From Paramagnetospirillum kuznetsovii (GTDB lineage: Bacteria > Pseudomonadota > Alphaproteobacteria > Rhodospirillales > Magnetospirillaceae), in assembly GCF_003284725.1 (NCBI RefSeq), contig NZ_PGTO01000008.1, positions 1-64,000 of the forward strand: DNA of 64,000 nt, written 5' to 3'. Below are positions 1 to 64,000 of this stretch, piece by piece (position 1 is the stretch's first letter; each line of letters starts with the position of its first letter). The position numbers were made by a program, and so were the translations under genes. The notes under the pieces were generated by a model. The model searched no databases and was not told the origin of the DNA. It saw only the letters and a list, made by a program, of their open reading frames with translations.

Positions 1-42
1 GAAGCCAAGGGTTTCGGGGAAACCCGCCCGGCGTTTGAGGGC

Positions 43-68
43 CTCGGTGATCGGTTCCGATCACCGAG
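43..68. terminator. Perfect 12-bp inverted repeat
   Basis: Arms at 43-54 and 57-68 are exact reverse complements with a 2-base loop. No T-run follows on the + strand, so it may end an upstream leftward transcript or be a structured leader of the lipoprotein gene at 106. Confidence 0.35.
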
Positions 69-105
69 ACTTGGTATTATAGTGGGCGAGCAGCGGAGTG
101 CATCC

Positions 106-600
106 ATGTCCATGACCCGAACCATGACCGTCGGCCTGATGGCTCTTGCCCTGGTCGGCTGCGCCGAGAATCCCACCGAGGGGCAGCTTTGGGGAACCGG
201 AGCGGGCACCGTGATCGGCGGCGGCATCGGCCGCGCCGCCGCCATCGGCACCCGCTATCCCTGGGCCTTTACCGGCGTCGGCGTCGTCGCCGGAGCCGCC
301 TTGGGCTATGCCGTGGGCGACTATGTGGACCCCCCGGCCCAGCGCATGTGGGCAAGCGCCACCGTCGAGGCGGCGGAGACCGGACAGCCGGTCAAATGGG
401 AAAGCCACGGCCATCGTGGCTCGGTCAGCGCCGTGGGCGAAGGCTGGACCGACGGCGGCGGCCGGACGTGCCGGACCTTGCATCAAGAAGCCAGCCGCCT
501 CCACGAGTCCGAGGGCACCTATGCCCGCGACGTCATGGCCTGCCGCCACGCCGACGGCAGCTGGGAGGTGATGGAGCCCTTCAAGGATGCCGAAAGCTGA
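106..600 (+). CDS. Glycine-zipper lipoprotein, surface-antigen-like
   Basis: Predicted 164-residue exported lipoprotein. The start ATG at 106 is preceded by GGAG at 95-98; a GTG at 82 in the same frame lacks a signal-peptide-like start. A short hydrophobic segment ends in a lipobox (ALVGC), with Cys as the expected lipidation site. Residues about 30-80 are rich in Gly/Ala (GTVIGGGIG, GVVAGAALGYAVG), as in the glycine-zipper part of 17-kDa surface antigens. The C-terminal half (about 85-160) resembles the soluble domain of these outer-membrane lipoproteins, with two Cys residues. Location in the outer membrane is inferred. It stands alone ahead of ihfB with a 100-base gap. Confidence 0.65.
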   Translation: MSMTRTMTVGLMALALVGCAENPTEGQLWGTGAGTVIGGGIGRAAAIGTRYPWAFTGVGVVAGAALGYAVGDYVDPPAQRMWASATVEAAETGQPVKWESHGHRGSVSAVGEGWTDGGGRTCRTLHQEASRLHESEGTYARDVMACRHADGSWEVMEPFKDAES

Positions 601-703
601 GCCAGGTTTATGTTTGTCCCTCAACGGCTTGGCTTGACGCTGCCGGGAGGCTCCGGCATCCTTGCCGTGAAATTCGCGTCACCGTCAAAGGATAAGAAAC
701 ACC

Positions 704-997
704 ATGACCAAGTCGGAGCTGATCGCCCGTCTGGCCGAGCGTAATCCCCATCTCTTCCAGCGGGATGTGGAACGCATCGTCACCACCATCTTCGACGAAA
801 TCGCCAATGCCCTGGCGCGCGGCGACCGGGTCGAACTGCGCGGCTTTGGTGCGTTCTCCGTCAAGAAGCGCGACCCCCGCCAGGGCCGCAATCCCCGGAC
901 CGGCGAGACGGTATCGGTGGATGGAAAGGCGATTCCCTTCTTCAAGACCGGCAAACAATTGCGCGAAAAGCTCAACATCAGCGGCAGCGGGTCATGA
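704..997 (+). CDS. ihfB: Integration host factor subunit beta
   Basis: 97-residue HU/IHF-family DNA-bending protein, the usual length for the beta subunit. [15 protein letters not shown] at the start and [14 protein letters not shown] in the DNA-binding arm are typical, and the helical N-terminal dimer domain is complete. It would pair with IhfA, encoded elsewhere, to bend DNA in recombination, replication and promoter activation. It overlaps the next gene by four bases (ATGA-type junction), so it heads a tight operon with lapA, pyrF and trpF. Confidence 0.93.
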
Positions 998-1278
998 GGT
1001 TGCTGACCTGGCTGCTCGGCCTTCCCTTGGCCGTGGTGGCGACGGTCTTCGCCGTCGCCAATCGCCAGGATGTGCGTTTCGACCTTTGGCCACTGCCCTT
1101 CGGCGTGGACGTGGCCGCCTATCTCGCCGTGCTGGGACCGTTGGCCCTGGGGCTGGTGATGGGAGCGGTGCTGGTCTGGCTGTCGGGCACCGGCGCCAGA
1201 CTGCGCGCCCGCGCCGACCGCCGCCGTGCCGAAAGCCTGGAACGCCAGCTTGCCGCCGCCGTTAAACCGGCGCCCTAA
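994..1278 (+). CDS. lapA: LapA-domain (DUF1049) inner-membrane protein
   Basis: 94-residue membrane protein with two hydrophobic segments (about 3-22 and 42-65), the motif [16 protein letters not shown] between them and a basic/coiled C-terminal tail. This is the LapA/DUF1049 pattern. LapA proteins assist lipopolysaccharide assembly control in gammaproteobacteria; the role here is not shown. The position behind ihfB and before pyrF is a common alphaproteobacterial order and supports the call. Confidence 0.75.
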
Positions 1279-1294
1279 CCCGTTCAGGACAGAA

Positions 1295-2014
1295 ATGACC
1301 GCTTCCAATCCCGTCTTCGTCGCCCTCGACACCACCGAACAGAGCAAGGCCGCCGCCCTGGCGCGCACCCTGATCGGTCAAGTGGGCGGCTTCAAGCTCG
1401 GCCTCGAATATTTCATCGCCAATGGCCCCGAGGGCATGGCGGCGGTGTCCGAATTGGGCATGCCGCTGTTCGTGGACCTGAAGTTGCACGATATCCCCAA
1501 TACGGTGGCTGCCGCCATGCGCGGCGTGGTGCGCCTGAAGGCCGCCATCACCACCATTCACGCCTCGGGCGGGGCCGCCATGATCCGCGCCGCCGCCGAC
1601 GCCGCCAAGGACGAGGCCGCCAAGCTGGGCCTCGCACCGCCCGCCGTTGTCGCCGTCACCATCCTGACCAGTCTGGATCAGGCGGGAGCCGAAGCGGTGG
1701 GCTTTTCCGGCGCCGTGCTGGATCAGGTCAAGCGGCTGGCCGCCCTGGCCCAGGACAGCGGCGCCGACGGCATCGTCTGCTCGCCGCTGGAAGTGGACGC
1801 GGTGCGCGCCCTGTGCGGCCCCGACTTCAAGCTGGTGATCCCCGGCATCCGCCCCGCCTGGAGCGAGACCGGCGACCAGAAGCGCTTCCTGACTCCCGCC
1901 GAGGCCCGCGCCAAGGGCGCCGACGTTCTGGTGATCGGGCGCCCCATCACCGGGGCCGCCGATCCCGCCGAGGCGGCCGGGCGCATCAAGACAGAACTTG
2001 GACTCGCCCCATGA
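1295..2014 (+). CDS. pyrF: Orotidine 5'-phosphate decarboxylase
   Basis: 239-residue TIM-barrel enzyme for the last step of UMP synthesis, OMP to UMP plus CO2. The active-site signature FVDLKLHDIPNT (Asp-Lys-x-x-Asp) is seen near residue 60, VIPGIRP supplies the phosphate-binding loop, and VIGRPI lies near the C terminus. The ATG at 1295 gives the family's normal start; the open frame extends upstream but that part overlaps lapA. The stop overlaps the trpF start (ATGA). Confidence 0.96.
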   Translation: MTASNPVFVALDTTEQSKAAALARTLIGQVGGFKLGLEYFIANGPEGMAAVSELGMPLFVDLKLHDIPNTVAAAMRGVVRLKAAITTIHASGGAAMIRAAADAAKDEAAKLGLAPPAVVAVTILTSLDQAGAEAVGFSGAVLDQVKRLAALAQDSGADGIVCSPLEVDAVRALCGPDFKLVIPGIRPAWSETGDQKRFLTPAEARAKGADVLVIGRPITGAADPAEAAGRIKTELGLAP

Positions 2015-2652
2015 CGGTGGAGGTCAAGATCTGCGGCATCACCGACGAAGATGCCATGGACGCCGCCATCGAGGCGGAAGCGGACTATGTGGGGCTGGTG
2101 TTCTTTCCGCCCAGCCCGCGCGCCGTAGCGCCCGAGCGCGCCGCCGAACTGGTGGAGTTTACCCCCGGCGAGATCACCAAGGTCGGGCTGTTCGTCGATC
2201 CCGACGACGCCCTGCTGGAGCAGGTGCTGACCAAGGTCCGGCTCGATCTGCTGCAACTGCACGGCGCCGAAACGCCCGAGCGAATCGAGGCCATCCGCTT
2301 GGAATACGGCCTGCCGGTGATGAAGGTGATTTCCGTGGCCTCGGCCGGGGATCTGGCCCTGGCGGAACCGTTCCTGGCGGTGACCGACCGCCTGCTGTTC
2401 GACGCCAAGCCGCCCAAGGGCGCCGTCCTGCCGGGCGGCAACGCGGTCAGTTTCGACTGGTCCATCCTGACCGGACGCAAATGGGGCGTGCCGTGGATGC
2501 TGGCCGGTGGCCTGACCCCCGCCAATGTGGCCGAGGCCGTCCGCATCTCGGGGGCGACGGCGGTGGACGTCTCGTCCGGCGTCGAAAGCGCCCCCGGCGT
2601 CAAGGACGCGGACAAGATCCGCGCCTTCATCAAGGCGGCACGCGGCGGCTGA
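2011..2652 (+). CDS. trpF: Phosphoribosylanthranilate isomerase
   Basis: 213-residue TIM barrel for the third step of tryptophan synthesis, the Amadori rearrangement of PRA to CdRP. VKICGITDEDA holds the catalytic Cys near residue 7. LLQLHGAE and LFDAKPP (general acid Asp) follow, then AGGLTPANVAEAV and DVSSGVE for phosphate binding. It is the last gene of the ihfB-lapA-pyrF-trpF unit, overlapping pyrF by four bases. trpB and trpA usually follow in relatives but are absent here. Confidence 0.95.
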   Translation: MTVEVKICGITDEDAMDAAIEAEADYVGLVFFPPSPRAVAPERAAELVEFTPGEITKVGLFVDPDDALLEQVLTKVRLDLLQLHGAETPERIEAIRLEYGLPVMKVISVASAGDLALAEPFLAVTDRLLFDAKPPKGAVLPGGNAVSFDWSILTGRKWGVPWMLAGGLTPANVAEAVRISGATAVDVSSGVESAPGVKDADKIRAFIKAARGG

Positions 2653-2709
2653 TGCCCAGACCCGCTCAGTCTTAACACCGCTCGTCGTTTGAAGCCCCCC
2701 GCCCCCCAG

Positions 2710-2771
2710 GCGGGCGAGACGCCCGCGCTCCGAACGACTTGCCCATCTCGGAGCGCGGCCGTCCCGGCCGC
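2710..2771. repeat. Complex palindromic intergenic repeat
   Basis: Three nested inverted repeats: GCGGGCG-AGA-CGCCCGC (2710-2726), GCGCTCCGA...TCGGAGCGC (2725-2756) and GCGGCCG-TCC-CGGCCGC (2755-2771). It looks like a dispersed palindromic repeat unit and may also stop transcription between the convergent trpF and the DUF2934 gene. Confidence 0.6.
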
Positions 2772-2831
2772 TTTCCACAAGAGTCGCGTCAGCGAAGGTG
2801 TGGCACTCCTCGTCGAGCCTTGGCCCGAGGG

Positions 2832-3032
2832 CTATTTGCTTTTGGTCGCCTTGGGCTTGGCGGCTGGCTTGGCGGCTGGCTTGGCCTTCGCCTTCGGAGC
2901 GGCCTTCGCCTTTGCGGGCTTTGCCGTTTGCGCCTCGGCCATCAGCCAGAAATCCATGTCGCGGCCTTCGGGCTTGCCCGCCTCTTCCCACAGGCGGTAG
3001 GCAAGATCCTTCACCTCGGTTCCGTGGCCCAT
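2832..3032 (-). CDS. DUF2934-domain small protein with Lys/Ala tail
   Basis: 66-residue protein. The first 35 residues (MGHGTEVKDLAYRLWEEAGK, then PEGRDMDFWLMAE) match the DUF2934 pattern 'I..LAY.LWE..G.PEG...dfW..AE'. The rest is a low-complexity tail of AKPAAKPKATK repeats like histone H1-type tails, suggesting contact with nucleic acid, though this is inference. A longer frame runs upstream, but the domain begins at this ATG. Confidence 0.7.
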   Translation of the reverse strand: MGHGTEVKDLAYRLWEEAGKPEGRDMDFWLMAEAQTAKPAKAKAAPKAKAKPAAKPAAKPKATKSK

Positions 3033-3130
3033 CTGGACTCCCCTATAAAAGCGGCTGTGATCGGGGGGAAACTCTAACGCACTTTGGCGCCGACGACAAT
3101 CTCGCCTCCCTTGCCGTTCCGTGACAAAAG

Positions 3131-3574
3131 CTAGGCCGCGTGGTCGGTCTTGGCGCGCTGGGCCGCCTTTGCTTCGTCGGGGGAATAGGCCTTGCCCTGC
3201 CACAGCATGGTATAGGCGATTTCCTCGTTGCCGTTCTCGCACAGGTCCAGCACTTGGCGGAACAGCGGCTGGAAGGTCGGGCTGCGGTGGGACTGTTCGT
3301 GTTCCTCGAAGCTGCGCCAGAAGGTGACGATCAGCGCCTCGCGGCCCGCCAGGGGCGAGGCCACCGCCTGGCCCACCGTGGAGCCTTCATTGGAGATCAT
3401 GCCCGAATTCAGGCAGACGAAACCGCCGATGAAGCCGGTTTCCGAATGCCATGTCTTGACGTTCTCGCATAGCAGCGCCACCCGCTCCTCCAAATCGTCC
3501 ACGGTAAAGCCGGGGCGCAACAGAACCCGATTGACGGTAATGACGCCGTCGGAATTGAACCCCTCGATCATCAT
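3131..3574 (-). CDS. Hypothetical protein, possible ABM-like fold
   Basis: 147-residue cytoplasmic protein. AGGAG lies six bases before the ATG at 3574. The central part reads like a dimeric alpha/beta barrel of the antibiotic-biosynthesis-monooxygenase type: a strand with FIGGFVCLN, a helix, then EALIVTFWRSFEEHEQSH and PLFRQVLDL. No catalytic residues are assignable and the fold is only inferred from this rhythm. It is transcribed away from the GNAT-Nudix gene. Confidence 0.5.
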   Translation of the reverse strand: MMIEGFNSDGVITVNRVLLRPGFTVDDLEERVALLCENVKTWHSETGFIGGFVCLNSGMISNEGSTVGQAVASPLAGREALIVTFWRSFEEHEQSHRSPTFQPLFRQVLDLCENGNEEIAYTMLWQGKAYSPDEAKAAQRAKTDHAA

Positions 3575-3700
3575 GACGCTCTCCTGCCTCAAAACATTCA
3601 ACAACCCTAATGTGGGATGCCGGGCATGGGTTTCAAGCAGGCATGACAGGCAATGGCCAGCCTGCTACGCTCGAAAGCTGGCTTTTCTGGGAGAGTGAAG

Positions 3701-4684
3701 ATGGCGGACGCGGGTTGTCGGCAACCGGGAACGGCATGGGCGGGACATCCGCTGGTGACGGCGCGCCTGAGGCTGCGGCCGCTGGCCACCCGCGACATCG
3801 AGCCCTTGGCGGCGCTGCTGGACGATTGGGACGTGGTGCGACTGACCGCCGCCCTTCCCCACCCATACACCGTCGATGACGCCAAGCGCTTCGTGAACGA
3901 GCAGGAGGTTCGCCGCATCGAGGGCAAGGGGGTGGCGCTGGCCATGGAGCGCGTCACCGACAACGTGCTGATCGGCGTCGTCGGTTTCGGGCTCGAGCGC
4001 AATGGCGAACCGGAGCTCGGCTATTGGCTGGGCAAGGCCTTCTGGAACCAGGGCTTCGCCACCGAGGCGCTGCGGCGCCTGATCCGCCACCTGTTCGACG
4101 ATCTCGGCTTCCATCGGCTGTGGTCGTCGTTCCATCCCGACAATTCCGCCTCGAAGCGGGTGCTGGAAAAGGCGGGGCTGACCTATTTCGGCGTCGACAC
4201 CTGCGCCATGCCGGCACGAGGCCAAAGCGTCATCGCCCCGGTCTTCGCCCTGAAGAAGGGGGAATGGCAGATGCTGCGCGCCACCCGGCCCATGCTGCTG
4301 GTGGTCGCCGCCGCCCTGGTGGACCACGACGGTCGGGTGCTGATGGCGTCGCGGCCCACCGGCAAGGACATGGCGGGGCTATGGGAATTCCCCGGCGGCA
4401 AGGTCCATGACGGCGAGACGCCGGAAGCGGCCCTGGTCCGCGAACTGGAGGAAGAACTGGGTCTCGACGTCACCGAAAGCTGCCTCGCCCCGGTGGGCTT
4501 CACCTCCCATGACTACGACACCTTCCATCTGCTGATGCCGCTTTACGTGATCCGGGTGTGGAAGGGCAATCCCGCCGCCCGCGAGGGCCAGGAACTGCGC
4601 TGGGTGCGTGCCGCCCGGCTGGCCGACCTGCCGACGCCACCGGCCGATATCCCCCTCATCGCCCTGCTGCGGGAGTGGGTATGA
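3701..4684 (+). CDS. Fused GNAT acetyltransferase / MutT-type Nudix hydrolase
   Basis: 327-residue two-domain protein. Residues about 10-185 form a RimJ/RimL-like GNAT domain (LVTARLRLRPLATRDIE, GYWLGKAFWNQGFATEALRR, NSASKRVLEKAGL). Residues about 195-327 form a Nudix domain with a perfect box: GKVHDGETPEAALVREL followed by EEELGL fits GX5EX7REUXEEXGU. MutT-like enzymes remove 8-oxo-dGTP and similar nucleotides; the GNAT substrate is unknown. GGGAGA precedes the ATG at 3701. The stop overlaps the next start (ATGA). Confidence 0.88.
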   Translation: MADAGCRQPGTAWAGHPLVTARLRLRPLATRDIEPLAALLDDWDVVRLTAALPHPYTVDDAKRFVNEQEVRRIEGKGVALAMERVTDNVLIGVVGFGLERNGEPELGYWLGKAFWNQGFATEALRRLIRHLFDDLGFHRLWSSFHPDNSASKRVLEKAGLTYFGVDTCAMPARGQSVIAPVFALKKGEWQMLRATRPMLLVVAAALVDHDGRVLMASRPTGKDMAGLWEFPGGKVHDGETPEAALVRELEEELGLDVTESCLAPVGFTSHDYDTFHLLMPLYVIRVWKGNPAAREGQELRWVRAARLADLPTPPADIPLIALLREWV

Positions 4685-5427
4685 CCCAAGCCATCGCCAC
4701 CGCCGCCATCCTGATCATCGGCAACGAGATTCTGTCGGGCCGCACCCGCGACGCCAATGTCGCGTTCCTGGGGGCCGAACTGGCGGCGCGCGGCATCACC
4801 CTGGCGGAGGTCCGCATCGTCCGCGACGACAGCGACGCCATCGTCGCGGCGCTGAACGAATTGCGGCGGCACTTCACTTACGTTTTCACCAGCGGCGGCA
4901 TCGGCCCCACCCATGACGACATCACCTCGGCGGCGGTGGCGAGCGCCTTCGGGGTTGCGTTGAAGCGAAACCCCGAGGCAGAGGCCTGTCTGCGGACCCG
5001 CTATGCCGCCAATGAAATGAATGCCGCCCGCCTCAAGATGGCCGACATCCCGCAAGGGGCGACGCTGATCGACAACCCGGTCAGCCAGGCCCCCGGCTTC
5101 CGCCTGGACAATGTCTTCGTGCTGGCCGGGGTGCCGCGCATCCTGCAAGCCATGTTCGACGGCATCAAGGGCGGCCTGGCGGGCGGACCGCCGCAGCATT
5201 CGCGCTCCATCACCCTGGCGGCGCGCGAAGGCGATCTGGCCGAGGGACTGGCCGCCATCCAGACCGCCCATCCCGAGACCGAGATCGGCAGCTACCCCTC
5301 CTTCACCGAAGGACGATCACTGGTCACGGTGGTGGCGCGGGGAACCGATCCGGCCATGCTGGACAATGTGCTGGCCGAGACCCGCGCCCTGGCCGTGCGT
5401 CTGCGGGCCGCCGTGCTGGACCCCTGA
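4681..5427 (+). CDS. CinA N-terminal (molybdopterin-binding) domain protein
   Basis: 248-residue protein of the CinA/MoaB-like family. Typical segments are AAILIIGNEILSGRTRDAN at the N terminus and FTSGGIGPTHDDIT near residue 75, then PVSQAPGF and VLAGVPRILQAMF. The C-terminal nicotinamide-nucleotide amidase domain of full CinA is absent, which is common in alphaproteobacteria. Biochemical role unproven. It is translationally coupled to the GNAT-Nudix gene. Confidence 0.85.
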   Translation: MTQAIATAAILIIGNEILSGRTRDANVAFLGAELAARGITLAEVRIVRDDSDAIVAALNELRRHFTYVFTSGGIGPTHDDITSAAVASAFGVALKRNPEAEACLRTRYAANEMNAARLKMADIPQGATLIDNPVSQAPGFRLDNVFVLAGVPRILQAMFDGIKGGLAGGPPQHSRSITLAAREGDLAEGLAAIQTAHPETEIGSYPSFTEGRSLVTVVARGTDPAMLDNVLAETRALAVRLRAAVLDP

Positions 5428-5434
5428 GGCGGCC

Positions 5435-5686
5435 ATGACTCCCCAGGAAAAAGAGCCGCTTAAATATCTGGGGCAGCACCTGATCTACGGCATCGCCGCC
5501 GCCTTGACCTTCGGCGGCCTGGTGCTGGCCACCGATCTCAGCCATATCCGCACCATGATCATGGAATCGGCCACGCCCTATCAGGTGCTGGCGCTGATGT
5601 TCTTCGGCCTGATCATCACCTTCGGCAGCGTCGCCATGGGCGTGGGCATCATGAACCTCGCCCGCGACGACGACGGACAGGACTGA
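5435..5686 (+). CDS. Small two-helix membrane protein
   Basis: 83-residue protein beginning MTPQEKEPLKYLGQ, eight bases after the CinA-domain gene. Two hydrophobic stretches (about 16-35 and 47-70: LALMFFGLIITFGSVAMGVG) predict two inner-membrane helices, and the tail is acidic (ARDDDGQD). No family is recognised. It is probably co-transcribed with the two genes before it. Confidence 0.6.
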   Translation: MTPQEKEPLKYLGQHLIYGIAAALTFGGLVLATDLSHIRTMIMESATPYQVLALMFFGLIITFGSVAMGVGIMNLARDDDGQD

Positions 5687-5880
5687 CTCTTCCTGTTCAC
5701 CCCGGCAGGCTTTTCCCCGTGCCCGGCAATATTTTCCCCTTTCGCCCGACCACGTCCCCGAAGCGCTTCGGGCTTCAAGAAATTATTCCATTAAAAACAA
5801 TGCGTTAGAATGTGGTCCGGCAGTTGGCCCGGCGCTTGCTCAGAACATGGCGAACCAATCCCAATTGCGGGGACCAGACC

Positions 5881-7638
5881 ATGACCGTGCAAACCATCGA
5901 CAAGCGACTGGCAACCGAGGCCAACATGACCCCGGCCACGTCCGACAAGCAGCAGAGCGCCATCTCGGTGGAGGACGCCTTCGTCGCCCTTCTCCAGCAG
6001 ACCGCCCAGCGCTTCGGCAACAAGGCCGCCGGATCGGCTTCGCCCGACAAGGTCATGAACCAGATCCTGACCCAGAAGCAGGTCGAGATTCACGCCGAGA
6101 AGGCCCAGGCGGCTCGCGGCGACGCCAAATCCGACCACGGCACCACCGGCAAGGACGGCCGTCAGGTCGTCAAGGCCGACAAGCCCCGTCAGTCGGACGG
6201 CGGCGCGCCGACAGCCAAGGTCGCCGTCAAGGACGACGATGCGGTCGCACCCGTCGCCACCGACGATACCAAGACCGTCGCCGCCGACGACGACGCTCCC
6301 AAGGCCGATACCGGCACGTCCGACAACCAGAACACCGGCCAGAACGATACCAAGGCCGAGGCGCAGCAGGTCCAGGTCAATGCCGTCGCCGCCCAGGAAA
6401 AGGTGGTGGTCGAGATTGACATCACCGTCACCGAAACGGTCGAGGTGGTCGAGGTCAATCCCGCCGCCCAGGCCGTCCAGGCCGACAATTCGGGCAAGCC
6501 GGTCCAGCAGGCAGCCGCCCAGGCCGACACCACGGGCAAGGATCCGCTGGCCGGTCTCAGCAAGGATGACCGCCAGCGCATCAATGATCTGGAGAAGCGG
6601 ATCGTCGATGACCTGGATTCCGGCGATGCCGACGACGCCCTGGACGCCGCCACCGAACTGGTCGACCAGTTGATCAGCAAGGCCACCCAGCAGCAGAATT
6701 CCGCCGTCAAGGGCAACACCCACGACATGGGCAAGGCCAACAGCCTGAAGGACCAGCAAGCCGAGGATCTGGCCGCCATGCTGGCCGGAAGCGGCGCCCA
6801 GATGGATGTCCAGGTCCAAGTCACCGAGACCGTCACCGAGACCGTGACCCAGACCACGGCCTCGGCCCTGGACGTCCTGGCCCAGATGACGACGGAAGTT
6901 CAGAACCCGACCGCCATCGGCCAAGGCCAGACCCAGGGACAGCAACAGAACACCAATCTGGCCGACACCGCCGTCTCGCTGCAGCCAGCGGTGAGCAATG
7001 CGGCCCCCACCGACCAGGTGGCCGACGACTTCCGCGCCTTCAGCGCCGTTCTCGCCGCCCAGGTGGAAGCCAGCACCCAGGAGGTCAATACCACCTCCGA
7101 GCAGCGCCCCAACACCACCATCGCCGCCGTCGGCCCCACCCAGGCCGCCGACAAGCCCAGCGCGACCCAGGCCGCCGCGCCGACCGCGCGGGCTCCGCGC
7201 GTCCCTCTGCAGCAGCAGGTGATGGAGCAGGTCAGCGTTCAGATCGACAAGGCGGTCAAGGACGGCGCCGACACCGTCAAGATCCAGCTGCGTCCCTACG
7301 ATCTGGGCCGCATCGAAATCAAATTGGAAGTGATCGACGGCCATGTCTCGGCCTCGGTGACCGCCGAAAAGCCGGAAACCCTCGCCCTGCTCCAGAAGGA
7401 CGCCAAGGGCCTGGAAAAGGCGCTGGAAGATGCCGGGCTGAAGCCCGATGCCAGCGCCACCAGCTTCAGCCTGAAGAACGGCGAGCAGCAGAACAACGCC
7501 GATCGCGGCCACAACAATCAGCGTCGCGGCCGTGGTCGCGGTACCGGCCAGGCCGAGGAGACCGCCGCCATCGGCGCGTCCCAGGCGGCACAGCCCCGCC
7601 GCTCCGGCGGACGCTCCGGCGTCGATATCTCGGTGTAG
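5881..7638 (+). CDS. fliK: Flagellar hook-length control protein
   Basis: 585-residue FliK-type protein. Residues 1-440 are a Gln/Ala/Thr/Asp-rich, poorly ordered ruler region with repeated TETV motifs. Residues about 445-540 form the Flg_hook C-terminal domain (IQLRPYDLGRIEIKLEV, ASVTAEKPETLALLQKD). FliK measures hook length and switches the export apparatus through FlhB. The ATG at 5881 is chosen because the upstream frame lies in non-coding-looking sequence. flgD and flgE follow directly. Confidence 0.9.
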   Translation: MTVQTIDKRLATEANMTPATSDKQQSAISVEDAFVALLQQTAQRFGNKAAGSASPDKVMNQILTQKQVEIHAEKAQAARGDAKSDHGTTGKDGRQVVKADKPRQSDGGAPTAKVAVKDDDAVAPVATDDTKTVAADDDAPKADTGTSDNQNTGQNDTKAEAQQVQVNAVAAQEKVVVEIDITVTETVEVVEVNPAAQAVQADNSGKPVQQAAAQADTTGKDPLAGLSKDDRQRINDLEKRIVDDLDSGDADDALDAATELVDQLISKATQQQNSAVKGNTHDMGKANSLKDQQAEDLAAMLAGSGAQMDVQVQVTETVTETVTQTTASALDVLAQMTTEVQNPTAIGQGQTQGQQQNTNLADTAVSLQPAVSNAAPTDQVADDFRAFSAVLAAQVEASTQEVNTTSEQRPNTTIAAVGPTQAADKPSATQAAAPTARAPRVPLQQQVMEQVSVQIDKAVKDGADTVKIQLRPYDLGRIEIKLEVIDGHVSASVTAEKPETLALLQKDAKGLEKALEDAGLKPDASATSFSLKNGEQQNNADRGHNNQRRGRGRGTGQAEETAAIGASQAAQPRRSGGRSGVDISV

Positions 7639-7649
7639 GAGGGCATGAC

Positions 7650-8486
7650 ATGACCACCGCCGTAGACAACAGCGCCGCCAATGCCGCATCGGCCGCCAAT
7701 TCCGCATCGACCAGCAAGTCGACCACGGCCAAGGCGACGCTCGGGACCAACTTCAACACCTTCTTGAACATGCTGACCACTCAGCTAAAGCATCAAGATC
7801 CGTTGTCGCCCATGGACTCGACCCAGTTCACCAATCAGCTGGTGCAGTTCTCCAGCGTCGAGCAGCAGATCAACGCCAATTCCAATCTGGAGAAGCTGAT
7901 CAAGCTGCAGACCGCCAGCCAGACCGCCCAGGCCATCTCCTATGTGGGCCAGACGGTGGAAGTGGCCGGATCGACCCTGCCGCTGCAGAACAGCTCGGGC
8001 GCGTCCTTCTCGTATACGCTGCCGTCCAACGCCAGCAGCTGCGAAGTCCAGATCAAGGACTCCACCGGCAACATCGTCTACAAGTCCAATGCCGAGACCA
8101 GCGCCGGTCGTCACGAACTGACCTGGGACGGCACCGACACCAACGGCACCACCCAGAAGGGCGGCCTCTACACCATCAACGTGGTCGCCAAGGGTTCCGA
8201 CGGCGCCGCCCTGGCCGTCTCGACCACCGTCACCGGTTCGGTCACCAAGCTGAGCAACGACGCGACCAACGGCGCCACCCTCGAACTGGGGGCGGGCACC
8301 GACGGGGCCAAGGTCTCGGTCACTCCCGACCAAGTGCTGGCCGTCACCGCCGACACATCCCTGGTCAACGCCCAGTTGACCGCCGCCAACGCCCAATACC
8401 AGGCCGCCCTCGCCCAATACAATGCCCTGAAGGCGGCCGAAGCCAGCAACAATTCCTCGTCGTCCTCGACGACGACCGGCCAGTAG
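7650..8486 (+). CDS. flgD: Flagellar hook-capping (scaffold) protein
   Basis: 278-residue FlgD. The conserved N-terminal segment NFNTFLNMLTTQLKHQDPL, then DSTQFTNQLVQFSSVEQQ (residues about 32-70), is diagnostic. A FlgD Ig/tudor-like part follows, including AGRHELTWDGTDTNG. A Ser/Thr-rich tail ends the protein. It caps the growing hook and lets FlgE subunits polymerise. GGAGGG precedes the ATG at 7650, and it sits 11 bases after fliK. Confidence 0.93.
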   Translation: MTTAVDNSAANAASAANSASTSKSTTAKATLGTNFNTFLNMLTTQLKHQDPLSPMDSTQFTNQLVQFSSVEQQINANSNLEKLIKLQTASQTAQAISYVGQTVEVAGSTLPLQNSSGASFSYTLPSNASSCEVQIKDSTGNIVYKSNAETSAGRHELTWDGTDTNGTTQKGGLYTINVVAKGSDGAALAVSTTVTGSVTKLSNDATNGATLELGAGTDGAKVSVTPDQVLAVTADTSLVNAQLTAANAQYQAALAQYNALKAAEASNNSSSSSTTTGQ

Positions 8487-8501
8487 TACTAGGAGGCTGT
8501 C

Positions 8502-11066
8502 ATGAGCTTATACGGCGCACTTTTCTCTGGTGTCTCTGGCCTGGCCTCGCAGTCCAGCGCCATGGGCGCGATCTCCGACAACATCACCAACGTCAACACC
8601 ACGGGCTACAAGGGTGCCCAGGTGAACTTCCAGACGCTGGTGACCAAGCAGACTTCCATCACCCAGTACTCGCCGGGTGGTGTGCAGTCCAAGCCGCGCA
8701 ACGGCATCGACGTGCAGGGTCTGTTGCAGTCCACCTCGTCGTCCACCGACATCGCGTTGTCGGGCCAGGGCATGTTCGTGGTCAACACCGCGCCCGACTC
8801 GGCCACCAGCGGCACCGGCATGTTCGCCTATACCCGCGCCGGATCGTTCAAGACCGACAACCAGGGCTACCTGACCAATGTGTCGGGCTTCTACCTGCAG
8901 GGCTGGCCCCTGGCCGCCACCGACAACAGCTCGTCCGCCCGGCCCAGTGAAACCGTCATCGACGGCAACACCTATATGAAGGCCTACAAGGACACGACGG
9001 GCAATTATCACTACATCAATCAGAACACCATCAACCCGACCGAAATGAAGTCCTTGAACCTCAAGACCATCGGCGGCACGGCGGATCCCACCACCCAGAT
9101 CAAGATGGGCGCCAACCTGCCGTCGGGCGACGGCATCTTCAATCCGGGCGTCGCCGGGTCCGGCGGCCTGCACGAAAGCAGCGCCCTGATCTACGACTCG
9201 CTGGGCGGCAGCAGCAGCCTGAACGTCAGCTGGATGAAGACCAACGCCAACCAGTGGGACATCGCCAACAAGACCAACTATTTCGGCGTCAACATGGCGC
9301 TGACCGACACCACGGCGTCTCCGGATTCCACCGCGACCTTCTCCATCGCGGGCCAAGCCACCGGCGGCAGCGCCACCGTGGCGAGCATGACATCCTATGC
9401 TGGCGGCCACACGGCCGGGTTCTTCGCCAGCACTGGCGTCATCGCCTTCCAGGCCGCCGCCGACGCGGCGACCCTGCCGCTGGGCACCCAGTTCACCGTG
9501 GCCGGTTCGGAAGATTCCGCCAATAACGGCACCTTCCTGGTCAAGACCGCAGCGACCACATCGGCGGGCGCCGATACCTTGATCACCGCGTCCCAGGCCG
9601 TCAGCGTCGTCCGCAACGGCACCACCACCACCTATTCCAGCGTCACCTCCACCGGTGCCACCAACATCACCTTCGGCGGCGCGACCACGCCGACCCTGGT
9701 GGCGGGCGACATCATCAAGGTCACCAATGCGGCCGGAACGGTCGGCTATTATCAGGTTACCAACGTCGGCGCCGCGGGCTCGACCACCGTCTCGGCCCTT
9801 GATTACGTGGCCGTCGATACCGCGCCTTATCAGACTCTGCGCGGCATCAAGCCGCCGGCGGGCGCCGCCGTGCTCGACATCTACGACCCCAGCGGAACCT
9901 CGGGCGCCATTTACGCGTCACAGGGCCGCCTGGACTTCACCGCATCCTCGCGCACCGACATCACCGCGCTGGACGGCAAGACCTTCTCCATCACGCCGAC
10001 CGGCAGCAGCGTGGCGCTGACCGTGGAATTCGACACCAACGGTACCAACGACCTGTACAAGGTGGTCAGCAATCCCACCGGCGCCAGCAACATCATCATC
10101 GACCTGTCCACCACCTCGCTGACCTCGGGCTCCGATATCGCGCAGTTGGTGGCCAAGGCGCTGAACAATGCCGCCAACTGGGATGCCACCACCAATACCC
10201 ATCTGCCGACCACCTCGGTCTCCACCTCCACCGGCTCCACCCTGCCCCTGTTCCGGGCCAATGGCGGCACCTTGGAAATCGTGCAGCAGACCAGCGTCGC
10301 CGACAGCTATCTGTTCGACGTCTCCGCTCTGGGCACCGGCTGCACCCAGTCGCAGTCGCACCAGTGGAACTCCTCCATTCCCTCCGTGGATCAGGTGACC
10401 GGCAAGTTCACCCTGCAACACATCTCGTCGGCGGTTGCCAGCACGCCTGCCATCAAATACAACGGCGACGGCACGCCGCAGACCATCATGGGCTATGGCA
10501 GCACCTCGGGCTCGTCCGCCACCGCCCCGACGCCGAAGATCTCCATCGAATGGGCCAATGGCGCCCAGTCCATGATGGAAGTCCCCAACGGCTCCGGCGC
10601 TGATCACCGTATCAACTGGTTCCTGGGCAACACCGCCCAGGCCGACGGCATGACCCAGCTGGGCGGCAATTTCCAGCTGTCCTACCTGACCCAGAACGGC
10701 GCCAAGTTCGGTAACTTCTCCGGCGTCTCGGTGGGGTCCGACGGCGTGGTCACCGCCCTGTTCGACAACGGCGTGCGCCGCCCGGTGTTCCAGATCCCGG
10801 TGGCGACCTTCACCAATGTCAACGGCATGGAATCGCTGACCGGCAACAGCTGGATCGAAACCAACAGTTCGGGCACCTATACGCTGCGTGAAGCCAACAA
10901 GGCCGGCGCGGGCTCCATCGCCTCGGCCTCGCTGGAAGCATCCACCGTGGATATCGGTGCCGAGTTCACCACCATGATCGTGACCCAGCGGGCCTATTCC
11001 GCCGCCGCCAAGATCATCACCACCGCCGACCAGATGCTGGACGAACTGGTCCAGATCAAGCGGTAA
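8502..11066 (+). CDS. flgE: Flagellar hook protein, long form
   Basis: 854-residue FlgE, about twice the length of enteric FlgE. The N terminus (MSLYGALFSGVSGLASQS, ISDNITNVNTTGYKGA) and C terminus (VTQRAYSAAAKIITTADQML) are the coiled-coil D0 parts shared by rod/hook proteins. The extra length lies in the middle, residues about 250-650, where Thr/Ser/Ala-rich beta-type sequence enlarges the surface domains. It follows fliK-flgD and ends before a strong terminator. Large hook proteins are known in alphaproteobacteria. Confidence 0.95.
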   Translation: MSLYGALFSGVSGLASQSSAMGAISDNITNVNTTGYKGAQVNFQTLVTKQTSITQYSPGGVQSKPRNGIDVQGLLQSTSSSTDIALSGQGMFVVNTAPDSATSGTGMFAYTRAGSFKTDNQGYLTNVSGFYLQGWPLAATDNSSSARPSETVIDGNTYMKAYKDTTGNYHYINQNTINPTEMKSLNLKTIGGTADPTTQIKMGANLPSGDGIFNPGVAGSGGLHESSALIYDSLGGSSSLNVSWMKTNANQWDIANKTNYFGVNMALTDTTASPDSTATFSIAGQATGGSATVASMTSYAGGHTAGFFASTGVIAFQAAADAATLPLGTQFTVAGSEDSANNGTFLVKTAATTSAGADTLITASQAVSVVRNGTTTTYSSVTSTGATNITFGGATTPTLVAGDIIKVTNAAGTVGYYQVTNVGAAGSTTVSALDYVAVDTAPYQTLRGIKPPAGAAVLDIYDPSGTSGAIYASQGRLDFTASSRTDITALDGKTFSITPTGSSVALTVEFDTNGTNDLYKVVSNPTGASNIIIDLSTTSLTSGSDIAQLVAKALNNAANWDATTNTHLPTTSVSTSTGSTLPLFRANGGTLEIVQQTSVADSYLFDVSALGTGCTQSQSHQWNSSIPSVDQVTGKFTLQHISSAVASTPAIKYNGDGTPQTIMGYGSTSGSSATAPTPKISIEWANGAQSMMEVPNGSGADHRINWFLGNTAQADGMTQLGGNFQLSYLTQNGAKFGNFSGVSVGSDGVVTALFDNGVRRPVFQIPVATFTNVNGMESLTGNSWIETNSSGTYTLREANKAGAGSIASASLEASTVDIGAEFTTMIVTQRAYSAAAKIITTADQMLDELVQIKR

Positions 11067-11082
11067 CCGTCAGTAAAAACAA

Positions 11083-11123
11083 GGAGCCGGTGGCCAGAAT
11101 CGCCACCGGCTCCATTGCTTTTT
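11083..11123 (+). terminator. Rho-independent terminator after flgE
   Basis: A 12-bp perfect stem GGAGCCGGTGGC (11083-11094) / GCCACCGGCTCC (11102-11113) with a 7-base loop, followed by a T5 run at 11119-11123. Confidence 0.88.
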
Positions 11124-11162
11124 CCTGTACCCGGCGCTTGGGGGTTGCGCATAATTCCAGCC

Positions 11163-12764
11163 ATGCGCCCGATCATGCCCTCGTCCCCCTTCTCCCGGCT
11201 TTTGCCCGCCGTCTTCACGGCGGCCATGCTGCTGGCGCTTCCCCGTGGCGCCTGGGCGGCGGGCTGGGACGCGGTCGAGGCGGACAAGACCATCGCCTTC
11301 GGCTTCGCCGCCATCGTCGAACGCCACCTCCAGCCGGTTACCGCCGCCTCCATCGCCCTGGACGGCATGCGGGCGCTGGCCGAGATCGACCCCCAACTGG
11401 CGGTGATCGTCCAGGGCGGCGTGGTCCGGATTTCCACCGCCGATTCGCTGGTCGGGGAATACCCGGCCCCGGCGGCGGCGGATTCGGCGGGTTGGGCGCG
11501 GGTGACCGTCGCCGCCATCACCGCCGCCCGCCTGTCGTCGGAAATGATCCGCGCCGCCGACGACGAAGCGCTGTATCAGGCGGTGTTCGAAGGCGCCCTG
11601 GGCAAGGTCGACCTCTATTCCCGCTACGCCAGCGCCAAGGAGGCCCGCGAGCATCGCGCCAGCCGCAACGGATTCGGCGGCATCGGCATCAAATTCGACA
11701 TGATCGAGTCCGAGCCGCGCATCATCGAGGTCATCGAGGACACCCCGGCGGCCCGAGGCGGACTTAAAACAGGCGACGTGATCTTGATGATCGACGGCCA
11801 ATCCGTGCGTCCCCTTGACCGCAACGGCATCTCGGCCCTTCTGCGCGGCGCCGTCGCCAGCGACGTCCTGCTGCTGGTGCGCAGGGGCGGCGATCCGGTG
11901 CAGGTGACCCTGCGGCGCTCGTTGATCGTTCCCAAGACGGTGACCATGTCCCTTGTGGGCGGCATCGCCGAATTCAAGATCGCCAGTTTCAATCAACGCA
12001 CCGCCTATAGCCTGGAAAGCCTGCTGAAGGACGCCAAGACTCGCCTGGGCCCCGGCTTGACCGGGGTGATCCTGGACCTGCGCGGCAATCCCGGCGGCCT
12101 GTTGGACAAGGCCGTCTCGGTGGTGGATCTGTTCGTGGACAAGGGGCCCATCGTCTCCACCAAGGGCCGCCATCCCGAGGCCGACAACGCCTTCGACGCC
12201 CATCCCGGCGATATGGGCGAGGATCTGCCGGTGGTGGTGCTGGTGGACGGCCGCTCGGCCTCGGCCGCCGAAATCGTCGCCTCGGCTCTGCAAGACGCCG
12301 GCCGCGCCGTGGTGGTCGGAACCAACTCCTACGGCAAGGGCACGGTTCAGACCGTCATCGGCCTACCCAATGACGGCGAGATCACCCTGACATGGTCGCG
12401 CTTCCACACGCCCTCGGGCTATGCCCTGCACGGTCTGGGGGTTCTACCCGTCCTGTGCACCGGCGCCAATCCCAATGCCGCCGCCGTCATCGATGGTCTG
12501 CTGCGCGGCACCCAGTCGGCCAAGCTGCCCGAGACACTGGCGGTGTGGCGGCAGTCCGGATTCGACGAGACTGCCCTGCGCATTCGCCTGCGCGACACCT
12601 GCCCACCGGCGCGGCGCTCGGAAGCCAAGGCAGATCTGGAGCTGGCCGAAAAGCTGCTGCTCAACCGCGCCGCCTTCGCCCGTGCCCTGGCCCTGTCCAC
12701 TCCTCCCCGGACGCTGGAAGCCCGCCAATCCCGCCCCCCTGACTATGATGCGGGTCAGCACTGA
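11163..12764 (+). CDS. S41-family C-terminal processing peptidase
   Basis: 533-residue exported protease. A signal peptide ends near AWA-AG (residue about 33). A PDZ domain lies around residues 165-245 (GFGGIGIKF, ARGGLKTGDVILMIDG). The S41 core follows: GVILDLRGNPGGLLDKAV, then the nucleophile Ser in VDGRSASAAEIVA and the catalytic Lys in NSYGKGTVQT. It probably trims periplasmic or envelope proteins. It is unusual in a C-terminal extension of about 100 residues. The gene stands alone behind the flgE terminator. Confidence 0.88.
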   Translation: MRPIMPSSPFSRLLPAVFTAAMLLALPRGAWAAGWDAVEADKTIAFGFAAIVERHLQPVTAASIALDGMRALAEIDPQLAVIVQGGVVRISTADSLVGEYPAPAAADSAGWARVTVAAITAARLSSEMIRAADDEALYQAVFEGALGKVDLYSRYASAKEAREHRASRNGFGGIGIKFDMIESEPRIIEVIEDTPAARGGLKTGDVILMIDGQSVRPLDRNGISALLRGAVASDVLLLVRRGGDPVQVTLRRSLIVPKTVTMSLVGGIAEFKIASFNQRTAYSLESLLKDAKTRLGPGLTGVILDLRGNPGGLLDKAVSVVDLFVDKGPIVSTKGRHPEADNAFDAHPGDMGEDLPVVVLVDGRSASAAEIVASALQDAGRAVVVGTNSYGKGTVQTVIGLPNDGEITLTWSRFHTPSGYALHGLGVLPVLCTGANPNAAAVIDGLLRGTQSAKLPETLAVWRQSGFDETALRIRLRDTCPPARRSEAKADLELAEKLLLNRAAFARALALSTPPRTLEARQSRPPDYDAGQH

Positions 12765-12775
12765 CGAACTGTCCG

Positions 12776-12804
12776 TTGACTCCTGGTTGTAGACTCAGTC
12801 ATAC
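12776..12804 (+). promoter_or_regulatory. Sigma70-like promoter for the diguanylate cyclase
   Basis: TTGACT at 12776-12781 and TCATAC at 12799-12804 with 17-base spacing, 27 bases before the ATG at 12831. Based on pattern only. Confidence 0.35.
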
Positions 12805-12830
12805 CCAGGGTTGAGGAACAGGGGTCGGCC

Positions 12831-13856
12831 ATGGATAGTTTGATTACGCCGGAAACCGTGCTGTCGTCGGTGATCAGGATCACCGAGCAGCGCTCGCGGC
12901 AACATCTGGAACATTCGCTGGTGTCCACCCTGCGCGATCTGGCTGGGCTGACATTCTGCGGCATCTGTCGTCCCACCCAATCCGTCAGCGGTATCTTCAT
13001 CGATTACGTGGCCCATGAAGGCGGCGAGGCGCCCGACCAGTTGATCGAGATCGGCCAAGACCCGCTGCTGATGGAATGCATGGCCACCGGCGGTTCCAAG
13101 GCGCAGGAGATGGAGGATGGCGCGCTTCGCCGCGCCCAGGCGATCGTGGATGACCGCGGCATCGTCTGCGCTTTCCTGGTCACCATCTCTCCGGCGGCGA
13201 AGATGGAGCAGTTGGCGCTGATCGGCGGCTTTGCCTCCATCTACCGCAATTATCTCGCCATTCTGCGCGACGCGGCCCGCGACACCCTGACGGGGCTGAA
13301 GAACCGCAAGACCTTCGACGAGAATTTCAGCCGCATCGTCGCCAGTTCCCGTCACCTGGAAGTGCCCTTCGCAGGCAATCGGCGCGGCGGCGAACTGTCG
13401 GGCGAGCATCACTGGCTGGCCATCATCGACATCGACCATTTCAAGCGGGTCAACGACACCTACGGCCATGTGTTCGGCGACGAGGTGCTGCTGCTGCTGG
13501 CCGCCCTGATGCGCAAGGCGTTCCGAGGCGAGGATCTGTTGTTCCGCTTCGGCGGCGAGGAATTCGTCGTCATGCTGGCCCCCACCACCTACGAGAACGC
13601 CCAGGCGGTCTTCGACCGTTTCCGCGCCACGGTGGGCGAGTTCGCCTTCCCCCAGGTCGGCCATGTGAGCGTCAGCATCGGCTTCGTGCGCATCCACTCC
13701 GACGACCTGCCCTCGGTGGTGATCGGCAATGCCGACAAGGCCCTGTATTACGCCAAGGAACACGGCCGCGATCAGGTCCGCTCCTTTGAGCGGTTGCTGG
13801 CGGACGGCAGCCTCACCGACGCCGAACGCACCGATGGCGACGCCGAGCTATTCTAA
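12831..13856 (+). CDS. GGDEF diguanylate cyclase
   Basis: 341-residue cytoplasmic protein. Residues 1-145 form a sensory part without a clear family (GAF-like size). Residues about 150-320 are a GGDEF domain: DTLTGLKNRKTF at the start, IDIDHFKRVNDTYGH for metal and substrate, and FRFGGEEF as the active-site loop. An inhibitory site RxxD (RGED) lies five residues before GGEEF, so product feedback is likely. It would make c-di-GMP from two GTP. Its last codons form the first unit of the 29-bp tandem repeat. Confidence 0.9.
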   Translation: MDSLITPETVLSSVIRITEQRSRQHLEHSLVSTLRDLAGLTFCGICRPTQSVSGIFIDYVAHEGGEAPDQLIEIGQDPLLMECMATGGSKAQEMEDGALRRAQAIVDDRGIVCAFLVTISPAAKMEQLALIGGFASIYRNYLAILRDAARDTLTGLKNRKTFDENFSRIVASSRHLEVPFAGNRRGGELSGEHHWLAIIDIDHFKRVNDTYGHVFGDEVLLLLAALMRKAFRGEDLLFRFGGEEFVVMLAPTTYENAQAVFDRFRATVGEFAFPQVGHVSVSIGFVRIHSDDLPSVVIGNADKALYYAKEHGRDQVRSFERLLADGSLTDAERTDGDAELF

Positions 13857-13916
13857 CGACCGATGGCGCAGCCGAGCCATTCTAACGACCGATGGCGAAG
13901 CCGAGCCATTCTAACG
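13831..13916 (+). repeat. Three tandem 29-bp units
   Basis: Units at 13831-13859, 13860-13888 and 13889-13916 share CCGATGGCGNNGCCGAGC, then ATTCTAACGA, with few changes. The first unit encodes the end and stop codon of the diguanylate cyclase; the others lie beyond it. There are no spacers, so this is not a CRISPR. Confidence 0.85.
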
Positions 13917-13917
13917 C

Positions 13918-13945
13918 TTGACTCTGCTGCCGGGATCAGTATGGT
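13918..13945 (+). promoter_or_regulatory. Sigma70-like promoter for rpmG
   Basis: TTGACT (13918-13923) and TATGGT (13940-13945), spacing 16 bases, placed about 45 bases before the rpmG start. Pattern only. Confidence 0.4.
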
Positions 13946-13990
13946 GCGCCCCCTGAGTTTCGATCACCAACGTTTGCCGGGATTTTCGTC

Positions 13991-14158
13991 ATGGCCAAGC
14001 CTGCCACCATTCTCATTAAGCTGCTGAGCTCCGCCGGGACGGGCTTCTTCTACGTGGCGAAGAAGAATCCGCGCAAGACGACCGAGAAGCTGGAGTTCCG
14101 CAAGTACGACCCCGTCGTGCGCAAGCATGTCGCGTTCAAGGAAGCCAAGATCAAGTAG
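13991..14158 (+). CDS. rpmG: 50S ribosomal protein L33
   Basis: 55-residue protein [20 protein letters not shown].., continuing [20 protein letters not shown] and ending [13 protein letters not shown]. Length and sequence are typical of the Cys-free alphaproteobacterial L33. It is too short for usual ORF cut-offs. A promoter-like sequence and a good terminator bracket it, so it is a single-gene unit. Confidence 0.95.
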
Positions 14159-14187
14159 GATCGGCTCCGAACAGGGCTGTGAACCGC

Positions 14188-14220
14188 AAGGGCGCTTCGA
14201 TGGAGGCGCCCTTTTCGTTT
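14188..14220 (+). terminator. Rho-independent terminator after rpmG
   Basis: Stem AAGGGCGC (14188-14195) / GCGCCCTT (14206-14213) with a 10-base loop, followed by TTCGTTT. Confidence 0.8.
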
Positions 14221-14352
14221 TGCCGGAACCCCATGAAACAAATCAAACGCCGCCTGGTTGGGCTTGATGCAAGGGCAAGGACAATCCCAAGGAGGAGCGG
14301 ATGCCGCATTCCACTCCTCCCGATGCAGCGAGCCCATTGCCATTAGGCCCGG

Positions 14353-14418
14353 GCGGGCAATTGCCCGCAGGGAGGGCGCGCGCCACATGGCGCGAAAGCC
14401 AAGCACGCGGATGCGTGC
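14353..14418. repeat. Three consecutive palindromes in a 300-bp gap
   Basis: GCGGGCAATTGCCCGC (14353-14368, perfect), CGCGCCA-CA-TGGCGCG (14379-14394) and GCACGC-GGAT-GCGTGC (14403-14418). They lie in the non-coding stretch 14221-14518 before the dienelactone hydrolase gene. Nothing else was recognised in the gap. Confidence 0.6.
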
Positions 14419-14518
14419 GCCGACGATTGAGGCAAATATAAAGAATCAATCGCCCCATTGTCTCGCCGAGGGCGCGATGCCATCTTTGGATCAGTCAATC
14501 GTCCGGGGAGAGCGGACC

Positions 14519-15382
14519 ATGCATGATGATGACATCAAGAGTCTGATGCCGAAGCTGGATATGACGCGACGCGGATTCGTCTCGGCGGCGGTGCTGGCCA
14601 CCGGCTATGCCATGGCGGTCAGCCCGGCCGCCGCCGACGCCATCGTCACCGACACCAAGGGATTGAAGGCCGGAGCGGTGATGATCCCCAGCGGCGCCGA
14701 TTCCATTCCGGCCTATGCCGCCATGCCCGAGGGCAAGGGGCCGTTCCCCACCATCCTGGTGGTCCAGGAAATCTTCGGCGTCCATGAATATATCCGAGAC
14801 GTCTGCCGCCGTCTGGCCAAGCTGGGCTATCTCGCGGTGGCGCCGGAACTGTATGTCCGCCAGGGCGATCCCTCCAAGATCACCGACATCCCCACCATCT
14901 TGTCCAATATCGTCACCAAGGTCGCCGACGAGCAGGTCATGGCCGATCTGGACGCCACCGCCGTCTGGGCCGCCAAGAACAAGGGCGATCCCAAGCGTCT
15001 CGGCATCACCGGCTTTTGCTGGGGCGGCCGCATCGTCTGGCTGTACGCCGCACACAATCCCAAGCTGAAGGCGGGCGTGGCGTGGTATGGCCGTCTGGCG
15101 GGCGATTCCACCGTGATGACCCCCGACCATCCGCTGAGCCTTGCCGCCAAGCTGAAGGCCCCCGTCCTGGGCCTGTATGGCGGTGCTGACCAGGGCATTC
15201 CCTTTGAGACGGTCGAGAAGATGCGCGAGGCGGTCAAGGCGGGCAAGATGCCCGTCGAGATCGTGGTCTATCCCGACGCGCCCCACGCCTTCCACGCCGA
15301 TTACCGCCCGTCCTACCGGGAAGGCCCGGCCAAGGACGGCTGGGCGCGGCTGGTCAAATGGCTGAAGGGGAATAGCCTATAG
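14519..15382 (+). CDS. Tat-exported dienelactone hydrolase family protein
   Basis: 287-residue alpha/beta hydrolase. Start ATG at 14519 follows GGGGAGAG. A twin-arginine signal ([16 protein letters not shown]) ends near PAAADA, residue about 42. The mature part has the DLH nucleophile elbow GFCWGGR with Cys, GGADQGIP around the acid, and the His in [13 protein letters not shown] enzymes open lactone rings, but many paralogues act on other esters, so the substrate is unknown. Periplasmic location is inferred from the signal. Confidence 0.88.
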
Positions 15383-15784
15383 GGCGGGGCAAGGACACCG
15401 GATCACGTCGGTGTGGACGAAATCCTCTCCCTTGAACAGCAAGGGAGAGGATTTGGATATGGCAAGGGCATAAGCGGCGCAATCTCCCAGGTTCAACTGG
15501 GCGGGATGGCCGCAGCCCTTGCCGTAGCGGCGATAGGCCTCGAAGGCCAGTGCCGATTGCTCCGCATCGAAGGGGGACACGGTGACTTGGGCGACCTGGA
15601 CCAGCGTCTCCAATTCACCAAGGGATGCCGGGCCGAGACGCCGCAGCAATACCGTCCGGCATTCGAACAGGGTGAAAGCCGAGAGCAAGCAGCCATCGGC
15701 GGCAGCCAGGGTCGATTCAATCCACTCCGCTTCGGGCTCGTTCAGCAGAAAAGCCATGATCGCCGAAGTGTCGATAACGATCAT
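15377..15784 (-). CDS. vapC: VapC-type PIN-domain toxin
   Basis: 135-residue PIN-domain ribonuclease. Acidic metal-binding residues are visible: Asp in [12 protein letters not shown], Glu in [10 protein letters not shown] and the Asp in [12 protein letters not shown]. VapC toxins cut specific RNAs and are held inactive by VapB. The start overlaps the stop of the antitoxin gene by four bases, so the pair is co-translated. The 3' end converges with the dienelactone hydrolase gene, overlapping by six bases. Confidence 0.88.
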
Positions 15785-16029
15785 CCCGGCAGACCGTCTT
15801 CATCATAGCCAAGCAGTTGGTCCACGGGCCTGTCGTCGAGAACAGGCAACCGCGCCACCCGCTGCCGAATGCCCTGCAATTGCATCCGCTTGCCCGGCGA
15901 CGCCTGCCGCTGGCGCTCCAGCCGCTCGGCCAGCGCCGTGGTCACCGCCTCGGTGATGCTCTCGCCGGTCAGGGCGGACAACTGACGGGCAAGGCGGTCG
16001 GTTTGCGCGCATTTGATGTTCAAGGCCAC
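15781..16029 (-). CDS. vapB: VapB-type antitoxin (Rv0623-like)
   Basis: 82-residue protein with the short antitoxin pattern MALNIKC, then RLARQLSALTGESITEAVTT and LAERLER, as in the Rv0623/PSK-type VapB family. The N-terminal part should form the DNA-binding dimer, and the C-terminal part ([21 protein letters not shown]) should wrap the toxin. It precedes vapC and probably represses the operon through the inverted repeat just upstream. Confidence 0.85.
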   Translation of the reverse strand: MALNIKCAQTDRLARQLSALTGESITEAVTTALAERLERQRQASPGKRMQLQGIRQRVARLPVLDDRPVDQLLGYDEDGLPG

Positions 16030-16040
16030 GTTGTCTTCCT

Positions 16041-16060
16041 TTCTTCCCAGTTAGGAAGAA
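16041..16060. promoter_or_regulatory. Probable VapB operator
   Basis: Perfect inverted repeat TTCTTCC-cagtta-GGAAGAA 12 bases before the vapB start. Toxin-antitoxin operons are usually autorepressed through such sites. Function inferred from position. Confidence 0.5.
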
Positions 16061-16090
16061 TACGCCCACTCGAGGCCGGAGGCAACGGGA

Positions 16091-16675
16091 TCAGCCGCAC
16101 GCCACCCGCGTGACGGCGCCATCCCTCAGGACGAACACCGCGTCCTGGGGGCTGTCCGCCTGCAGCGCCTCGGCCGGGTCCAGGCCCAGATAGAGGCCGC
16201 GCAGCACCTTGCCGGCGATACCGTGGCTGACCACCACCAGCTTTTCCGACGGCCTGATCCCCGCCAGCCATTGGGCGAGTCTGGCGGACAGCGCCGCGTG
16301 GGTTTCGCCGTCGGGGCTCTTGAACACCCAGTGGTCCAGTCCGTGGCCGCCCCGAAGCTCGGGCGCGATCTCGGACTTCAGCAATCCGGACAGGCTGCCG
16401 GTGTTGATTTCCTTCAAGCGGGCGTCATAGCTGACACGTTCCGCGTCCAGACCGGCGGCCTCGCACAGGATGCCGGTGGTCTCGGCGCAGCGGCCCAGCG
16501 GGCTGGACACCAGCCGCCATCCGTCACCGCCTTCGATCAGCCCGCGAAGGCACAGCCCATAGCGGAAGGCCTGGGCCACCCCCTTGGGCGTCAGGGCGGA
16601 ATCGTGCCAGCCCTGAACGCGGCCCTCGGCGTTGAACTGGGTCTCGCCGTGGCGGACCAGGATAATGGTCGACAT
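16091..16675 (-). CDS. Histidine phosphatase (phosphoglycerate-mutase-like)
   Basis: 194-residue branch-1 histidine phosphatase. LVRHGETQFNAEGRVQGWHD carries the phospho-accepting His near residue 9; SSPLGRC follows, and LVVVSHGIAGKVL holds the second His. The substrate is not evident; metabolite or sugar phosphatase is likely. Its ATG shares a base with the pheT stop (TAATG), so it is the last gene of the phenylalanyl-tRNA synthetase operon. Confidence 0.88.
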   Translation of the reverse strand: MSTIILVRHGETQFNAEGRVQGWHDSALTPKGVAQAFRYGLCLRGLIEGGDGWRLVSSPLGRCAETTGILCEAAGLDAERVSYDARLKEINTGSLSGLLKSEIAPELRGGHGLDHWVFKSPDGETHAALSARLAQWLAGIRPSEKLVVVSHGIAGKVLRGLYLGLDPAEALQADSPQDAVFVLRDGAVTRVACG

Positions 16676-19071
16676 TATCCCCGCAGCTCGCCGCCGGTCG
16701 CCTTGGCCACCGCCTGGACGATCCTGGCGGCCACCGCCTCGATCTCCTCGTCGGTCAGGGTCTTCTCGGTGGGCTGCAGCGTCACGGTGATGGCCAGCGA
16801 CTTCTTACCCGCCGCCATCCTGTCGCCCTCGTAGAGGTCGAACACCGCCACCTCGGACACCAGCACCTTGTCGGCGCCCTTGGCGGCGCGCACCACGGCA
16901 TCGGCGGCCACCGAGGAATCGAGGATGAAGGCGAAATCGCGTTCCAGCGGCTGGAAGGGCGAGGCCTTCAGCAGGGTCCGCGCCTTGGTGGCCTTGGCCT
17001 TGGCGGGCGGCAGGGCTTCCAGGAACAGCTCGAAGCCCACCACCGGCCCCTTCACGTCCAGGCTGTTCAAGATGCCGGGATGGATCTCGCCGAAAAAAGC
17101 CACCGGCTTGTTGCCCAGCTTCAGCGAGCCGGAACGGCCGGGGTGATACCAGGCGGGCGCCTCGGCGACCACCTGGAAGCTGTCGGGATTGCCCCCGGCG
17201 GCGGCGATGGCGGCCACCAGATCGGACTTGGCGTCGAAGGCATCGACGGCACGAACCGGTTCGGCCCAATGACGGCCCCGCGCCTTACCGGCGCGGATGC
17301 CCGCCGCCATCTGGCGCTGCTGGCCCGGTTCCGGTCCGTCGAATTGCGGCCCGATCTCGAACAGACCGAGGTCGCGCATGCCGCGATCGGCGTTGCGGCC
17401 GGCCGCCGTGATCAGATTGGGCAGCACCGAGGGACGCATGACGTCCAGATCGGACGAGATGGGATTGGCCAGATGCATGTCGGCTTGACCGCCGCCGAAC
17501 AGCTTGGCCTGGGCCTCGGGCAGGAACGACCACGTCACCGTTTCCACCAGCCCCCGCGACGCCAACTGGCGTCGCACCCAGCCGGAGCGGCGTTGCGACG
17601 GGGTCAGAATCGGCTTGGGCATGGGCAGACGGGGGAGAGGCACCGAGGGGATGTTGTCATAGCCGTTGATGCGGATGACCTCTTCCACCAGATCGTGCTC
17701 GGCGGTGATGTCGCCGCGCCAGGACGGCGGGTTGACCAGCAATCCGTCGGCGTGTTCCGCCACGGCGCAACCGAGATCGTTGAGGATGGCCTCCATGCGG
17801 ACCACCGGCACCTCGACGCCGCCCAGTTCGGCGACCCGCTCGGGGCGCAGCACGATGGACTTCTGCCAGTCGGGCTCGGTCCCGGCGATGACGGCCTCCG
17901 AGGCCTCGCCGCCGCACAGATCCAGGATCATGCGGGTGGCCAGTTCCATGGCGGGCACCACGAAGGCGGGATCGACGCCACGTTCGAAGCGGAAGCGGGC
18001 GTCGGACAGGATTTCCAGCCTGCGCCCGGTGGCCGCCGTGCGGATGGGATCGAAATAGGCGGCTTCCAGGAAGACCTCGGTGGTCGCCTCGGTGCAGCCG
18101 GAATGCTCTGCCCCCATGATCCCGGCCAGGGCTTCCGGCCCCGCCTCGTCGGCGATCACCGTCATGGACTCGTCCAACGCATAGGTCTTGCCGTTGAGCG
18201 CCACCAGGCTTTCGCCCGTCTTGGCCAGACGCGCCCGGATGTCGCCCTTGACCTTGGCGACGTCGAAGACATGCAGCGGGCGGCACAGGTCGTAGGTGAA
18301 GAAATTGGTGATGTCCACCAGGGTCGAGATGGGGCGAAGGCCGATAGCGGTCAGTCGATCCTTGAGCCATTGCGGGCTTTCGCCGTTCTTGACGCCGCGA
18401 ATATGGCGTCCGGCGAACAGCGGGCAGGCGGGCAGATCCTCGGCCGAGAAGTCGAGGCGCACGCCGATGGGGCTCTTGAAGGTGCCGGGCACCGGCTCGA
18501 CCTTGAGCGGCTTCAAGCTGCCGAGGCCGAAGGCGGCGAGATCGCGGGCGATTCCGCGCACGCCCAGGCAGTCCACCCGGTTGGGGGTGACGGAAATCTC
18601 GATCATGGGATCGAAGCTCATGATGTCGAGCAGCTTGGCGCCGACTTCGGCATCGGCGGCCAGTTCGGCGATGCCGTCGTGGTCCTCGCCCAGCTTCAGC
18701 TCGCGCCACGAGCACATCATGCCTTGGCTTTCGACACCGCGAACCTTGCCCTTCTTCAGGATCTCACCGTTGTGCGGGATATAGGTTCCCGGCTGGGCCA
18801 GGATGACCTTGAGGCCGACCCGCGCATTGGGAGCGCCGCAGACCACCTGGATCACCGTGGCGCCGGTATCGACCTTGCACAGCTTCAGCTTGTCGGCGTC
18901 GGGGTGCTTGTCGGCTTCCAGCACATGGCCGACCACGAAGCCGCCCAGATGCTTGGACGGATCCTCGATGCCTTCCACTTCCAGGCCGATGGCGGTCAGA
19001 CCGGTCTCGATCTCGGCGAGGGTGGCGGTGGTCTCAAGGTGGTCCTTGAGCCAAGCAAGCGTGAATTTCAT
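16675..19071 (-). CDS. pheT: Phenylalanine-tRNA ligase beta subunit
   Basis: 798-residue subunit of the alpha2-beta2 synthetase. It has the N-terminal tRNA-binding fold (about 40-150, [21 protein letters not shown]), then the B3/B4 editing part, B5, a catalytic-like core ([19 protein letters not shown]) and a C-terminal anticodon-binding domain ([16 protein letters not shown]). Start [12 protein letters not shown] is the standard one; the frame open upstream overlaps pheS. The pheS stop overlaps this start (ATGA). Confidence 0.96.
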
Positions 19072-20144
19072 CGGGTCAGCCCTCCCGAAAGCGTGGGAAC
19101 GTCCAGCGGCACGAAGCCGTAATGCTTCAGCCAGCGCAGGTCGGAATCGAAGAAGGTGCGCAGATCGGGAATGCCGTATTTCAGCATGGCGACCCGCTCG
19201 ACCCCCATGCCGAAGGCGAAGCCCTGATAACGGTCGGGATCGATGCCACAATTCCTGAGCACATTGGGATGCACCATGCCGCAGCCCAGGATTTCCAGCC
19301 AACCGGCGCCAGGTCCAATTTTCAATTCGCCGCCTTCGCGCGAACAGCCGATATCCACCTCGGCCGAGGGCTCGGTGAAGGGGAAGAAGCTGGGGCGGAA
19401 GCGCACCGGCACGTCATCCACCTCGAAGAAGGCGCGCACGAACTCGATCAGGCAGCCCTTGAGATGGCCCATATGGGTGGTCTCGTCGATGATGAGGCCT
19501 TCCACCTGGTGGAACATGGGCGTGTGGGTCATGTCGGAATCGCAGCGATAGGTGCGGCCCGGCACGATCACCCGGATGGGCGGCTTGTCGCTCAGCATGG
19601 TGCGGATCTGCACCGGGCTGGTATGGGTGCGCAGCAAATGCCGACCACCCTCGGGGCGCTCGCCGAAATAGAAAGTGTCGTGCATCTGGCGGGCCGGATG
19701 CTCGGGCGGGATGTTCAGGGCGGTGAAATTGTGGAAGTCGTCCTCGATATCTGGACCTTCCGCCACCATGAAGCCCATCTGGGCGAAGATGGCGGTGATT
19801 TCCTCGATGGTCTGGCTGATGGGATGGATGCGGCCCTGCGTCTCGGGACGGCCCGGCAGGGTGACGTCGATGCGTTCGCGGGCCAGTCGCGCGTCCAGCG
19901 CCTTGCTTTCCATCACCGCCTTGGCGGCATCAAGGGCGCAAGCGATCTCGTCGCGGGCGGCGTTCAAGGCGGCACCGGCCGCCTTGCGCTCGTCCGGCCC
20001 CATGGAGCCGAGAGTCTTCATCAGGCCGGTGATGGTGCCCTTCTTGCCGAGGGCGGCGACGCGGACGGCTTCAAGCTGATCCAGCGAGGCGGCGGCGGCC
20101 ACATCGGCCAGGGCCTGGGCGCGGAGTTGATCGAGATCCTGCAT
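19068..20144 (-). CDS. pheS: Phenylalanine-tRNA ligase alpha subunit
   Basis: 358-residue class II synthetase subunit that activates phenylalanine. It has an N-terminal coiled coil (residues 1-85), motif 2 at [37 protein letters not shown] and motif 3 [18 protein letters not shown]. Length is normal. It lies downstream of rpmI-rplT behind a terminator-like hairpin and ahead of pheT. Confidence 0.96.
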
Positions 20145-20170
20145 GCTTTGCGTTTCCCTAAGACGCGAAA

Positions 20171-20198
20171 AGGGGCCGCCCCCGATGGGCCGGCCCCT
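20171..20198 (-). terminator. Terminator/attenuator between rplT and pheS
   Basis: On the minus strand AGGGGCCG pairs with CGGCCCCT across a 12-base loop, followed by a short T-run. The hairpin lies between ribosomal genes and pheST, where attenuation is known in other bacteria. No Phe-rich leader was identified. Confidence 0.6.
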
Positions 20199-20228
20199 CT
20201 CCTAACCATTGCTTCCGCGAGGGAAGTC

Positions 20229-20585
20229 CTACCGGAGGGCGGCCTGGGCCTTGTCCACCAGCGACTTAAACGCTTCCGGCTCGCGGATGGCGATGTCGGA
20301 CAGCACCTTGCGGTCGAGCGCGATATTGGCCTTCTTCAGGCCGTCCATGAAGCGCGAATAGGGCATGCCATGGGCGCGGGCGCCGGCATTGATGCGCTGG
20401 ATCCACAGGGCGCGGAAATTACGCTTCTTGGCGCGGCGATCGCGATAGGCGTAACGCAGGGCCTTTTCCACCTTCTGGATCGCGACCCGGAAGCAGGTGG
20501 AGGAACGGCCGCGGTAACCCTTGGCGAGCTTGAGAATCTTCTTGTGACGGGCGTGCGTGGTGACGCCCCGCTTGACGCGCGACAT
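20229..20585 (-). CDS. rplT: 50S ribosomal protein L20
   Basis: 118-residue L20: [20 protein letters not shown], then [20 protein letters not shown] and [18 protein letters not shown]. Binds 23S rRNA early in assembly. It starts four bases after the rpmI stop, in the usual rpmI-rplT order. Confidence 0.97.
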
Positions 20586-20588
20586 GGG

Positions 20589-20792
20589 TTAAGCTCCGTT
20601 CGGCAGGTAGAATTTCTTGACGTTGTCGCTGTCGGTCTTGAACAGCATGAAGGTGCCGCGATGCTGGCGCTTCATCTTCGACGTCTTGGCGCTCAGGCAG
20701 TGACGCTTGAACGCGACATTGGCCTTCACCTTGCCGGTGCCGGTGAGCTTGAACCGCTTCTTGGCGGAGCTCTTGGTCTTCATCTTGGGCAT
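20589..20792 (-). CDS. rpmI: 50S ribosomal protein L35
   Basis: 67-residue L35: [20 protein letters not shown], then [27 protein letters not shown] precedes the ATG. First gene of the rpmI-rplT-pheS-pheT group. Confidence 0.97.
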
Positions 20793-20909
20793 TTTCGCTT
20801 TTCCTTGATCTAAGAGTCTCTAGCGAGAACAAGCGGCAAGGCAGCCCTAACGGCCCTGTCCGCTTTGGAAGGCGACGCTTATAGCCTGCGTCGCAGGCGA
20901 TTGCAAGCC

Positions 20910-21284
20910 TCAGCCCGCGGCATTGCAGTAGCGGGCGACCTCGTCGAGCAGCTTGCGGATGGAGATGGGCTTGGTGATGACCTGCTCGAAGCCGTCTTCC
21001 AGGAAGCCCGCCACCGAGTCGGGATCGGCGAAGGCGGTCACCGCCACCACCGGCACATTCTTGGTCCTGGCATCCGCCTTGAGCAGCTTCAGCAGATCGA
21101 CGCCGGAATATTTCGGCAATTGGATGTCCATCAGGATCAAGGCGGCACCCGCCGAAGCGGTCATTTCCACCAGCCCGTCGCCGTCGGACGATTTCACCGT
21201 CTGGTAACCGGCGATGGTCAAGGCCTGCTCCAGCAGTTTCATGTTCATGGCATTGTCTTCGACGATGACGACGGTTCCCGTCAT
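20910..21284 (-). CDS. Single-domain response regulator, DivK-like
   Basis: 124-residue receiver domain with no output domain. VVIVEDNAMNMKLLEQAL carries the acidic pocket, LILMDIQLPKYSG the phospho-accepting Asp near residue 53, AVTAFA the switch Thr and ITKPIS the Lys. The NMKL after the first acidic residues is typical of DivK/CheY-like adaptors of alphaproteobacteria. Its start overlaps the stop of the large c-di-GMP gene (four bases), so the two work in one pathway. Confidence 0.85.
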   Translation of the reverse strand: MTGTVVIVEDNAMNMKLLEQALTIAGYQTVKSSDGDGLVEMTASAGAALILMDIQLPKYSGVDLLKLLKADARTKNVPVVAVTAFADPDSVAGFLEDGFEQVITKPISIRKLLDEVARYCNAAG

Positions 21285-24200
21285 GGCCCCACCTCTCGGG
21301 TTTGCGCCGCCCGCGGCCGAGTATCGACGTCGCGGCCGCGGGCTATGTAGCTGCTGGTGAATGCGGTGAAGTCGGCCACGGTCAATGGCCGGCCAATCAT
21401 ATAGCCTTGAATCTCGTCGCAGCCGTGGCGGGCCAGCAGGGCCGCCTGGGCCTCGGTCTCGACACCTTCGGCGATGGTCTTGAGCGACAGCGAATGGGCC
21501 AGCGAGATGATGGCGTTGGCGATGACGCGGCCATCCTCGTCCTGGTCCAGATCCTTGACGAAGGCACGGTCGATCTTGACCGTGTTGATGGGAAAGCGCT
21601 TGAGATAGGCCAACGAGGAATAGCCGGTGCCGAAGTCGTCGATGGACAAGGTGACGCCAAGCTTGGCCAGGGCGCGCAGCATCTTCAAGGTGCCCTCGCC
21701 ATCGGCCATCAGCATGCTTTCCGTCAGTTCCAGGTCGATATGGGTGGGGTTGACGCCGGATTCGGAAATGGCGTCGGCGACGAGATCAGGCAGGTCATGT
21801 TCATGAAACTGCCGCCCCGACACGTTGATGCCGATGCGAAGACCGCGAATGCCCATATCGTTCCAGATGCGCAGTTGCCGACAGGCGGTCCGCAGCACCC
21901 AGGTTCCCATGGGGACGATCAGGCCGCTTTCCTCGGCGACCGGAATGAACTTATCGGGGCTGATGATGCCCAGTTCGGGATGCCGCCAGCGGATCAGCGC
22001 CTCGGCGCCCACCAGGGCATAGGTCTTCAGATTCACCTGGGGCTGGTAGAACAGTTCGAACTGCCCGGCCTTCAACGCGTCCTTGATGGAACGTTCCAGG
22101 GTCAGGCGCTCGGTCACCGCATAGGACATGGCGGCATCGAAGAAACCCAGACGCTCGTCGGTGCGGCGCTTGACCGAATGCAGCGCCATTTCGGCATTGC
22201 GCAGCAGGTCCAGCGCGTCCTCGCCGTCGCGGGGGAAGACGGAAACGCCCATGTCCACCGGAATCACGAGCTCGGAGCCGTGCACCATATGTGGCTTGCT
22301 CAGCACCTCGCGAATATGGGCGACCGACGCGGTGACGTCGTCCAGGTCGCGCAGCTGCGGCAGCACCACGGCGAATTCGTCACCCGCCAGACGCGCCGCC
22401 GTCCCTGCCGATCCCACTTCCTGGGCCAGCCGCCGCCCCGTCTCGCGCAGCAGGGTGTTGCCCACGTCGTGACCCAGCGAATCGTTGATGGTGGTGAAGC
22501 CGTCCAGATCCACGGTGACCACCGCCACATGCAGGCTTGCCGCCCGCGCCATGGCCACCGCTTGCCCCAGGCGGTCGGTCAGTTGCGCCCGGTTGGGCAG
22601 GTCGGTCAGCGAATCGTGATTGGCGAGATAGGCCACCCGCTGCGCCAGTTCCTTGTTCTCGGTCAGGTCGCGGATGGTGCCGGTGAACAGGCGGCGCTTG
22701 TCCATGCGCAGTTCGGAAATGGACAGGTGAAGCGGGAAGATGGTGCCGTCCTTGCGCTTGCCCAGGACTTCGCGGCCGATATTGATGATGGTGCCGACGC
22801 CGGTCTCAAGATATTTGCGGATATAGCCGTCGTGGCGGCCGCTGTCGGGCTCGGGCATCAACACCGAGACATTGCCGCCGATCAGTTCCGACAGCGAATA
22901 GCCGAAGATGCGCTCCACCGACAGATTGGCATTCAAGATGATGCCGTCCTCGTCGATGGTGACGATGCCATCGAGCACCGTGTCCATGATGGCGCGGATG
23001 CGGTGTTCGCGCGCCGCCACCGCCCGCATGGCCGCCGTCACCTCGGTGGTGTCGCGGCCCACCAGCAAGGTGGCGTTCTGACCTTCGCGGCGCAATGGGA
23101 CCGCCGACAGTTCCACGTCGCGCAGCCGTCCGGCGAAGGTCACGACCTTGACCGGCAGGGGGTGTCCCTCCTCGTAGAGCGCGTCAAGGCCATTGCCGAA
23201 AATGGCACGGTAGTCGGGATGGATGAAATCGGTGAAGGGCTTGCCTTCGCAAGACGACGCCGATGGCGCGCGCAACATGCCAAGACCGGCGGCATTGATG
23301 CGCTCGACGATGCCGTCGACGCAGACGCAGATCAGGTCGGGCGACAGCTCCACCAGATCGCGATAGGACACCTCGTCCTTCAGCAGGGCGGATTCCAGCA
23401 TGGAAACGTCGGTGATGCGGTCGATCAGCTTCAGGATCTGCGAGCCCGAATTCATGATGGACTCGGCATATTCGCGATAGCCCGTCGGCGCCAGCGGCCC
23501 CAGCATCTCGCTTGATATCATCTCGGAAAAGCCGATGACGTCGTTGAGCGGCGTGCGGATGTCGCGGCTCATGCGGCCCATGAATTCCGTCTTGGCCCGA
23601 TTGGCGATATCGGCCTCTTCCTTGGCCTCGGCCAGCCGGGCCGCCGCCGCCTTGGCCGAAGTGATGTCGCGGGAAAACATGGCGCAGCGGTGCTCGGCCG
23701 AATTGGCCCCCATCACCGCCAGCAGCCGGTTGGCGAACCAGTGCAGGCCGTCGGTGTCCTCGAACTCCACCGTGCGTCCGCTTTCCAGCGCCTGTTCCAG
23801 ATAGGCGCGGCGATGCGACGCCAGGCTGGCGGGCAGGAAGTCGAAGATGGAACGTCCGATCAAATCGTCCTGAGGCAGATTGAAATACTGCTCGGCCTCG
23901 GCGTTCAGGGTGACGATGACACCGCCGGAATCCAGCAGCAAAGCCACATCGTGGCTGGCGTCCAGCAGGGCCTGAGCGGTGCGGTGCGAGGCTTCCAGGG
24001 CGATCTGGCCGCTTTGACGCTCGATGGCGTGGCGGATCACCCGGGGCAGCATGGTCATGCCCATGTCGGACTTGACCACGTAATCCTGGGCTCCGGCCCG
24101 GATGGCTTCATGGGCCACCCTTTCGTCGTCCAGGCTGGTCAACACCACCAACGCCCGTTCGGGCGCCCACGATTTCAAGGTCAACACCGATTCGATGCCG

Positions 24201-24400
24201 GAGGCGTCGGGCAATCCCAGATCGGACAGCACGCAGTCGAACTCGGCGAAGGGAACATGCTTGGCCGCTTCGGCCAGCGTGAAACAAAACTGAACCGCCC
24301 AGTGTGGCGCGGCATCCAGCAATTGGATCTCGATCAACCTCTGGTCGCCAGGGTTGTCCTCGATGATCAGCAGTCGGATCGAATCAGTCTCTAAAGTCAT
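21281..24400 (-). CDS. REC-PAS-(degenerate HisKA)-PAS-heme PAS-GGDEF-EAL protein
   Basis: 1039 residues. Receiver about 7-125 with Asp60; PAS about 145-250; a HisKA-like helix pair about 268-340 in which the H-box reads MSRDIRTPLN, so Arg279 replaces the phospho-accepting His and no ATPase domain follows. Then PAS about 345-455 and a FixL-like PAS about 470-580 with His523 (GRHDGYIRKY) and Arg543 (INIGREV), matching FixL His200 and Arg220. The cyclase loop is AGDEF (672-676), so cyclase activity is doubtful. An EAL domain with EALIRW (800-805) may hydrolyse c-di-GMP. Likely an oxygen- or phosphorylation-controlled phosphodiesterase. Confidence 0.88.
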   Translation of the reverse strand: MTLETDSIRLLIIEDNPGDQRLIEIQLLDAAPHWAVQFCFTLAEAAKHVPFAEFDCVLSDLGLPDASGIESVLTLKSWAPERALVVLTSLDDERVAHEAIRAGAQDYVVKSDMGMTMLPRVIRHAIERQSGQIALEASHRTAQALLDASHDVALLLDSGGVIVTLNAEAEQYFNLPQDDLIGRSIFDFLPASLASHRRAYLEQALESGRTVEFEDTDGLHWFANRLLAVMGANSAEHRCAMFSRDITSAKAAAARLAEAKEEADIANRAKTEFMGRMSRDIRTPLNDVIGFSEMISSEMLGPLAPTGYREYAESIMNSGSQILKLIDRITDVSMLESALLKDEVSYRDLVELSPDLICVCVDGIVERINAAGLGMLRAPSASSCEGKPFTDFIHPDYRAIFGNGLDALYEEGHPLPVKVVTFAGRLRDVELSAVPLRREGQNATLLVGRDTTEVTAAMRAVAAREHRIRAIMDTVLDGIVTIDEDGIILNANLSVERIFGYSLSELIGGNVSVLMPEPDSGRHDGYIRKYLETGVGTIINIGREVLGKRKDGTIFPLHLSISELRMDKRRLFTGTIRDLTENKELAQRVAYLANHDSLTDLPNRAQLTDRLGQAVAMARAASLHVAVVTVDLDGFTTINDSLGHDVGNTLLRETGRRLAQEVGSAGTAARLAGDEFAVVLPQLRDLDDVTASVAHIREVLSKPHMVHGSELVIPVDMGVSVFPRDGEDALDLLRNAEMALHSVKRRTDERLGFFDAAMSYAVTERLTLERSIKDALKAGQFELFYQPQVNLKTYALVGAEALIRWRHPELGIISPDKFIPVAEESGLIVPMGTWVLRTACRQLRIWNDMGIRGLRIGINVSGRQFHEHDLPDLVADAISESGVNPTHIDLELTESMLMADGEGTLKMLRALAKLGVTLSIDDFGTGYSSLAYLKRFPINTVKIDRAFVKDLDQDEDGRVIANAIISLAHSLSLKTIAEGVETEAQAALLARHGCDEIQGYMIGRPLTVADFTAFTSSYIARGRDVDTRPRAAQTREVGP

Positions 24401-24448
24401 GACTTTGAGACCATGCTACATCCCAACACCATTGTAAATGCTGGCTCA

Positions 24449-25765
24449 CTAAGCATGTTCCAGGAAGGCACCAAAGAATCCGTCGGTGCCGTGGGCGAGC
24501 GGCGACAGACGCAAATAAGGCCCCGGCACCGGACACGGGGTTCCGATGACGGCGGCCCACAGCTCGGGCACCGGAATCACCCGATAGTCGGGATGGCGGA
24601 TCAGGAAATCTCCGATCTGGGCCTCGTTTTCTTCCGCCAGCAGCGAACAGGTGGCATAGACCAGCCGCCCGCCTTTCTTGGTCAGGCGCGCGGCGCTGTC
24701 GAGAATCAGCTTCTGGCGCTCGACCAGTTCCAGCAGATCCTTTTCGCCCAACTGCCATTTCGCGTCGGGATTGCGCCGCCAGGTGCCGGTGCCGGTGCAG
24801 GGCGCGTCCACCAGGACGCGGTCGAAGCTGGCCGCCGCCCGCTTGATCCATTTGTCGCTCTCGCCGCCGATCACCCGCTTGGTGACGTTGTGGACACCGG
24901 CGCGGCGCAACCGGTCTCCGGCGCGGTCGACCCGCCATTCCGCAACGTCACAGGCCACCAGCCGACCCTTGTTGGCCATGGCGGCGGCCAGACACAGGGT
25001 CTTGCCCCCCGCCCCGGCGCAGTAATCCACCACCGCCATGCCCGGCTGGGCATCGGTGAGCAGCGCCACCAGTTGCGAGCCTTCGTCCTGGACCTCGACC
25101 AATCCGTCGCGCCAAGCCTGGACCTGGACCAGCGGCACCCTTCGGGCAAGCCGCAACCCCAGCGGCGAATGAGGGGTCGGCACCGATTTGATGTCTTCCT
25201 TGGCCAGGGCGCGGGCGGCCTCGTCGCGGGTGGCCTTCAAGGCATTGACCCGCAGGTCCAGCGGCGCCTCGTCACGCATGGCGCCCATCTCGTCGATCAG
25301 CTTGTCACCGAACAGGGCGGTCAGGCGCGGCGTCAGCCATTCGGGATATTCGCCGCGCACATGGGGCGGCATGTCGCGATGAAACATGGATTTCTGCTCG
25401 GCCAGCATCTCCATGACCCGCAGCTCGTGCGGTTCGGGCCGATAGGGGGAGTGCTGTCCCTTGAACAGGTCGGGCTCGGGGGCGATGCCCTCGAAGGCCA
25501 TGTCGGCGAAGACGCGGGCCCGCGCCCCCCATTGCCCGCTCAGATTATCGCGGTCGGGATGCTCCATGAACGCCAACCACCAATCCAGGCGAGCCTTGCG
25601 GCGCAGCACCCGCCACACCACCTCGGCCACGGCGCGGCGGTCCTTGGCGCCGATATAGCGGCGGTCGCGGAAATAGGCGGAGGCCGCCGAATCCGCGGGT
25701 CTTGCCGACTTTTCGATTTCGGCCAGCAGTTCGATGGCGGCCTGGAGGCGGGCGGCCGGTGTCAT
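24449..25765 (-). CDS. RsmB/NOP-family RNA m5C methyltransferase
   Basis: 438-residue class I methyltransferase. An N-terminal NusB-like helical part (about 1-130) precedes the catalytic Rossmann fold: VVDYCAGAGGKTLCLAA binds SAM, VLVDAPCTGTGTWRRNPD gives motif IV and YATCSLLAEENE motif VI. Both Cys residues typical of RsmB/NOP enzymes are present. The target is probably 16S rRNA, but the exact cytosine is unknown. MTPAARL at 25765 is the sensible start. It is close behind guaB on the same strand. Confidence 0.88.
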   Translation of the reverse strand: MTPAARLQAAIELLAEIEKSARPADSAASAYFRDRRYIGAKDRRAVAEVVWRVLRRKARLDWWLAFMEHPDRDNLSGQWGARARVFADMAFEGIAPEPDLFKGQHSPYRPEPHELRVMEMLAEQKSMFHRDMPPHVRGEYPEWLTPRLTALFGDKLIDEMGAMRDEAPLDLRVNALKATRDEAARALAKEDIKSVPTPHSPLGLRLARRVPLVQVQAWRDGLVEVQDEGSQLVALLTDAQPGMAVVDYCAGAGGKTLCLAAAMANKGRLVACDVAEWRVDRAGDRLRRAGVHNVTKRVIGGESDKWIKRAAASFDRVLVDAPCTGTGTWRRNPDAKWQLGEKDLLELVERQKLILDSAARLTKKGGRLVYATCSLLAEENEAQIGDFLIRHPDYRVIPVPELWAAVIGTPCPVPGPYLRLSPLAHGTDGFFGAFLEHA

Positions 25766-25799
25766 GGGCGATCTTTCGCGACAGGGACGGAGAGGGAAA

Positions 25800-27278
<1,479 letters not shown>

Positions 27279-27336
27279 TTAGTGGCGCGCCATCATACAC
27301 ATTCGAAGCCACGTCTCAAGGGGAGCCTGAGCAGGG

Positions 27337-28074
27337 CTATTCCACGCTTCCCCGAAATCCCATGGCGACCACATAGGTCTCGGCCGAGCCCTGGCGGCTG
27401 GCGGGCGGCTTGGCGTGGCGGACGGTGGTGAAGTTCTTCTTCAACTGGTCCAGCAGGGTCTTCTCGGTGCCGCCCTGGAACACCTTGGCGACGAAGGTGC
27501 CGCCCGGCGTCAGGATCTCCAGCGCGAAATGAAGCGCGACTTCCACCAGCCCGATAATGCGCAGGTGATCGGTGGAGGGATGGCCGGTGGTGGGGGCAGC
27601 CATGTCCGACAACACCACGTCGGCGGGGCCGCCCAGGGCCTCCTTCAAACGGTCGGGGGCATCGTCGGCCAGGAAGTCGCCTTGCATGGTGATGGCGCCG
27701 GGCACCGGATCCCATTCCAGGATATCCATGCCGACCACGATGCTGCCCTTCTTGCCACCCACCTTCTGGACCGCCACCTGGGTCCAGCCGCCGGGAGCGG
27801 CCCCCAGATCAACAATGCGTAGACCGGGCTTCAGGATATGGAACCGCTCGTCCAACTGGATCAGCTTGAAGGCGGCGCGCGAGCGATAGCCTTGGCGCTT
27901 GGCCTCGTGGACATAGGGATCATTGAGCTGGCGCTGCAACCACAGTGTCGACGACAGCTTGCGCCGCTTGGCGGTCTTGACCTTGACGGTCAGCTCGCGG
28001 GAGGTGCCGGGGGCGGAACCGGTGGTCCGGCTTCCCGATTTGCTGCCGCCGCCCTTCTTGCTTCCGCCGCTCAT
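27337..28074 (-). CDS. rlmE: 23S rRNA 2'-O-ribose U2552 methyltransferase
   Basis: 245-residue RlmE/FtsJ. A basic Gly/Ser/Lys-rich N-terminal extension of about 40 residues precedes YRSRAAFKLIQLDERF (catalytic Lys), DLGAAPGGWTQVA (SAM site) and VLSDMAAPTTGH (catalytic Asp). VAKVFQGG contains the third catalytic Lys. It methylates U2552 during 50S assembly. The start overlaps the ppx stop. Confidence 0.94.
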   Translation of the reverse strand: MSGGSKKGGGSKSGSRTTGSAPGTSRELTVKVKTAKRRKLSSTLWLQRQLNDPYVHEAKRQGYRSRAAFKLIQLDERFHILKPGLRIVDLGAAPGGWTQVAVQKVGGKKGSIVVGMDILEWDPVPGAITMQGDFLADDAPDRLKEALGGPADVVLSDMAAPTTGHPSTDHLRIIGLVEVALHFALEILTPGGTFVAKVFQGGTEKTLLDQLKKNFTTVRHAKPPASRQGSAETYVVAMGFRGSVE

Positions 28075-29054
28075 GACGTTCTCCTGCCGCTGTTGACGGC
28101 GTCGTCCTTCATCATGCCGAGCAAAACGCCTTCGCGCACGCCGCGATCGGCGACCCGCAACTTGCCCAGCGGCCAAAGTCGGCAGACCGCCTCCAAGATG
28201 GCGCAACCGGCCAGCACCAGATCGGCGCGTTCCGGCCCGATACAAGGATGGGCGGATCGCTCGTCATGGCTCATGGCGGCCAGCCGTCGGGTCACGGCGG
28301 CGATGTCGTTGAAGCCCAGCTCCAGCCCGTCCACCTGCGAGCGGTCGTAGCGCTGCAACCCCAGATGCAGCGCCCCCAGGGTGGTGACGGTCCCCGAGGT
28401 TCCCAGCATCTGAACCAGATTGCCGGTCATCAGCGAGGCGATGGTGTGCAGGCTTTCGAACGGGCTGAAGGCGCGGCCGATCTGGTCCACCACCTGGGCA
28501 TAACCGGCGTTGGAGCCCAGTTCGGCGGCCCATTGCTCGGCCAGGGTGACGACGCCGGTGGGAATGGACTGCACCCCCATGACGGTCTGGGTGCCCAAGG
28601 TGTTGCGCACCCACACCAATTCGGTGGAGCCGCCGCCGATGTCGAAGACCAGCGCCCAAGGCACCAGCGGGTCCAGCAGGGACGCGCAGCCGGCCAGGGC
28701 CAGACCGGCTTCCTCCGAGGTGCTGATGATGTCGGGCTCAAGCCCGGTGCGCTCGGCGATGCGAGCGGTGAATTCGGCGCCGTTGGAGGCGCGGCGGCAG
28801 GCCTCGGTGGCCACCAGCCGGGCACGCCGGACTTGATTGCGCTCCATCTTGGCCACGCAGATTTCCAGCGCATCCAAGGTGCGGTCCATGGCCGCCTCGG
28901 ACAGCACGCCGGATGCCCCCAGGCCCTCGCCCAGCCGGGTCACCCGCGAAAAGGCGTCCACCACCTTGAAGCCGCGCGGAGTCGGCCGCGCCACCAGCAT
29001 GCGGCAGTTGTTGGTGCCGAGATCGAGCGCGGCGTAAAGGGGGGCGGACGGCAT
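28071..29054 (-). CDS. Ppx/GppA family phosphatase
   Basis: 327-residue ASKHA-fold protein. LYAALDLGTNNCRMLVA is the phosphate-1 loop, ATEACRRASNG and STSEEAGLAL carry acidic residues, and VFDIGGGSTELVWV is the phosphate-2 loop. It is the short two-domain form common in alphaproteobacteria, lacking the C-terminal HD domain. Substrate may be polyphosphate or pppGpp; the sequence does not decide. It is coupled to rlmE by a four-base overlap. Confidence 0.88.
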   Translation of the reverse strand: MPSAPLYAALDLGTNNCRMLVARPTPRGFKVVDAFSRVTRLGEGLGASGVLSEAAMDRTLDALEICVAKMERNQVRRARLVATEACRRASNGAEFTARIAERTGLEPDIISTSEEAGLALAGCASLLDPLVPWALVFDIGGGSTELVWVRNTLGTQTVMGVQSIPTGVVTLAEQWAAELGSNAGYAQVVDQIGRAFSPFESLHTIASLMTGNLVQMLGTSGTVTTLGALHLGLQRYDRSQVDGLELGFNDIAAVTRRLAAMSHDERSAHPCIGPERADLVLAGCAILEAVCRLWPLGKLRVADRGVREGVLLGMMKDDAVNSGRRTS

Positions 29055-29258
29055 GATACGGACGGCGGCTTTAGAACTGAAAGGGGGCGGATGTTACTCC
29101 GGTTTCATGGGCGGTGGGAAGCGCCCTCTCCCGCCCCGCCCCACCGCCCAAATTCCCCCCGCTTTGACCATTGATCGCATCGGGACGCTGTGATAGAAGG
29201 TGCGCCTCTCGTGGCAGGCCCCCTCAGGGTGGCCTCTCCATTCCGCCAGCGAGCCTGG

Positions 29259-29332
29259 TGGGGGATCGTCTAACGGTAGGACAGCGGACTCTGACTCCGC
29301 CAGTCTAGGTTCGAATCCTAGTCCCCCAGCCA
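29259..29332 (+). tRNA. tRNA-Gln (anticodon CTG)
   Basis: Seven-bp acceptor stem TGGGGGA (29259-29265) / TCCCCCA (29322-29328), anticodon arm GCGGA-CTCTGAC-TCCGC, T arm with GGTTCGAATCC, discriminator G and encoded CCA. Cloverleaf is complete. Its 3' part is the attachment site of the island that follows. Confidence 0.96.
29288..29328 (+). repeat. attL: 41-bp tRNA-Gln 3' segment
   Basis: Identical to 50697-50737. It runs from the anticodon loop to the end of the acceptor stem and marks the left edge of the island. The two copies differ only after it (G versus A at the discriminator position). Confidence 0.93.
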
Positions 29333-29356
29333 ACTTTTTACAACAAATACAATGCG

Positions 29357-29415
29357 TTAGCAGATCGCTCTTGTGGTCGCATTGCTCGTTTTTGGCATTA
29401 GCAGTACATTAGCAG
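29357..29415 (+). repeat. TTAGCAG repeats, possible integrase arm sites
   Basis: TTAGCAG occurs at 29357-29363, 29398-29404 and 29409-29415 in the gap between attL and the integrase gene. The same heptamer is at 50621-50627 near attR. Arm-type binding sites of tyrosine integrases have this placement; binding is not shown. Confidence 0.45.
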
Positions 29416-29487
29416 TGGTCCAACGCTGCTCATCGGCCATTTTGGCCGTGCTGCACCGCAAAGAATTGGGCCGTTGCGAGGCTGAAA

Positions 29488-30915
29488 ATGGGCAATGTTG
29501 TTCATATTCTCGATGGCGCAATAGCGCTCTATCAGCGTCTCTATATGGGGGCGCAGACCTGGACGGCTCGCTACAAGATCAAGGGCCACAAAGGCTATGT
29601 GACAAGCACGACGGGTAAGCGCGACCTCGAAGAAGCGAAGGAAGTCGCCCTCGAAAAATTCTACGAACTGACCGCCGACCACCGTCGCGGCATTGCGATT
29701 CACAGCCGCACCTTCCAGCGATCGGTCGATGCGTACCTTGAAGACCTCGCTGCTGCTGTAGCGTCAGGGAAAAAGACGGCTCGGACACAACGCGATAACA
29801 AGGCCGTCATCGACCGCTATCTGCTGCCGTATTTCAAGAGCAAGGCCATCGACGCGATCAAGCAGGATCAGATCGAAGCGTATAAGACCTGGCGCTTGAA
29901 CTACTGGATCAGCGGCCCTGGCTCCAAGGAGGAAACGCGGGAATATATGCGCGGCGGCAGGCTGATCAAGGCCAAAATGCCGAAGAAAGCGCAGACCCAG
30001 CGCTCGGGTGAAATCCTCATTCTCAAGGCCATATTCAAGGCGGCCTTGAAGCGCAAATGGGTCTCCCGTGATCAAATTCCCGACATTGAGGAAGACCCCC
30101 GCGAGGACAATCGGCGGCCAGCATTTTCACCCTCGGAATGGAAGCGCGTGGATGCGGCAATGGGGCCATATATAGAGAGTGCCAACGGCCCCGTGGTGCA
30201 GCATGACCGCAAGATGCTCTGTGGCTATATGCGGTTTATGTTCGAGACTGGCCTGCGCCCTGGGAAAGAGCACCAGCAACTCAGGTGGGAAGATTGCGAA
30301 CTGGTCGAGGCCAAAGGGGAATTTGGCACTCGCAAGATCACCCATGTCCATGTCCGTGATGACACGAAGACAGGCAAACGGCTCGCGGTCAGCAGCGAGG
30401 ACACATGGTCGGCGCTGCAATACATCAGGTCATTCTCACCGTGGACCAAGCCCCGTGATCCTGTGTTCGCCGACAGAGCGACGGGCAAACCGATCAAGAG
30501 CTTCAACCATGGAATGGAAGCTCTGCTCAAGACGGTCGATTTGGTGACAAATCGGCATGGCGAAAAGTTCGCACCGTACAGTCTGCGCCATACCTATGCG
30601 ACCGACCGCCTGATCAACGGCAGAGTGGACGTTTGGTTGCTGGCGAAGAACATGGGCACGAGCGTGGAGATGATCCGCAAACACTACGGTCAGGACGAGC
30701 CGCAGCAACGCTCGGAGGAACTGACCCACGATAAACAGCAGCTTGATATGAAGACATGGGTCGCCATGCTGACCGAGAACCCCGCGATGGCCGAAGCGCT
30801 ATTACGAAAAGCGCCCGAAGGGCCAACACTCGACCCTGATGCACCCGAGGCCGAACCCGATCCCAATGTGCCGCGCAGACGCGCAAAGATCAGATTGAGC
30901 GATATGTTGGGCTGA
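29488..30915 (+). CDS. int: Tyrosine site-specific integrase
   Basis: 475-residue phage-type integrase. The N-terminal part (about 1-70) resembles an arm-binding domain, a SAM-like core-binding domain spans about 75-200 and the catalytic domain about 210-415. Catalytic residues are visible: Arg257 (TGLRPGKEH), Arg367-His368 (SLRHTYA, read in the family as the H/R pair) and Tyr400 (IRKHYGQ). It should insert and excise the island at the tRNA-Gln 3' end. A 17-bp palindrome follows the stop by 15 bases. Confidence 0.92.
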   Translation: MGNVVHILDGAIALYQRLYMGAQTWTARYKIKGHKGYVTSTTGKRDLEEAKEVALEKFYELTADHRRGIAIHSRTFQRSVDAYLEDLAAAVASGKKTARTQRDNKAVIDRYLLPYFKSKAIDAIKQDQIEAYKTWRLNYWISGPGSKEETREYMRGGRLIKAKMPKKAQTQRSGEILILKAIFKAALKRKWVSRDQIPDIEEDPREDNRRPAFSPSEWKRVDAAMGPYIESANGPVVQHDRKMLCGYMRFMFETGLRPGKEHQQLRWEDCELVEAKGEFGTRKITHVHVRDDTKTGKRLAVSSEDTWSALQYIRSFSPWTKPRDPVFADRATGKPIKSFNHGMEALLKTVDLVTNRHGEKFAPYSLRHTYATDRLINGRVDVWLLAKNMGTSVEMIRKHYGQDEPQQRSEELTHDKQQLDMKTWVAMLTENPAMAEALLRKAPEGPTLDPDAPEAEPDPNVPRRRAKIRLSDMLG

Positions 30916-30930
30916 TTTTGGTCAGGTTGC

Positions 30931-30947
30931 TGTCGTGTTGCACGACA
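30931..30947. repeat. Island palindrome copy 1
   Basis: TGTCGTGTTGCACGACA, one mismatch to TGTCGTGT-N-ACACGACA; just after the integrase stop. Confidence 0.85.
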
Positions 30948-30956
30948 GCGATGCGA

Positions 30957-31166
30957 TCAACTGCGTCTGCCGATCCGAGAGAAAAGCCCCGCAATGGCGA
31001 TGGTGCAATAGCTGGTTTGGCCACAGGTACAGTGATTCACGCAGGAGGAAGCGCAGCGCAATTTGTCCGTGATTTCGTTCAAATTCGCGTGGTCCAGTTT
31101 CTCGGCATTCCGCTCAATCTCGTGGGCGACTTTGAGATGGCAGTCGGTCTGGCTGTTGCTGTTCAT
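30957..31166 (-). CDS. Small Cys-rich hypothetical protein
   Basis: Possible 69-residue protein starting MNSNSQTDCHLK. The middle has a Cys/His cluster (CASSCVNHCTCGQTSYC), spaced rather like the cluster of the protein at 41200-41397, so metal binding is possible. There is no convincing ribosome site and the start is uncertain; a longer frame begins at 31226. It lies between two palindrome copies. Confidence 0.35.
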   Translation of the reverse strand: MNSNSQTDCHLKVAHEIERNAEKLDHANLNEITDKLRCASSCVNHCTCGQTSYCTIAIAGLFSRIGRRS

Positions 31167-31242
31167 CGGGCAATTATATGCAGTGCAGCAAAATTTTGGA
31201 ACTGCAATCGGGCTAGGCATTGCCACGGTCGCTGATTACCAG

Positions 31243-31259
31243 TGTCGTGTGACACGACA
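31243..31259. repeat. Island palindrome copy 2
   Basis: TGTCGTGTGACACGACA, perfect 8-1-8 inverted repeat with central G; intergenic. Confidence 0.92.
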
Positions 31260-31386
31260 AGCACACCTTATATATGGACCGCCGCCGCGTTCGCGCTGCC
31301 AACCGCCGCACACGCTTCAAAGCCGGAGGCCGTGTAGTGCGGCACTCATGAAACCAGCCCCGCTTGTATGGGGCTGGAAAAGCTTC

Positions 31387-31824
31387 TTACGCGAGCTTTT
31401 TACCAAAACGGCCTTTTGCAGCGGCCAACTGCTTGTCGAGTTCGCCAGCGACCACCGCTTCGCGCAGCAGCGTCAAGGTCGGAACCAGTTCGGCTACCAC
31501 GCCGACCTCGATGGCCGTCTTCTTGGGCTTAATCTCGATCACCTTATTTCCGTAGCGCACTTCCAGCATGAACGCGCCATTGGCCTCCTGCCAGTACCAC
31601 GGACGAAAGCGGACCAGCTTCTCCTGTAGGGTCTTTTCACCGCCAGTGCCTTTTACCCAATGCCGACGACGAAGCTGGAAGCTTTCGCCGCTTTGCATCG
31701 CTTCCGCAGCAGCGATCTGCTGGTTGATGGCCTCGACCATCCTGTTTCGCAAATGCCCTTCGGGGGTGCTGGCCGCCGCCCTGCGGGTGACTTCCATCAG
31801 CTTCAGCTTGTCCAACGTGCTCAT
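31387..31824 (-). CDS. Hypothetical protein (DUF6641-like)
   Basis: 145-residue protein beginning MSTLDKLKLMEVTRRAAAS, with GGAGA seven bases before the ATG. It is charged and helical at both ends, with a beta-like middle (RFRPWYWQEANGAFMLEVRYG). The pattern recalls small phage/island proteins annotated as DUF6641, but I am not certain. It sits between palindrome copies 2 and 3. Confidence 0.6.
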   Translation of the reverse strand: MSTLDKLKLMEVTRRAAASTPEGHLRNRMVEAINQQIAAAEAMQSGESFQLRRRHWVKGTGGEKTLQEKLVRFRPWYWQEANGAFMLEVRYGNKVIEIKPKKTAIEVGVVAELVPTLTLLREAVVAGELDKQLAAAKGRFGKKLA

Positions 31825-31923
31825 TTCCAATTCTCCAAATAGGAACGTACTGCGAACACGGTATGGAGACTTGAAGCGGATCACAACGAAAAGACAGGCG
31901 TAGGCTTAACCTACAGAAAGCCG

Positions 31924-31940
31924 CGTCGGGTTACACGACA
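31924..31940. repeat. Island palindrome copy 3 (diverged)
   Basis: CGTCGGGTTACACGACA; right arm intact, left arm with two changes. Upstream of the gene at 31387-31824. Confidence 0.6.
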
Positions 31941-32533
31941 GCCGCCCATTTCCGAGCCGACACACCCAGCGGCTTATCAAATCAGGTGGGCGCTAAATTT
32001 TTTAATGAACAATTTCAATGCGATAATTATTTTCAGAGGGGGTATCAGGGTTGGAGAGTGAGGTCAACATTATTTTTCACTTGCCTATTGACAATACCGT
32101 CGAATCTGATATTCTGCTCTCAGTTAAACGCGAACCGTTACAAATCGAGCTGGCCACACAGCAACCAAGTGGCCAGTTATTTTTTTGCCGAATCGCAAGG
32201 CCAAAAGCCTTGTCGAAACCCACCCCAAAATTATCGCAGTACTTTTTGTCACGATATTGACTATCTCGGCGTGATTACGCACGCCTGCTTTTTGTAGTTT
32301 GTCACTTTACATCGTGCAGACGCTCCAGTGTGGAGTTTGACTGACATTGCTCAGAGGAGGATAACCATGTCTATCGACACAAGCTAAGCGGGATCTTCTG
32401 TCTAACATTGTGGCTTTTGCGTGCTTGTGGCGTTCGCGCGTCACGCAGGGCCGCTATCAATATGAACATCGTCACGGCTGAATTTTGACCGACGAGATCG
32501 GCAGCAAGCCTGACCATAAAGGAGACCACTATA
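31941..32533. other. AT-rich gap before the gene at 32534
   Basis: About 590 bases with low GC, especially 31990-32250. Short frames (for example 32051-32260) have no convincing family. A six-codon frame MSIDTS at 32367-32387 follows a strong GGAGG and a nine-codon frame lies at 32462-32488; both could be leader peptides. No clear iterons or tRNA seen. Confidence 0.4.
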
Positions 32534-33415
32534 ATGACTAATCTTAATACAAGCATTAACTCTACCTGTAAGTCCCTCATCTCTGAGCGCGAAAACTGGG
32601 AGAAAATTGAACTCGCTGCCAGCAATACAAAGCTCTACTCTATTCTTAGCCGTTGCTTTGAGGTTTACAAGCAGCTGAAGCAAAATCAGTTCTTGGTCGA
32701 AGAGCTTGACAAGATGCTGACTGCTAAGGGCATCAAGTTCACCGCTGCGGTGCATCCTGCGAACAAGTTGATCAAGCTGATCTTTGGGGACAATGACCGT
32801 CGTCGCGTCAGCGCCTACGCCACGGTCATGAAGGCCGCGCATGAAAATGCCAGCAAGGCGACTGCGGATTTCGCTGCGTGGGTGAAGCGCGAGGGAGGCA
32901 TTGAAGCCATTCGGACCGGCAATGCGACGACTGGCGGTGGGTCTTCGGGCACAACCAGCGATCCCGAGGCGTTCAACAAGGCCGCAGCAAGGCTTGGCAA
33001 GGAAGCTGCCATCGCCAGCATCGCCCCCAGTTCCAAGTTTCCCGAGGAAACTGGATACGTGATGGTCCTTGCGCGCATCGCTCCTGATCGCAGCCTGAGC
33101 GTCGTCAAGTTTATCGGCAAGGTAAACGATGAACGCGCCAAGAGCATTGTCATCAAGGCTGCCGCTGCGGAAGACGCGGATTGTAAGGCCAGCGCCTCCA
33201 AGGCGATCAAAACCATGAAGAAGAACATTGCTACCAAAAAGAGGGCGGATGAAAAAACTGCGAAGGAGGCTAAGGCCGCCCTCCACGCGAAAATGGACAA
33301 GAGGAATTTTGCTGCTGAGTCCCGGATTGACGAAAAACTGCCCGAGCCGTCGGACAAGGCTTTCGTCATTTACAAGGTCAACGCCGATGACGATTCGGTC
33401 AATGAAGCGGCCTAA
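32534..33415 (+). CDS. Hypothetical protein, first gene before clamp loader
   Basis: 293-residue soluble protein, no family recognised. AAGGAG precedes the ATG. Residues 1-120 are helical. A Gly/Ser/Thr linker (about 135-145) leads to a second part with ETGYVMVLARIAPDRSLSVV and FIGKVND, then a Lys/Ala-rich helix (about 215-265). The end DKAFVIYKVNADDD is acidic. It lies 70 bases before the AAA+ clamp-loader-like gene in the same direction and may act with it. Confidence 0.65.
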   Translation: MTNLNTSINSTCKSLISERENWEKIELAASNTKLYSILSRCFEVYKQLKQNQFLVEELDKMLTAKGIKFTAAVHPANKLIKLIFGDNDRRRVSAYATVMKAAHENASKATADFAAWVKREGGIEAIRTGNATTGGGSSGTTSDPEAFNKAAARLGKEAAIASIAPSSKFPEETGYVMVLARIAPDRSLSVVKFIGKVNDERAKSIVIKAAAAEDADCKASASKAIKTMKKNIATKKRADEKTAKEAKAALHAKMDKRNFAAESRIDEKLPEPSDKAFVIYKVNADDDSVNEAA

Positions 33416-33485
33416 ATCAGGTCAATCGTGGTGGAGGGTAGCGGCGCCCCTCCATCACTTATCCCCAGCCGCCAGGAGAAAGAAA

Positions 33486-34262
33486 ATGGTTTCCTTTACT
33501 ATCAAATACAAGCCGAACACCCTTGCTGATGTCGTGTATCCCGATAGCCAGACGGAAGACGACATCCGCGCATACGAAAACGCTGGTCGGTTCAATCACA
33601 TAGTTCTTTACGGCACATACGGCACTGGCAAGACCACCATCGCAAAGTTAATGCCAAAAGCGGTCGTGGCAGATGTCGATTGGCAAAATGAAGTGCGCTT
33701 CATCAATGGCAGCATGATAAGAAGCGTTATTGATATTCGACCAGTAACAAGCTTCTTGAGCCTTTCTTCTTGGAACTCTTTGGGCTGCAAATTCGTTATC
33801 ATCGATGAAGCTGAGCAGCTTACAAGACCAGCTCAGCTTGCACTAAAAGGAGTTCTTGACGACTTTGCACGCAACGCGATGTTTATATTCACCACCAATT
33901 ACATAAACAACTTGGATGGAGGAATTCAAGGTCGAACCCAGATTTTCCAATTTGATCCTCCTCCAGCTATGCGCCTTGTACCCTTCGTGAAACGTGTTTT
34001 GAAAAGCGAAGGACTTGGAATGAGCGATCCGCAAATTAACCAGTACATTGCGAAATATGGCAGCAGTATCAGAGGATTGCTCATGCAACTTGAGACGGAT
34101 GTGATCACCTCCAGGAGAGCCAATATTCAGCCTGTTCCACCTCCCAAAGTGTCGCGTAACACGACGGTCAGTCAGCCTTCGCCGACCAGTGCAGCACAGA
34201 GCAAATCGGTGTCGTGCGACACGATAGCCATCCAGACGCCGCCCAGTTCACAAGCGGCATAA
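33486..34262 (+). CDS. AAA+ clamp-loader-like ATPase (RFC / T4 gp44 type)
   Basis: 258 residues. IKYKPNTLADVVYPDSQ resembles the RFC box I region; Walker A is YGTYGTGKTTIAK (about 43-52) and Walker B is KFVIIDEAEQL. Sensor 1 is FIFTTNY, and GRTQIFQFDPP replaces the SRC motif. The order VVADVDWQNEVRFINGS is like phage T4 gp44. Such proteins load sliding clamps for a polymerase; no clamp or polymerase gene is seen here. The C-terminal 35 residues contain two copies of the island palindrome. AGGAG precedes the ATG. Confidence 0.75.
   Translation: MVSFTIKYKPNTLADVVYPDSQTEDDIRAYENAGRFNHIVLYGTYGTGKTTIAKLMPKAVVADVDWQNEVRFINGSMIRSVIDIRPVTSFLSLSSWNSLGCKFVIIDEAEQLTRPAQLALKGVLDDFARNAMFIFTTNYINNLDGGIQGRTQIFQFDPPPAMRLVPFVKRVLKSEGLGMSDPQINQYIAKYGSSIRGLLMQLETDVITSRRANIQPVPPPKVSRNTTVSQPSPTSAAQSKSVSCDTIAIQTPPSSQAA
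34150..34166. repeat. Island palindrome copy 4, inside CDS
   Basis: TGTCGCGTAACACGACG, two changes; encodes VSRNTT in the tail of the clamp-loader-like protein. Confidence 0.75.
34210..34226. repeat. Island palindrome copy 5, inside CDS
   Basis: TGTCGTGCGACACGATA, two changes; encodes VSCDTI in the tail of the clamp-loader-like protein, 60 bases after copy 4. Confidence 0.7.
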
Positions 34263-34266
34263 CCAG

Positions 34267-34308
34267 CGAAGCCTCCGCCTGCCAAGCAGACGGGGGTCTT
34301 CGCTTTTG
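34267..34308 (+). terminator. Terminator after clamp-loader-like gene
   Basis: Imperfect stem from GCGAAG (34267-34272) to CTTCGC (34299-34304), also pairing CCGCCTG with CAGACGG inside, followed by TTTT. Confidence 0.65.
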
Positions 34309-34339
34309 TGAACAAGCCTTCCCATGCTATTTTTTCGCG

Positions 34340-34663
34340 ATGGAAACCAGCACGGCCACCATCAGCGTCCTACAGATCACGGCCATCCATGCAGGCCGCG
34401 TGCTGGCACTGGCCGATGTGGAATTGATCCTCGATGGCGTGTCCATCGTCATCCACGGCGTTCAGGTTCGCGCTGACGCTGCCAAGACGGAAATCACCCT
34501 GCCAAATTACCGAGCGCCAGACGGTTCTTGGCGAACCGCTGTCACGCTGCCCGACGAAATTCAGGGGCCGATGGGAGACGCTGTGATTGCAGCGGCCATG
34601 GAGATTGGGATTTTGAAGGAAAGCCGACTGTCGTGTAACACGACAGACCAAATGCGGAACTGA
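34340..34663 (+). CDS. SpoVG-like small protein
   Basis: 107-residue protein METSTATISVLQITAIHAGR... with LPNYRAPDGSWRTAVTLPDE and PMGDAVIAAAMEIG. The run of strands followed by P-x-x-R-x-x-DG-x-x-R and a C-terminal helix resembles SpoVG-family RNA/DNA-binding proteins. The resemblance is by eye only. Palindrome copy 6 forms part of the C-terminal codons (LSCNTTDQMRN). Confidence 0.55.
   Translation: METSTATISVLQITAIHAGRVLALADVELILDGVSIVIHGVQVRADAAKTEITLPNYRAPDGSWRTAVTLPDEIQGPMGDAVIAAAMEIGILKESRLSCNTTDQMRN
34629..34645. repeat. Island palindrome copy 6, at a gene 3' end
   Basis: TGTCGTGTAACACGACA, perfect; encodes SCNTT six codons before the stop of the SpoVG-like gene. Confidence 0.92.
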
Positions 34664-34867
34664 TTCAAAGAGCCTCCGTATTTGCTACTGATGCACGCCC
34701 GTATGTTGCGGTGGCAATCCGCGACTGCGGAAATATGTTGGCCTATGACTTGGTAATGGCCGCATCGGAATGCTTGAGGTCTCCCCCCAGTCCTGGAAAA
34801 AATTGGGCGGATCAACGTCAATCGGCAGACTGTGCAAATGCAGATGCAGCCGAAATGGGGCAGTGAA

Positions 34868-35221
34868 ATGCATAGTAATATTTCAATATTTTCATTGCGC
34901 GGAACGATATCGCAAAAACAAGCAATATTGTCTATCGCGCAATATGTTTTTATATATTTCGTTTCTGTTAATAATGCTGTAGCACGGCTTTTAATCGGCG
35001 CATTTGGCGCAAGTGCCTTTTACGTCCTAATAGCAGCATACCTCATATCTCACTGGATTATGGTGGCAGCTACCGTAAGACGTCTCCGTGCAATCGGAAG
35101 AAATCCTTGGGGCGGAATTTTGGTGCTTGTGCCCCTCCTAGGAATAATTGTTGCTTTTGCCGTTGCGTTATCGAAAGACAGAAAGCTTACGCCGACGAGT
35201 TCCGCAGAAATAATAAATTAA
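34868..35221 (+). CDS. Membrane protein, DUF805-like
   Basis: 117 residues with three hydrophobic segments. The last part, TVRRLRAIGRNPWGGILVLV, then PLLGIIVAFAVALSKDRK, matches the DUF805 signature 'RRLHDIGRSGWW..L..IPLIG'. An earlier in-frame ATG at 34832 is possible. Function unknown; DUF805 proteins are inner-membrane. It converges with the outer-membrane protein gene, overlapping by four bases. Confidence 0.6.
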   Translation: MHSNISIFSLRGTISQKQAILSIAQYVFIYFVSVNNAVARLLIGAFGASAFYVLIAAYLISHWIMVAATVRRLRAIGRNPWGGILVLVPLLGIIVAFAVALSKDRKLTPTSSAEIIN

Positions 35222-36348
35222 AATTTATATACATACAGAACCCGTGAGGTGATCTCGTACACCTCCAGGCTGTCGATGCTCCTGACGCGATAGCCGATTT
35301 CGGGGCGCACACCGTTGCCGAATTCATAGCCGAGGCTCGTGTTGAACAGGTAGTCGCGCTTTTCCTCGACATTTGGTGCATTGCTGATCCGCAACGTGTA
35401 GCCGACGCTCAGTCGCCAATTCGCGGGATTTATCTCCATGCCCGTCGAGATGTAATCCCGCTCGGCCTTCTGCACACCGCCCCTGTTCCAGAAATGCTGG
35501 TATTCAAACATCGGAGCGACAACCAGCCAGTCATCAATTTTCCACTCCTGCCGAATGCCGCCGACCACGCCAAGTTCGGCGTCGGGAATATCGGAATTGG
35601 CGGTACTGATTTTTCTGACTTCCTGCCGCAATACTCCTGTATGCCAGGAAAATCCATCAAATGAAGGAACCTTTGTTCCCGTCGCCGATAGTGCAAAAGA
35701 ATCCAGCCGTCCAGTATTGCTCTGTCCGCCGTCAAATTGGCGCTTCCGCGTCCGTGTCGGCGTTCCAATCCACGATTTGCTCATGATGGTGGTGTCCAGC
35801 ATGAAGGCGCTGGCGGCCACGCGCACCGTACCAGCCTCGCCACCTTTCACATTCATCCAGCCACCAACGCCATTACGATCCCATATGGCGTTGTCCTCGG
35901 CCAGTTCCCTGCCGAAATAGCCAGGGAGCGTGAGCCAGGCCTGGCCGAATTCGGCGGCGAATCTTCCGCCGTAAACGCCCCATTCGTCCTTGCTGTAGTC
36001 GAGAACAAGGTTTTTCAGGTGTAGTTGCTCGTTGGCAAATGCACGGCTTTCATCGGGATGGGGATCAATGGCAGGGTCATATGTGAAAAGCGTTTGGATC
36101 GACAGTTCTTTGTTGAAGCTCGCTTTTATGAATGGCTCGACAAAGACGAACAGGTCATTGCGCTGCGTCTTGTCTTCCGCCGCATAGCGCCAGCGGTCGC
36201 CAATGAACATATTCACCGTTCCGCTGATCGACGGTTTTTGGCCGCTGGAATCTTCAGAAGCTACTGCGGGCATCACGCATATGGACGCGACAGACATTGC
36301 AGCGACCGTACTGCTTCGCATTAGTTGGTAGAATCGCGAAGGATGCAT
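35218..36348 (-). CDS. Outer-membrane beta-barrel protein
   Basis: 376-residue exported protein. A signal peptide with a hydrophobic core (TVAAMSVASICVMPAVASED) ends near residue 31. Alternating beta-strand sequence fills the rest (DEWGVYGGRFAAEFGQAWL, GYTLRISNAP, LFNTSLGYEFG) and the chain ends in aromatic F (VLYVYKF), the usual barrel-assembly signal. It could be a porin or transporter; the substrate is unknown. It lies downstream of the MASE1 kinase and FixJ-like regulator, which may control it. Confidence 0.75.
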   Translation of the reverse strand: MHPSRFYQLMRSSTVAAMSVASICVMPAVASEDSSGQKPSISGTVNMFIGDRWRYAAEDKTQRNDLFVFVEPFIKASFNKELSIQTLFTYDPAIDPHPDESRAFANEQLHLKNLVLDYSKDEWGVYGGRFAAEFGQAWLTLPGYFGRELAEDNAIWDRNGVGGWMNVKGGEAGTVRVAASAFMLDTTIMSKSWIGTPTRTRKRQFDGGQSNTGRLDSFALSATGTKVPSFDGFSWHTGVLRQEVRKISTANSDIPDAELGVVGGIRQEWKIDDWLVVAPMFEYQHFWNRGGVQKAERDYISTGMEINPANWRLSVGYTLRISNAPNVEEKRDYLFNTSLGYEFGNGVRPEIGYRVRSIDSLEVYEITSRVLYVYKF

Positions 36349-36410
36349 TTAGCCGACCTTTGAGTGAAATCAATTCAATTTGGTAGCAATCATTGTTTGT
36401 CGGCGTTGCA

Positions 36411-37049
36411 TCACGTCGCAGTGAGTTCGGCATAAAAGTGCCGTGTATGAAAAAGAGCTGCTGCAATATCTCGCGCAGATTTCAGGCCAAGTTTTTCCGC
36501 AATCTGATTGCGGTGCGTTTCAACCGTCCGATGGCTAATTTCCAATTCCAACCCGACCTCTTTTGCCGTCGCGCCCTTGCCAAGGTGCATCAGAATTTCC
36601 CGTTCACGGGGAGTGAGAAGCGAAAAATTACGGACGTAATCGGCAGCGCGGCCATATTGCTTGCAGGTCTGCTCATGTGCAGAGCAGGCCGACACAGCCG
36701 TCTCAATCAGCTTCTCGTTGCGAACAGGCTTTTCGACCCAGCCAAAAGCGCCGAGCTGGACAGCATGGACTGCCGTCGATATATCGCCGTAAGCGGAAAT
36801 CATAACGACGGGCATATCGAACCCACGTTCACGCGTCTCTCGGTATGCATCAAGGCCTGACAGATCGCCCAGCCGCAGATCCATGAAGGCGCAGCCGAGG
36901 GCTTCAACAGGATGATTTGCGAAGAATGATGACGCATCAGCGTACCCAGCCGCGTTGAAAGACCTCGAAGAAAGCAGCCAGACAACCGCTTCGCGGAAAC
37001 TTTCATCGTCATCGACCACGGCGATGGTATAGCGCTGATTATCGCTCAT
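36411..37049 (-). CDS. FixJ-family response regulator (REC-LuxR)
   Basis: 212 residues. Receiver about 8-125 with IAVVDDDESFREA, phospho-accepting Asp in CAFMDLRLGD and Lys in VEKPVRNEK. A LuxR/FixJ-type helix-turn-helix follows (about 145-205; LLTPREREILMHLGKGATAK, ISHRTVETHRNQI). It starts two bases after the kinase stop, so it is the cognate regulator of the MASE1 kinase. A close paralogue is encoded at 40287-40937. Confidence 0.9.
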   Translation of the reverse strand: MSDNQRYTIAVVDDDESFREAVVWLLSSRSFNAAGYADASSFFANHPVEALGCAFMDLRLGDLSGLDAYRETRERGFDMPVVMISAYGDISTAVHAVQLGAFGWVEKPVRNEKLIETAVSACSAHEQTCKQYGRAADYVRNFSLLTPREREILMHLGKGATAKEVGLELEISHRTVETHRNQIAEKLGLKSARDIAAALFHTRHFYAELTAT

Positions 37050-37051
37050 GA

Positions 37052-38686
37052 TCAGGCCGCTTTCACGATGGGGAGCCAGAACGAAATAACCGCGCCACCT
37101 TCAGGGCGGTTCATGATGGTTAAAGCGCCACCATGGCCTTCAATGATGGTCTTTGAGATAGGGATGCCAAAGCCGCTGCCCCCGACTTTTGTCGATGCAA
37201 ACAGCGCGTGTCCAGCCTTCTCCATGTCCTGTGCCAGCCCGGTTCCATTATCCGAGACGGTCACGCTGATCCGCTCATCCGTGAGACTTGTTTCTACATT
37301 CAGGCGGCGATCTGTTGCAGGAACCGCGCTCATGGCCTCGCAGGCATTCCGCACGAAATTCACCATAACCTGCTGCAAGGAAGCCTTGACGCCCGAAACC
37401 CGAGCAGACACCGCTACATCAAAAATTGCAGTAACGCTGTGATCTTTGCAAATTTGGCGAAGCAGGGGATCAACGTCCTGCATGACGCTGGCGAAATCAA
37501 AAGTCTCCCGCTGCCCTGCCGCATGTTCAATTTTCGACTGGGCTGCGGTAATGATTTCCCCGATGCGCTGGACCTCGCGATCTGTGCGTTTGGCCAGCAT
37601 CAAGGCATCGTCCGTGCGATTGGCATCCTTCTCAATGTAGCCAACCAGCCCCTCGACATAAGTTGAGACCACCGCCAGCGGTTGGCGAATTTCGTGGGCC
37701 AGTTTCGCCGCAGTCTGCTGCCCCGTAAAATGGGTATAGGCGCGATCAAGCGCACGTTCCTGCACCCGCAGCTTCTGAACGCCGCGTTCGCGTTCACTGG
37801 TCATGCTGCCAATGATTAGTCCGAGATAGCCGACCGACAGCATGAAGTACGGAGCGCCCACGACAATCCGATGATCGGGGGCCAGCCAACTCACCGCCGT
37901 AATAGAGATGTTGGCGATCAAGCTGGACGCAGCCGAGCCCACATTGCCGAAATTCATGGCGTTCCAGGCGATGGGGAGCATAAGAAAATACGACATCGGC
38001 CCCTGGTCCTGCCCCAGAACCACTGCGACCGTTTCCACGTAGATTGCCAAACCGATTGCGACAAAGCTGGCGACAAGCCAGATCAGCGACCGTCCACTTG
38101 TCGCAGCCGCCAAATCACTCCGCGACAGCAGAAGAATGGGCGAGAGTGTGACGATGCCAATCGCATCCCCCAGGGAGAAGCGCAGAACCATATCCCAGTA
38201 ATTCGACCAAGGGATCAGTCCATCGGCACAGAAGTTCACGATGAGAGCCAATGCCGCTACGACAGGAATCAGCAACGAGAATATCGAGAAGGCGATCAGG
38301 TGGCGCATGTTGGCGAGGTCAATGTGGACAGAGCCGAGCCAGCGTCGCAATGACCGAATTCCGACGACATAGGCCGTTGGGGGAATGAACCAGGAGAGAA
38401 TTATGGCGAGCGTGGAGTGCGGGTATGGGGCCGTAGCGACGATATAGCCAACGCCGACATACGCCATGGGCCACAGACGCGGGAACCTAAGTAGAAATGC
38501 GAAAGTCAGTCCAGCTGGGGGAAACCAAGCACTCACACCAGGAGCTGCCCCCATGGCAATAGCCGCCCGAAAAGAGACAATCCATGCAGAAACATAAATG
38601 GCACTGATTACAGAGGCACGAAGGAGCGCGGCGCCCTTGCTCGCCCCTCGTGCCCAGACAAATACCTCATAAAAGCTATGTTTCAT
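37052..38686 (-). CDS. MASE1-type sensor histidine kinase
   Basis: 544 residues. Residues 1-300 hold about eight hydrophobic helices with MASE1 features (GVSAWFPPAGLTFAFLLRFP, GDAIGIVTLSPILLL). The kinase core follows: H-box LAHEIRQPLAVVSTY (about residue 330), N-box VNFVRNACEAM, DNGTGL and a G2 box SGFGIPISKTIIEGHGG. The HEIRQPL form is typical of kinases paired with FixJ/TodT regulators. The stimulus is unknown; MASE1 proteins are membrane sensors. It is upstream of its regulator in one operon. Confidence 0.9.
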   Translation of the reverse strand: MKHSFYEVFVWARGASKGAALLRASVISAIYVSAWIVSFRAAIAMGAAPGVSAWFPPAGLTFAFLLRFPRLWPMAYVGVGYIVATAPYPHSTLAIILSWFIPPTAYVVGIRSLRRWLGSVHIDLANMRHLIAFSIFSLLIPVVAALALIVNFCADGLIPWSNYWDMVLRFSLGDAIGIVTLSPILLLSRSDLAAATSGRSLIWLVASFVAIGLAIYVETVAVVLGQDQGPMSYFLMLPIAWNAMNFGNVGSAASSLIANISITAVSWLAPDHRIVVGAPYFMLSVGYLGLIIGSMTSERERGVQKLRVQERALDRAYTHFTGQQTAAKLAHEIRQPLAVVSTYVEGLVGYIEKDANRTDDALMLAKRTDREVQRIGEIITAAQSKIEHAAGQRETFDFASVMQDVDPLLRQICKDHSVTAIFDVAVSARVSGVKASLQQVMVNFVRNACEAMSAVPATDRRLNVETSLTDERISVTVSDNGTGLAQDMEKAGHALFASTKVGGSGFGIPISKTIIEGHGGALTIMNRPEGGAVISFWLPIVKAA

Positions 38687-38799
38687 TATGTTTCACGCTA
38701 AAGCGTTGAGACTAATAGAAGAACAGCGCCGTAGCGATCGTACCTATATCTATCGTATAATATTTAGTGCGTAAAGCGTGTATTTTATGAGGTTTTGTG

Positions 38800-39366
38800 A
38801 TGAAGCAGGCAAGGGTACCAACTGAAACAGAACTCAAGCGCGTCCTCACTGTGGTCGCCCAATCTCGTTTTTCCGCCCGCAACCGCATGGCGTTGATGCT
38901 GAGCTTTTACGCAGGGCTTCGTGTCGGAGAGATTGCTGCACTGAAGCTTGGCGACGTGATCGACGACGCACGTCACTTGCGCGATTGCATTTCACTGCGA
39001 GCGGCAATGACCAAGACCAACGAAGCGCGGACGATCTTCATCAATGGCAAGTTGAGAAAGGAAATTGAGCGCTACGTGTCGTGTTACACGACACTCGATC
39101 TCGCCGAGCCGCTTTTGATGACGCAGAAACGCACAGCGTTTTCGGCCAATACGCTGTGTCAGCTATTCGGTCAGATATACGACGAAGCTGGAATTGACGG
39201 CGCGACCAGTCACAGCGGTCGGCGCTGGTTCATAACGCGGCTGGCTCATTCGGGTGTGTCGGCCAAGGTCATCATGACACTGGCTGGTCATAAGCACATG
39301 AGCACCACGCAACGCTATATCGATGTGAACGACGAGATGATGCGGGCGGCGGTGGAGATTCTTTGA
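38800..39366 (+). CDS. Minimal tyrosine recombinase
   Basis: 188 residues, catalytic domain only; the N-terminal core-binding domain of XerC/D or phage integrases is missing. All catalytic positions are visible: Arg41 (AGLRVGEIA), Lys72, His138-x-x-Arg141 (SHSGRRW), His164 (LAGHK) and Tyr173 (TTQRYID). Palindrome copy 7 encodes residues 93-98 (VSCYTT) between strands. A GTG at 38797 is an alternative start. It is separate from the island integrase and may act at other sites in the island. Confidence 0.85.
   Translation: MKQARVPTETELKRVLTVVAQSRFSARNRMALMLSFYAGLRVGEIAALKLGDVIDDARHLRDCISLRAAMTKTNEARTIFINGKLRKEIERYVSCYTTLDLAEPLLMTQKRTAFSANTLCQLFGQIYDEAGIDGATSHSGRRWFITRLAHSGVSAKVIMTLAGHKHMSTTQRYIDVNDEMMRAAVEIL
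39077..39093. repeat. Island palindrome copy 7, inside recombinase CDS
   Basis: TGTCGTGTTACACGACA, perfect; in the middle of the small recombinase gene, in the reading frame that gives SCYTT. Confidence 0.92.
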
Positions 39367-39437
39367 TGAACGGGACAATACTGCAAAAGAAGTAGGGCGG
39401 CCCTATGGCCGCCCTACCAGATTGGTTTACAGGTCGA

Positions 39438-40163
39438 TTAAAGGCCGAAGCGAACACCGAGGAGAACCTCGTTGGTTTCCAGGCCGTCGCCCTTGGTCTT
39501 GCCATTGTTTCCGCCGCTCCCAACCGAGACCTTGCCCGCGTCCAGGTGGCGATAGCCCAGGTCCAAGCTCCACTTGTCGGTCAGGGTGTAACCGACACCC
39601 GCTTTGGCATCCCAGGCAAAGTTGGTTTGGGTCAAACCAGCAAGCTTGCTGTCACCCGAGCCATTGTTGTAGGCAACCTTGCCGCCGCTGGTGGAGACAA
39701 TTGCGGTTCCCAGGCCGACGCCAACATAGGGCTTGAAACTACCGAAGGTGAACGGCTCGACATAGCCATTGGCCATGACCGTCCACACATCCACATCGGA
39801 TTTATACTGCTTGATGGTGATGTCGGTGCGGGAACCATTCACCTGATAGCCCGTCCGATAGTCAACGCCGAGGTCAGCTCTGAACCAATCCGTGAACTGA
39901 TAGCCAGCCATCAGCCCCATAACGGCGGCATTGCCCGCGTCGGAATTCAGCTTGTTGGCGCGGCCATTCGCAGAGCCAAAAATCTGCAGGTTGAAGTTGT
40001 TCTGATCATCACCCCAATTGGTGCTCTGCGAACCAGACCAACCAGCCTCACCACCGACATAGAACCCCGACTTTTTCGCAGGCTGATTCTCGGCAGCGGT
40101 GGCGACGCTAGCGAAGGTCGCGCACGCGGCAATCGAGCAGGCCAGAGCGGCAAAACGTTTCAT
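39438..40163 (-). CDS. OmpA-like outer-membrane beta-barrel protein
   Basis: 241 residues. Signal peptide MKRFAALACSIAACATFASV ends at ATA-AE. Mature strands include KSGFYVGGEAGWSGSQ, GLMAGYQFTDWFRADLGVDY, FKPYVGVGLGTAIV and WSLDLGYRHLDAG, ending in LLGVRFGL. This is the 8-stranded small-barrel family (OMP_b-brl). Exact role unknown. The FixJ-like gene at 40287 lies upstream on the same strand with a 120-base gap. Confidence 0.8.
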   Translation of the reverse strand: MKRFAALACSIAACATFASVATAAENQPAKKSGFYVGGEAGWSGSQSTNWGDDQNNFNLQIFGSANGRANKLNSDAGNAAVMGLMAGYQFTDWFRADLGVDYRTGYQVNGSRTDITIKQYKSDVDVWTVMANGYVEPFTFGSFKPYVGVGLGTAIVSTSGGKVAYNNGSGDSKLAGLTQTNFAWDAKAGVGYTLTDKWSLDLGYRHLDAGKVSVGSGGNNGKTKGDGLETNEVLLGVRFGL

Positions 40164-40286
40164 TTGAGTATTCCCCTTGATTATTCTGCGCGAGACAAGC
40201 ACGCCACCTAGTGGTGGTTGTCTCAAACAGAGCGCCTCAAGGATATTCGTGCCGATTACTCAGGAGTGGCCGCTCAGCACGGAAAA

Positions 40287-40937
40287 CTAAGTAGCCGATA
40301 CTGATGCGGCTGCGTTTGGGGCGAAAAATCTGGTATGGAACGCGGCAGATGCAAAATCTCTAATTGAGCGAATGCATAGCTTTGCCGCAATTTGGTTGCG
40401 ATGGGTCTCAACCGTCCGATGGCTGATGGAAAATTTCGATGCGATTTCCTTTGCAGTTAATCCTTTGCAGAGTTGCCAATAAATCTCCAACTCACGCTGG
40501 GTAAGCATTGGAAAGTTTCGAATGTAATTGGCAGCGCGACCGTATTGATTGCAAATATCGGCATGTGCCTTGCACGCTGTATCAATGGCCTTGAACAGCT
40601 TTTCATTCCGAATAGGTTTCTCTATCCAACTAAATGCACCCAAGTGAACAGCACGGACTGCGGTCGCTATATTACCGTAGGCAGAAATCATAATGACAGG
40701 CATATCAAAGCCGCGTTCGCGTGATTGCAGGAACGCTTCAAGTCCCGATCTTTCCCCTAATCGCAGGTCCATGAGGGCACACCCGATTGCGTCAAGAGGG
40801 TGGCCTTCAAAGAAGGAGCTTTCATCTGCATAGCCTTTAGCGGAAAAGCCCTTCGATACGGCAAGCCACAAAGCAGCTTCACGAAAACTCTCGTCATCGT
40901 CGATCACTGCAACAGTAAAGCGCTGATTGTCAGTCAT
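40287..40937 (-). CDS. FixJ-family response regulator, orphan paralogue
   Basis: 216 residues, clearly a duplicate of the regulator at 36411-37049: same MxDNQRxT start, VIDDDESFREA, CALMDLRLGERSGLE, ISAYGNIATAVRAVHLGAF and LuxR-type HTH (ISHRTVETHRNQIAAKL). It has no adjacent kinase; the MASE1 kinase 1.4 kb away may serve both. It may control the nearby barrel protein gene. Confidence 0.88.
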   Translation of the reverse strand: MTDNQRFTVAVIDDDESFREAALWLAVSKGFSAKGYADESSFFEGHPLDAIGCALMDLRLGERSGLEAFLQSRERGFDMPVIMISAYGNIATAVRAVHLGAFSWIEKPIRNEKLFKAIDTACKAHADICNQYGRAANYIRNFPMLTQRELEIYWQLCKGLTAKEIASKFSISHRTVETHRNQIAAKLCIRSIRDFASAAFHTRFFAPNAAASVSAT

Positions 40938-40952
40938 GGCTGGCTTGTAACT

Positions 40953-41168
40953 CTAATTATTGATCAACGGCTTGAATGCTTGATGCATTCGCAAGCAGGC
41001 AAACTCAAGTTCGCATTCTGCCTTGAACGGGCAGATTTCAACCTCTTCAATCATGATTGCCATGGCGTGATAGCGACCAACATTCATGGCCGCTAGCAAT
41101 TGCCGAACACGCCTGGGCAGGCAATGCATGGGCCGTGATGGTTTTGTGATTTCGGCTTTTTCCGACAT
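40953..41168 (-). CDS. Small Cys-containing hypothetical protein
   Basis: About 71 residues (MSEKAEITKPSRPMHCLPRR...), with EICPFKAECELEFACLRMH near the end. The start is uncertain; a GTG at 41189 is possible. No family recognised. It is 15 bases upstream of the orphan FixJ-like gene and on the same strand. Confidence 0.4.
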   Translation of the reverse strand: MSEKAEITKPSRPMHCLPRRVRQLLAAMNVGRYHAMAIMIEEVEICPFKAECELEFACLRMHQAFKPLINN

Positions 41169-41199
41169 TCTGAGCCCATTTAGGTTCACGGGTTCTCTA

Positions 41200-41397
41200 T
41201 CAATTCTGCGGCAGTTCTTTTAGAAGGGCGGCGCAGGTGATGGTGCATAGGGCGCGATCATCGCATTCGCCACCATTCGGGCAATTCAGCATCGAATTGA
41301 TAGCTCGCCGATGAAGATCGATCTGATCGTTTCCCGCAAGTGCAGGTCGCTTCCGCATCGCCGTTAGCGTTTTGCATTTTTCGCCGTCGTGGCTCAT
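41200..41397 (-). CDS. Small Cys-rich hypothetical protein
   Basis: 65 residues beginning MSHDGEKCKTLTAMRKRP, with CGGAG just before the ATG. Ends with CPNGGECDDRALCTITCAALL, a four-Cys cluster that could bind a metal. Its spacing resembles the cluster of the small protein at 30957-31166. An earlier in-frame start at 41493 lacks a ribosome site. Confidence 0.45.
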   Translation of the reverse strand: MSHDGEKCKTLTAMRKRPALAGNDQIDLHRRAINSMLNCPNGGECDDRALCTITCAALLKELPQN

Positions 41398-41559
41398 GCC
41401 CAACTCCGATGCTTTTGAGGACATGGCGGGAGGTTCGAGGCCGAAAACTTGCCAAAGCGGGGAGGCGTTCATCGGATCAATTCCGCGACACATTTCGCAG
41501 TTGAAATTTTACCAGATGGTGGGGTGACGGATTATCCGTAGCGGATACTGACTGGTCGC

Positions 41560-41775
41560 CTACGATTGAGTGGCCGTGGCCATGAGCTTGGTCAGATCGC
41601 CTTGCTTCTTCAGCATGGACGCTCTTGCGCTGCTAACCTGTTCGCGCTTCTTCTGAACGGAAGCCGCCTGCTTGAGCTTCTTGGCTTGTTCGGCCTTCGC
41701 ATCGGCCTGCTTCTTCAAATTATCCCCGATGGTGTTGGCCTTGATCTCCTCGGCCACAATCTCCCACATCCGCAT
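41560..41775 (-). CDS. Small helical protein, partly duplicated at 43328
   Basis: 71 residues: MRMWEIVAEEIKANTIGDNL, then a Lys/Gln/Ala-rich coiled coil (QADAKAEQAKKLKQAASVQK). AGGAGA precedes the ATG. No family recognised. The first 16 residues and upstream region recur at 43397-43487 as a 91-bp direct repeat. Confidence 0.5.
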   Translation of the reverse strand: MRMWEIVAEEIKANTIGDNLKKQADAKAEQAKKLKQAASVQKKREQVSSARASMLKKQGDLTKLMATATQS

Positions 41776-41818
41776 CGGCGGTCTCCTGCTGACGGTTTCT
41801 CCGAGGGTATTTATGGGC
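41728..41818. repeat. 91-bp direct repeat, copy 1
   Basis: About 87 of 91 bases match 43397-43487. It contains the start of the gene at 41560-41775 and its ribosome site. The two copies flank the PocR kinase gene. Confidence 0.88.
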
Positions 41819-42089
41819 ATATCCAATTTGCCAAAATTCGAAACTCACCCCCCCCCTTGTCTGACTGTCGCGCCGTCACATCTTCCAGATTGGACGAATG
41901 TTTGCTATCCTGTCAGCATACACAATGCGACTGACAATATACCAAGACAGAAAATGTGGAATTGATTTAATAAGATTTGCCATAAAGCGGAACGCTCAAC
42001 ACGAAGAACTTAACTAGGCAAACTAATTAATCTTGTCCGCATCTATGGAACTAATGAAAATCTGAGGACAGCTTGGGGAAATTGATAGC

Positions 42090-43331
42090 ATGAGCCGAAA
42101 GTTTCCCACACGCCAAGATTTTACGCTTTTCGATCTTTTCTCTTTGGAGCAATTGCAGCGCCTTCAGGATGATTTCTCTGCGGCTACCGGCGTTGCGTCG
42201 CTTATCACGGACATTAATGGCAAGCCCATAACTAATCCGAGTGGCTTCTGTCGTCTATGCAAGGACATTGTTCGAAAAACCCCACTTGGCCTCAGAAATT
42301 GTGAGAACTCGGATGCGATCCTAGGGGGAGGGTTTTACGCTGCGGCCACTATTCGCCAGTGCAGCAGCATCGGTCTTTGGGATGCGGGCGCAAGCATTGT
42401 CGTGGATGGTAAACATTTGGCCAATTGGCTTATTGGCCAAGTTCGAGATGAAACTCAAACTGAAATCCAGATTCGCGACTATGCACGGGATATTGGCGCC
42501 GATGAGGATGAAACACTAAGGGCGTTTTTAGAAGTCCCTTATATGCGTCTGGATAAATTCCAAGCCATTGCAAATTTCTTAAATCATGTTGCTAACAATA
42601 TTTGCCACTCAGCATTTCTTCAAAAAAAGCAATCACTACAAAATGCTAAGCTCGAACGAATTAATGAAGACATTGATCAGCTAGCCCGCGTCATGGCGCA
42701 CCACATGCAAGAGCCTGTGCGGTTGCAATTTATATACTCTCAGAAACTTGAGAAGGCTGTTCACGAAGGGGATGGAGACGATATAGAACTTTTTATTCAC
42801 TATATAAAGTCAAATGCTGTTGACCTTAAGGCTTTAATGCTATCCATTCAATTCTATTTAGACACTCCATATGAAATATCATCACCTGAGCGCTGCAATG
42901 CTTTTGACGCATTTAATTCAGCAGTCGGTGCGCTCAGAGAAAAATTGGATGAGGTTTCCGCTGTTTTGAACGTGGCAGATCTTCCAGAGGTCTGCATATC
43001 AGGCCATTTGCTTAAATTGGTATTTAAAGAGCTAATTATCAACTCGATTGAAAACTCAAGGCCAGATCACCCACTAAAAATTAGTGTTCTATCTGAAAAT
43101 GTTGAAGGGTACACCGTATTAAAGCTTCAAGATAATGGCGTTGGCATTGTTGCGGAGTATAGGGATCGTGTTTTCAACATATGCGAACGCCTAGAACGAA
43201 CAAAATTTGGCAAGTCTGGAATGGGGTTGCCGCACATAAGAAAAATAATTGAATCTGTTGGCGGGTGCGTGTTTATAGAAAGTGACGACACAACTGGAGT
43301 TTGCGTTAATATCTATATACCGGACAATTAA
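42090..43331 (+). CDS. PocR-domain sensor histidine kinase
   Basis: 413 residues, soluble. Residues about 14-185 form a PocR ligand-binding domain (LQRLQDDFSAATGVASLITD, Cys-rich FCRLCKDIVRKTPLGLRNCE). A kinase-like part follows with MAHHMQEPVRLQF as a possible H-box (about residue 205) and a GHKL ATPase domain (about 290-410; KELIINSIENS, LQDNGVGI, GKSGMGLPHIRKI). PocR domains sense small ligands such as hydrocarbon derivatives; the ligand here is unknown. The gene is AT-rich and flanked by 91-bp direct repeats, suggesting recent insertion. Confidence 0.85.
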   Translation: MSRKFPTRQDFTLFDLFSLEQLQRLQDDFSAATGVASLITDINGKPITNPSGFCRLCKDIVRKTPLGLRNCENSDAILGGGFYAAATIRQCSSIGLWDAGASIVVDGKHLANWLIGQVRDETQTEIQIRDYARDIGADEDETLRAFLEVPYMRLDKFQAIANFLNHVANNICHSAFLQKKQSLQNAKLERINEDIDQLARVMAHHMQEPVRLQFIYSQKLEKAVHEGDGDDIELFIHYIKSNAVDLKALMLSIQFYLDTPYEISSPERCNAFDAFNSAVGALREKLDEVSAVLNVADLPEVCISGHLLKLVFKELIINSIENSRPDHPLKISVLSENVEGYTVLKLQDNGVGIVAEYRDRVFNICERLERTKFGKSGMGLPHIRKIIESVGGCVFIESDDTTGVCVNIYIPDN

Positions 43332-43444
43332 TGGCTTTTTATATTTTTGTTTTTTGTTTTATGCAGTGCTTGTTGGAAAAGGCGTTTTCGTTTTTTGATG
43401 GTGTTGGCCTTGATCTCCTCGGCCACAATCTCCCACATCCGCAT
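43328..43444 (-). pseudogene. Truncated copy of the 41560 gene
   Basis: The start MRMWEIVAEEIKANTI matches the protein of 41560-41775, then diverges into KKRKRLFQQALHK and ends at the 3' end of the PocR kinase gene. It looks like a 5' fragment left by a duplication or insertion. Confidence 0.6.
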
Positions 43445-43487
43445 CGGCGTTCTCCTGCTGTCGGCTTCTCCGACGGTATTTATGGGC
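43397..43487. repeat. 91-bp direct repeat, copy 2
   Basis: Counterpart of 41728-41818. It lies between the PocR kinase stop and palindrome copy 8. Confidence 0.88.
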
Positions 43488-43564
43488 GCGGACAACTTGT
43501 CGGGTTTCCGGACAAGTGGGCAACGTGGGCGCGGGCCATGCTTAGGGTAAACTACAGGCACGAG

Positions 43565-43581
43565 TGTCGTGTAACACGACA
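43565..43581. repeat. Island palindrome copy 8
   Basis: TGTCGTGTAACACGACA, perfect; intergenic in the 43445-43840 gap, where I see no other signal. Confidence 0.92.
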
Positions 43582-43840
43582 AGGCGATAATCCGCCCAAT
43601 TTCAGCAGTATAATCAATGAATTATGAATGCCCTGGTTTGTGCCATGCAGCAATGGGGCAAACCGCGACAATCGTGGTAAATTTATTTCACAGATCAACC
43701 GCAGATAGGCCGCAGACCATCATAAATACAATGCTGGGGCTTAGCTGTGTCCGACGGGATCAGTGACAGCCTCTTTCATTGCGTTTTCCAGGCAGCCCCA
43801 GCGATTTTCAACCGAAAACGCTCATGGAGAAAATCGCATC

Positions 43841-45001
43841 ATGACAACAATACAATGGATCAGACATATCAACCGACTTTGCGACCTGCGCGGTGATGCG
43901 CGGTTTGACGACATTTTCCTCGATTGCATCGCGGCCATGCACCGAACAGGCCGCACCAGCGTCAACCAGGGCAATTGGCTGGTCACGCAGTTGGACATGC
44001 ACCATGGCATTCAGCTCACTCATATTGGGCCAATCCACCTGACAAAGCCGCAACACCGTATCGTCAAAGAAGCTGTGGCCGCAGCAGTCTCGGTGGCCGA
44101 CAAGACCAGACGGGCCGTGCTTTCCGCAAAGTTTCCACACGTTTTCCGCACTGTTTCCACATCGTTCCCGCAGGTTTTCCGCACAAAAGGCGCTATTTCT
44201 TTAGCTGATCCAACGACTTATGACGCTGCTATTGCTAGACTATTACTAAAACTAATCGATGCGCCGTTGGCGTTCTCATGGCCTTCGGCCACGACCGATG
44301 TCCTTTCAGCCCAAGTCGATGGCGGCTCACCTGTTGCTCGCCACCAGATCACCGAGGCGGCTTTGCCCATCGCGGTGAATACCAATGTGATTGACGATGC
44401 GGCTTCGCCACTTCGTGGCTTCGCCGCCAAATCGGACGAGCCATTTCATCAAGGGAAAGACCCAAAGACAGCCAATGCCAATTCGCCCATGGGAGCAAAG
44501 GCCAATCGGCCAATGGGTCAGGTAAAGGCCAATTCCACAAAGGCCAATATATCGCTGTGGGTCGATGGCGGCTCACGCAGCCATGTGCGTGGCCGACTGG
44601 AAGTCGGAGATAAAGAGTTCCGCCTGAACTTCCGCAGCCCGCTACGTGCCGAGGAATTGATCTATGTGGGGCAGGGCCAGGACGCGGAAGCGCGGCAGTG
44701 GTACGAGGAAATCAGTGCCCAGTTGATCCCCCATTTGCAGTCCAAGGCGGAAGCTGCCAGCGGTCGGCTGAGCAGCAACCACATCGCCAGCGCCGTCCAT
44801 GATTTCCACGACAGTCGTTGCGAGCAAAGTGGCCTAATCGGTGGGATCGCGTTCTTGGGCTATAGCGGCGATGTACCTTCACGGTGCGTCGTGCAGATCA
44901 ACGACACGATTTGGCAGTTCGAGCTACAGGCGACCCGCAGCCCGAATTCCAAAGCGCCTCAGTTCAAGGCAACCGCCGAGCCGTCATCCTTAGCAGCGTA
45001 G
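43841..45001 (+). CDS. Hypothetical protein with PMG/AN repeats
   Basis: 386 residues, no family recognised. GGAGA precedes the ATG at 43841. The N-terminal part (1-100) is helical (IQWIRHINRLCDLRGDARFD). The middle (about 130-250) looks disordered with repeats (ANSPMGAKANRPMGQVKANS; VDGGS twice). The C-terminal part (250-370) is ordered with alternating strands. Its 3' end overlaps a small opposite-strand gene. Confidence 0.6.
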   Translation: MTTIQWIRHINRLCDLRGDARFDDIFLDCIAAMHRTGRTSVNQGNWLVTQLDMHHGIQLTHIGPIHLTKPQHRIVKEAVAAAVSVADKTRRAVLSAKFPHVFRTVSTSFPQVFRTKGAISLADPTTYDAAIARLLLKLIDAPLAFSWPSATTDVLSAQVDGGSPVARHQITEAALPIAVNTNVIDDAASPLRGFAAKSDEPFHQGKDPKTANANSPMGAKANRPMGQVKANSTKANISLWVDGGSRSHVRGRLEVGDKEFRLNFRSPLRAEELIYVGQGQDAEARQWYEEISAQLIPHLQSKAEAASGRLSSNHIASAVHDFHDSRCEQSGLIGGIAFLGYSGDVPSRCVVQINDTIWQFELQATRSPNSKAPQFKATAEPSSLAA

Positions 45002-45098
45002 CGATGATGGCCTGTTGTACGGCTTCCTCGATCAGCACAATCTCGTGGTCAAATCCAAGTTCGCAATAGCCTCTCGGCAAATAGGTCAGTCTGTTCAT
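44964..45098 (-). CDS. Small hypothetical protein
   Basis: 44 residues starting MNRLTYLPRGYCELGFDHEI, with GGAGAAAA before the ATG. The segment after it (VLIEEAVQQAIIATLL) is a likely helix. The 3' end overlaps the convergent gene at 43841-45001 by 38 bases. Support is the ribosome site only. Confidence 0.35.
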   Translation of the reverse strand: MNRLTYLPRGYCELGFDHEIVLIEEAVQQAIIATLLRMTARRLP

Positions 45099-45201
45099 GG
45101 CGTTTTCTCCCATTGCAGCAGCGTCCAGCGTGGCGCTGCTCCGCAAGCGTATTTAGCGCCAGGGATAAATAGCTGGTTGGAAACGCTTGGGAGGAACGGC
45201 C

Positions 45202-45480
45202 ATGCTGCTGGAAGTCATCTATAGGGAATTGCGCGATATGTGGATGGTTGAGAGCCAGTATGAGTTTTCTCAGTTTTGGCTTGGCCAATCGCGAAGCTAT
45301 ATGTCCTGTGCTAAGGCGCGACAGCGGCCACCGTCATTGCTGGTGCTGATGCGGTTGTCGCAACGGCTCACTTCCATCTCGGCCAAATATGCCGCTGTAG
45401 CGACGACCGAGATTGAGAGGGCAAACTGCAAGCGATTAGCCGCACTACACAATGCTGTTGAGCTTGAAATGAGATGTTAG
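45202..45480 (+). CDS. DUF6626-like small protein, intact family member
   Basis: 92 residues: MLLEVIYRELRDMWMVESQY, then FSQFWLGQSRSYMSCAKAR and PPSLLVLMRLSQRL. GGAGG precedes the ATG. The pattern 'EFS..WLG.S.SY.s.lka....PS...L..L' resembles an alphaproteobacterial family of short helix-turn-helix-like proteins (I believe DUF6626). Two truncated copies lie at 46066 and 49456 in the same island. Confidence 0.6.
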   Translation: MLLEVIYRELRDMWMVESQYEFSQFWLGQSRSYMSCAKARQRPPSLLVLMRLSQRLTSISAKYAAVATTEIERANCKRLAALHNAVELEMRC

Positions 45481-45489
45481 AGTAAAATG

Positions 45490-46011
45490 TTAATGAGTTT
45501 TCCAATAATCGAAAACACGCTGTCTCTCATCTTTCTGGAACTGATCTGCATCTTGAAAAACGTGTCCATAATCTTTAGCTAGTTGTGTAAACCCCTTTCC
45601 ACACATTCCAGTTGCCTCGTCAACAATTATTGATGAAAGCATTGGACGACTAGCGTCTTGTTCAAGCTGACACACAGGATCAAGGCGGCGCTGAAGGACA
45701 AAACGGACATTCGGCCACTTGCCAAATTTTTCTCCCAATTTCTTATATGTGATTGTCTCTCCTCCGCGGGCGCATTCTATCAAAATATCTCTAATTATTT
45801 TTGGCTCCATTCTCGACTTTGCGATAAGAACATCTGCGACAGCCTCAACAAGCCATTGCGATTGAGGCAGCTGCTTTTTTGCATTTTCAAGTTGGACTTT
45901 TAATCTGTCTTCTTCCATGTCTGAAAGTTTTTCAAGATATACATTTCTGTCTTTGGGTTCTTTATAATCCACCATCTTGCGACCCCATGCCTTGTGATGC
46001 TGATCGCTCAT
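45490..46011 (-). CDS. Hypothetical protein
   Basis: 173 residues, AT-rich. N-terminal coiled coil (NVYLEKLSDMEEDRLKVQLE), then RDILIECARGGETITYKKLG and EKFGKWPNVRFVLQRRLDPV. The end contains MCGKGFTQLAKDYGHVFQDA. The middle recalls a small wHTH-like domain in restriction-associated hypothetical proteins, but no firm call is possible. Confidence 0.6.
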   Translation of the reverse strand: MSDQHHKAWGRKMVDYKEPKDRNVYLEKLSDMEEDRLKVQLENAKKQLPQSQWLVEAVADVLIAKSRMEPKIIRDILIECARGGETITYKKLGEKFGKWPNVRFVLQRRLDPVCQLEQDASRPMLSSIIVDEATGMCGKGFTQLAKDYGHVFQDADQFQKDERQRVFDYWKTH

Positions 46012-46048
46012 TCTACCTGCTGTTTAATGAATTTGAAGCGAGATTTGC

Positions 46049-46065
46049 CGTCGTGTAACACGATA
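46049..46065. repeat. Island palindrome copy 9, at a truncation point
   Basis: CGTCGTGTAACACGATA, two changes. Homology to the DUF6626-like gene begins at the very next base (46066). Confidence 0.8.
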
Positions 46066-46266
46066 AGCTATATGTCCTGTGCCAAGGCGCGACAGCGGCC
46101 ACCGTCATTGCTGGTGCTGATGCGGCTGTCGCAGCGGCTTGCATCCATGACGCCCAAATACGCCGCCGTGGCGACGCCCGAGATGGAGCGGACCAACTGC
46201 TGTAGGTTGGCCGTTTTGCGTGATCAGGTCGGAACTGAAATAGGTCAAGTTTCTACGTCGGCCTGA
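46066..46266 (+). pseudogene. 5'-truncated DUF6626-like copy
   Basis: From 46066 the sequence matches 45295 onward (SYMSCAKARQRPPSLLVLMR, then LSQRL). The first 31 codons of the intact gene are missing and are replaced by palindrome copy 9. The C terminus is longer than in the intact gene (VLRDQVGTEIGQVSTSA). An ATG at 45994 reads through the palindrome into it, so a chimeric protein could still be made. Confidence 0.7.
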
Positions 46267-46510
46267 GCGACAGATGTTGGGAGCGATAGGGCCGTGCATG
46301 ACCCGATCCTGCCCTTTGTCTCTGAACACGCCCTCGCTTGCTGATAGACTTGTCGCTGGATAGAGTGCGCTTGGGAGACGAATGGAATTGGCCCGTTTCA
46401 ATATTATTACTCTTGTCTCCTGCCATGTCGTCGGCGCAGAGGCTCATCGCCGCCACCGCAGCCAACACGACTGGTGCGCTATAGGTCGCAGCTAAAATTG
46501 CAAAAGCCAT
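46253..46510 (-). CDS. Small exported or membrane hypothetical protein
   Basis: 85 residues. MAFAILAATYSAPVVLAAVA, then AMSLCADD reads as a signal peptide or membrane anchor, followed by a basic, low-complexity tail. AAGG precedes the start. It is divergent from the PAS kinase gene at 46549. Weak support. Confidence 0.35.
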   Translation of the reverse strand: MAFAILAATYSAPVVLAAVAAMSLCADDMAGDKSNNIETGQFHSSPKRTLSSDKSISKRGRVQRQRAGSGHARPYRSQHLSLRPT

Positions 46511-46548
46511 AACCGCCTTTTAGATGAGTACATTCAGGAGATATCAAA

Positions 46549-48486
46549 ATGATGCAGCATGATATTCCTGTTAAAAATACGCTTTTAATAATTTTTACAT
46601 TCATATCGATCGGTATTTCTTTAATTTTTCTACAGCATATTCGAGACAACACATTAACTGCAATACGCGTCTATATAATGGCTGAGGGATTATGGGCCAA
46701 AGCGCAGAAGGACGCGATGCATAGCCTTGAACGCTATGCTAAGTTTCACAATGAAGATGACTACAATACTTATCAGCGTTTAATTCGAATCCCACTCGGC
46801 GACCTAGAGGCGAGAGTCGAATTGCAAAAATCAGATCCAGATCTGAGCATTGCTCGTGAATGGTTTATTAAAGGAGGCAACGATCCAGATGATATAGAAT
46901 ATATGATAGATATTTTTCGTAACTTTCAGAACATTTCGTTTATGACTAATGCAATAAAATACTGGACGGAGGCCGATCAACTTATCAATGAATTTAATGA
47001 TGAGGCAATCGAGCTACACAATCTCATATCATATTGGAAAATTAACGACGACATCATCACTGAAAAGCTTACACAGCTGGACATAATTAATAACAAACTA
47101 ACTGAAAAAGAGGTTTTATTTTCTAAAACACTAGCAATTACAGCAAGATTTCTTGATAGGATTTCTCTTTACGCCTCATATGTTATATCTACAATACTTA
47201 TTATATCTGGCATAGTGGCATCAAGGCTAGTCATCACCCACGTCGTCCGATCGAAAGAGGTCGAAAGACAGGTTGAATTTTTCAAAGCTCAAGCATTGGC
47301 CTCAGAACGTATTCGAGAGGAAAGAGATAAAGCAGAGGCGGCCAATGCCGCCAATATCAACCTAGCGAAGTCCCTGTTACAAAGCGAAGAGCGCAGCCGC
47401 TTGCTGCTGCACAATGCCACCGACGCCATCCATATTGTTGATGCTGAGGGCAAGCTCATTGAAGTGAGCAACACCTTTTGTCGTATGCTAGGCTACGAGC
47501 GAACCGAGGTAATCGGCATGCATGTCACCCAGTGGGATGCGAATATTCGTGCCACAGAGGTCGGGGACATTATACGAGAGCTGACAAACTCCCGTGATAT
47601 TAAAACCTTCGAATCACGGTTTTTGCGGAAAGGCGGAGACCTCTTAGATGTGGAAATTGCGCTCAGCGCCATCGATCTTAATGGCCAGCTCATGATCCAC
47701 TGTTCGGCGCGCGACATCACCGAACGTAAACTGGCGGCAAATGCGATTAATCAGGCGAAGGAACAGGCGGAAATAGCCAGCCGGGCCAAATCGGAAATCC
47801 TGACCAATATGAGCCACGAACTGCGCACGCCATTGAACGCGGTGATCGGCTATTCCGAAACCCTACAGACCGGAATGTTCGGCCAACCGCCTACTCCAAA
47901 ATTCGCGGAATACATCAACGACATCCATGATGCCGGTCTGCACCTGCTTGCAGTCATCAACGACATACTCGATGTCTCGGCTATTGATGCTGGCAAGTTC
48001 GAATTGTATGAGGAGTCGGTTTGCATACGAGATGCGGTTGACGGGGCGCTACGGCTGATCAGTCCACGGGCGGAAAAGGGCAGAGTTGCTGTTTCCAGCG
48101 AGGTTCCGACCGACCTACCTCGTCTCCGAGCCGACGAGCGGAGATTGAAGCAGATCATTTTGAACCTGCTTGCCAATGCGGTGAAGTTTACGCCCAAGAA
48201 CGGCAGGGTGTGGATTTCAGCGCATCTGACCCCAAAAGGCCGGATGGAAATCGCCGTCGCCGACACTGGCATTGGTATGGATGCGGCCGACATCACTAAG
48301 GCGCTTTCCGTGTTCGGTCAGGTGAATTCTGGTATGGCCCGCAGCCACGATGGCTCCGGCCTTGGTCTGCCCTTGACTAAGGGCATGGTCGAACTGCATG
48401 GAGGAACGCTCGCCATCGCCAGCGAGAAGGGCATCGGCACCACAGTTACCGTGACCTTCCCCGCCGAGCGAGTAGAAGCGGCTTGA
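46549..48486 (+). CDS. PAS-domain membrane sensor histidine kinase
   Basis: 645 residues. A membrane helix at about 9-28, a periplasmic helical sensor (about 30-205) and a second helix (about 206-230) precede a coiled coil, a PAS domain (about 275-395; [20 protein letters not shown]) and the kinase: H-box [18 protein letters not shown] (about residue 423), N-box [16 protein letters not shown] and [18 protein letters not shown]. No regulator is adjacent. The first 780 bases are AT-rich while the rest is GC-rich, so the sensor and kinase halves probably have different origins. Confidence 0.9.
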
Positions 48487-48633
48487 TGGCGCCGAACGCA
48501 GAGGGATGTGCAATCAGGTGAGCGTCGACCTTGCAGCATTAAAGGTTTCCAATTTATTAACCGAAGGGATATGATCACTCTACTACTAACGCATAGAAGA
48601 CTGTGCTGCAATGCACCCAAGGGATGGTTTTCG

Positions 48634-48834
48634 ATGTGCGAGATTTTTGATCAGGCCCCGCCGCACATAAAGGCTGCAGTTCTGCCGATCTTGTCGGAGA
48701 TGCACACGGCCAACCTGATTGCTGCCTATGCCATCTTGGAAAACCAGCAGGGGACAGACCGTCGGCTTCTGCGAGAGATACGTCGGTGGGTAAAAGATAG
48801 CTGCCGCTATTGCGATATTTGCCAAGCTGCATAA
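48634..48834 (+). CDS. Small hypothetical protein
   Basis: 66 residues: MCEIFDQAPPHIKAAVLPIL, then SEMHTANLIAAYAILENQQG and a Cys pair at the end (CRYCDICQAA). The start is uncertain; the frame is open from 48508. No family recognised. Palindrome copy 10 follows the stop by 22 bases. Confidence 0.45.
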   Translation: MCEIFDQAPPHIKAAVLPILSEMHTANLIAAYAILENQQGTDRRLLREIRRWVKDSCRYCDICQAA

Positions 48835-48856
48835 GGCATTGAAGCGCAGGTTATGC

Positions 48857-48873
48857 TGTCGTGTTACACGACA
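48857..48873. repeat. Island palindrome copy 10
   Basis: TGTCGTGTTACACGACA, perfect; between the small gene at 48634 and the BLUF gene. Confidence 0.92.
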
Positions 48874-48981
48874 CCTGTCTTCGGCGCTCGCTGGGCGATG
48901 GCATATCGACCAGCAATATTGCATCACCATCATCGACAATTTATGATCATCGAGCATCATAAATTTTCCGCTGGATAACCG

Positions 48982-49440
48982 ATGGGCTCGCCAAATCCGA
49001 ATAATGAGCTTTATTGCATCATTTACAGCAGCACCGCCTGGAACGATATGCTGTCTGACGACATCCGTATGCTTGCAATTCGGTCTTCGGAAAACAATTT
49101 AGATAAAAACATTAGCGGCGTTCTTTTGTATCATGACAGAACATTTTTTCAGGTTCTTGAAGGACATGAAAATGACTTACATGTCTTGTATGACGCGATC
49201 CAACAGGACAAGCGCCACTATGGCGCATTTAAGCTTTATGAGGGATCGATCAAACGAAGAAATTTTTCAAATTGGGGAATGGCGCTTGCCGACATTGGCG
49301 CGTTTTCTCAGGACGACGCAGATCTATTCCGATCTCTTGTTGATGCAGGGCCGCAGCTTGGGGATCAATCGGCGATGACCTCGCGAATTGACCGTCTTAT
49401 AGCCTCATTCCGCAAGGCCGTTGGCGCTGAAGGTGACTGA
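48982..49440 (+). CDS. BLUF-domain blue-light sensor
   Basis: 152 residues, single BLUF domain plus a short C-terminal helix. Flavin-site residues are present: Tyr15 (CIIYSS), Asn39 (ENNLDKNISGVLLY), Gln57 (FFQVLEG) and the semi-conserved Trp98/Met100 (NWGMAL). BLUF proteins bind FAD and signal by protein contacts. No output domain is fused, so a partner is needed; the nearby kinases or the DUF6626-like protein are candidates by position only. Confidence 0.92.
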   Translation: MGSPNPNNELYCIIYSSTAWNDMLSDDIRMLAIRSSENNLDKNISGVLLYHDRTFFQVLEGHENDLHVLYDAIQQDKRHYGAFKLYEGSIKRRNFSNWGMALADIGAFSQDDADLFRSLVDAGPQLGDQSAMTSRIDRLIASFRKAVGAEGD

Positions 49441-49444
49441 GTTT

Positions 49445-49455
49445 TGTCGTGTAAC
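49445..49455. repeat. Island palindrome copy 11, half site
   Basis: TGTCGTGTAAC, left arm plus centre only, five bases after the BLUF stop. The right arm is replaced by the truncated DUF6626-like fragment. Confidence 0.7.
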
Positions 49456-49602
49456 CTCGCCTCGCTGAGCGTCAACGAGGCCAAATACCCCGCTGTCGCG
49501 ACGACCGAGATGGAGAAGGCCAATTGCCGCAGGCTGGCCGTTTTGCGTGAGCAGACGCTATGTGAAATCGACAGCGCCACAAGCATGCAAGACTATTTTT
49601 GA
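49456..49602 (+). pseudogene. Second 5'-truncated DUF6626-like copy
   Basis: Reads LASLSVNEAKYPAVATTEME, then KANCRRLAVLREQTL; this is homologous to the C-terminal third of the 45202 protein and to the copy at 46066. It begins directly at the half palindrome and has no start codon of its own. It converges with the hemerythrin gene. Confidence 0.7.
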
Positions 49603-50369
49603 GAGATGTTCCCCGCAAGGTCAGCTTGGTCATCGTTAATAATGTGCTGTCGCAGCCAGTGATATATAAACTCTTCAACTTTTTTAAGTATATCCGAGTG
49701 ATCTCCATCCCACATATCGTTAAGCGCTACGAGTGCGTGCAAATGAGACCGGCGATGTGAAAGTAAATCTGCTCCAATATGACCAATATGAAGCTCTTCA
49801 TCATCAAAATGCTTTTTAATGTGGTCAATTATTCTTGCATAAACAAACTGTGCCAGCTTCCAATTTTCAGCACGAACATATTCGCCAAGCACTTTTGCCA
49901 TTGAGAATAAATTTTTGTGCTGACTGTCAATCCATTCAATGCCGACCGATAGCGTGTCATCCCAGCAGTAAGATTCTGGGATGTTATGCGCTATTCCACT
50001 ATAATCACAGTCATCAACAATTTCATGATTATACAGACAATCCTCAATTTCATTTACGATTGAAAATTTTGTCGATGTTGATGTTACGAGCTTGAGCGCC
50101 TCAATAGAGGTTGATATTGAATTTATGATTTCACTATGTTTTTCAGCGTGCTCCTTGTATTTACTATAGCTCGCGTCTTTGAGGGCGGTTTCTTCCGCCG
50201 AGAAGTGCGTTGCAAGCGCCTCCTTGAATTCGATGCAAGACGTTATGAATTCCTCATCACTCCGTCCTTCTCTAAGTGTTGTGACGATTTTCTGGACCAA
50301 ATCCATCAGAAGCAGATGCTGCGCATCCATTGCTGCGTGCCCAATTGCTCTTAGGACTTTCGGAGACAT
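49593..50369 (-). CDS. Double hemerythrin-domain protein
   Basis: 258 residues. Two hemerythrin-like four-helix domains: about 10-95 (MDAQHLLLMDLVQK, ALATHFSAEETALK, YKEHAEKHSEI) and about 130-250 (VGIEWIDSQHKNLFSMAKVL, HIKKHFDDEELH, RRSHLHALVAL, YHWLRQHI). His/Glu ligands for a di-iron site are visible in both; the second is more canonical. Such proteins bind oxygen and can serve as O2 carriers or sensors. TGGAG precedes the ATG at 50369. Confidence 0.88.
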   Translation of the reverse strand: MSPKVLRAIGHAAMDAQHLLLMDLVQKIVTTLREGRSDEEFITSCIEFKEALATHFSAEETALKDASYSKYKEHAEKHSEIINSISTSIEALKLVTSTSTKFSIVNEIEDCLYNHEIVDDCDYSGIAHNIPESYCWDDTLSVGIEWIDSQHKNLFSMAKVLGEYVRAENWKLAQFVYARIIDHIKKHFDDEELHIGHIGADLLSHRRSHLHALVALNDMWDGDHSDILKKVEEFIYHWLRQHIINDDQADLAGNISQK

Positions 50370-50445
50370 TGTGCGCTCCAGGGAGGACTGTTGATGGAGG
50401 AGGAACAGCGCATAATAAGTCAGCATCAACGAAAGCCAAGAAACT

Positions 50446-50462
50446 TGTCGTGTAACACGACA
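50446..50462. repeat. Island palindrome copy 12
   Basis: TGTCGTGTAACACGACA, perfect; 77 bases upstream of the hemerythrin gene and the last copy before attR. Confidence 0.92.
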
Positions 50463-50696
50463 ACCGACCTGCCGCCTGGGCCGAACCATCCAGTCAGATT
50501 TCCCATTATAGCATACGCTGCCAACCGCAGAACCGCCAAGAACAAACAGCGAACACGCTGCGCCGCAGCGAGCCGCGTTGGGCCTAACAGGATGAAAACA
50601 TTGAGAAATACCAAGAAAAATTAGCAGTTTTGTCAGCAGTTTGATTCTTGGAGAAAATAAGCTCTAATATACAACGTATTACAGCTTCACTTGCAA
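50463..50696. other. Right end of the island, non-coding
   Basis: About 230 bases without a convincing gene. TTAGCAG at 50621-50627, with a related GTCAGCAG at 50633-50640, may be integrase arm sites. The region near attR is AT-rich. Confidence 0.4.
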
Positions 50697-50737
50697 ACTC
50701 TGACTCCGCCAGTCTAGGTTCGAATCCTAGTCCCCCA
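50697..50737 (+). repeat. attR: 41-bp tRNA-Gln 3' copy
   Basis: Exact copy of 29288-29328, followed by A-CCA. It is the displaced 3' part of the original tRNA-Gln gene and marks the right edge of the island. Confidence 0.93.
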
Positions 50738-50763
50738 ACCATCACCTTGCGTTTCATGGAAAT

Positions 50764-50847
50764 TTAGCTGTCGCTTTCAGCTTTAAGCCGGATTTCGCAC
50801 CTTTAATCCGGACGGCGACAGCCATAGGGCGGACGGATTCGGGACGC
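50764..50847. repeat. 84-bp direct repeat, copy 1 (TSD plus transposon left end)
   Basis: 82 of 84 bases match 62161-62244. The first five bases TTAGC are the target duplication; the rest is the transposon left end. It contains two inverted TnsB-site-like motifs (AATCCGGCTTAAAG and GTCCGGATTAAAGGTG on the minus strand). Confidence 0.9.
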
Positions 50848-51097
50848 GCCGCCCAGGCATTCTCCGTGTAAGACAAGACGATAGGGACGCAGATTCGGTC
50901 CGGATGACCGTCGCATCGTGTCGCCGGCACATTGTTGGTGGCGAACGTGTTTTATCGGATTGATCCGGTTTAAAGGGCTATCCGTTGGAGGAAGTCCCGC
51001 CCCCCTCTGCGCAGGCCGTTGAGTCCTCTCCTCCGCCCCCAGTTCGGGCCAATCGCGCTATGATCTTCGGCCTCCACTTCGGTTGGAGGCTGGGCCG
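50848..51097. other. Left-end leader of the Tn7-like element
   Basis: No gene. A TnsB-site-like motif ATCCGGTTTAAAGGGC lies at 50963-50978 and a hairpin CCTCCA..TTGGAGG just before tniQ overlaps its ribosome site. No CRISPR repeat or guide-like array is visible. Confidence 0.5.
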
Positions 51098-52444
51098 ATG
51101 CGCGACGATGACCGCTGGCCAGGGTACCCCAGACTGCTGCCCGACGAGTCTGTATCTTCATGGTTTACCCGAACCGCCGCTGCCAACGGCCTGCGGCCGG
51201 GCGAGCTTTACCGCATCGTCCAGCCCGGTGGTGATCGCAATCCCCGCGATCTCGACCGCCACGCCGACGACTGGCTGCTGGATCTGCTGGCGGGCAAGAC
51301 TGGACTCGCGGCGGAAGACCTGAAACACGCCACCTTCCGCCGCTGGTCCGGGCGTCTGTTCGAATACGACGACGGCCTCAACAAGCTGGCCTGGGCGCCG
51401 CCAGCCGGGCGCGAGGGCGGTCGGCGCTGCTTCGGCCAGCAGGTCTGCCCCTGGTGCTTGCGGGTGGATACGCAGCCGTATTTGCGCCTCAACTGGCGGC
51501 TCTCCTTCTTCACGGTCTGCCCGATCCACGGACGCCTGCTGCTGGACCGTTGTCCGACCTGCGCCGAGCCGTTCAGCATCCTGCGCCAGGACGGGCGGGG
51601 TACCATCTGCTGCCCGGGCTGCGGCGCTGATCTCCGCGACTTCACCGGGGATGAACCTGCAGTCGATGCCGTCCCCGTGCAGCGCGACCTGCTGGAGCTG
51701 ATCCGGGAGGGATGGCGAGACCTCGGCGAATACGGGCCGGTCTATTCCTTCGCGGTGTTCGAGATGCTGGCCCAGCTGCTCCGTCTGCTGGCGGGCGGCA
51801 AGCACGCCCATGCCTTGAGGCTTTGGTTGGCTGAACACGACCTCAGTCTGGCGGTTCGGCCGGAAAGCCTTCCCCGTGCCCGGGATGGTGCCCTGCTGAC
51901 TCCGCGCGCTCGCGGTGCGCTGGTCGCCATGGCCCATTGGCTGCTGGCTGATTGGCCGCATCGCTTCGTCGAGGCCGCCAAGGCGGTGGGTATGACCAGC
52001 ACCGACCTGCGCAAGCGTCCGGTGGGCGAGTATCCCTATGCCTACGCCCATGCCGTGGACTGGCACCTGAAGGAGCCGCACAAGGGCGACGCCGCAGACG
52101 AGATCGCGGTGGCGGCCCAGGTGCTTCACGACCACGGCCAGACGGCCAGCCATCGGAACCTGATGGCCCTGTGCGGAACCAAACTGGGCTCCATGGGCGG
52201 AGTGGCCGAACCCGTGGCCTCCGGTCTGCCCTGGGGCAAGGGGCGTTACTGGAAGCTGGATGGTGTTTCCCCCGAGGTGAAGGCTGCCGCCCGCCGGGCT
52301 GCGCACCGTGCCGGCGAGGATGTGGGGCCATGGTTGGACGCCCTGCTTCGCCGGACGCTTGGACTTGGCGCCATCAAAACACCTTTTAATGGTCATGATC
52401 CCGACACAATCACGCTCGACGGTAATGTTGGTTGTGAAGAGTGA
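51098..52444 (+). CDS. tniQ: TniQ/TnsD-family target-site protein
   Basis: 448 residues. The N-terminal TniQ domain opens with LLPDESVSSWFTRTAAANGL. Zinc-binding Cys/His groups follow: CPWCLR, FFTVCPIHGRLLLDRCPTC and CCPGCGADL (about 115-190). The C-terminal half is helical with DNA-binding character (TSTDLRKRPVGEYPYAYAHA). TniQ/TnsD chooses the insertion site, often a fixed chromosomal sequence. GGAGG precedes the ATG at 51098. The element lies 22 bp past tRNA-Gln, so this tRNA may be its target (inference). Confidence 0.9.
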   Translation: MRDDDRWPGYPRLLPDESVSSWFTRTAAANGLRPGELYRIVQPGGDRNPRDLDRHADDWLLDLLAGKTGLAAEDLKHATFRRWSGRLFEYDDGLNKLAWAPPAGREGGRRCFGQQVCPWCLRVDTQPYLRLNWRLSFFTVCPIHGRLLLDRCPTCAEPFSILRQDGRGTICCPGCGADLRDFTGDEPAVDAVPVQRDLLELIREGWRDLGEYGPVYSFAVFEMLAQLLRLLAGGKHAHALRLWLAEHDLSLAVRPESLPRARDGALLTPRARGALVAMAHWLLADWPHRFVEAAKAVGMTSTDLRKRPVGEYPYAYAHAVDWHLKEPHKGDAADEIAVAAQVLHDHGQTASHRNLMALCGTKLGSMGGVAEPVASGLPWGKGRYWKLDGVSPEVKAAARRAAHRAGEDVGPWLDALLRRTLGLGAIKTPFNGHDPDTITLDGNVGCEE

Positions 52445-52457
52445 TGGGGGACACTCG

Positions 52458-53117
52458 ATGCCCGTGCGCAAGATCGGCCTTTGCTATCGCAGTGTGAGTG
52501 GGCGGGTGCCCATGGGACAGGGGCGGCCCGGCGTCCAGGTGGAATCGACCCTGGAACGGGATTTCGCGCTGCTCTGCCGCTTCGATTCGGCCGTCGTTGG
52601 CATCGAGGAACAGCCGGTGCGGATAGAATACGATGATGCCGACGGCCGCGCCCGATCCTACGTGCCCGACTTCCTGGTGACCTATCGTGGCGGTCGGCCG
52701 GTACCGCGCCTGGTCGAGATCAAATACTCCACCGATCCCATGCTGGTGTCGGGGCAATTGGACGGCCGCTTTGCCGCCGCCCGCACCTATGCCCGCCGAC
52801 AGGGCTGGCGCTTCCAGGTGGTGACCGAGCGGGAAATCCGCACGCCCCGGCTGGAGAATGCCACCTTCCTGCTGCCGTTCCGAGGCCGCCCCGTTGCAGC
52901 CGGTCTGCGGGAGGCACTGCGCTCGGTCCTGCGGAAAGGTGGTCCGAACAGCGTCGCATCGCTCGCCGACGAAGTTGCGGCGGCGCTGGGCTTGAGCCGG
53001 CCGGAGGTTCTGCCCAGCCTTTGGACCTTGGTGGCAGAGTTCGAGGTGACAGCCGACCTGGATTGCCCCCTGACCATGAGCGCCCTCGTTACACCGGCAA
53101 AGGAGAAGCGGCCATGA
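52458..53117 (+). CDS. tnsA: TnsA-type transposon endonuclease
   Basis: 219 residues. The restriction-like fold shows its catalytic set: Glu in VESTLERDFALL, Asp in YVPDFLV and Glu-x-Lys in RLVEIKYS. The C-terminal part (about 130-215) is the winged-helix region that contacts TnsC. TnsA cuts the 5' ends so that the element moves by cut-and-paste together with TnsB. It starts 13 bases after tniQ and overlaps tnsB (ATGA). Confidence 0.9.
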   Translation: MPVRKIGLCYRSVSGRVPMGQGRPGVQVESTLERDFALLCRFDSAVVGIEEQPVRIEYDDADGRARSYVPDFLVTYRGGRPVPRLVEIKYSTDPMLVSGQLDGRFAAARTYARRQGWRFQVVTEREIRTPRLENATFLLPFRGRPVAAGLREALRSVLRKGGPNSVASLADEVAAALGLSRPEVLPSLWTLVAEFEVTADLDCPLTMSALVTPAKEKRP

Positions 53118-55027
53118 GCAATGGATTCAGCTTTCAGCCTGGCGCCTCGGTTCTCTGGCGTGGCAAGCGCTGCACCATCGTCGAGGCGGTGACGGCCTCC
53201 TCGGTCCTGCTCGACGTCGGGGATGGTCTGGACAAGGAGGTGGTGCCCGTCTCCAAGCTGCGATCGCTCAAGGATGCCGAACCCGCTCAGGCCGATCGTA
53301 GCTTGGACGGGTTGGCTCCCGAAGACCTGGTCGAGGCCAAGCGGCGCTTCGCCATCATCAAGCCACTGGTGCGCTGCGAGCGACGACGAGAAAAGGACGT
53401 CCTTGGGATTGCCGAGGCCAATGGAATCTGCCGAACGACGATCTATGACTGGATCAGGCTGTACGAAGGGCGGCGTCGGGTCAGCGATCTCGCGCCGAGA
53501 CGGAAGGGGCGCAAGATGCCCAAGCGTCTGGCACCCGAGGTCGAGGCGATCATCGCCAGCGTCATCGACGAAAAGTACCTCTCCACGCAGAAGGCCAGCG
53601 GCGAGGAGGTCATCCTGGAGGTCGAGCGCCGCTGCCGAGCCGCGAGGCAGGAGACCAAGCCGTGTGCCGGCTCTATCCGGGCCCGGCTGCGCGCCGTCGA
53701 TCCCAAGCTGAAAGTGCTGCGGCGCGAGGGTAAGAAGGCCGCCCACGACAAGTTCGGGGCGGTGAAGGGCAACTTCCCCGGTGCCGATGTGCCACTGGCC
53801 GTCGTGCAGATCGACCACACCCTGCTCGACATCATGGTGCTCGACGAGGAGATGCGGCTGCCCATCGGTCGTCCATGGCTGACTCTGGCTATCGATGTCT
53901 TCAGTCGCATGGTGGTGGGCTATCACCTCTCGCTCGACAATCCCGGCGCCTTCGCCGTCGGTCTCTGCCTGTGCCATGGAATGCTGGACAAGGCGGCGGA
54001 ACTGGAGCGATTGGGCGTCAAGGGTGAGTGGCCGGTCTGGGGCAAGCCCCGCATGATCCACTCCGACAACGGCAAGGATTTCCGCAGCTACCTGATCCAG
54101 GACACCCTGGACGAACACGATATCCGCTACGAATTTCGCCCGCCGAAGACGCCCCATTACGGCGGTCACATCGAGCGCCTGGCCGGGACCTTGGCGAGGA
54201 AAGTCCACGCCCTTCCCGGTGCCACCTTCTCCAACCCCAAGCAGCGCGGTGAGTACAAGTCCGAAGCCAAGGCCCAGATGACGCTGCGGGACTTGCGCCC
54301 CTGGCTGCTCAACCTCATCGTCGGCGTCTACCACAACAAGGTCCATAGCGGGATCGGCTGCCCGCCCTTGGCCCGGTGGAATGACGGTATCATGGGCACC
54401 GACCGGTTCCGGGGCATTGGCCTGCCCGAACCCATCCCCAATCCTCGGCGGCTGCGCCTGGATTTCCTGCCCTTCATCGAGCGCACGGTGCAGCCGGAAG
54501 GCATCGTTTGGGACAAGATTTGGTACCGCGATCCGCTGCTGTCCCAGTGGGTCCGGGCTGACGAAGGCCGCCGGCGGCGGAAGTTCAAGGTCCGCCGCGA
54601 CCCAACCGACATCTCCAAGCTCTACTTTCTCGATCCGAGGCTTAGCGACTATGTCGAGATTCCCTATCGCGACATCGGGCGGCCATCGATCTCGCTGTGG
54701 GAGTACCGGGCGGTCGACTTGGCTGCGCCGCCAGGGCAAAGCTGCCGAGAACGAGCAGGCGATCTTCGACGCTTACGAGGACATGCACCGTATCACCACC
54801 GAGGCGGCCCGCCAAACCAAGCGTGCCCGCCGCGAACAGGCCAAGAAACGAGAGCTCGGCAAGCACCGCGCGGAACTGACCCTGGACCCGCCGCGCCCGC
54901 CATCGGAATCGCCGACAAAGCCCAAGGCCACGCGGCGCCGCGACGGTCATCTGGCCCTGGTGGTCGACAACCAGGCCGCCGATCCGCCGAAGCCCAAGCC
55001 GACATCCAACGACTTCGACTTCGATGA
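53114..55027 (+). CDS. tnsB: TnsB-type DDE transposase, frameshifted near its end
   Basis: 637 residues as read. HTH part about 60-200; integrase core about 230-440 with Asp in VVQIDHTLLD, Asp in MIHSDNGKDF and Glu in HYGGHIERLAG. The C-terminal beta-barrel region runs to SLWEYRAV near 54715. From there this frame is Arg/Pro-rich and unlike TnsB, while the overlapping frame ending at 55061 continues sensibly. One extra base near 54710-54722 therefore breaks the gene, or shifting is programmed. The catalytic core is intact; the TnsC-contacting tail is altered. Confidence 0.9.
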   Translation: MSNGFSFQPGASVLWRGKRCTIVEAVTASSVLLDVGDGLDKEVVPVSKLRSLKDAEPAQADRSLDGLAPEDLVEAKRRFAIIKPLVRCERRREKDVLGIAEANGICRTTIYDWIRLYEGRRRVSDLAPRRKGRKMPKRLAPEVEAIIASVIDEKYLSTQKASGEEVILEVERRCRAARQETKPCAGSIRARLRAVDPKLKVLRREGKKAAHDKFGAVKGNFPGADVPLAVVQIDHTLLDIMVLDEEMRLPIGRPWLTLAIDVFSRMVVGYHLSLDNPGAFAVGLCLCHGMLDKAAELERLGVKGEWPVWGKPRMIHSDNGKDFRSYLIQDTLDEHDIRYEFRPPKTPHYGGHIERLAGTLARKVHALPGATFSNPKQRGEYKSEAKAQMTLRDLRPWLLNLIVGVYHNKVHSGIGCPPLARWNDGIMGTDRFRGIGLPEPIPNPRRLRLDFLPFIERTVQPEGIVWDKIWYRDPLLSQWVRADEGRRRRKFKVRRDPTDISKLYFLDPRLSDYVEIPYRDIGRPSISLWEYRAVDLAAPPGQSCRERAGDLRRLRGHAPYHHRGGPPNQACPPRTGQETRARQAPRGTDPGPAAPAIGIADKAQGHAAPRRSSGPGGRQPGRRSAEAQADIQRLRLR

Positions 55028-55061
55028 TGCCGAGATCAAGATGGGGGTAGAAGAATGGTGA
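54717..55061 (+). pseudogene. Displaced C-terminal part of TnsB
   Basis: In the +1-shifted frame the sequence reads WLRRQGKAAENEQAIFDAYE, then MHRITTEAARQTKRARREQAK, and ends DDAEIKMGVEEW with a stop that overlaps the tnsC start (ATGGTGA). This is the expected TnsB tail and coupling. It shows where the reading frame was lost. Confidence 0.8.
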
Positions 55062-55954
55062 CGCCCGATCTGTTTGCGCTCAATCCGGCGCCCATGCTGC
55101 CGTTGGATTTCCCCCAGGATGAGCTTGAGGGGCGCATCCGCCGCATTCGCAGCCCGCGCTACGTCGCATACGAGGCGGGTGAAGCGATCCTCGGCCGTCT
55201 GGCCTGGCTCTATGACCACCCCAAGGTGGTCCGGCCGCCGTGCAGCCTGATCTATAGCGACACCAACAACGGCAAGACGGCCCTGGCGCAGAAGTTCGTC
55301 CGCGACCACAGTCCGGCCGAGGACAGTCCCGACTTCGGCAAGCGCCCGGTGGTCTACGCCCATGCCCCGCCCTATGCCGATATCAGCGGCCTTTACGATG
55401 CGATCCTGCGCTCGCTGGGCGCCCCCTATCGGTCAACGGCCCGGCCCCAGGCCAAGTGGGACCAGTTGCTCCAGCTACTGGCTGCCGTCGGCACCCGGGT
55501 GCTGATCCTCGACGAGGTGAGCAACTTCCTGATCGGCAAGGTGGATCAGCGCTCCATGGTGCTGAACAGCCTGAAGAGCCTCAGCAACGAGCTGAAGATC
55601 CCCGTGGTGGCCATGGGCACCCAGGATGCGGTGCGTGTCTTCCAGACCGACCAACAATTGGGTAACCGCTTCGAGCCGATCGGTATCCCGCGCTGGAGCG
55701 TGAGCCGGGAATACGCACTGTTCGTGGCGCGGTATGCCCAGAGCCTGGAGCTGCGGCAGGAGAGCGACTTCCGCTCGAAGGAGTTGATCGGCCGTATCCA
55801 TGCCATGTCAGAGGGGCTGACCGGCGAGACCTGCAAGCTGCTGGCCCTGGCCGCAGAGACTGCGATTCACACGGGACGGGAGGTCATCGACATGGGGACG
55901 CTGGATCAAGTGCCGTGGGTGATGCCTAGTGAGAGGAGGCGGACGGCTAGGTGA
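55055..55954 (+). CDS. tnsC: TnsC/TniB-type AAA+ transposition regulator
   Basis: 299 residues. Walker A region reads SLIYSDTNNGKTALAQKF, where the first Gly of the usual GxxxxGKT is replaced, as in several TniB proteins. Walker B is RVLILDEVSNFL, and VVAMGTQDAVRVF is sensor-like. TnsC forms an ATP-dependent filament on target DNA that links TniQ to TnsA/TnsB. The start overlaps the displaced TnsB tail. It converges with the cargo operon, leaving 13 bases between stops. Confidence 0.9.
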   Translation: MVTPDLFALNPAPMLPLDFPQDELEGRIRRIRSPRYVAYEAGEAILGRLAWLYDHPKVVRPPCSLIYSDTNNGKTALAQKFVRDHSPAEDSPDFGKRPVVYAHAPPYADISGLYDAILRSLGAPYRSTARPQAKWDQLLQLLAAVGTRVLILDEVSNFLIGKVDQRSMVLNSLKSLSNELKIPVVAMGTQDAVRVFQTDQQLGNRFEPIGIPRWSVSREYALFVARYAQSLELRQESDFRSKELIGRIHAMSEGLTGETCKLLALAAETAIHTGREVIDMGTLDQVPWVMPSERRRTAR

Positions 55955-55967
55955 TCATCCCCAGCGA

Positions 55968-56966
55968 TTAGATAACCTCCGCATAATAAGGGAAATAGCG
56001 GTGAAATTTCACATACTGCTCCAGCATTTCCCGTGAAATGGGGGCGTTCTCCATGCCGTCATTTGGGCCTAGGCCGTCGAGGCCAATCATCTTGCAGTCG
56101 TTGCGAAGATTGTATGGAACGGTGCAGTCGATTAATATTTTTTCTTTCGGAGTTAAATGCGGAACCTCAATCCTAAGTTGAGGTTCCTCGCCAATATAGA
56201 AGAACCTCTTGTCAAGATTAAGCGATGTCAGTGTCGTCTCGTCTGATTTGTCGCATAGCATTCCGCCGACCGTGATCATTGGAGCGCCATCACGATAGTA
56301 GATATTGTACAAGGGGATGAATTTCACGGTCCTACCTAGGCGGACGGGGATGCTCTTCATGTGATCAAGGAAAATACGCGCGAGCGTACTCGGGTATGTT
56401 TCGTTCTTTAGGTCATCCTCTTTAACCCAACTGGGCACAAGGTGTTTCAACAGATCTTTGAGCCCTTCAAGGCGAGGCTTAAAGCCTTTTCCGGTATCTT
56501 TCCTTAACCTTATCCGCTCCCCGTGAGCGTTCATGGAGAACATAACAATGGAGCCGCTGCTTGCGTGACGAAAAAAGATTTCGATATCCTCTTCTGCCGG
56601 CGCTTCGCCAGGCCCCTTGTCGTAGTCCAGCCAAACTATTGACCTTTTCTTGTCTTCAATAGCAGAAGCGAGGACCTCTGTTGAATAACCTCCCAGGACG
56701 CAAATGCACGTATGAGGGCGATTGAACTCCGCGCGTCGCACGGCATCCTCTCCGCCTCCCTCGATTGAGATCATATCGGAGATTTGAAGGGTGCGGTGAA
56801 AGAGCGCGAAGTCTGTGAACCACATGGAGCCGAACCCCACATACCGATAGTCCGATATGTTGAATTGCGGGGCGAGGGCGGCCAAGCTCTCCGCTAGCAG
56901 CTTTCGCTCAACATTTTTATTCGGCCGGACTGAGTAGTTTACAACGTCAAAGGAATTGCCGGCCAT
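55968..56966 (-). CDS. Rossmann-like protein of the GHKL/Vsr/Dcm operon
   Basis: 332 residues, last gene of the cargo operon. YRYVGFGSMWFTDFALFHRT, then ISDMISIEGG and SIVWLDYDKGPG have the loop-strand pattern of a methyltransferase-like Rossmann fold, but no catalytic motif is clear. The C-terminal half is mixed alpha/beta (KFIPLYNIYYRDGAPMITVG). Its ATG at 56966 lies one base after the GHKL-1 stop, so the two are tightly coupled. It may modify or regulate the defence system; function unknown. Confidence 0.6.
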   Translation of the reverse strand: MAGNSFDVVNYSVRPNKNVERKLLAESLAALAPQFNISDYRYVGFGSMWFTDFALFHRTLQISDMISIEGGGEDAVRRAEFNRPHTCICVLGGYSTEVLASAIEDKKRSIVWLDYDKGPGEAPAEEDIEIFFRHASSGSIVMFSMNAHGERIRLRKDTGKGFKPRLEGLKDLLKHLVPSWVKEDDLKNETYPSTLARIFLDHMKSIPVRLGRTVKFIPLYNIYYRDGAPMITVGGMLCDKSDETTLTSLNLDKRFFYIGEEPQLRIEVPHLTPKEKILIDCTVPYNLRNDCKMIGLDGLGPNDGMENAPISREMLEQYVKFHRYFPYYAEVI

Positions 56967-56967
56967 C

Positions 56968-58311
56968 TCAGTCGACCTCATTCTCTTTGTAGAATTTGAA
57001 TGTCTCGATACCAACGTCCCTGTAGCTCATATGTTCATTGCCGAGTGCAGTCGCGACCGCCTTGAGATCATCTAGCGTGACGCTGTAATTTATGTTTGCC
57101 ATTCTCACTTTCGGCTTTGCCTCGAAACGCGGAACGGAGATGGCTTTAATTTCGCTAATTCTCTTAATCGGCACTGATGTGGCTTGTCGTTCAATTGCCT
57201 TTGCTTGCTCCAAATAGCCTTTCCGCTGATTGGTGTAGTCGATCCATTCTCTTGTCGCGTCCCTCATTTTCGCGAGGGCGCGCCGATAGACGGGGGCATG
57301 CACTTCGATATCCCGCTTTGTAGTCGTCCATGGCAGTAATGCGGGATCCTGAGATTCGAAGAAGGCCAGCCCCATGAACCCGTTGTATTGGGGGTGCCAA
57401 GAAGGGAAGGAGCCGCCTTCTGTCCAAACCGTTTTATCATTTTTGTTGGCGGCAATGACAATGCGGTCGTTGCAGATGACGTACCAGCCGCAATATTCCA
57501 CCTCTTTCATCTTTTCATCGACAGAGCCCTCATCAGGAGGCGGTCCGGCCATTCCGGCCTTGATCGTAACTCTCACGCCAGTTTCTTCGTCGGTGTAGTG
57601 TAGGTATGCAGGAGAGAAGCCCCCGCCCTCGCGAAGAGTGAATTGATAGGGGTTTACTTCGCTATCGCCCATGAAAACCTTAAATCCTTTCTGGATAAAG
57701 AAAGAGTAGTCTCGGGCAATTGACTTCCAGACTTTGTCAAGAAATTCAGGGGAATTCACTTCTTCGTTTACAAAATCCGCGAGCGGACTAAGTGTTATGG
57801 TTGTCCCTGGCGTCTTCGCCTTGCATTCTGTCAGATCGAAGGCCCATTCGCCGGATTTTTCCCATTTAGAAACATCTATATCGACCTCAAAAGCCCCGGC
57901 TGAGGTGGATGAAACAACCTTTGCCATTTTCCCTATTCGAAAAATGGCTCGCTTCATTCCAATGCCGTAAAGCCCGATAGAATGTTCAGCAGTTTGAATG
58001 GCGGGAACGCCCCCATTCACGTCAGGATCAGGTTTTCCGAAATAGAAGGCATAGTTCTTGGCCTCGGCTAAGGGAATGCCACCGCAATTATCCTCGATAC
58101 AGAAACTATTATCTTTGATTTTTATGCGGGCCCAGAACCCATCGTACGCATTCTCACGGTCCAGCGAGCCATGTCTGCGAGCCACTTCTTTAGAGGCTCC
58201 ATCAAGTGCGTTATCCAACAAATCGAGGATGCAGTCCTCGATCGAGATGTCACGTGTGATCATTCGCACGAAGAAACGCTTGGTGGGGAGCGCCTTTGCC
58301 TGGTCGGCCAT
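56968..58311 (-). CDS. GHKL ATPase, MutL/MORC-like (GHKL-1)
   Basis: 447 residues. N-box ILDLLDNALDGASK (about residues 30-43), G1 box IEDNCGGIPL, G2 box LYGIGMKRAIFRIG and TTITLSPL mark an active GHKL ATPase of the MutL/Hsp90/MORC superfamily. A transducer-like domain follows, with KTVWTEGGSFPSWHPQYNGF. The C-terminal end is charged and helical. GGAGAG precedes the ATG at 58311. Such ATPases occur in prokaryotic restriction-modification operons with Vsr and C5-methylases. Confidence 0.82.
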   Translation of the reverse strand: MADQAKALPTKRFFVRMITRDISIEDCILDLLDNALDGASKEVARRHGSLDRENAYDGFWARIKIKDNSFCIEDNCGGIPLAEAKNYAFYFGKPDPDVNGGVPAIQTAEHSIGLYGIGMKRAIFRIGKMAKVVSSTSAGAFEVDIDVSKWEKSGEWAFDLTECKAKTPGTTITLSPLADFVNEEVNSPEFLDKVWKSIARDYSFFIQKGFKVFMGDSEVNPYQFTLREGGGFSPAYLHYTDEETGVRVTIKAGMAGPPPDEGSVDEKMKEVEYCGWYVICNDRIVIAANKNDKTVWTEGGSFPSWHPQYNGFMGLAFFESQDPALLPWTTTKRDIEVHAPVYRRALAKMRDATREWIDYTNQRKGYLEQAKAIERQATSVPIKRISEIKAISVPRFEAKPKVRMANINYSVTLDDLKAVATALGNEHMSYRDVGIETFKFYKENEVD

Positions 58312-58378
58312 CAGTCTCTCCGGTATGGTTGTGGCGCGCATACTCTAACAGTCAACGGTAGAAGATGGAATGGTTAGG

Positions 58379-58810
58379 TTAAAAGCCTAATTTGCCGTCC
58401 TGGGGGTGAAGTATGTGTCTGAGCAGTTGTTCAAGGCGATCCGGCGGCGCCGTTTCACATTGCCAGATAACGCAGACTCTCCACCCGAGCCGCTCAAGCT
58501 TGCGCCTGTCCTCGGCGTCACGCTCGACATTCCTCAGGAATTTTTCTTCCCAAAATTTTAGATTGCTTTTTGGTGTCGTGGCTTTCTTGCAATCTTGATG
58601 CCGATGCCAAAAGCAACCGTGTACAAAAATCACAGTCTTCTTTCTTGAGAAAACGATGTCTGGGCAGCCAGGAAGCTTTTTCACATGGAGCCGAAATCTC
58701 AGGCCGAGTCTGTGAGCCATCCGGCGAACCAGCAACTCCGGGGTGGTGTCTTTGGGCTTCACAGCCCGCATTATCTCGGATCGCTTCTCAACTGGCACAT
58801 GATCGACCAT
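58379..58810 (-). CDS. vsr: Very-short-patch-repair (Vsr) type endonuclease
   Basis: 143 residues, near the usual Vsr length. RSEIMRAVKPKDTTPELLVR is the N-terminal Vsr signature. PGCPDIVFSRKKTVIFVHGC carries the catalytic Asp and FWHRH the active-site His. LERLGWRVCVIWQCE closes the domain. Classical Vsr nicks T:G mismatches made by deamination of m5C; in GHKL-linked operons Vsr-like enzymes may instead act in restriction. It lies between the two GHKL genes. Confidence 0.92.
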   Translation of the reverse strand: MVDHVPVEKRSEIMRAVKPKDTTPELLVRRMAHRLGLRFRLHVKKLPGCPDIVFSRKKTVIFVHGCFWHRHQDCKKATTPKSNLKFWEEKFLRNVERDAEDRRKLERLGWRVCVIWQCETAPPDRLEQLLRHILHPQDGKLGF

Positions 58811-58837
58811 TAAAGGTGCCCAACCTCTTAGAAGGCC

Positions 58838-60586
58838 TTACCGGGTGGCCTTCTTACCCGGGTCGTTCTCAAGAATATACTTGATGACAGGCCAGCAGTC
58901 GTTTCGGATGGTCTTTATTTTTTCACTGCTCGTCATGGCCGTTTCGTGTACGACCTTCTGGATGCCGGGAAGATGTTTTTTAAAATGTTGCAGTGCTGTC
59001 GTGCACTCTCTGCGATATTCGACTGGGAATATATCCGAATTTGAAAGTACCCAGGTGACCATAATCGCGAGGGTCGGGGCATACAGCCCCTTTTGTTCCT
59101 CGGTGAAAGGGCGCCCATTTCGCTCTTGGTCCTCGAAAACCGACGTCGCCACATCATTGAATCTGCCGGCGCGCTTAACGTATTGGAATAGGGCTAGCTC
59201 AAAGATGGCCCGAAAAAGCATCGTCGCAGCGTATGGGCGTGTGGCTTCAAGGGCTGACGCTTCGACCACGAGCGCCTTAAGTTTGTCGTGATTGTGATCC
59301 ACGCCCACAGGCGGAAAGAGCGCCCCCCAATTTTCATTATGATCAGCATCGCTTGGCGGCGACGGCGACGGCGACGGCGACGGCGCTGGTGACGGTGGCG
59401 AGGTAGGGCCAGGATGCGGTCGAGCATCTGGGGGGCTCGGCTGCCCCGGGGGGGTGGGGGGAGCCGACTCGCCACCCCCCTTGTCCGGGCGTGCGGCCTT
59501 ATTCTCCTTCTTATATCTCTCAGCGAACGCTTGAAGCTGATCGGCTATCCTGACGAAAGCAGGAGAATACGGATTGATCGACGTTTTCTTGGTATCCCAG
59601 GGGAGTTCGCCAGAGGTCGCGAGTTCTTCGCTGACGAAGCGAACCCATCCGACAAAGCCGTAGTATTCCTGGTGCCACTTGCCAGTCCAGCCAAGTGATT
59701 TCTGATGCGTAGCGACCTCCACAATCCGGTCGTTGCACACGAAATACCATCCATACTGATCAGTCAGTTTCTTGTTAACAGACCGTTCGTAGCTAGGCTC
59801 GTCTGAGATCCTATAGTCCTGGTGCATACCGGCATCGATGAAAATTCGAACGCCATCGATTTCATCAGACTCAGTTTGATGCGTGACGGGACCGCTGTCC
59901 CGGATGCACGGGCCGAACGATGGGATTTGCGCCCCGTTCAAATAGATACGCAGCCCTTTTGATACGAAAATGCCATATCGCCGAGATAGTTCCCGGATGG
60001 CCGTTTCTTTCCAGTTAGGTGTGCTTGTCTCGTGTGAAACCATGCTTTCAAGTTCTTTAATGCAGATAAGTGTCTTTTGCCTTCCCTTTGATGAGACCCG
60101 CTGAGCGATCAATTCAGGGCCGCCCAGTTGCTCCCGCTTAAAAGCCATCATCGAGGCCTGCGCGCCGGTGTCTGTGGAGAGCCAGTACCGCTTGCCGAGT
60201 TTCATGAGCGCTCGCTTAAGGCCAATGCCGAAGCGCCCGATGCCGAACCGATGTGATGATTCGGTACCGGGCCGCAGCGTGCGATTGGCCAGAGTGTCCT
60301 CATCAATGCCGAAGGCATTGTCTAAAATAGCGATCCATCCGTCGCCAAAATGGAGCGAGATGCAAAATCCGCTGTAGGAGGCCGGGAGGCCATATCTGTC
60401 GAACGCGCAGGCGGGACTGGAGAGGAGCGTATTTCTCGCAGCATCGATGCAATTGTCGACCAAATCGTAGATCGATTCTAAGGTGGTGATATCCTTCGTG
60501 AGCGCGTTTTGGAGATAGTTCGGATCCACGTCCGTGCGGACTACGAATGTGTCATCGGTCGATGGTTTCCGGAATAGCCCATTCAT
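58838..60586 (-). CDS. GHKL ATPase, MORC-like, with linker and C-terminal domain (GHKL-2)
   Basis: 582 residues. N-box IYDLVDNCIDAARN, G1 box AILDNAFGIDEDTL and G2 box FGIGRFGIGLKRALMKLG are in residues about 38-130. As in GHKL-1 it has WTGKWHQEYYGFVGW in the transducer part. A Pro/Ser low-complexity linker (SPAPSPSPSPSPPS; DNA about 59350-59480 with GGCGAC repeats) leads to a helical C-terminal domain (about 435-575). The two GHKL proteins could form a heteromeric ATPase (inference). It starts 33 bases after the methyltransferase stop. Confidence 0.82.
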   Translation of the reverse strand: MNGLFRKPSTDDTFVVRTDVDPNYLQNALTKDITTLESIYDLVDNCIDAARNTLLSSPACAFDRYGLPASYSGFCISLHFGDGWIAILDNAFGIDEDTLANRTLRPGTESSHRFGIGRFGIGLKRALMKLGKRYWLSTDTGAQASMMAFKREQLGGPELIAQRVSSKGRQKTLICIKELESMVSHETSTPNWKETAIRELSRRYGIFVSKGLRIYLNGAQIPSFGPCIRDSGPVTHQTESDEIDGVRIFIDAGMHQDYRISDEPSYERSVNKKLTDQYGWYFVCNDRIVEVATHQKSLGWTGKWHQEYYGFVGWVRFVSEELATSGELPWDTKKTSINPYSPAFVRIADQLQAFAERYKKENKAARPDKGGGESAPPTPPGQPSPPDARPHPGPTSPPSPAPSPSPSPSPPSDADHNENWGALFPPVGVDHNHDKLKALVVEASALEATRPYAATMLFRAIFELALFQYVKRAGRFNDVATSVFEDQERNGRPFTEEQKGLYAPTLAIMVTWVLSNSDIFPVEYRRECTTALQHFKKHLPGIQKVVHETAMTSSEKIKTIRNDCWPVIKYILENDPGKKATR

Positions 60587-60619
60587 GGCGGCCCCACGAT
60601 CTGTTGCGTGGCGATAATG

Positions 60620-61774
60620 TTATGCGCGCACCCGCAGTGGCGCAATGCCGCCGTACATCTTTTGGATTATTGTCGTGAGGATCCCCTGGCCAACCAGCGG
60701 AGAGACGCTATTTCCAATCATTCTGAAGCTGTGCCATTTGGTCGGGTGAAACACGAACCAGTCAGGAAACCCCTGCAGCCTAGCCGCTTCTCTAACCGTA
60801 ATAACGCGGGGCTCGCTTGGATGTATTGGGCGCATTGCTTGAAAGCCACCGCGATCAGCTCCTGTGCCAGCGCGCAGGGTGGGGCAGTGGCCATCCCAAG
60901 CTAGGCGAGGATACCTGCTCACAGGTTCGGTTTTCCCGTTCCCAGTCTCGGCGAAGCGTTTTACGACAGCAGGGGTGTGGACAGTGTTGAAGTGGCCGGA
61001 ACTTTGGCCCTTTTTAAGCCGTTCGACCGCCTCGGGCCAGCCAAGCGTCGCAATGGGGGATTTGCGCATCATACGCGCGTACGCGGGCGCGGCGTCGGGG
61101 CCGACTGTTCGGTCAGGGTAGTGTGCCCAGCCAAATTCGCCTTTCTGATCGGCGACCGGTGAGGGGAGGTCGCCGATTGCGTTGACTACGGTTACTGGCG
61201 TATCGGTGTTGCCCTGCTCCAGATCTGCTGGCGACAGTTCGTCCACATAAGACCTGTCGAACCCGATAACGACAACGCGTCTGCGCGCGGTGGGGGCGCC
61301 ATACCTGAGCGCGTTAATAATAACGGGGCCTACAATGGTGTAGCGATTGGAAACTGTATCTATCGCAGCCTGGAGGTTCTCGATGTTCCCCGTATCCAGC
61401 AGCCCCTCGACGTTTTCCATCACGAAAAAGCGAGGCTGTAGAATTGCCACATGCCGAAAGAAGTGTCCGATGAGCGTATTCCGAGGGTCGCCTTTCTCTC
61501 GTTTGCCGATGCGGCTGAACCCCTGGCACGGCGGGCCGCCGATGACGCCGTCGATTTGTTGATCCCCGAGGATAAATGCCCACGCATCCTTATCGATTTC
61601 GCCAATGTCGGCCTGGATTGCTCGCGTATTGGGAAAATTTAACCTGTAGGCGGATTGCAAAATCGGCTCGATATCTATGGCGGCAAAACTATGGCATCCC
61701 GCCAACTCCGCTCCCAAGCCAAAGCCGCCACATCCGCAAAATAGGTCTACTATCCTAGGATAGGAAGTCGTCAT
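60620..61774 (-). CDS. dcm: DNA (cytosine-5) methyltransferase
   Basis: 384 residues. Motif I VDLFCGCGGFGLGAEL, motif IV GGPPCQGFSRIGK with the catalytic Cys, motif VI FFVMENVEG, motif VIII TARRRVVVIGF, a variable target-recognition region (about 180-290), then motif IX REAARLQGFPDW and motif X MIGNSVSP are in the normal order. First gene of the leftward cargo operon. ATG at 61774 or 61777 follows GAGGGG. It would protect self DNA; the target sequence is unknown. Confidence 0.93.
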   Translation of the reverse strand: MTTSYPRIVDLFCGCGGFGLGAELAGCHSFAAIDIEPILQSAYRLNFPNTRAIQADIGEIDKDAWAFILGDQQIDGVIGGPPCQGFSRIGKREKGDPRNTLIGHFFRHVAILQPRFFVMENVEGLLDTGNIENLQAAIDTVSNRYTIVGPVIINALRYGAPTARRRVVVIGFDRSYVDELSPADLEQGNTDTPVTVVNAIGDLPSPVADQKGEFGWAHYPDRTVGPDAAPAYARMMRKSPIATLGWPEAVERLKKGQSSGHFNTVHTPAVVKRFAETGNGKTEPVSRYPRLAWDGHCPTLRAGTGADRGGFQAMRPIHPSEPRVITVREAARLQGFPDWFVFHPTKWHSFRMIGNSVSPLVGQGILTTIIQKMYGGIAPLRVRA

Positions 61775-62160
61775 CATCCCCTCGCATACCACCTTTAGAG
61801 GGACTATGACATGTCCGGAAAGGAAATTCGATCGAAAAATAGGCAGCGATGGAAGCTGGGGCGGTTCTGATCTCCGCCCTGCCTGATGACAAACGAGGGG
61901 GCGCCGCCCATCAGCCTAGATTCAATCGTGCAGTAGAAAGCTTCTATGTCAGTGAGGGGGGCATTGCCGAATCCATCGGAAGTCGAAAGGTCGGTGGCTG
62001 ACGGGGCGGGTGTTCTTCTCGAACGGACGCCAGATTCTGTTCTAAATTTAAGCGGCAGCTGCCAATTTGTCCGCTTTAAGGGTGGCATACAATCCGGCTC
62101 AAAGGGCCGAGCCACTCGAGCCGTTGCACTTTTCAGTCCGATTCATGCCTGAATCCGACA
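61775..62160. other. Right end of the Tn7-like element
   Basis: No credible gene in about 385 bases. TnsB-site-like motifs in + orientation are at 62069-62084 (GTCCGCTTTAAGGGTG) and 62091-62108 (AATCCGGCTCAAAGGGCC). The end TTCAGNCCGACA-type terminus is at 62149-62160 (CTGAATCCGACA). The promoter of the cargo operon must also lie here. Confidence 0.6.
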
Positions 62161-62244
62161 TTAGCTGTCGCTTTCAGCTTTAGGCCGGATTTCGCACCTC
62201 TAATCCGGACGGCGACAGCCATAGGGCGGACGGATTCGGGACGC
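62161..62244. repeat. 84-bp direct repeat, copy 2 (TSD plus orphan left end)
   Basis: TTAGC followed by a 79-bp copy of the transposon left end in the same orientation, with two base changes. It adjoins the right end of the complete element. Beyond 62244 the similarity stops. Confidence 0.9.
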
Positions 62245-62313
62245 TCACTCACCAGCGAAATCGTTGCAGAACAGTTAGTTATCCCTCCAACTCATCAATC
62301 GGAGGGAACGGAC

Positions 62314-62566
62314 ATGGCAAGTGGCGTCGCGATGACCGCCAAGGCGGCTCCGTTCGCCCAGGCGGGGGACGAGCCGATGCTGTCGGATCTGCTGGCCGAC
62401 CCCGTCCTTCCACACCCTGATGCGCTGTGACCGCCTGTCCCATGGCGATCTGAAGGCCGCCATCGAGCGGGCCCGGCGGCATTACGGCTGCGTTACCACG
62501 GATAAGCGGATTTTTACGCATCCTTTATGCAAAGCCGCGTGGAGCCTTAATGCCCGCCGGACGTAG
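62314..62566 (+). pseudogene. Frameshifted small chromosomal gene
   Basis: GGAGG precedes ATG at 62314. The first frame reads MASGVAMTAKAAPFAQAGDE, then PMLSDLLADPV, and stops at TGA after PHPDAL. Removing one C near 62407 gives FHTLMRCDRLSHGDLKAAIE, then RARRHYGC, which fits a common short alphaproteobacterial protein (LLADPV..LM..DG...D...LI..AR). So it is broken by one base, or the base is a sequencing error. The tail overlaps the kdp promoter region. Confidence 0.55.
62513..62531 (+). promoter_or_regulatory. Direct repeats TTTACGCA / TTTATGCA before kdp
   Basis: Two half sites 11 bp apart (62513-62520 and 62524-62531), about 70 bases before the first kdp-linked gene. KdpE binds T-rich direct repeats in other bacteria; assignment here is a guess from position. 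Confidence 0.3.
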
Positions 62567-62602
62567 GGTTATCACATCTGAAATTTCAACCGGAGAGCAC
62601 CG

Positions 62603-62686
62603 ATGCTCGACATCGTGTTCGTCGTCGCCGCGCTTGCCTTTTTCGCCCTGGGCGCCCTGTTCGTCCATGCCTGCGACCGCATCTGA
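62603..62686 (+). CDS. Short membrane peptide upstream of kdpF
   Basis: 27 residues, MLDIVFVVAALAFFALGALF then VHACDRI. GGAGAG precedes the ATG. One membrane helix followed by a short polar end with Cys-Asp-Arg. A similar peptide occurs ahead of kdpF in other alphaproteobacteria as I recall. It may be a Kdp accessory peptide; no function known. Confidence 0.65.
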   Translation: MLDIVFVVAALAFFALGALFVHACDRI

Positions 62687-62699
62687 AGGAAGCTGATCC

Positions 62700-62789
62700 A
62701 TGGCTTTTGATCTGATCTTAGGGGGTATCACCGTCGTGGGCCTGACGGTCTATCTGGTCTACGCCCTCATCCGCCCCGAACGTTTCTAG
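62700..62789 (+). CDS. kdpF: K+-transporting ATPase subunit KdpF
   Basis: 29 residues, [20 protein letters not shown] then YALIRPERF. The single helix ending in Y-x-L-x-x-PE-x-F is the KdpF signature. It stabilises the KdpABC complex in the inner membrane. AAGGAAG lies before the ATG. Confidence 0.9.
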
Positions 62790-62799
62790 GAGACCGCCC

Positions 62800-64000
62800 G
62801 TGAACGCCGCAGGCATTCTGCAAATCGTCGTCTTTTTCGCCGTGGTCACGGCGGGGGCGATTCCGTTGGGGGCTTATATGGCCAGGGTCTATTCCGGCGA
62901 ACGCACTTGGCTCGATCCGGTGTTCAAGCCGGTCGAGCGGCTGATCTACAAGATCTGCTGCGTCAGAGCCGACCAGGAGCAGCATTGGACGGTCTATGCC
63001 TTCTCCTGCCTGATGTTCAGCGTGATCGGACTGGTGGTGATGTATGCGGTGATGCGGCTTCAGGCCCTGCTGCCGCTCAATCCCGCCGGTCAGGCGGCGG
63101 TCGCCCCCGATCTCGCCTTCAACACCGCCGTCAGCTTCACCACCAATACCAACTGGCAGGCCTATGGTGGTGAAAGCACCATGGCCTATCTCACCCAGAT
63201 GCTGGGGATGACGGTGAAGAACTTCACCTCGGCGGCCACCGGCATGGCCATCCTGGTGGCGTTGGTGCGCGGCTTCGCGCGGCGCCAGGCCAAGACGGTG
63301 GGCAATTTCTACGTCGATGCGGTGCGTTCGATTCTCTACATCCTGTTGCCCATGGCGGTGGTGGTGACCCTGGCGCTGGTGTGGCAGGGCATGCCGCAGA
63401 ATTTCGACGCCTATACGGAGGCAACCACCCTGGAAGGCGCCAAGCAGGTGATCGCCCAAGGCCCGGTGGCCAGTCAGGTCGCCATCAAGCAATTGGGCAG
63501 CAACGGCGGCGGCTTCTTCAACGTCAACTCCGCCCATCCGTTCGAGAACCCCACCGCGATCACCAACCTGATCGAGATGGTGGCGCTGATCTTCATCGCC
63601 GCCGGGCTGGTGTTCAGCTTCGGCCACATGGTGGGCGACCGGCGTCAGGGCCGCGCCCTCTATCTGGCCATGGCGATCATGCTGGCGGTCGGCATCGGCA
63701 TCGCCTACTGGCAGGAGGCTGGCGGCAATCCCCAGATCCAGGCCATGGGGGTCGATGTGATCGCCACCGACATGGCTCCCGGCGGCAACATGGAGGGCAA
63801 GGAGGTCCGCTTTGGAATCGCCAATTCGACCATCTGGGCCGCCGCCACCACCGCCGCCTCCAACGGCTCGGTCAACTCCATGCATGACAGCTACACCCCC
63901 ATCGGCGGCATGGTGCCACTGGTCAACATCATGCTGGGCGAGGTCATTTTCGGCGGCGTCGGTTCCGGCCTGCACGGCATGATCGTCTTCGTCATCGTCG
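62800..64000 (+). CDS. kdpA: K+-transporting ATPase subunit KdpA (partial, runs off the window)
   Basis: First 400 residues of the potassium-binding channel-like subunit. GTG start at 62800, AGGAGA before it. Pore-loop motifs are seen: [31 protein letters not shown] and [14 protein letters not shown], with multiple membrane helices between. Kdp is a high-affinity K+ pump made at low K+. kdpB and kdpC should follow outside the window. Confidence 0.95.

Follow-up and report, generated by a model that had tools for sequence, protein, structure and literature searches.

The window, the whole stretch of 64,000 nucleotides that was analysed, contains a 21.4-kb element (29288–50741) integrated at a tRNA-Gln gene in a relative of magnetic bacteria. 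A tyrosine integrase lies beside the tRNA gene, and the end of the tRNA is directly repeated on the far side, as in tRNA-integrated elements; the island belongs to a family of such elements. The order of its backbone genes is conserved. Dispersed through its intergenic and coding DNA is P, TGTCGTGTWACACGACA, a 17-letter palindrome that is symmetric except at its centre. The features are as follows.

29288–29332, plus strand: attL, the 3′ 45 bp of tRNA-Gln (29259–29332); direct repeat at 50697–50741, 97.8% identical
29488–30915, plus strand: tyrosine integrase (INT), 475 aa, PF00589; homologues in sister elements
30931–30947: P with 1 mismatch, 15 bp after the INT stop; synteny junction at its edge
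30957–31166, minus strand: 69-codon ORF inside a 295-bp segment bounded by two P copies
31243–31259: P; homology to several relatives begins at 31241–31243
31387–31824, minus strand: B145, a DUF6641 protein of 145 aa, widespread in these elements
31899–31915: variant of the type D palindrome, 2 mismatches, beside P
31924–31940: P with 2 mismatches, adjoined by the type D variant
32534–33415, plus strand: c14, conserved, 293 aa
33486–34262, plus strand: AAA clamp-loader-like protein; in-frame P variants within the gene at 34150 and 34210, a weaker one at 33530
34340–34663, plus strand: 107-aa protein, at most weakly SpoVG-like (E 0.059, below the cut-off)
34629–34645: P, in the 3′-terminal part of the 107-aa gene; several relatives cease to be homologous at 34645–34646
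38800–39366, plus strand: c2rec, a 188-aa tyrosine recombinase, catalytic domain only
39077–39093: P inside c2rec, codons V-S-C-Y-T-T
41560–41826, minus strand: c7, backbone gene, 88 aa
43397–43487, minus strand: second copy of the c7 5′ end, 91 bp, 96% identical (repeat family D3)
43565–43581: P between the divergent backbone genes c7 and c5
43841–45001, plus strand: c5, backbone gene, 386 aa; 11-bp repeats within it at 44121–44184
45202–45480, plus strand: DUF6626 copy 1, intact, 92 aa (PF20331, E 9e-15)
45490–46011, minus strand: cargo ORF, 173 aa, without Pfam match
46049–46065: P with 2 mismatches, directly before DUF6626 copy 2
46066–46266, plus strand: DUF6626 copy 2, without codons 1–31, beginning directly after P
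46549–48486, plus strand: cargo, PAS sensor histidine kinase
48857–48873: P
48982–49440, plus strand: cargo, BLUF protein
49445–49455: half palindrome, 11 of 11 letters
49479–49602, plus strand: DUF6626 copy 3, 3′ part only; nucleotide homology from about 49479
49593–50489, minus strand: cargo, hemerythrin-domain protein; homologue in L044, 95% identical
50446–50462: last P; right-end blocks common to L034, L043 and L112 begin here
50697–50741, plus strand: attR, repeat of the tRNA-Gln 3′ end

When up to two mismatches were allowed, 10 P sites were found in the 4.4-Mb genome, all 10 inside the island, while the reversed control pattern gave no site in the whole genome at the same threshold. 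With up to three mismatches, 12 matches were found in the window against 0.08 expected. The weakest of them, at 33530 (3 mismatches, inside the clamp-loader gene), may be a degenerate site, because L033, L050 and L109 hold versions with 2 mismatches at the matching place. In the sister elements P is kept at the same backbone places, the interiors of two genes among them. The positions flanking P are not conserved in common, so that the conserved part is 17 bp. Among P variants with up to four mismatches, two symmetric double changes were seen and variant positions were paired in 126 of 325 cases, numbers too small to use.

The relatives compared are one family together with stretches that hold exact P elsewhere. 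Exact P occurs in 11 of the 55 family genomes and in 9 of the 17 genomes of the genus (the present genome counted), mostly clustered. Outside the Magnetospirillum-like stretches, 23 of 38 exact-P stretches, several of which sit on a common contig, carry at least one element gene by our own tally; L085 carries only a recombinase. The other 15, including those from Dyadobacter and Streptococcus, carry none, and exact P there is probably due to chance. One position among the relatives, L034:283, is close to the start of its contig. B145 had no match in phage records, and in plasmids it matched one distant Azospirillum record and nothing else. Literature searches on DUF6626 and DUF6641 (with two PHROG names) and on Magnetospirillum islands did not find the element family described, and those with palindrome fragments found, judged by title, no paper on such a repeat.

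Copies of the DUF6626 gene near the palindrome

A sequence-only reading of this DNA had proposed that the DUF6626-like gene at 45202 is intact and that two further copies were truncated independently at the same motif. The intactness is borne out by the PF20331 match, and the truncation holds exactly for copy 2: its nucleotide homology starts at 46066 (codon 32, AGC TAT), the first base after the palindrome, as had been claimed. No P was found in the intact DUF6626 genes of 14 aligned relatives. Copy 3 had been placed directly after the half palindrome; its clear nucleotide homology begins only at about 49479, roughly 23 bp later, and the half palindrome was accordingly rejected as an exact breakpoint. 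In a tblastn comparison, moreover, copy 3 was aligned from its first residue, the residues encoded by the half palindrome included, with TTGTCGCAACGG of copy 1 corresponding to TTGTCGTGTAAC of copy 3. The half palindrome could thus even be altered gene sequence, and with this offset the second truncation remains ambiguous.

The DUF6626 fragments might also reflect the ordinary decay of duplicated or tandem elements, their nearness to P being coincidental. The offset of copy 3 fits this idea, as do the DUF6626 3′ ends, which differ among elements, and the identity between copies 1 and 2 (85% across 149 nt), which therefore do not represent a fresh duplication. Against it stand the start of copy 2 at the exact base after P and the general preference of junctions for P described below, and we regard it as very unlikely. 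For the backbone genes as a whole, truncation does not as a rule occur at P. Of 16 truncated ends in the loci that were examined, 3 are no more than 30 bp away from P, where 0.66 would be expected (maximum 4 in 2000 trials); two of these three come from one metagenome bin, and the link to P is only weak.

Synteny junctions and palindromes within genes

Junctions of synteny were examined in 17 related loci, some of them in one genome, with P defined by up to two mismatches and any centre base. As many as 95 of 982 unique junctions lie within 4 bp of P, compared with 17.6 ± 4.4 when sites were placed at random within conserved blocks; these counts come from related elements and do not represent independent events. 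A junction is found at the edge of 69 of 113 P sites and of 295 of 2176 control words. In intergenic DNA alone the figures are 50 of 68 (74%) for P and 109 of 502 (22%) for the control words; alignments may tend to stop at conserved words, an effect that the controls reduce and do not remove. Other palindromes behave similarly, with junctions at the edge of 6 of 7 sites of types B/C and 14 of 23 of type D. Furthermore, a segment bounded by two P copies in one element is matched by a single P in another in 11 rows, which represent about 4 distinct places. The 295-bp segment downstream of INT is one such case: some relatives show a single P and no segment there.

This comparison of sister islands suggests that blocks of DNA are often swapped, gained or lost at the P copies. 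The earlier proposal that DNA joins occur at the palindrome is thus supported, by the sister-element junctions and the P-bounded segments rather than by the truncations. It is conceivable that the joins do not lie in P, and that cargo enters the intergenic spacers freely with P as the last conserved piece where alignments end. The tendency of alignments to end at conserved words, the 22% of intergenic control words with a junction, some breaks that lie 10 bp past P (for example, 10 bp are common after P in L047) and the small share of gene truncations near P (3 of 16) are consistent with this. Nevertheless, the contrast of 74% with 22% speaks against free insertion, the P-bounded segments require two breakpoints at P, and the INTs of the window and of L047, only 30% identical, are each followed by P. 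We therefore consider free insertion possible, though doubtful.

The sequence-only reading had gone further and described the island as a cassette-like array assembled at short palindromes. This is too strong, considering the conserved gene order, the P sites inside two genes, the junctions at other palindromes and the lack of a clear break of copy 3 at P. Exact P occupies the same codon position in 14 of the 39 c2rec sequences that were aligned (73–96% protein identity to the window gene). In these 14 genes only the centre of P is variable, while other 17-column windows average 8.0 variable columns (minimum 3); the genes were chosen for carrying P, and the comparison is conditional on that. 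For this comparison the sequences of L042, L043 and L044 began at displaced start positions and were brought into register by P, and L044 has a stop near its start. Since P recurs within c2rec and the clamp-loader gene, its role as a pure cassette boundary was rejected, and it probably has a role beyond that of a seam, as a protein-binding site.

P could instead serve as the core site for a site-specific recombination system of its own, in which c2rec moves P-bounded segments as cassettes. The residue set R, K, H, R, H, Y is present in all 39 aligned c2rec homologues, c2rec accompanies P in many loci, and there are P-bounded segments at places where other elements have just one P, one of these segments holding a single small ORF. 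However, L031, L036, L037, L039, L111 and L144, some of which are short contigs, hold P arrays with weak INT cross-hits to c2rec or none; junctions also occur at palindromes of types B/C and D; and the P within c2rec is absent from the junction lists. In addition, the 17 bp of P leave little room for two recombinase arms and a spacer. This reading appears unlikely. A broader form of it, in which a widespread alpha-/betaproteobacterial element family would edit itself, with an element-borne tyrosine recombinase that has the catalytic domain only joining DNA at 17-bp palindromes, segments acting as mobile cassettes and lineages with other palindromes forming recombination-compatibility groups, integron-like with minimal symmetric sites, seems to us distinctly unlikely.

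Integron cassette arrays consist of segments bounded by repeated sites and involve a tyrosine recombinase, and the element resembles them in both respects. The c2rec protein, however, scores below the cut-offs for integron integrases (NF040815, 78.4 bits against 220; TIGR02249, 31 against 265), backbone genes lie between the sites, and the P sites, with a conserved part of 17 bp, are not attC sites of the cassette type.

Other palindrome types and candidate binding proteins

Sister elements carry palindrome types other than P (type A); the occurrence of type A in them was checked for exact sites and then again with up to two mismatches. Of 23 type D palindromes, 18 have a P at a distance of exactly 9 bp. 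Small elements carry a palindrome array 3′ of DUF6626, in the order A, B, A, C in 5 of 8 aligned elements and with A and B in 3 of 8, and no c2rec was found in them beyond weak cross-hits inside INT. The fixed spacing to type D, the other palindrome types and these arrays, like the P sites in c2rec, favour a function of P in addition to that of a seam.

The predicted structure of DUF6626 copy 1 is all-helical with an HTH-like pair of helices; a structure search with this model gave no significant match (best E 0.96 in PDB and 0.21 in a viral set). Its helix residues SYMSCAKAR do not differ between type A elements and L126 or L145, in which no type A site with up to two mismatches was found. 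Among 29 searched genomes outside the group that hold exact P, which are not one per exact-P stretch, DUF6626 is present in 6 and was not found in 23. On both grounds DUF6626 was rejected as a P-specific binder. B145, whose AF2 model (pLDDT 84.2) had no significant PDB match, was rejected as the determinant of the palindrome because it is 92% identical in L126, which lacks a type A site. Likewise c5 was rejected, there being no c5 match in L126, where the place of c5 holds no ORF longer than 112 aa.

Interpretation and known systems

The explanation that we prefer, with about as much doubt as confidence, is that the P copies are dispersed putative protein-binding sites that double as recombination seams, the truncated DUF6626 copies being scars. 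P would be the site of a dimeric DNA-binding protein encoded by the element, in a layout like that of dispersed phage operators. Recombination between P copies would insert, delete and exchange the intervening segments; this is proposed in view of the repeated occurrence of one 17-bp sequence at many of the module boundaries in related elements. DUF6626 copy 2 would be a rearrangement scar, an illegitimate joint at the edge of P, and copy 3 probably a second scar that is not exactly at P; deletion between tandem elements may be the route. The P site between the convergent INT and B145 genes is not at a promoter position, which counts against this explanation.

The closest precedent is the 17-bp palindromes of the Cluster O mycobacteriophages, as described in PMC4351075. 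According to that account, Corndog and its kin carry more than 30 copies of the dyad repeat TGTTCGGNNNCCGAACA, and places at which two repeats enclose a segment, with only one repeat in relatives, were read as recombination between sites (PMC4351075). The likeness extends to a 17-bp dyad repeat in many copies across a mobile genome, in intergenic and coding DNA (PMC4351075), and P too shows segments between two repeats where relatives have a single one. The repeats differ in sequence (TGTTCGGNNNCCGAACA in the phages, TGTCGTGTWACACGACA here), and the phages, described as not obviously temperate, contrast with the present element, which is proteobacterial, is integrated at a tRNA gene and has about 11 sites. 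Unlike what is described for Cluster O, the island has sister elements with other palindromes and a fixed spacing to a second palindrome.

The stoperators of Cluster A mycobacteriophages are described as 13-mers that lack symmetry, follow the direction of transcription and are recognized by a known repressor (PMC3029335, PMC9283540). They share with P the dispersal of element-specific sites and the different site sequences of related genomes (PMC3029335, PMC9283540), whereas P is symmetric apart from its centre. Finally, conserved boundary sequences, short words shared at module boundaries, were proposed as recombination guides in mosaic phages (PMC3029335). Short words are common to module boundaries there and here; P differs in that a single word returns at many boundaries and occurs within conserved genes as well.

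The element thus provides an example, outside the searched phage records, of dispersed palindromes whose positions match module boundaries. With the different palindromes of its sister elements, two questions can be tested directly: the identity of the protein that recognizes the site, and a possible promotion of recombination by the site itself.

Palindrome P and the elements that carry it

The island, 21.4 kb in a genome of 4.4 Mb, has a tyrosine integrase gene (INT) adjoining tRNA-Gln at its end, and it is bounded by the following repeat:

29288-29332 and 50697-50741: 45-bp direct repeat of the tRNA-Gln 3′ end (97.8% identical)

The palindrome P, TGTCGTGTWACACGACA, gave 12 matches with at most 3 mismatches in the window, as compared with 0.08 expected. 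In the whole genome, 10 sites with at most 2 mismatches were found, all inside the island, and the reversed control pattern gave 0 sites over the 4.4 Mb. Of 55 family genomes, 11 carry exact P; within the genus 9 of 17 do (own genome counted), and the records with P there are titled Magnetospirillum, Paramagnetospirillum and, in one case, Terasakiella. Among 38 stretches with exact P outside the group, whose titles are mostly those of beta- and alphaproteobacteria, at least one element gene was tallied in 23 and none in 15.

The fetched loci have a common backbone, clearest in the longer ones, and not all loci have the full set of genes. Its first half runs: INT, P, B145 (DUF6641), P, c14, a clamp-loader-like AAA protein, and a 107-aa protein with P at its 3′ end. 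After this come cargo, c2rec (a 188-aa tyrosine recombinase whose gene contains P), c7, P, c5, DUF6626, cargo and P. Among the cargo genes of the window are those for histidine kinases, response regulators, a hemerythrin and a BLUF protein. The 5′ end of c7 is duplicated (41728-41818 and 43397-43487, 91 bp, 96% identical), the copy sitting across a PocR-domain histidine kinase cargo gene from c7. About six 11-bp iteron-like repeats, TTTCCRCAnnn, occur in c5 (44121-44184), which could be a replication initiator with the origin inside its own gene. In L033 (11114-11240), L050 (11453-11642) and L109 (16564-16684), the clamp-loader-like gene contains, in its 3′ portion, 3 or 4 tandem units of 60-63 bp, each with a P. 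On contig C18 of genome G047, three integrases of the family (L108, L109 and L110) lie 15-19 kb apart, and these are probably three elements in tandem. A Tn7-like four-gene set (TniQ, TnsA, TnsB-like and TniB; 51098-55954) begins about 360 bp past attR, and close copies of it, one complete and one partial, lie beside a sister element in genome G038.

Gene truncations and synteny breaks in relation to P

The sequence-only reading held that two truncated DUF6626 copies start exactly at the palindrome. The intact gene (copy 1) occupies 45202-45480. For copy 2 the claim stands: homology begins at codon 32, position 46066, the base directly after P. For copy 3 it is ambiguous: a half palindrome lies at 49445-49455, clear nucleotide homology starts from about 49479, and the protein alignment extends further back, across the half palindrome. 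At 85% identity over 149 nt, copies 1 and 2 are too divergent for a fresh duplication; the C-terminus LRDQVG.EI.. is common to copy 2, L126, L141 and L145, while the last residues of copy 1 differ. Among truncated backbone genes, 3 of 16 ends lie within 30 bp of P (0.66 expected; maximum of 4 in 2000 trials), 2 of the 3 coming from one bin. Gene truncations by themselves do not carry the claim of breaks at P.

The proposal that DNA joins occur at the palindrome is supported, in modified form, by the synteny breaks (junctions) between sister elements. Alignments of the window with its relatives repeatedly start or end at P edges (31241-31243, 34149, 34645-34646, 50446-50447 and the start at 46066). 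When 17 loci were compared all against all, 982 unique junctions were obtained, 95 of them no more than 4 bp from a P edge. Sites placed at random in conserved blocks gave 17.6 ± 4.4 (at most 34 over 400 trials), and uniformly placed sites gave 12.0 ± 3.8. Of the 95 junctions, 73 have P inside the aligned block. Alignment ends are drawn to conserved words, and exact-match runs 15-22 bp long therefore served as the control: a junction is present at 69 of 113 P versus 295 of 2176 runs (intergenic, 50 of 68 versus 109 of 502; coding, 19 of 45 versus 186 of 1674).

In 11 pairings, at about 4 distinct places, one element has a segment flanked by two P where another has a single P; the loci are related, so neither these counts nor those of the junctions are independent events. 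The clearest place is INT-P-B145, with a single P in L032, L033, L045, L049 and L050 and P-segment-P in the window, L044, L047, L108 and L109. The window segment has 295 bp between the two P sites and a 69-codon ORF inside. In 8 of 10 loci compared, P lies no more than about two bases from the INT stop codon; in the window and L044 the distance is 15 bp. L047 has, ahead of its second P, a 13-bp word that matches the L033 INT end exactly.

Other palindromes in the elements

Sister elements carry other repeated palindromes, AACATACNNNNNGTATGTT and AACTTACNNNNNGTAAGTT. Palindrome D, GTAGGTTWAACCTAC, is present in 7 of 12 genomes searched, with a variant in the window:

31899-31915: variant of palindrome D

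In the fetched loci, the distance between D and a P with at most 2 mismatches is exactly 9 bp for 18 of 23 D sites. One further D site has this spacing to a P with 3 mismatches, and 4 do not have it; many D-P pairs sit between divergent genes. Small sister elements (L031, L036-L039, L111 and L144) have DUF6626 and B145 around multi-type palindrome arrays, and an integrase in stretches of sufficient length. Of 8 aligned loci, 5 have arrays after DUF6626 that read A (P), B, A, C, and 3 have A and B. No c2rec was found in the small-element stretches examined beyond weak cross-hits inside INT, a true c2rec lying farther off in L038.

The right-end block beside P in the window and L043 adjoins a type B palindrome in L126. 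Edge junctions likewise occur at 6 of 7 B/C palindromes and 14 of 23 D sites, a result that speaks against a P-specific recombinase. The view of the island as a cassette array assembled at palindromes was not borne out, and its integron membership was tested with a negative result.

P as a putative binding site

Exact P lies at the same codons in 14 of 39 aligned c2rec genes (their proteins 73-96% identical to that of the window); the place has 1 mismatch in L093 (Hyphomicrobiales) and 2 in L141, and the remaining sequences are without P. In these 14 genes, chosen because they carry P, 17-column windows elsewhere average 8.0 variable columns (minimum 3), while P varies only at its centre. A palindrome-like word, TGTCGGGTTTCCGGACA, is found at 43498-43514, near the P at 43565, and a similar word occupies the P place of c2rec in L135.

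As for candidate P-binding proteins, the DUF6626 model has five helices (pLDDT 95.8). Its structural search gave no significant match (best E 0.96 in the PDB and 0.21 in the viral set), the top PDB matches being XRE-type HTH proteins, and B145 had no match in the structural search. Type A elements share the DUF6626 helix residues SYMSCAKAR with L126 and L145, both of which lack a type A site. A search of 29 other genomes holding exact P gave DUF6626 in 6, with 3 of these above the cut-off.

Among known systems, P most resembles the 17-bp palindrome of Cluster O mycobacteriophages, which, as described in PMC4351075, is dispersed, with about a third of its copies in coding regions, has its function given as unknown, and flanks segments with two repeats where relatives have one. 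Stoperators, as described in PMC3029335 and PMC9283540, resemble P in their dispersed layout and lineage-specific sequences, but their sites are asymmetric. Most likely, P is a dispersed binding site that also serves as a recombination seam.
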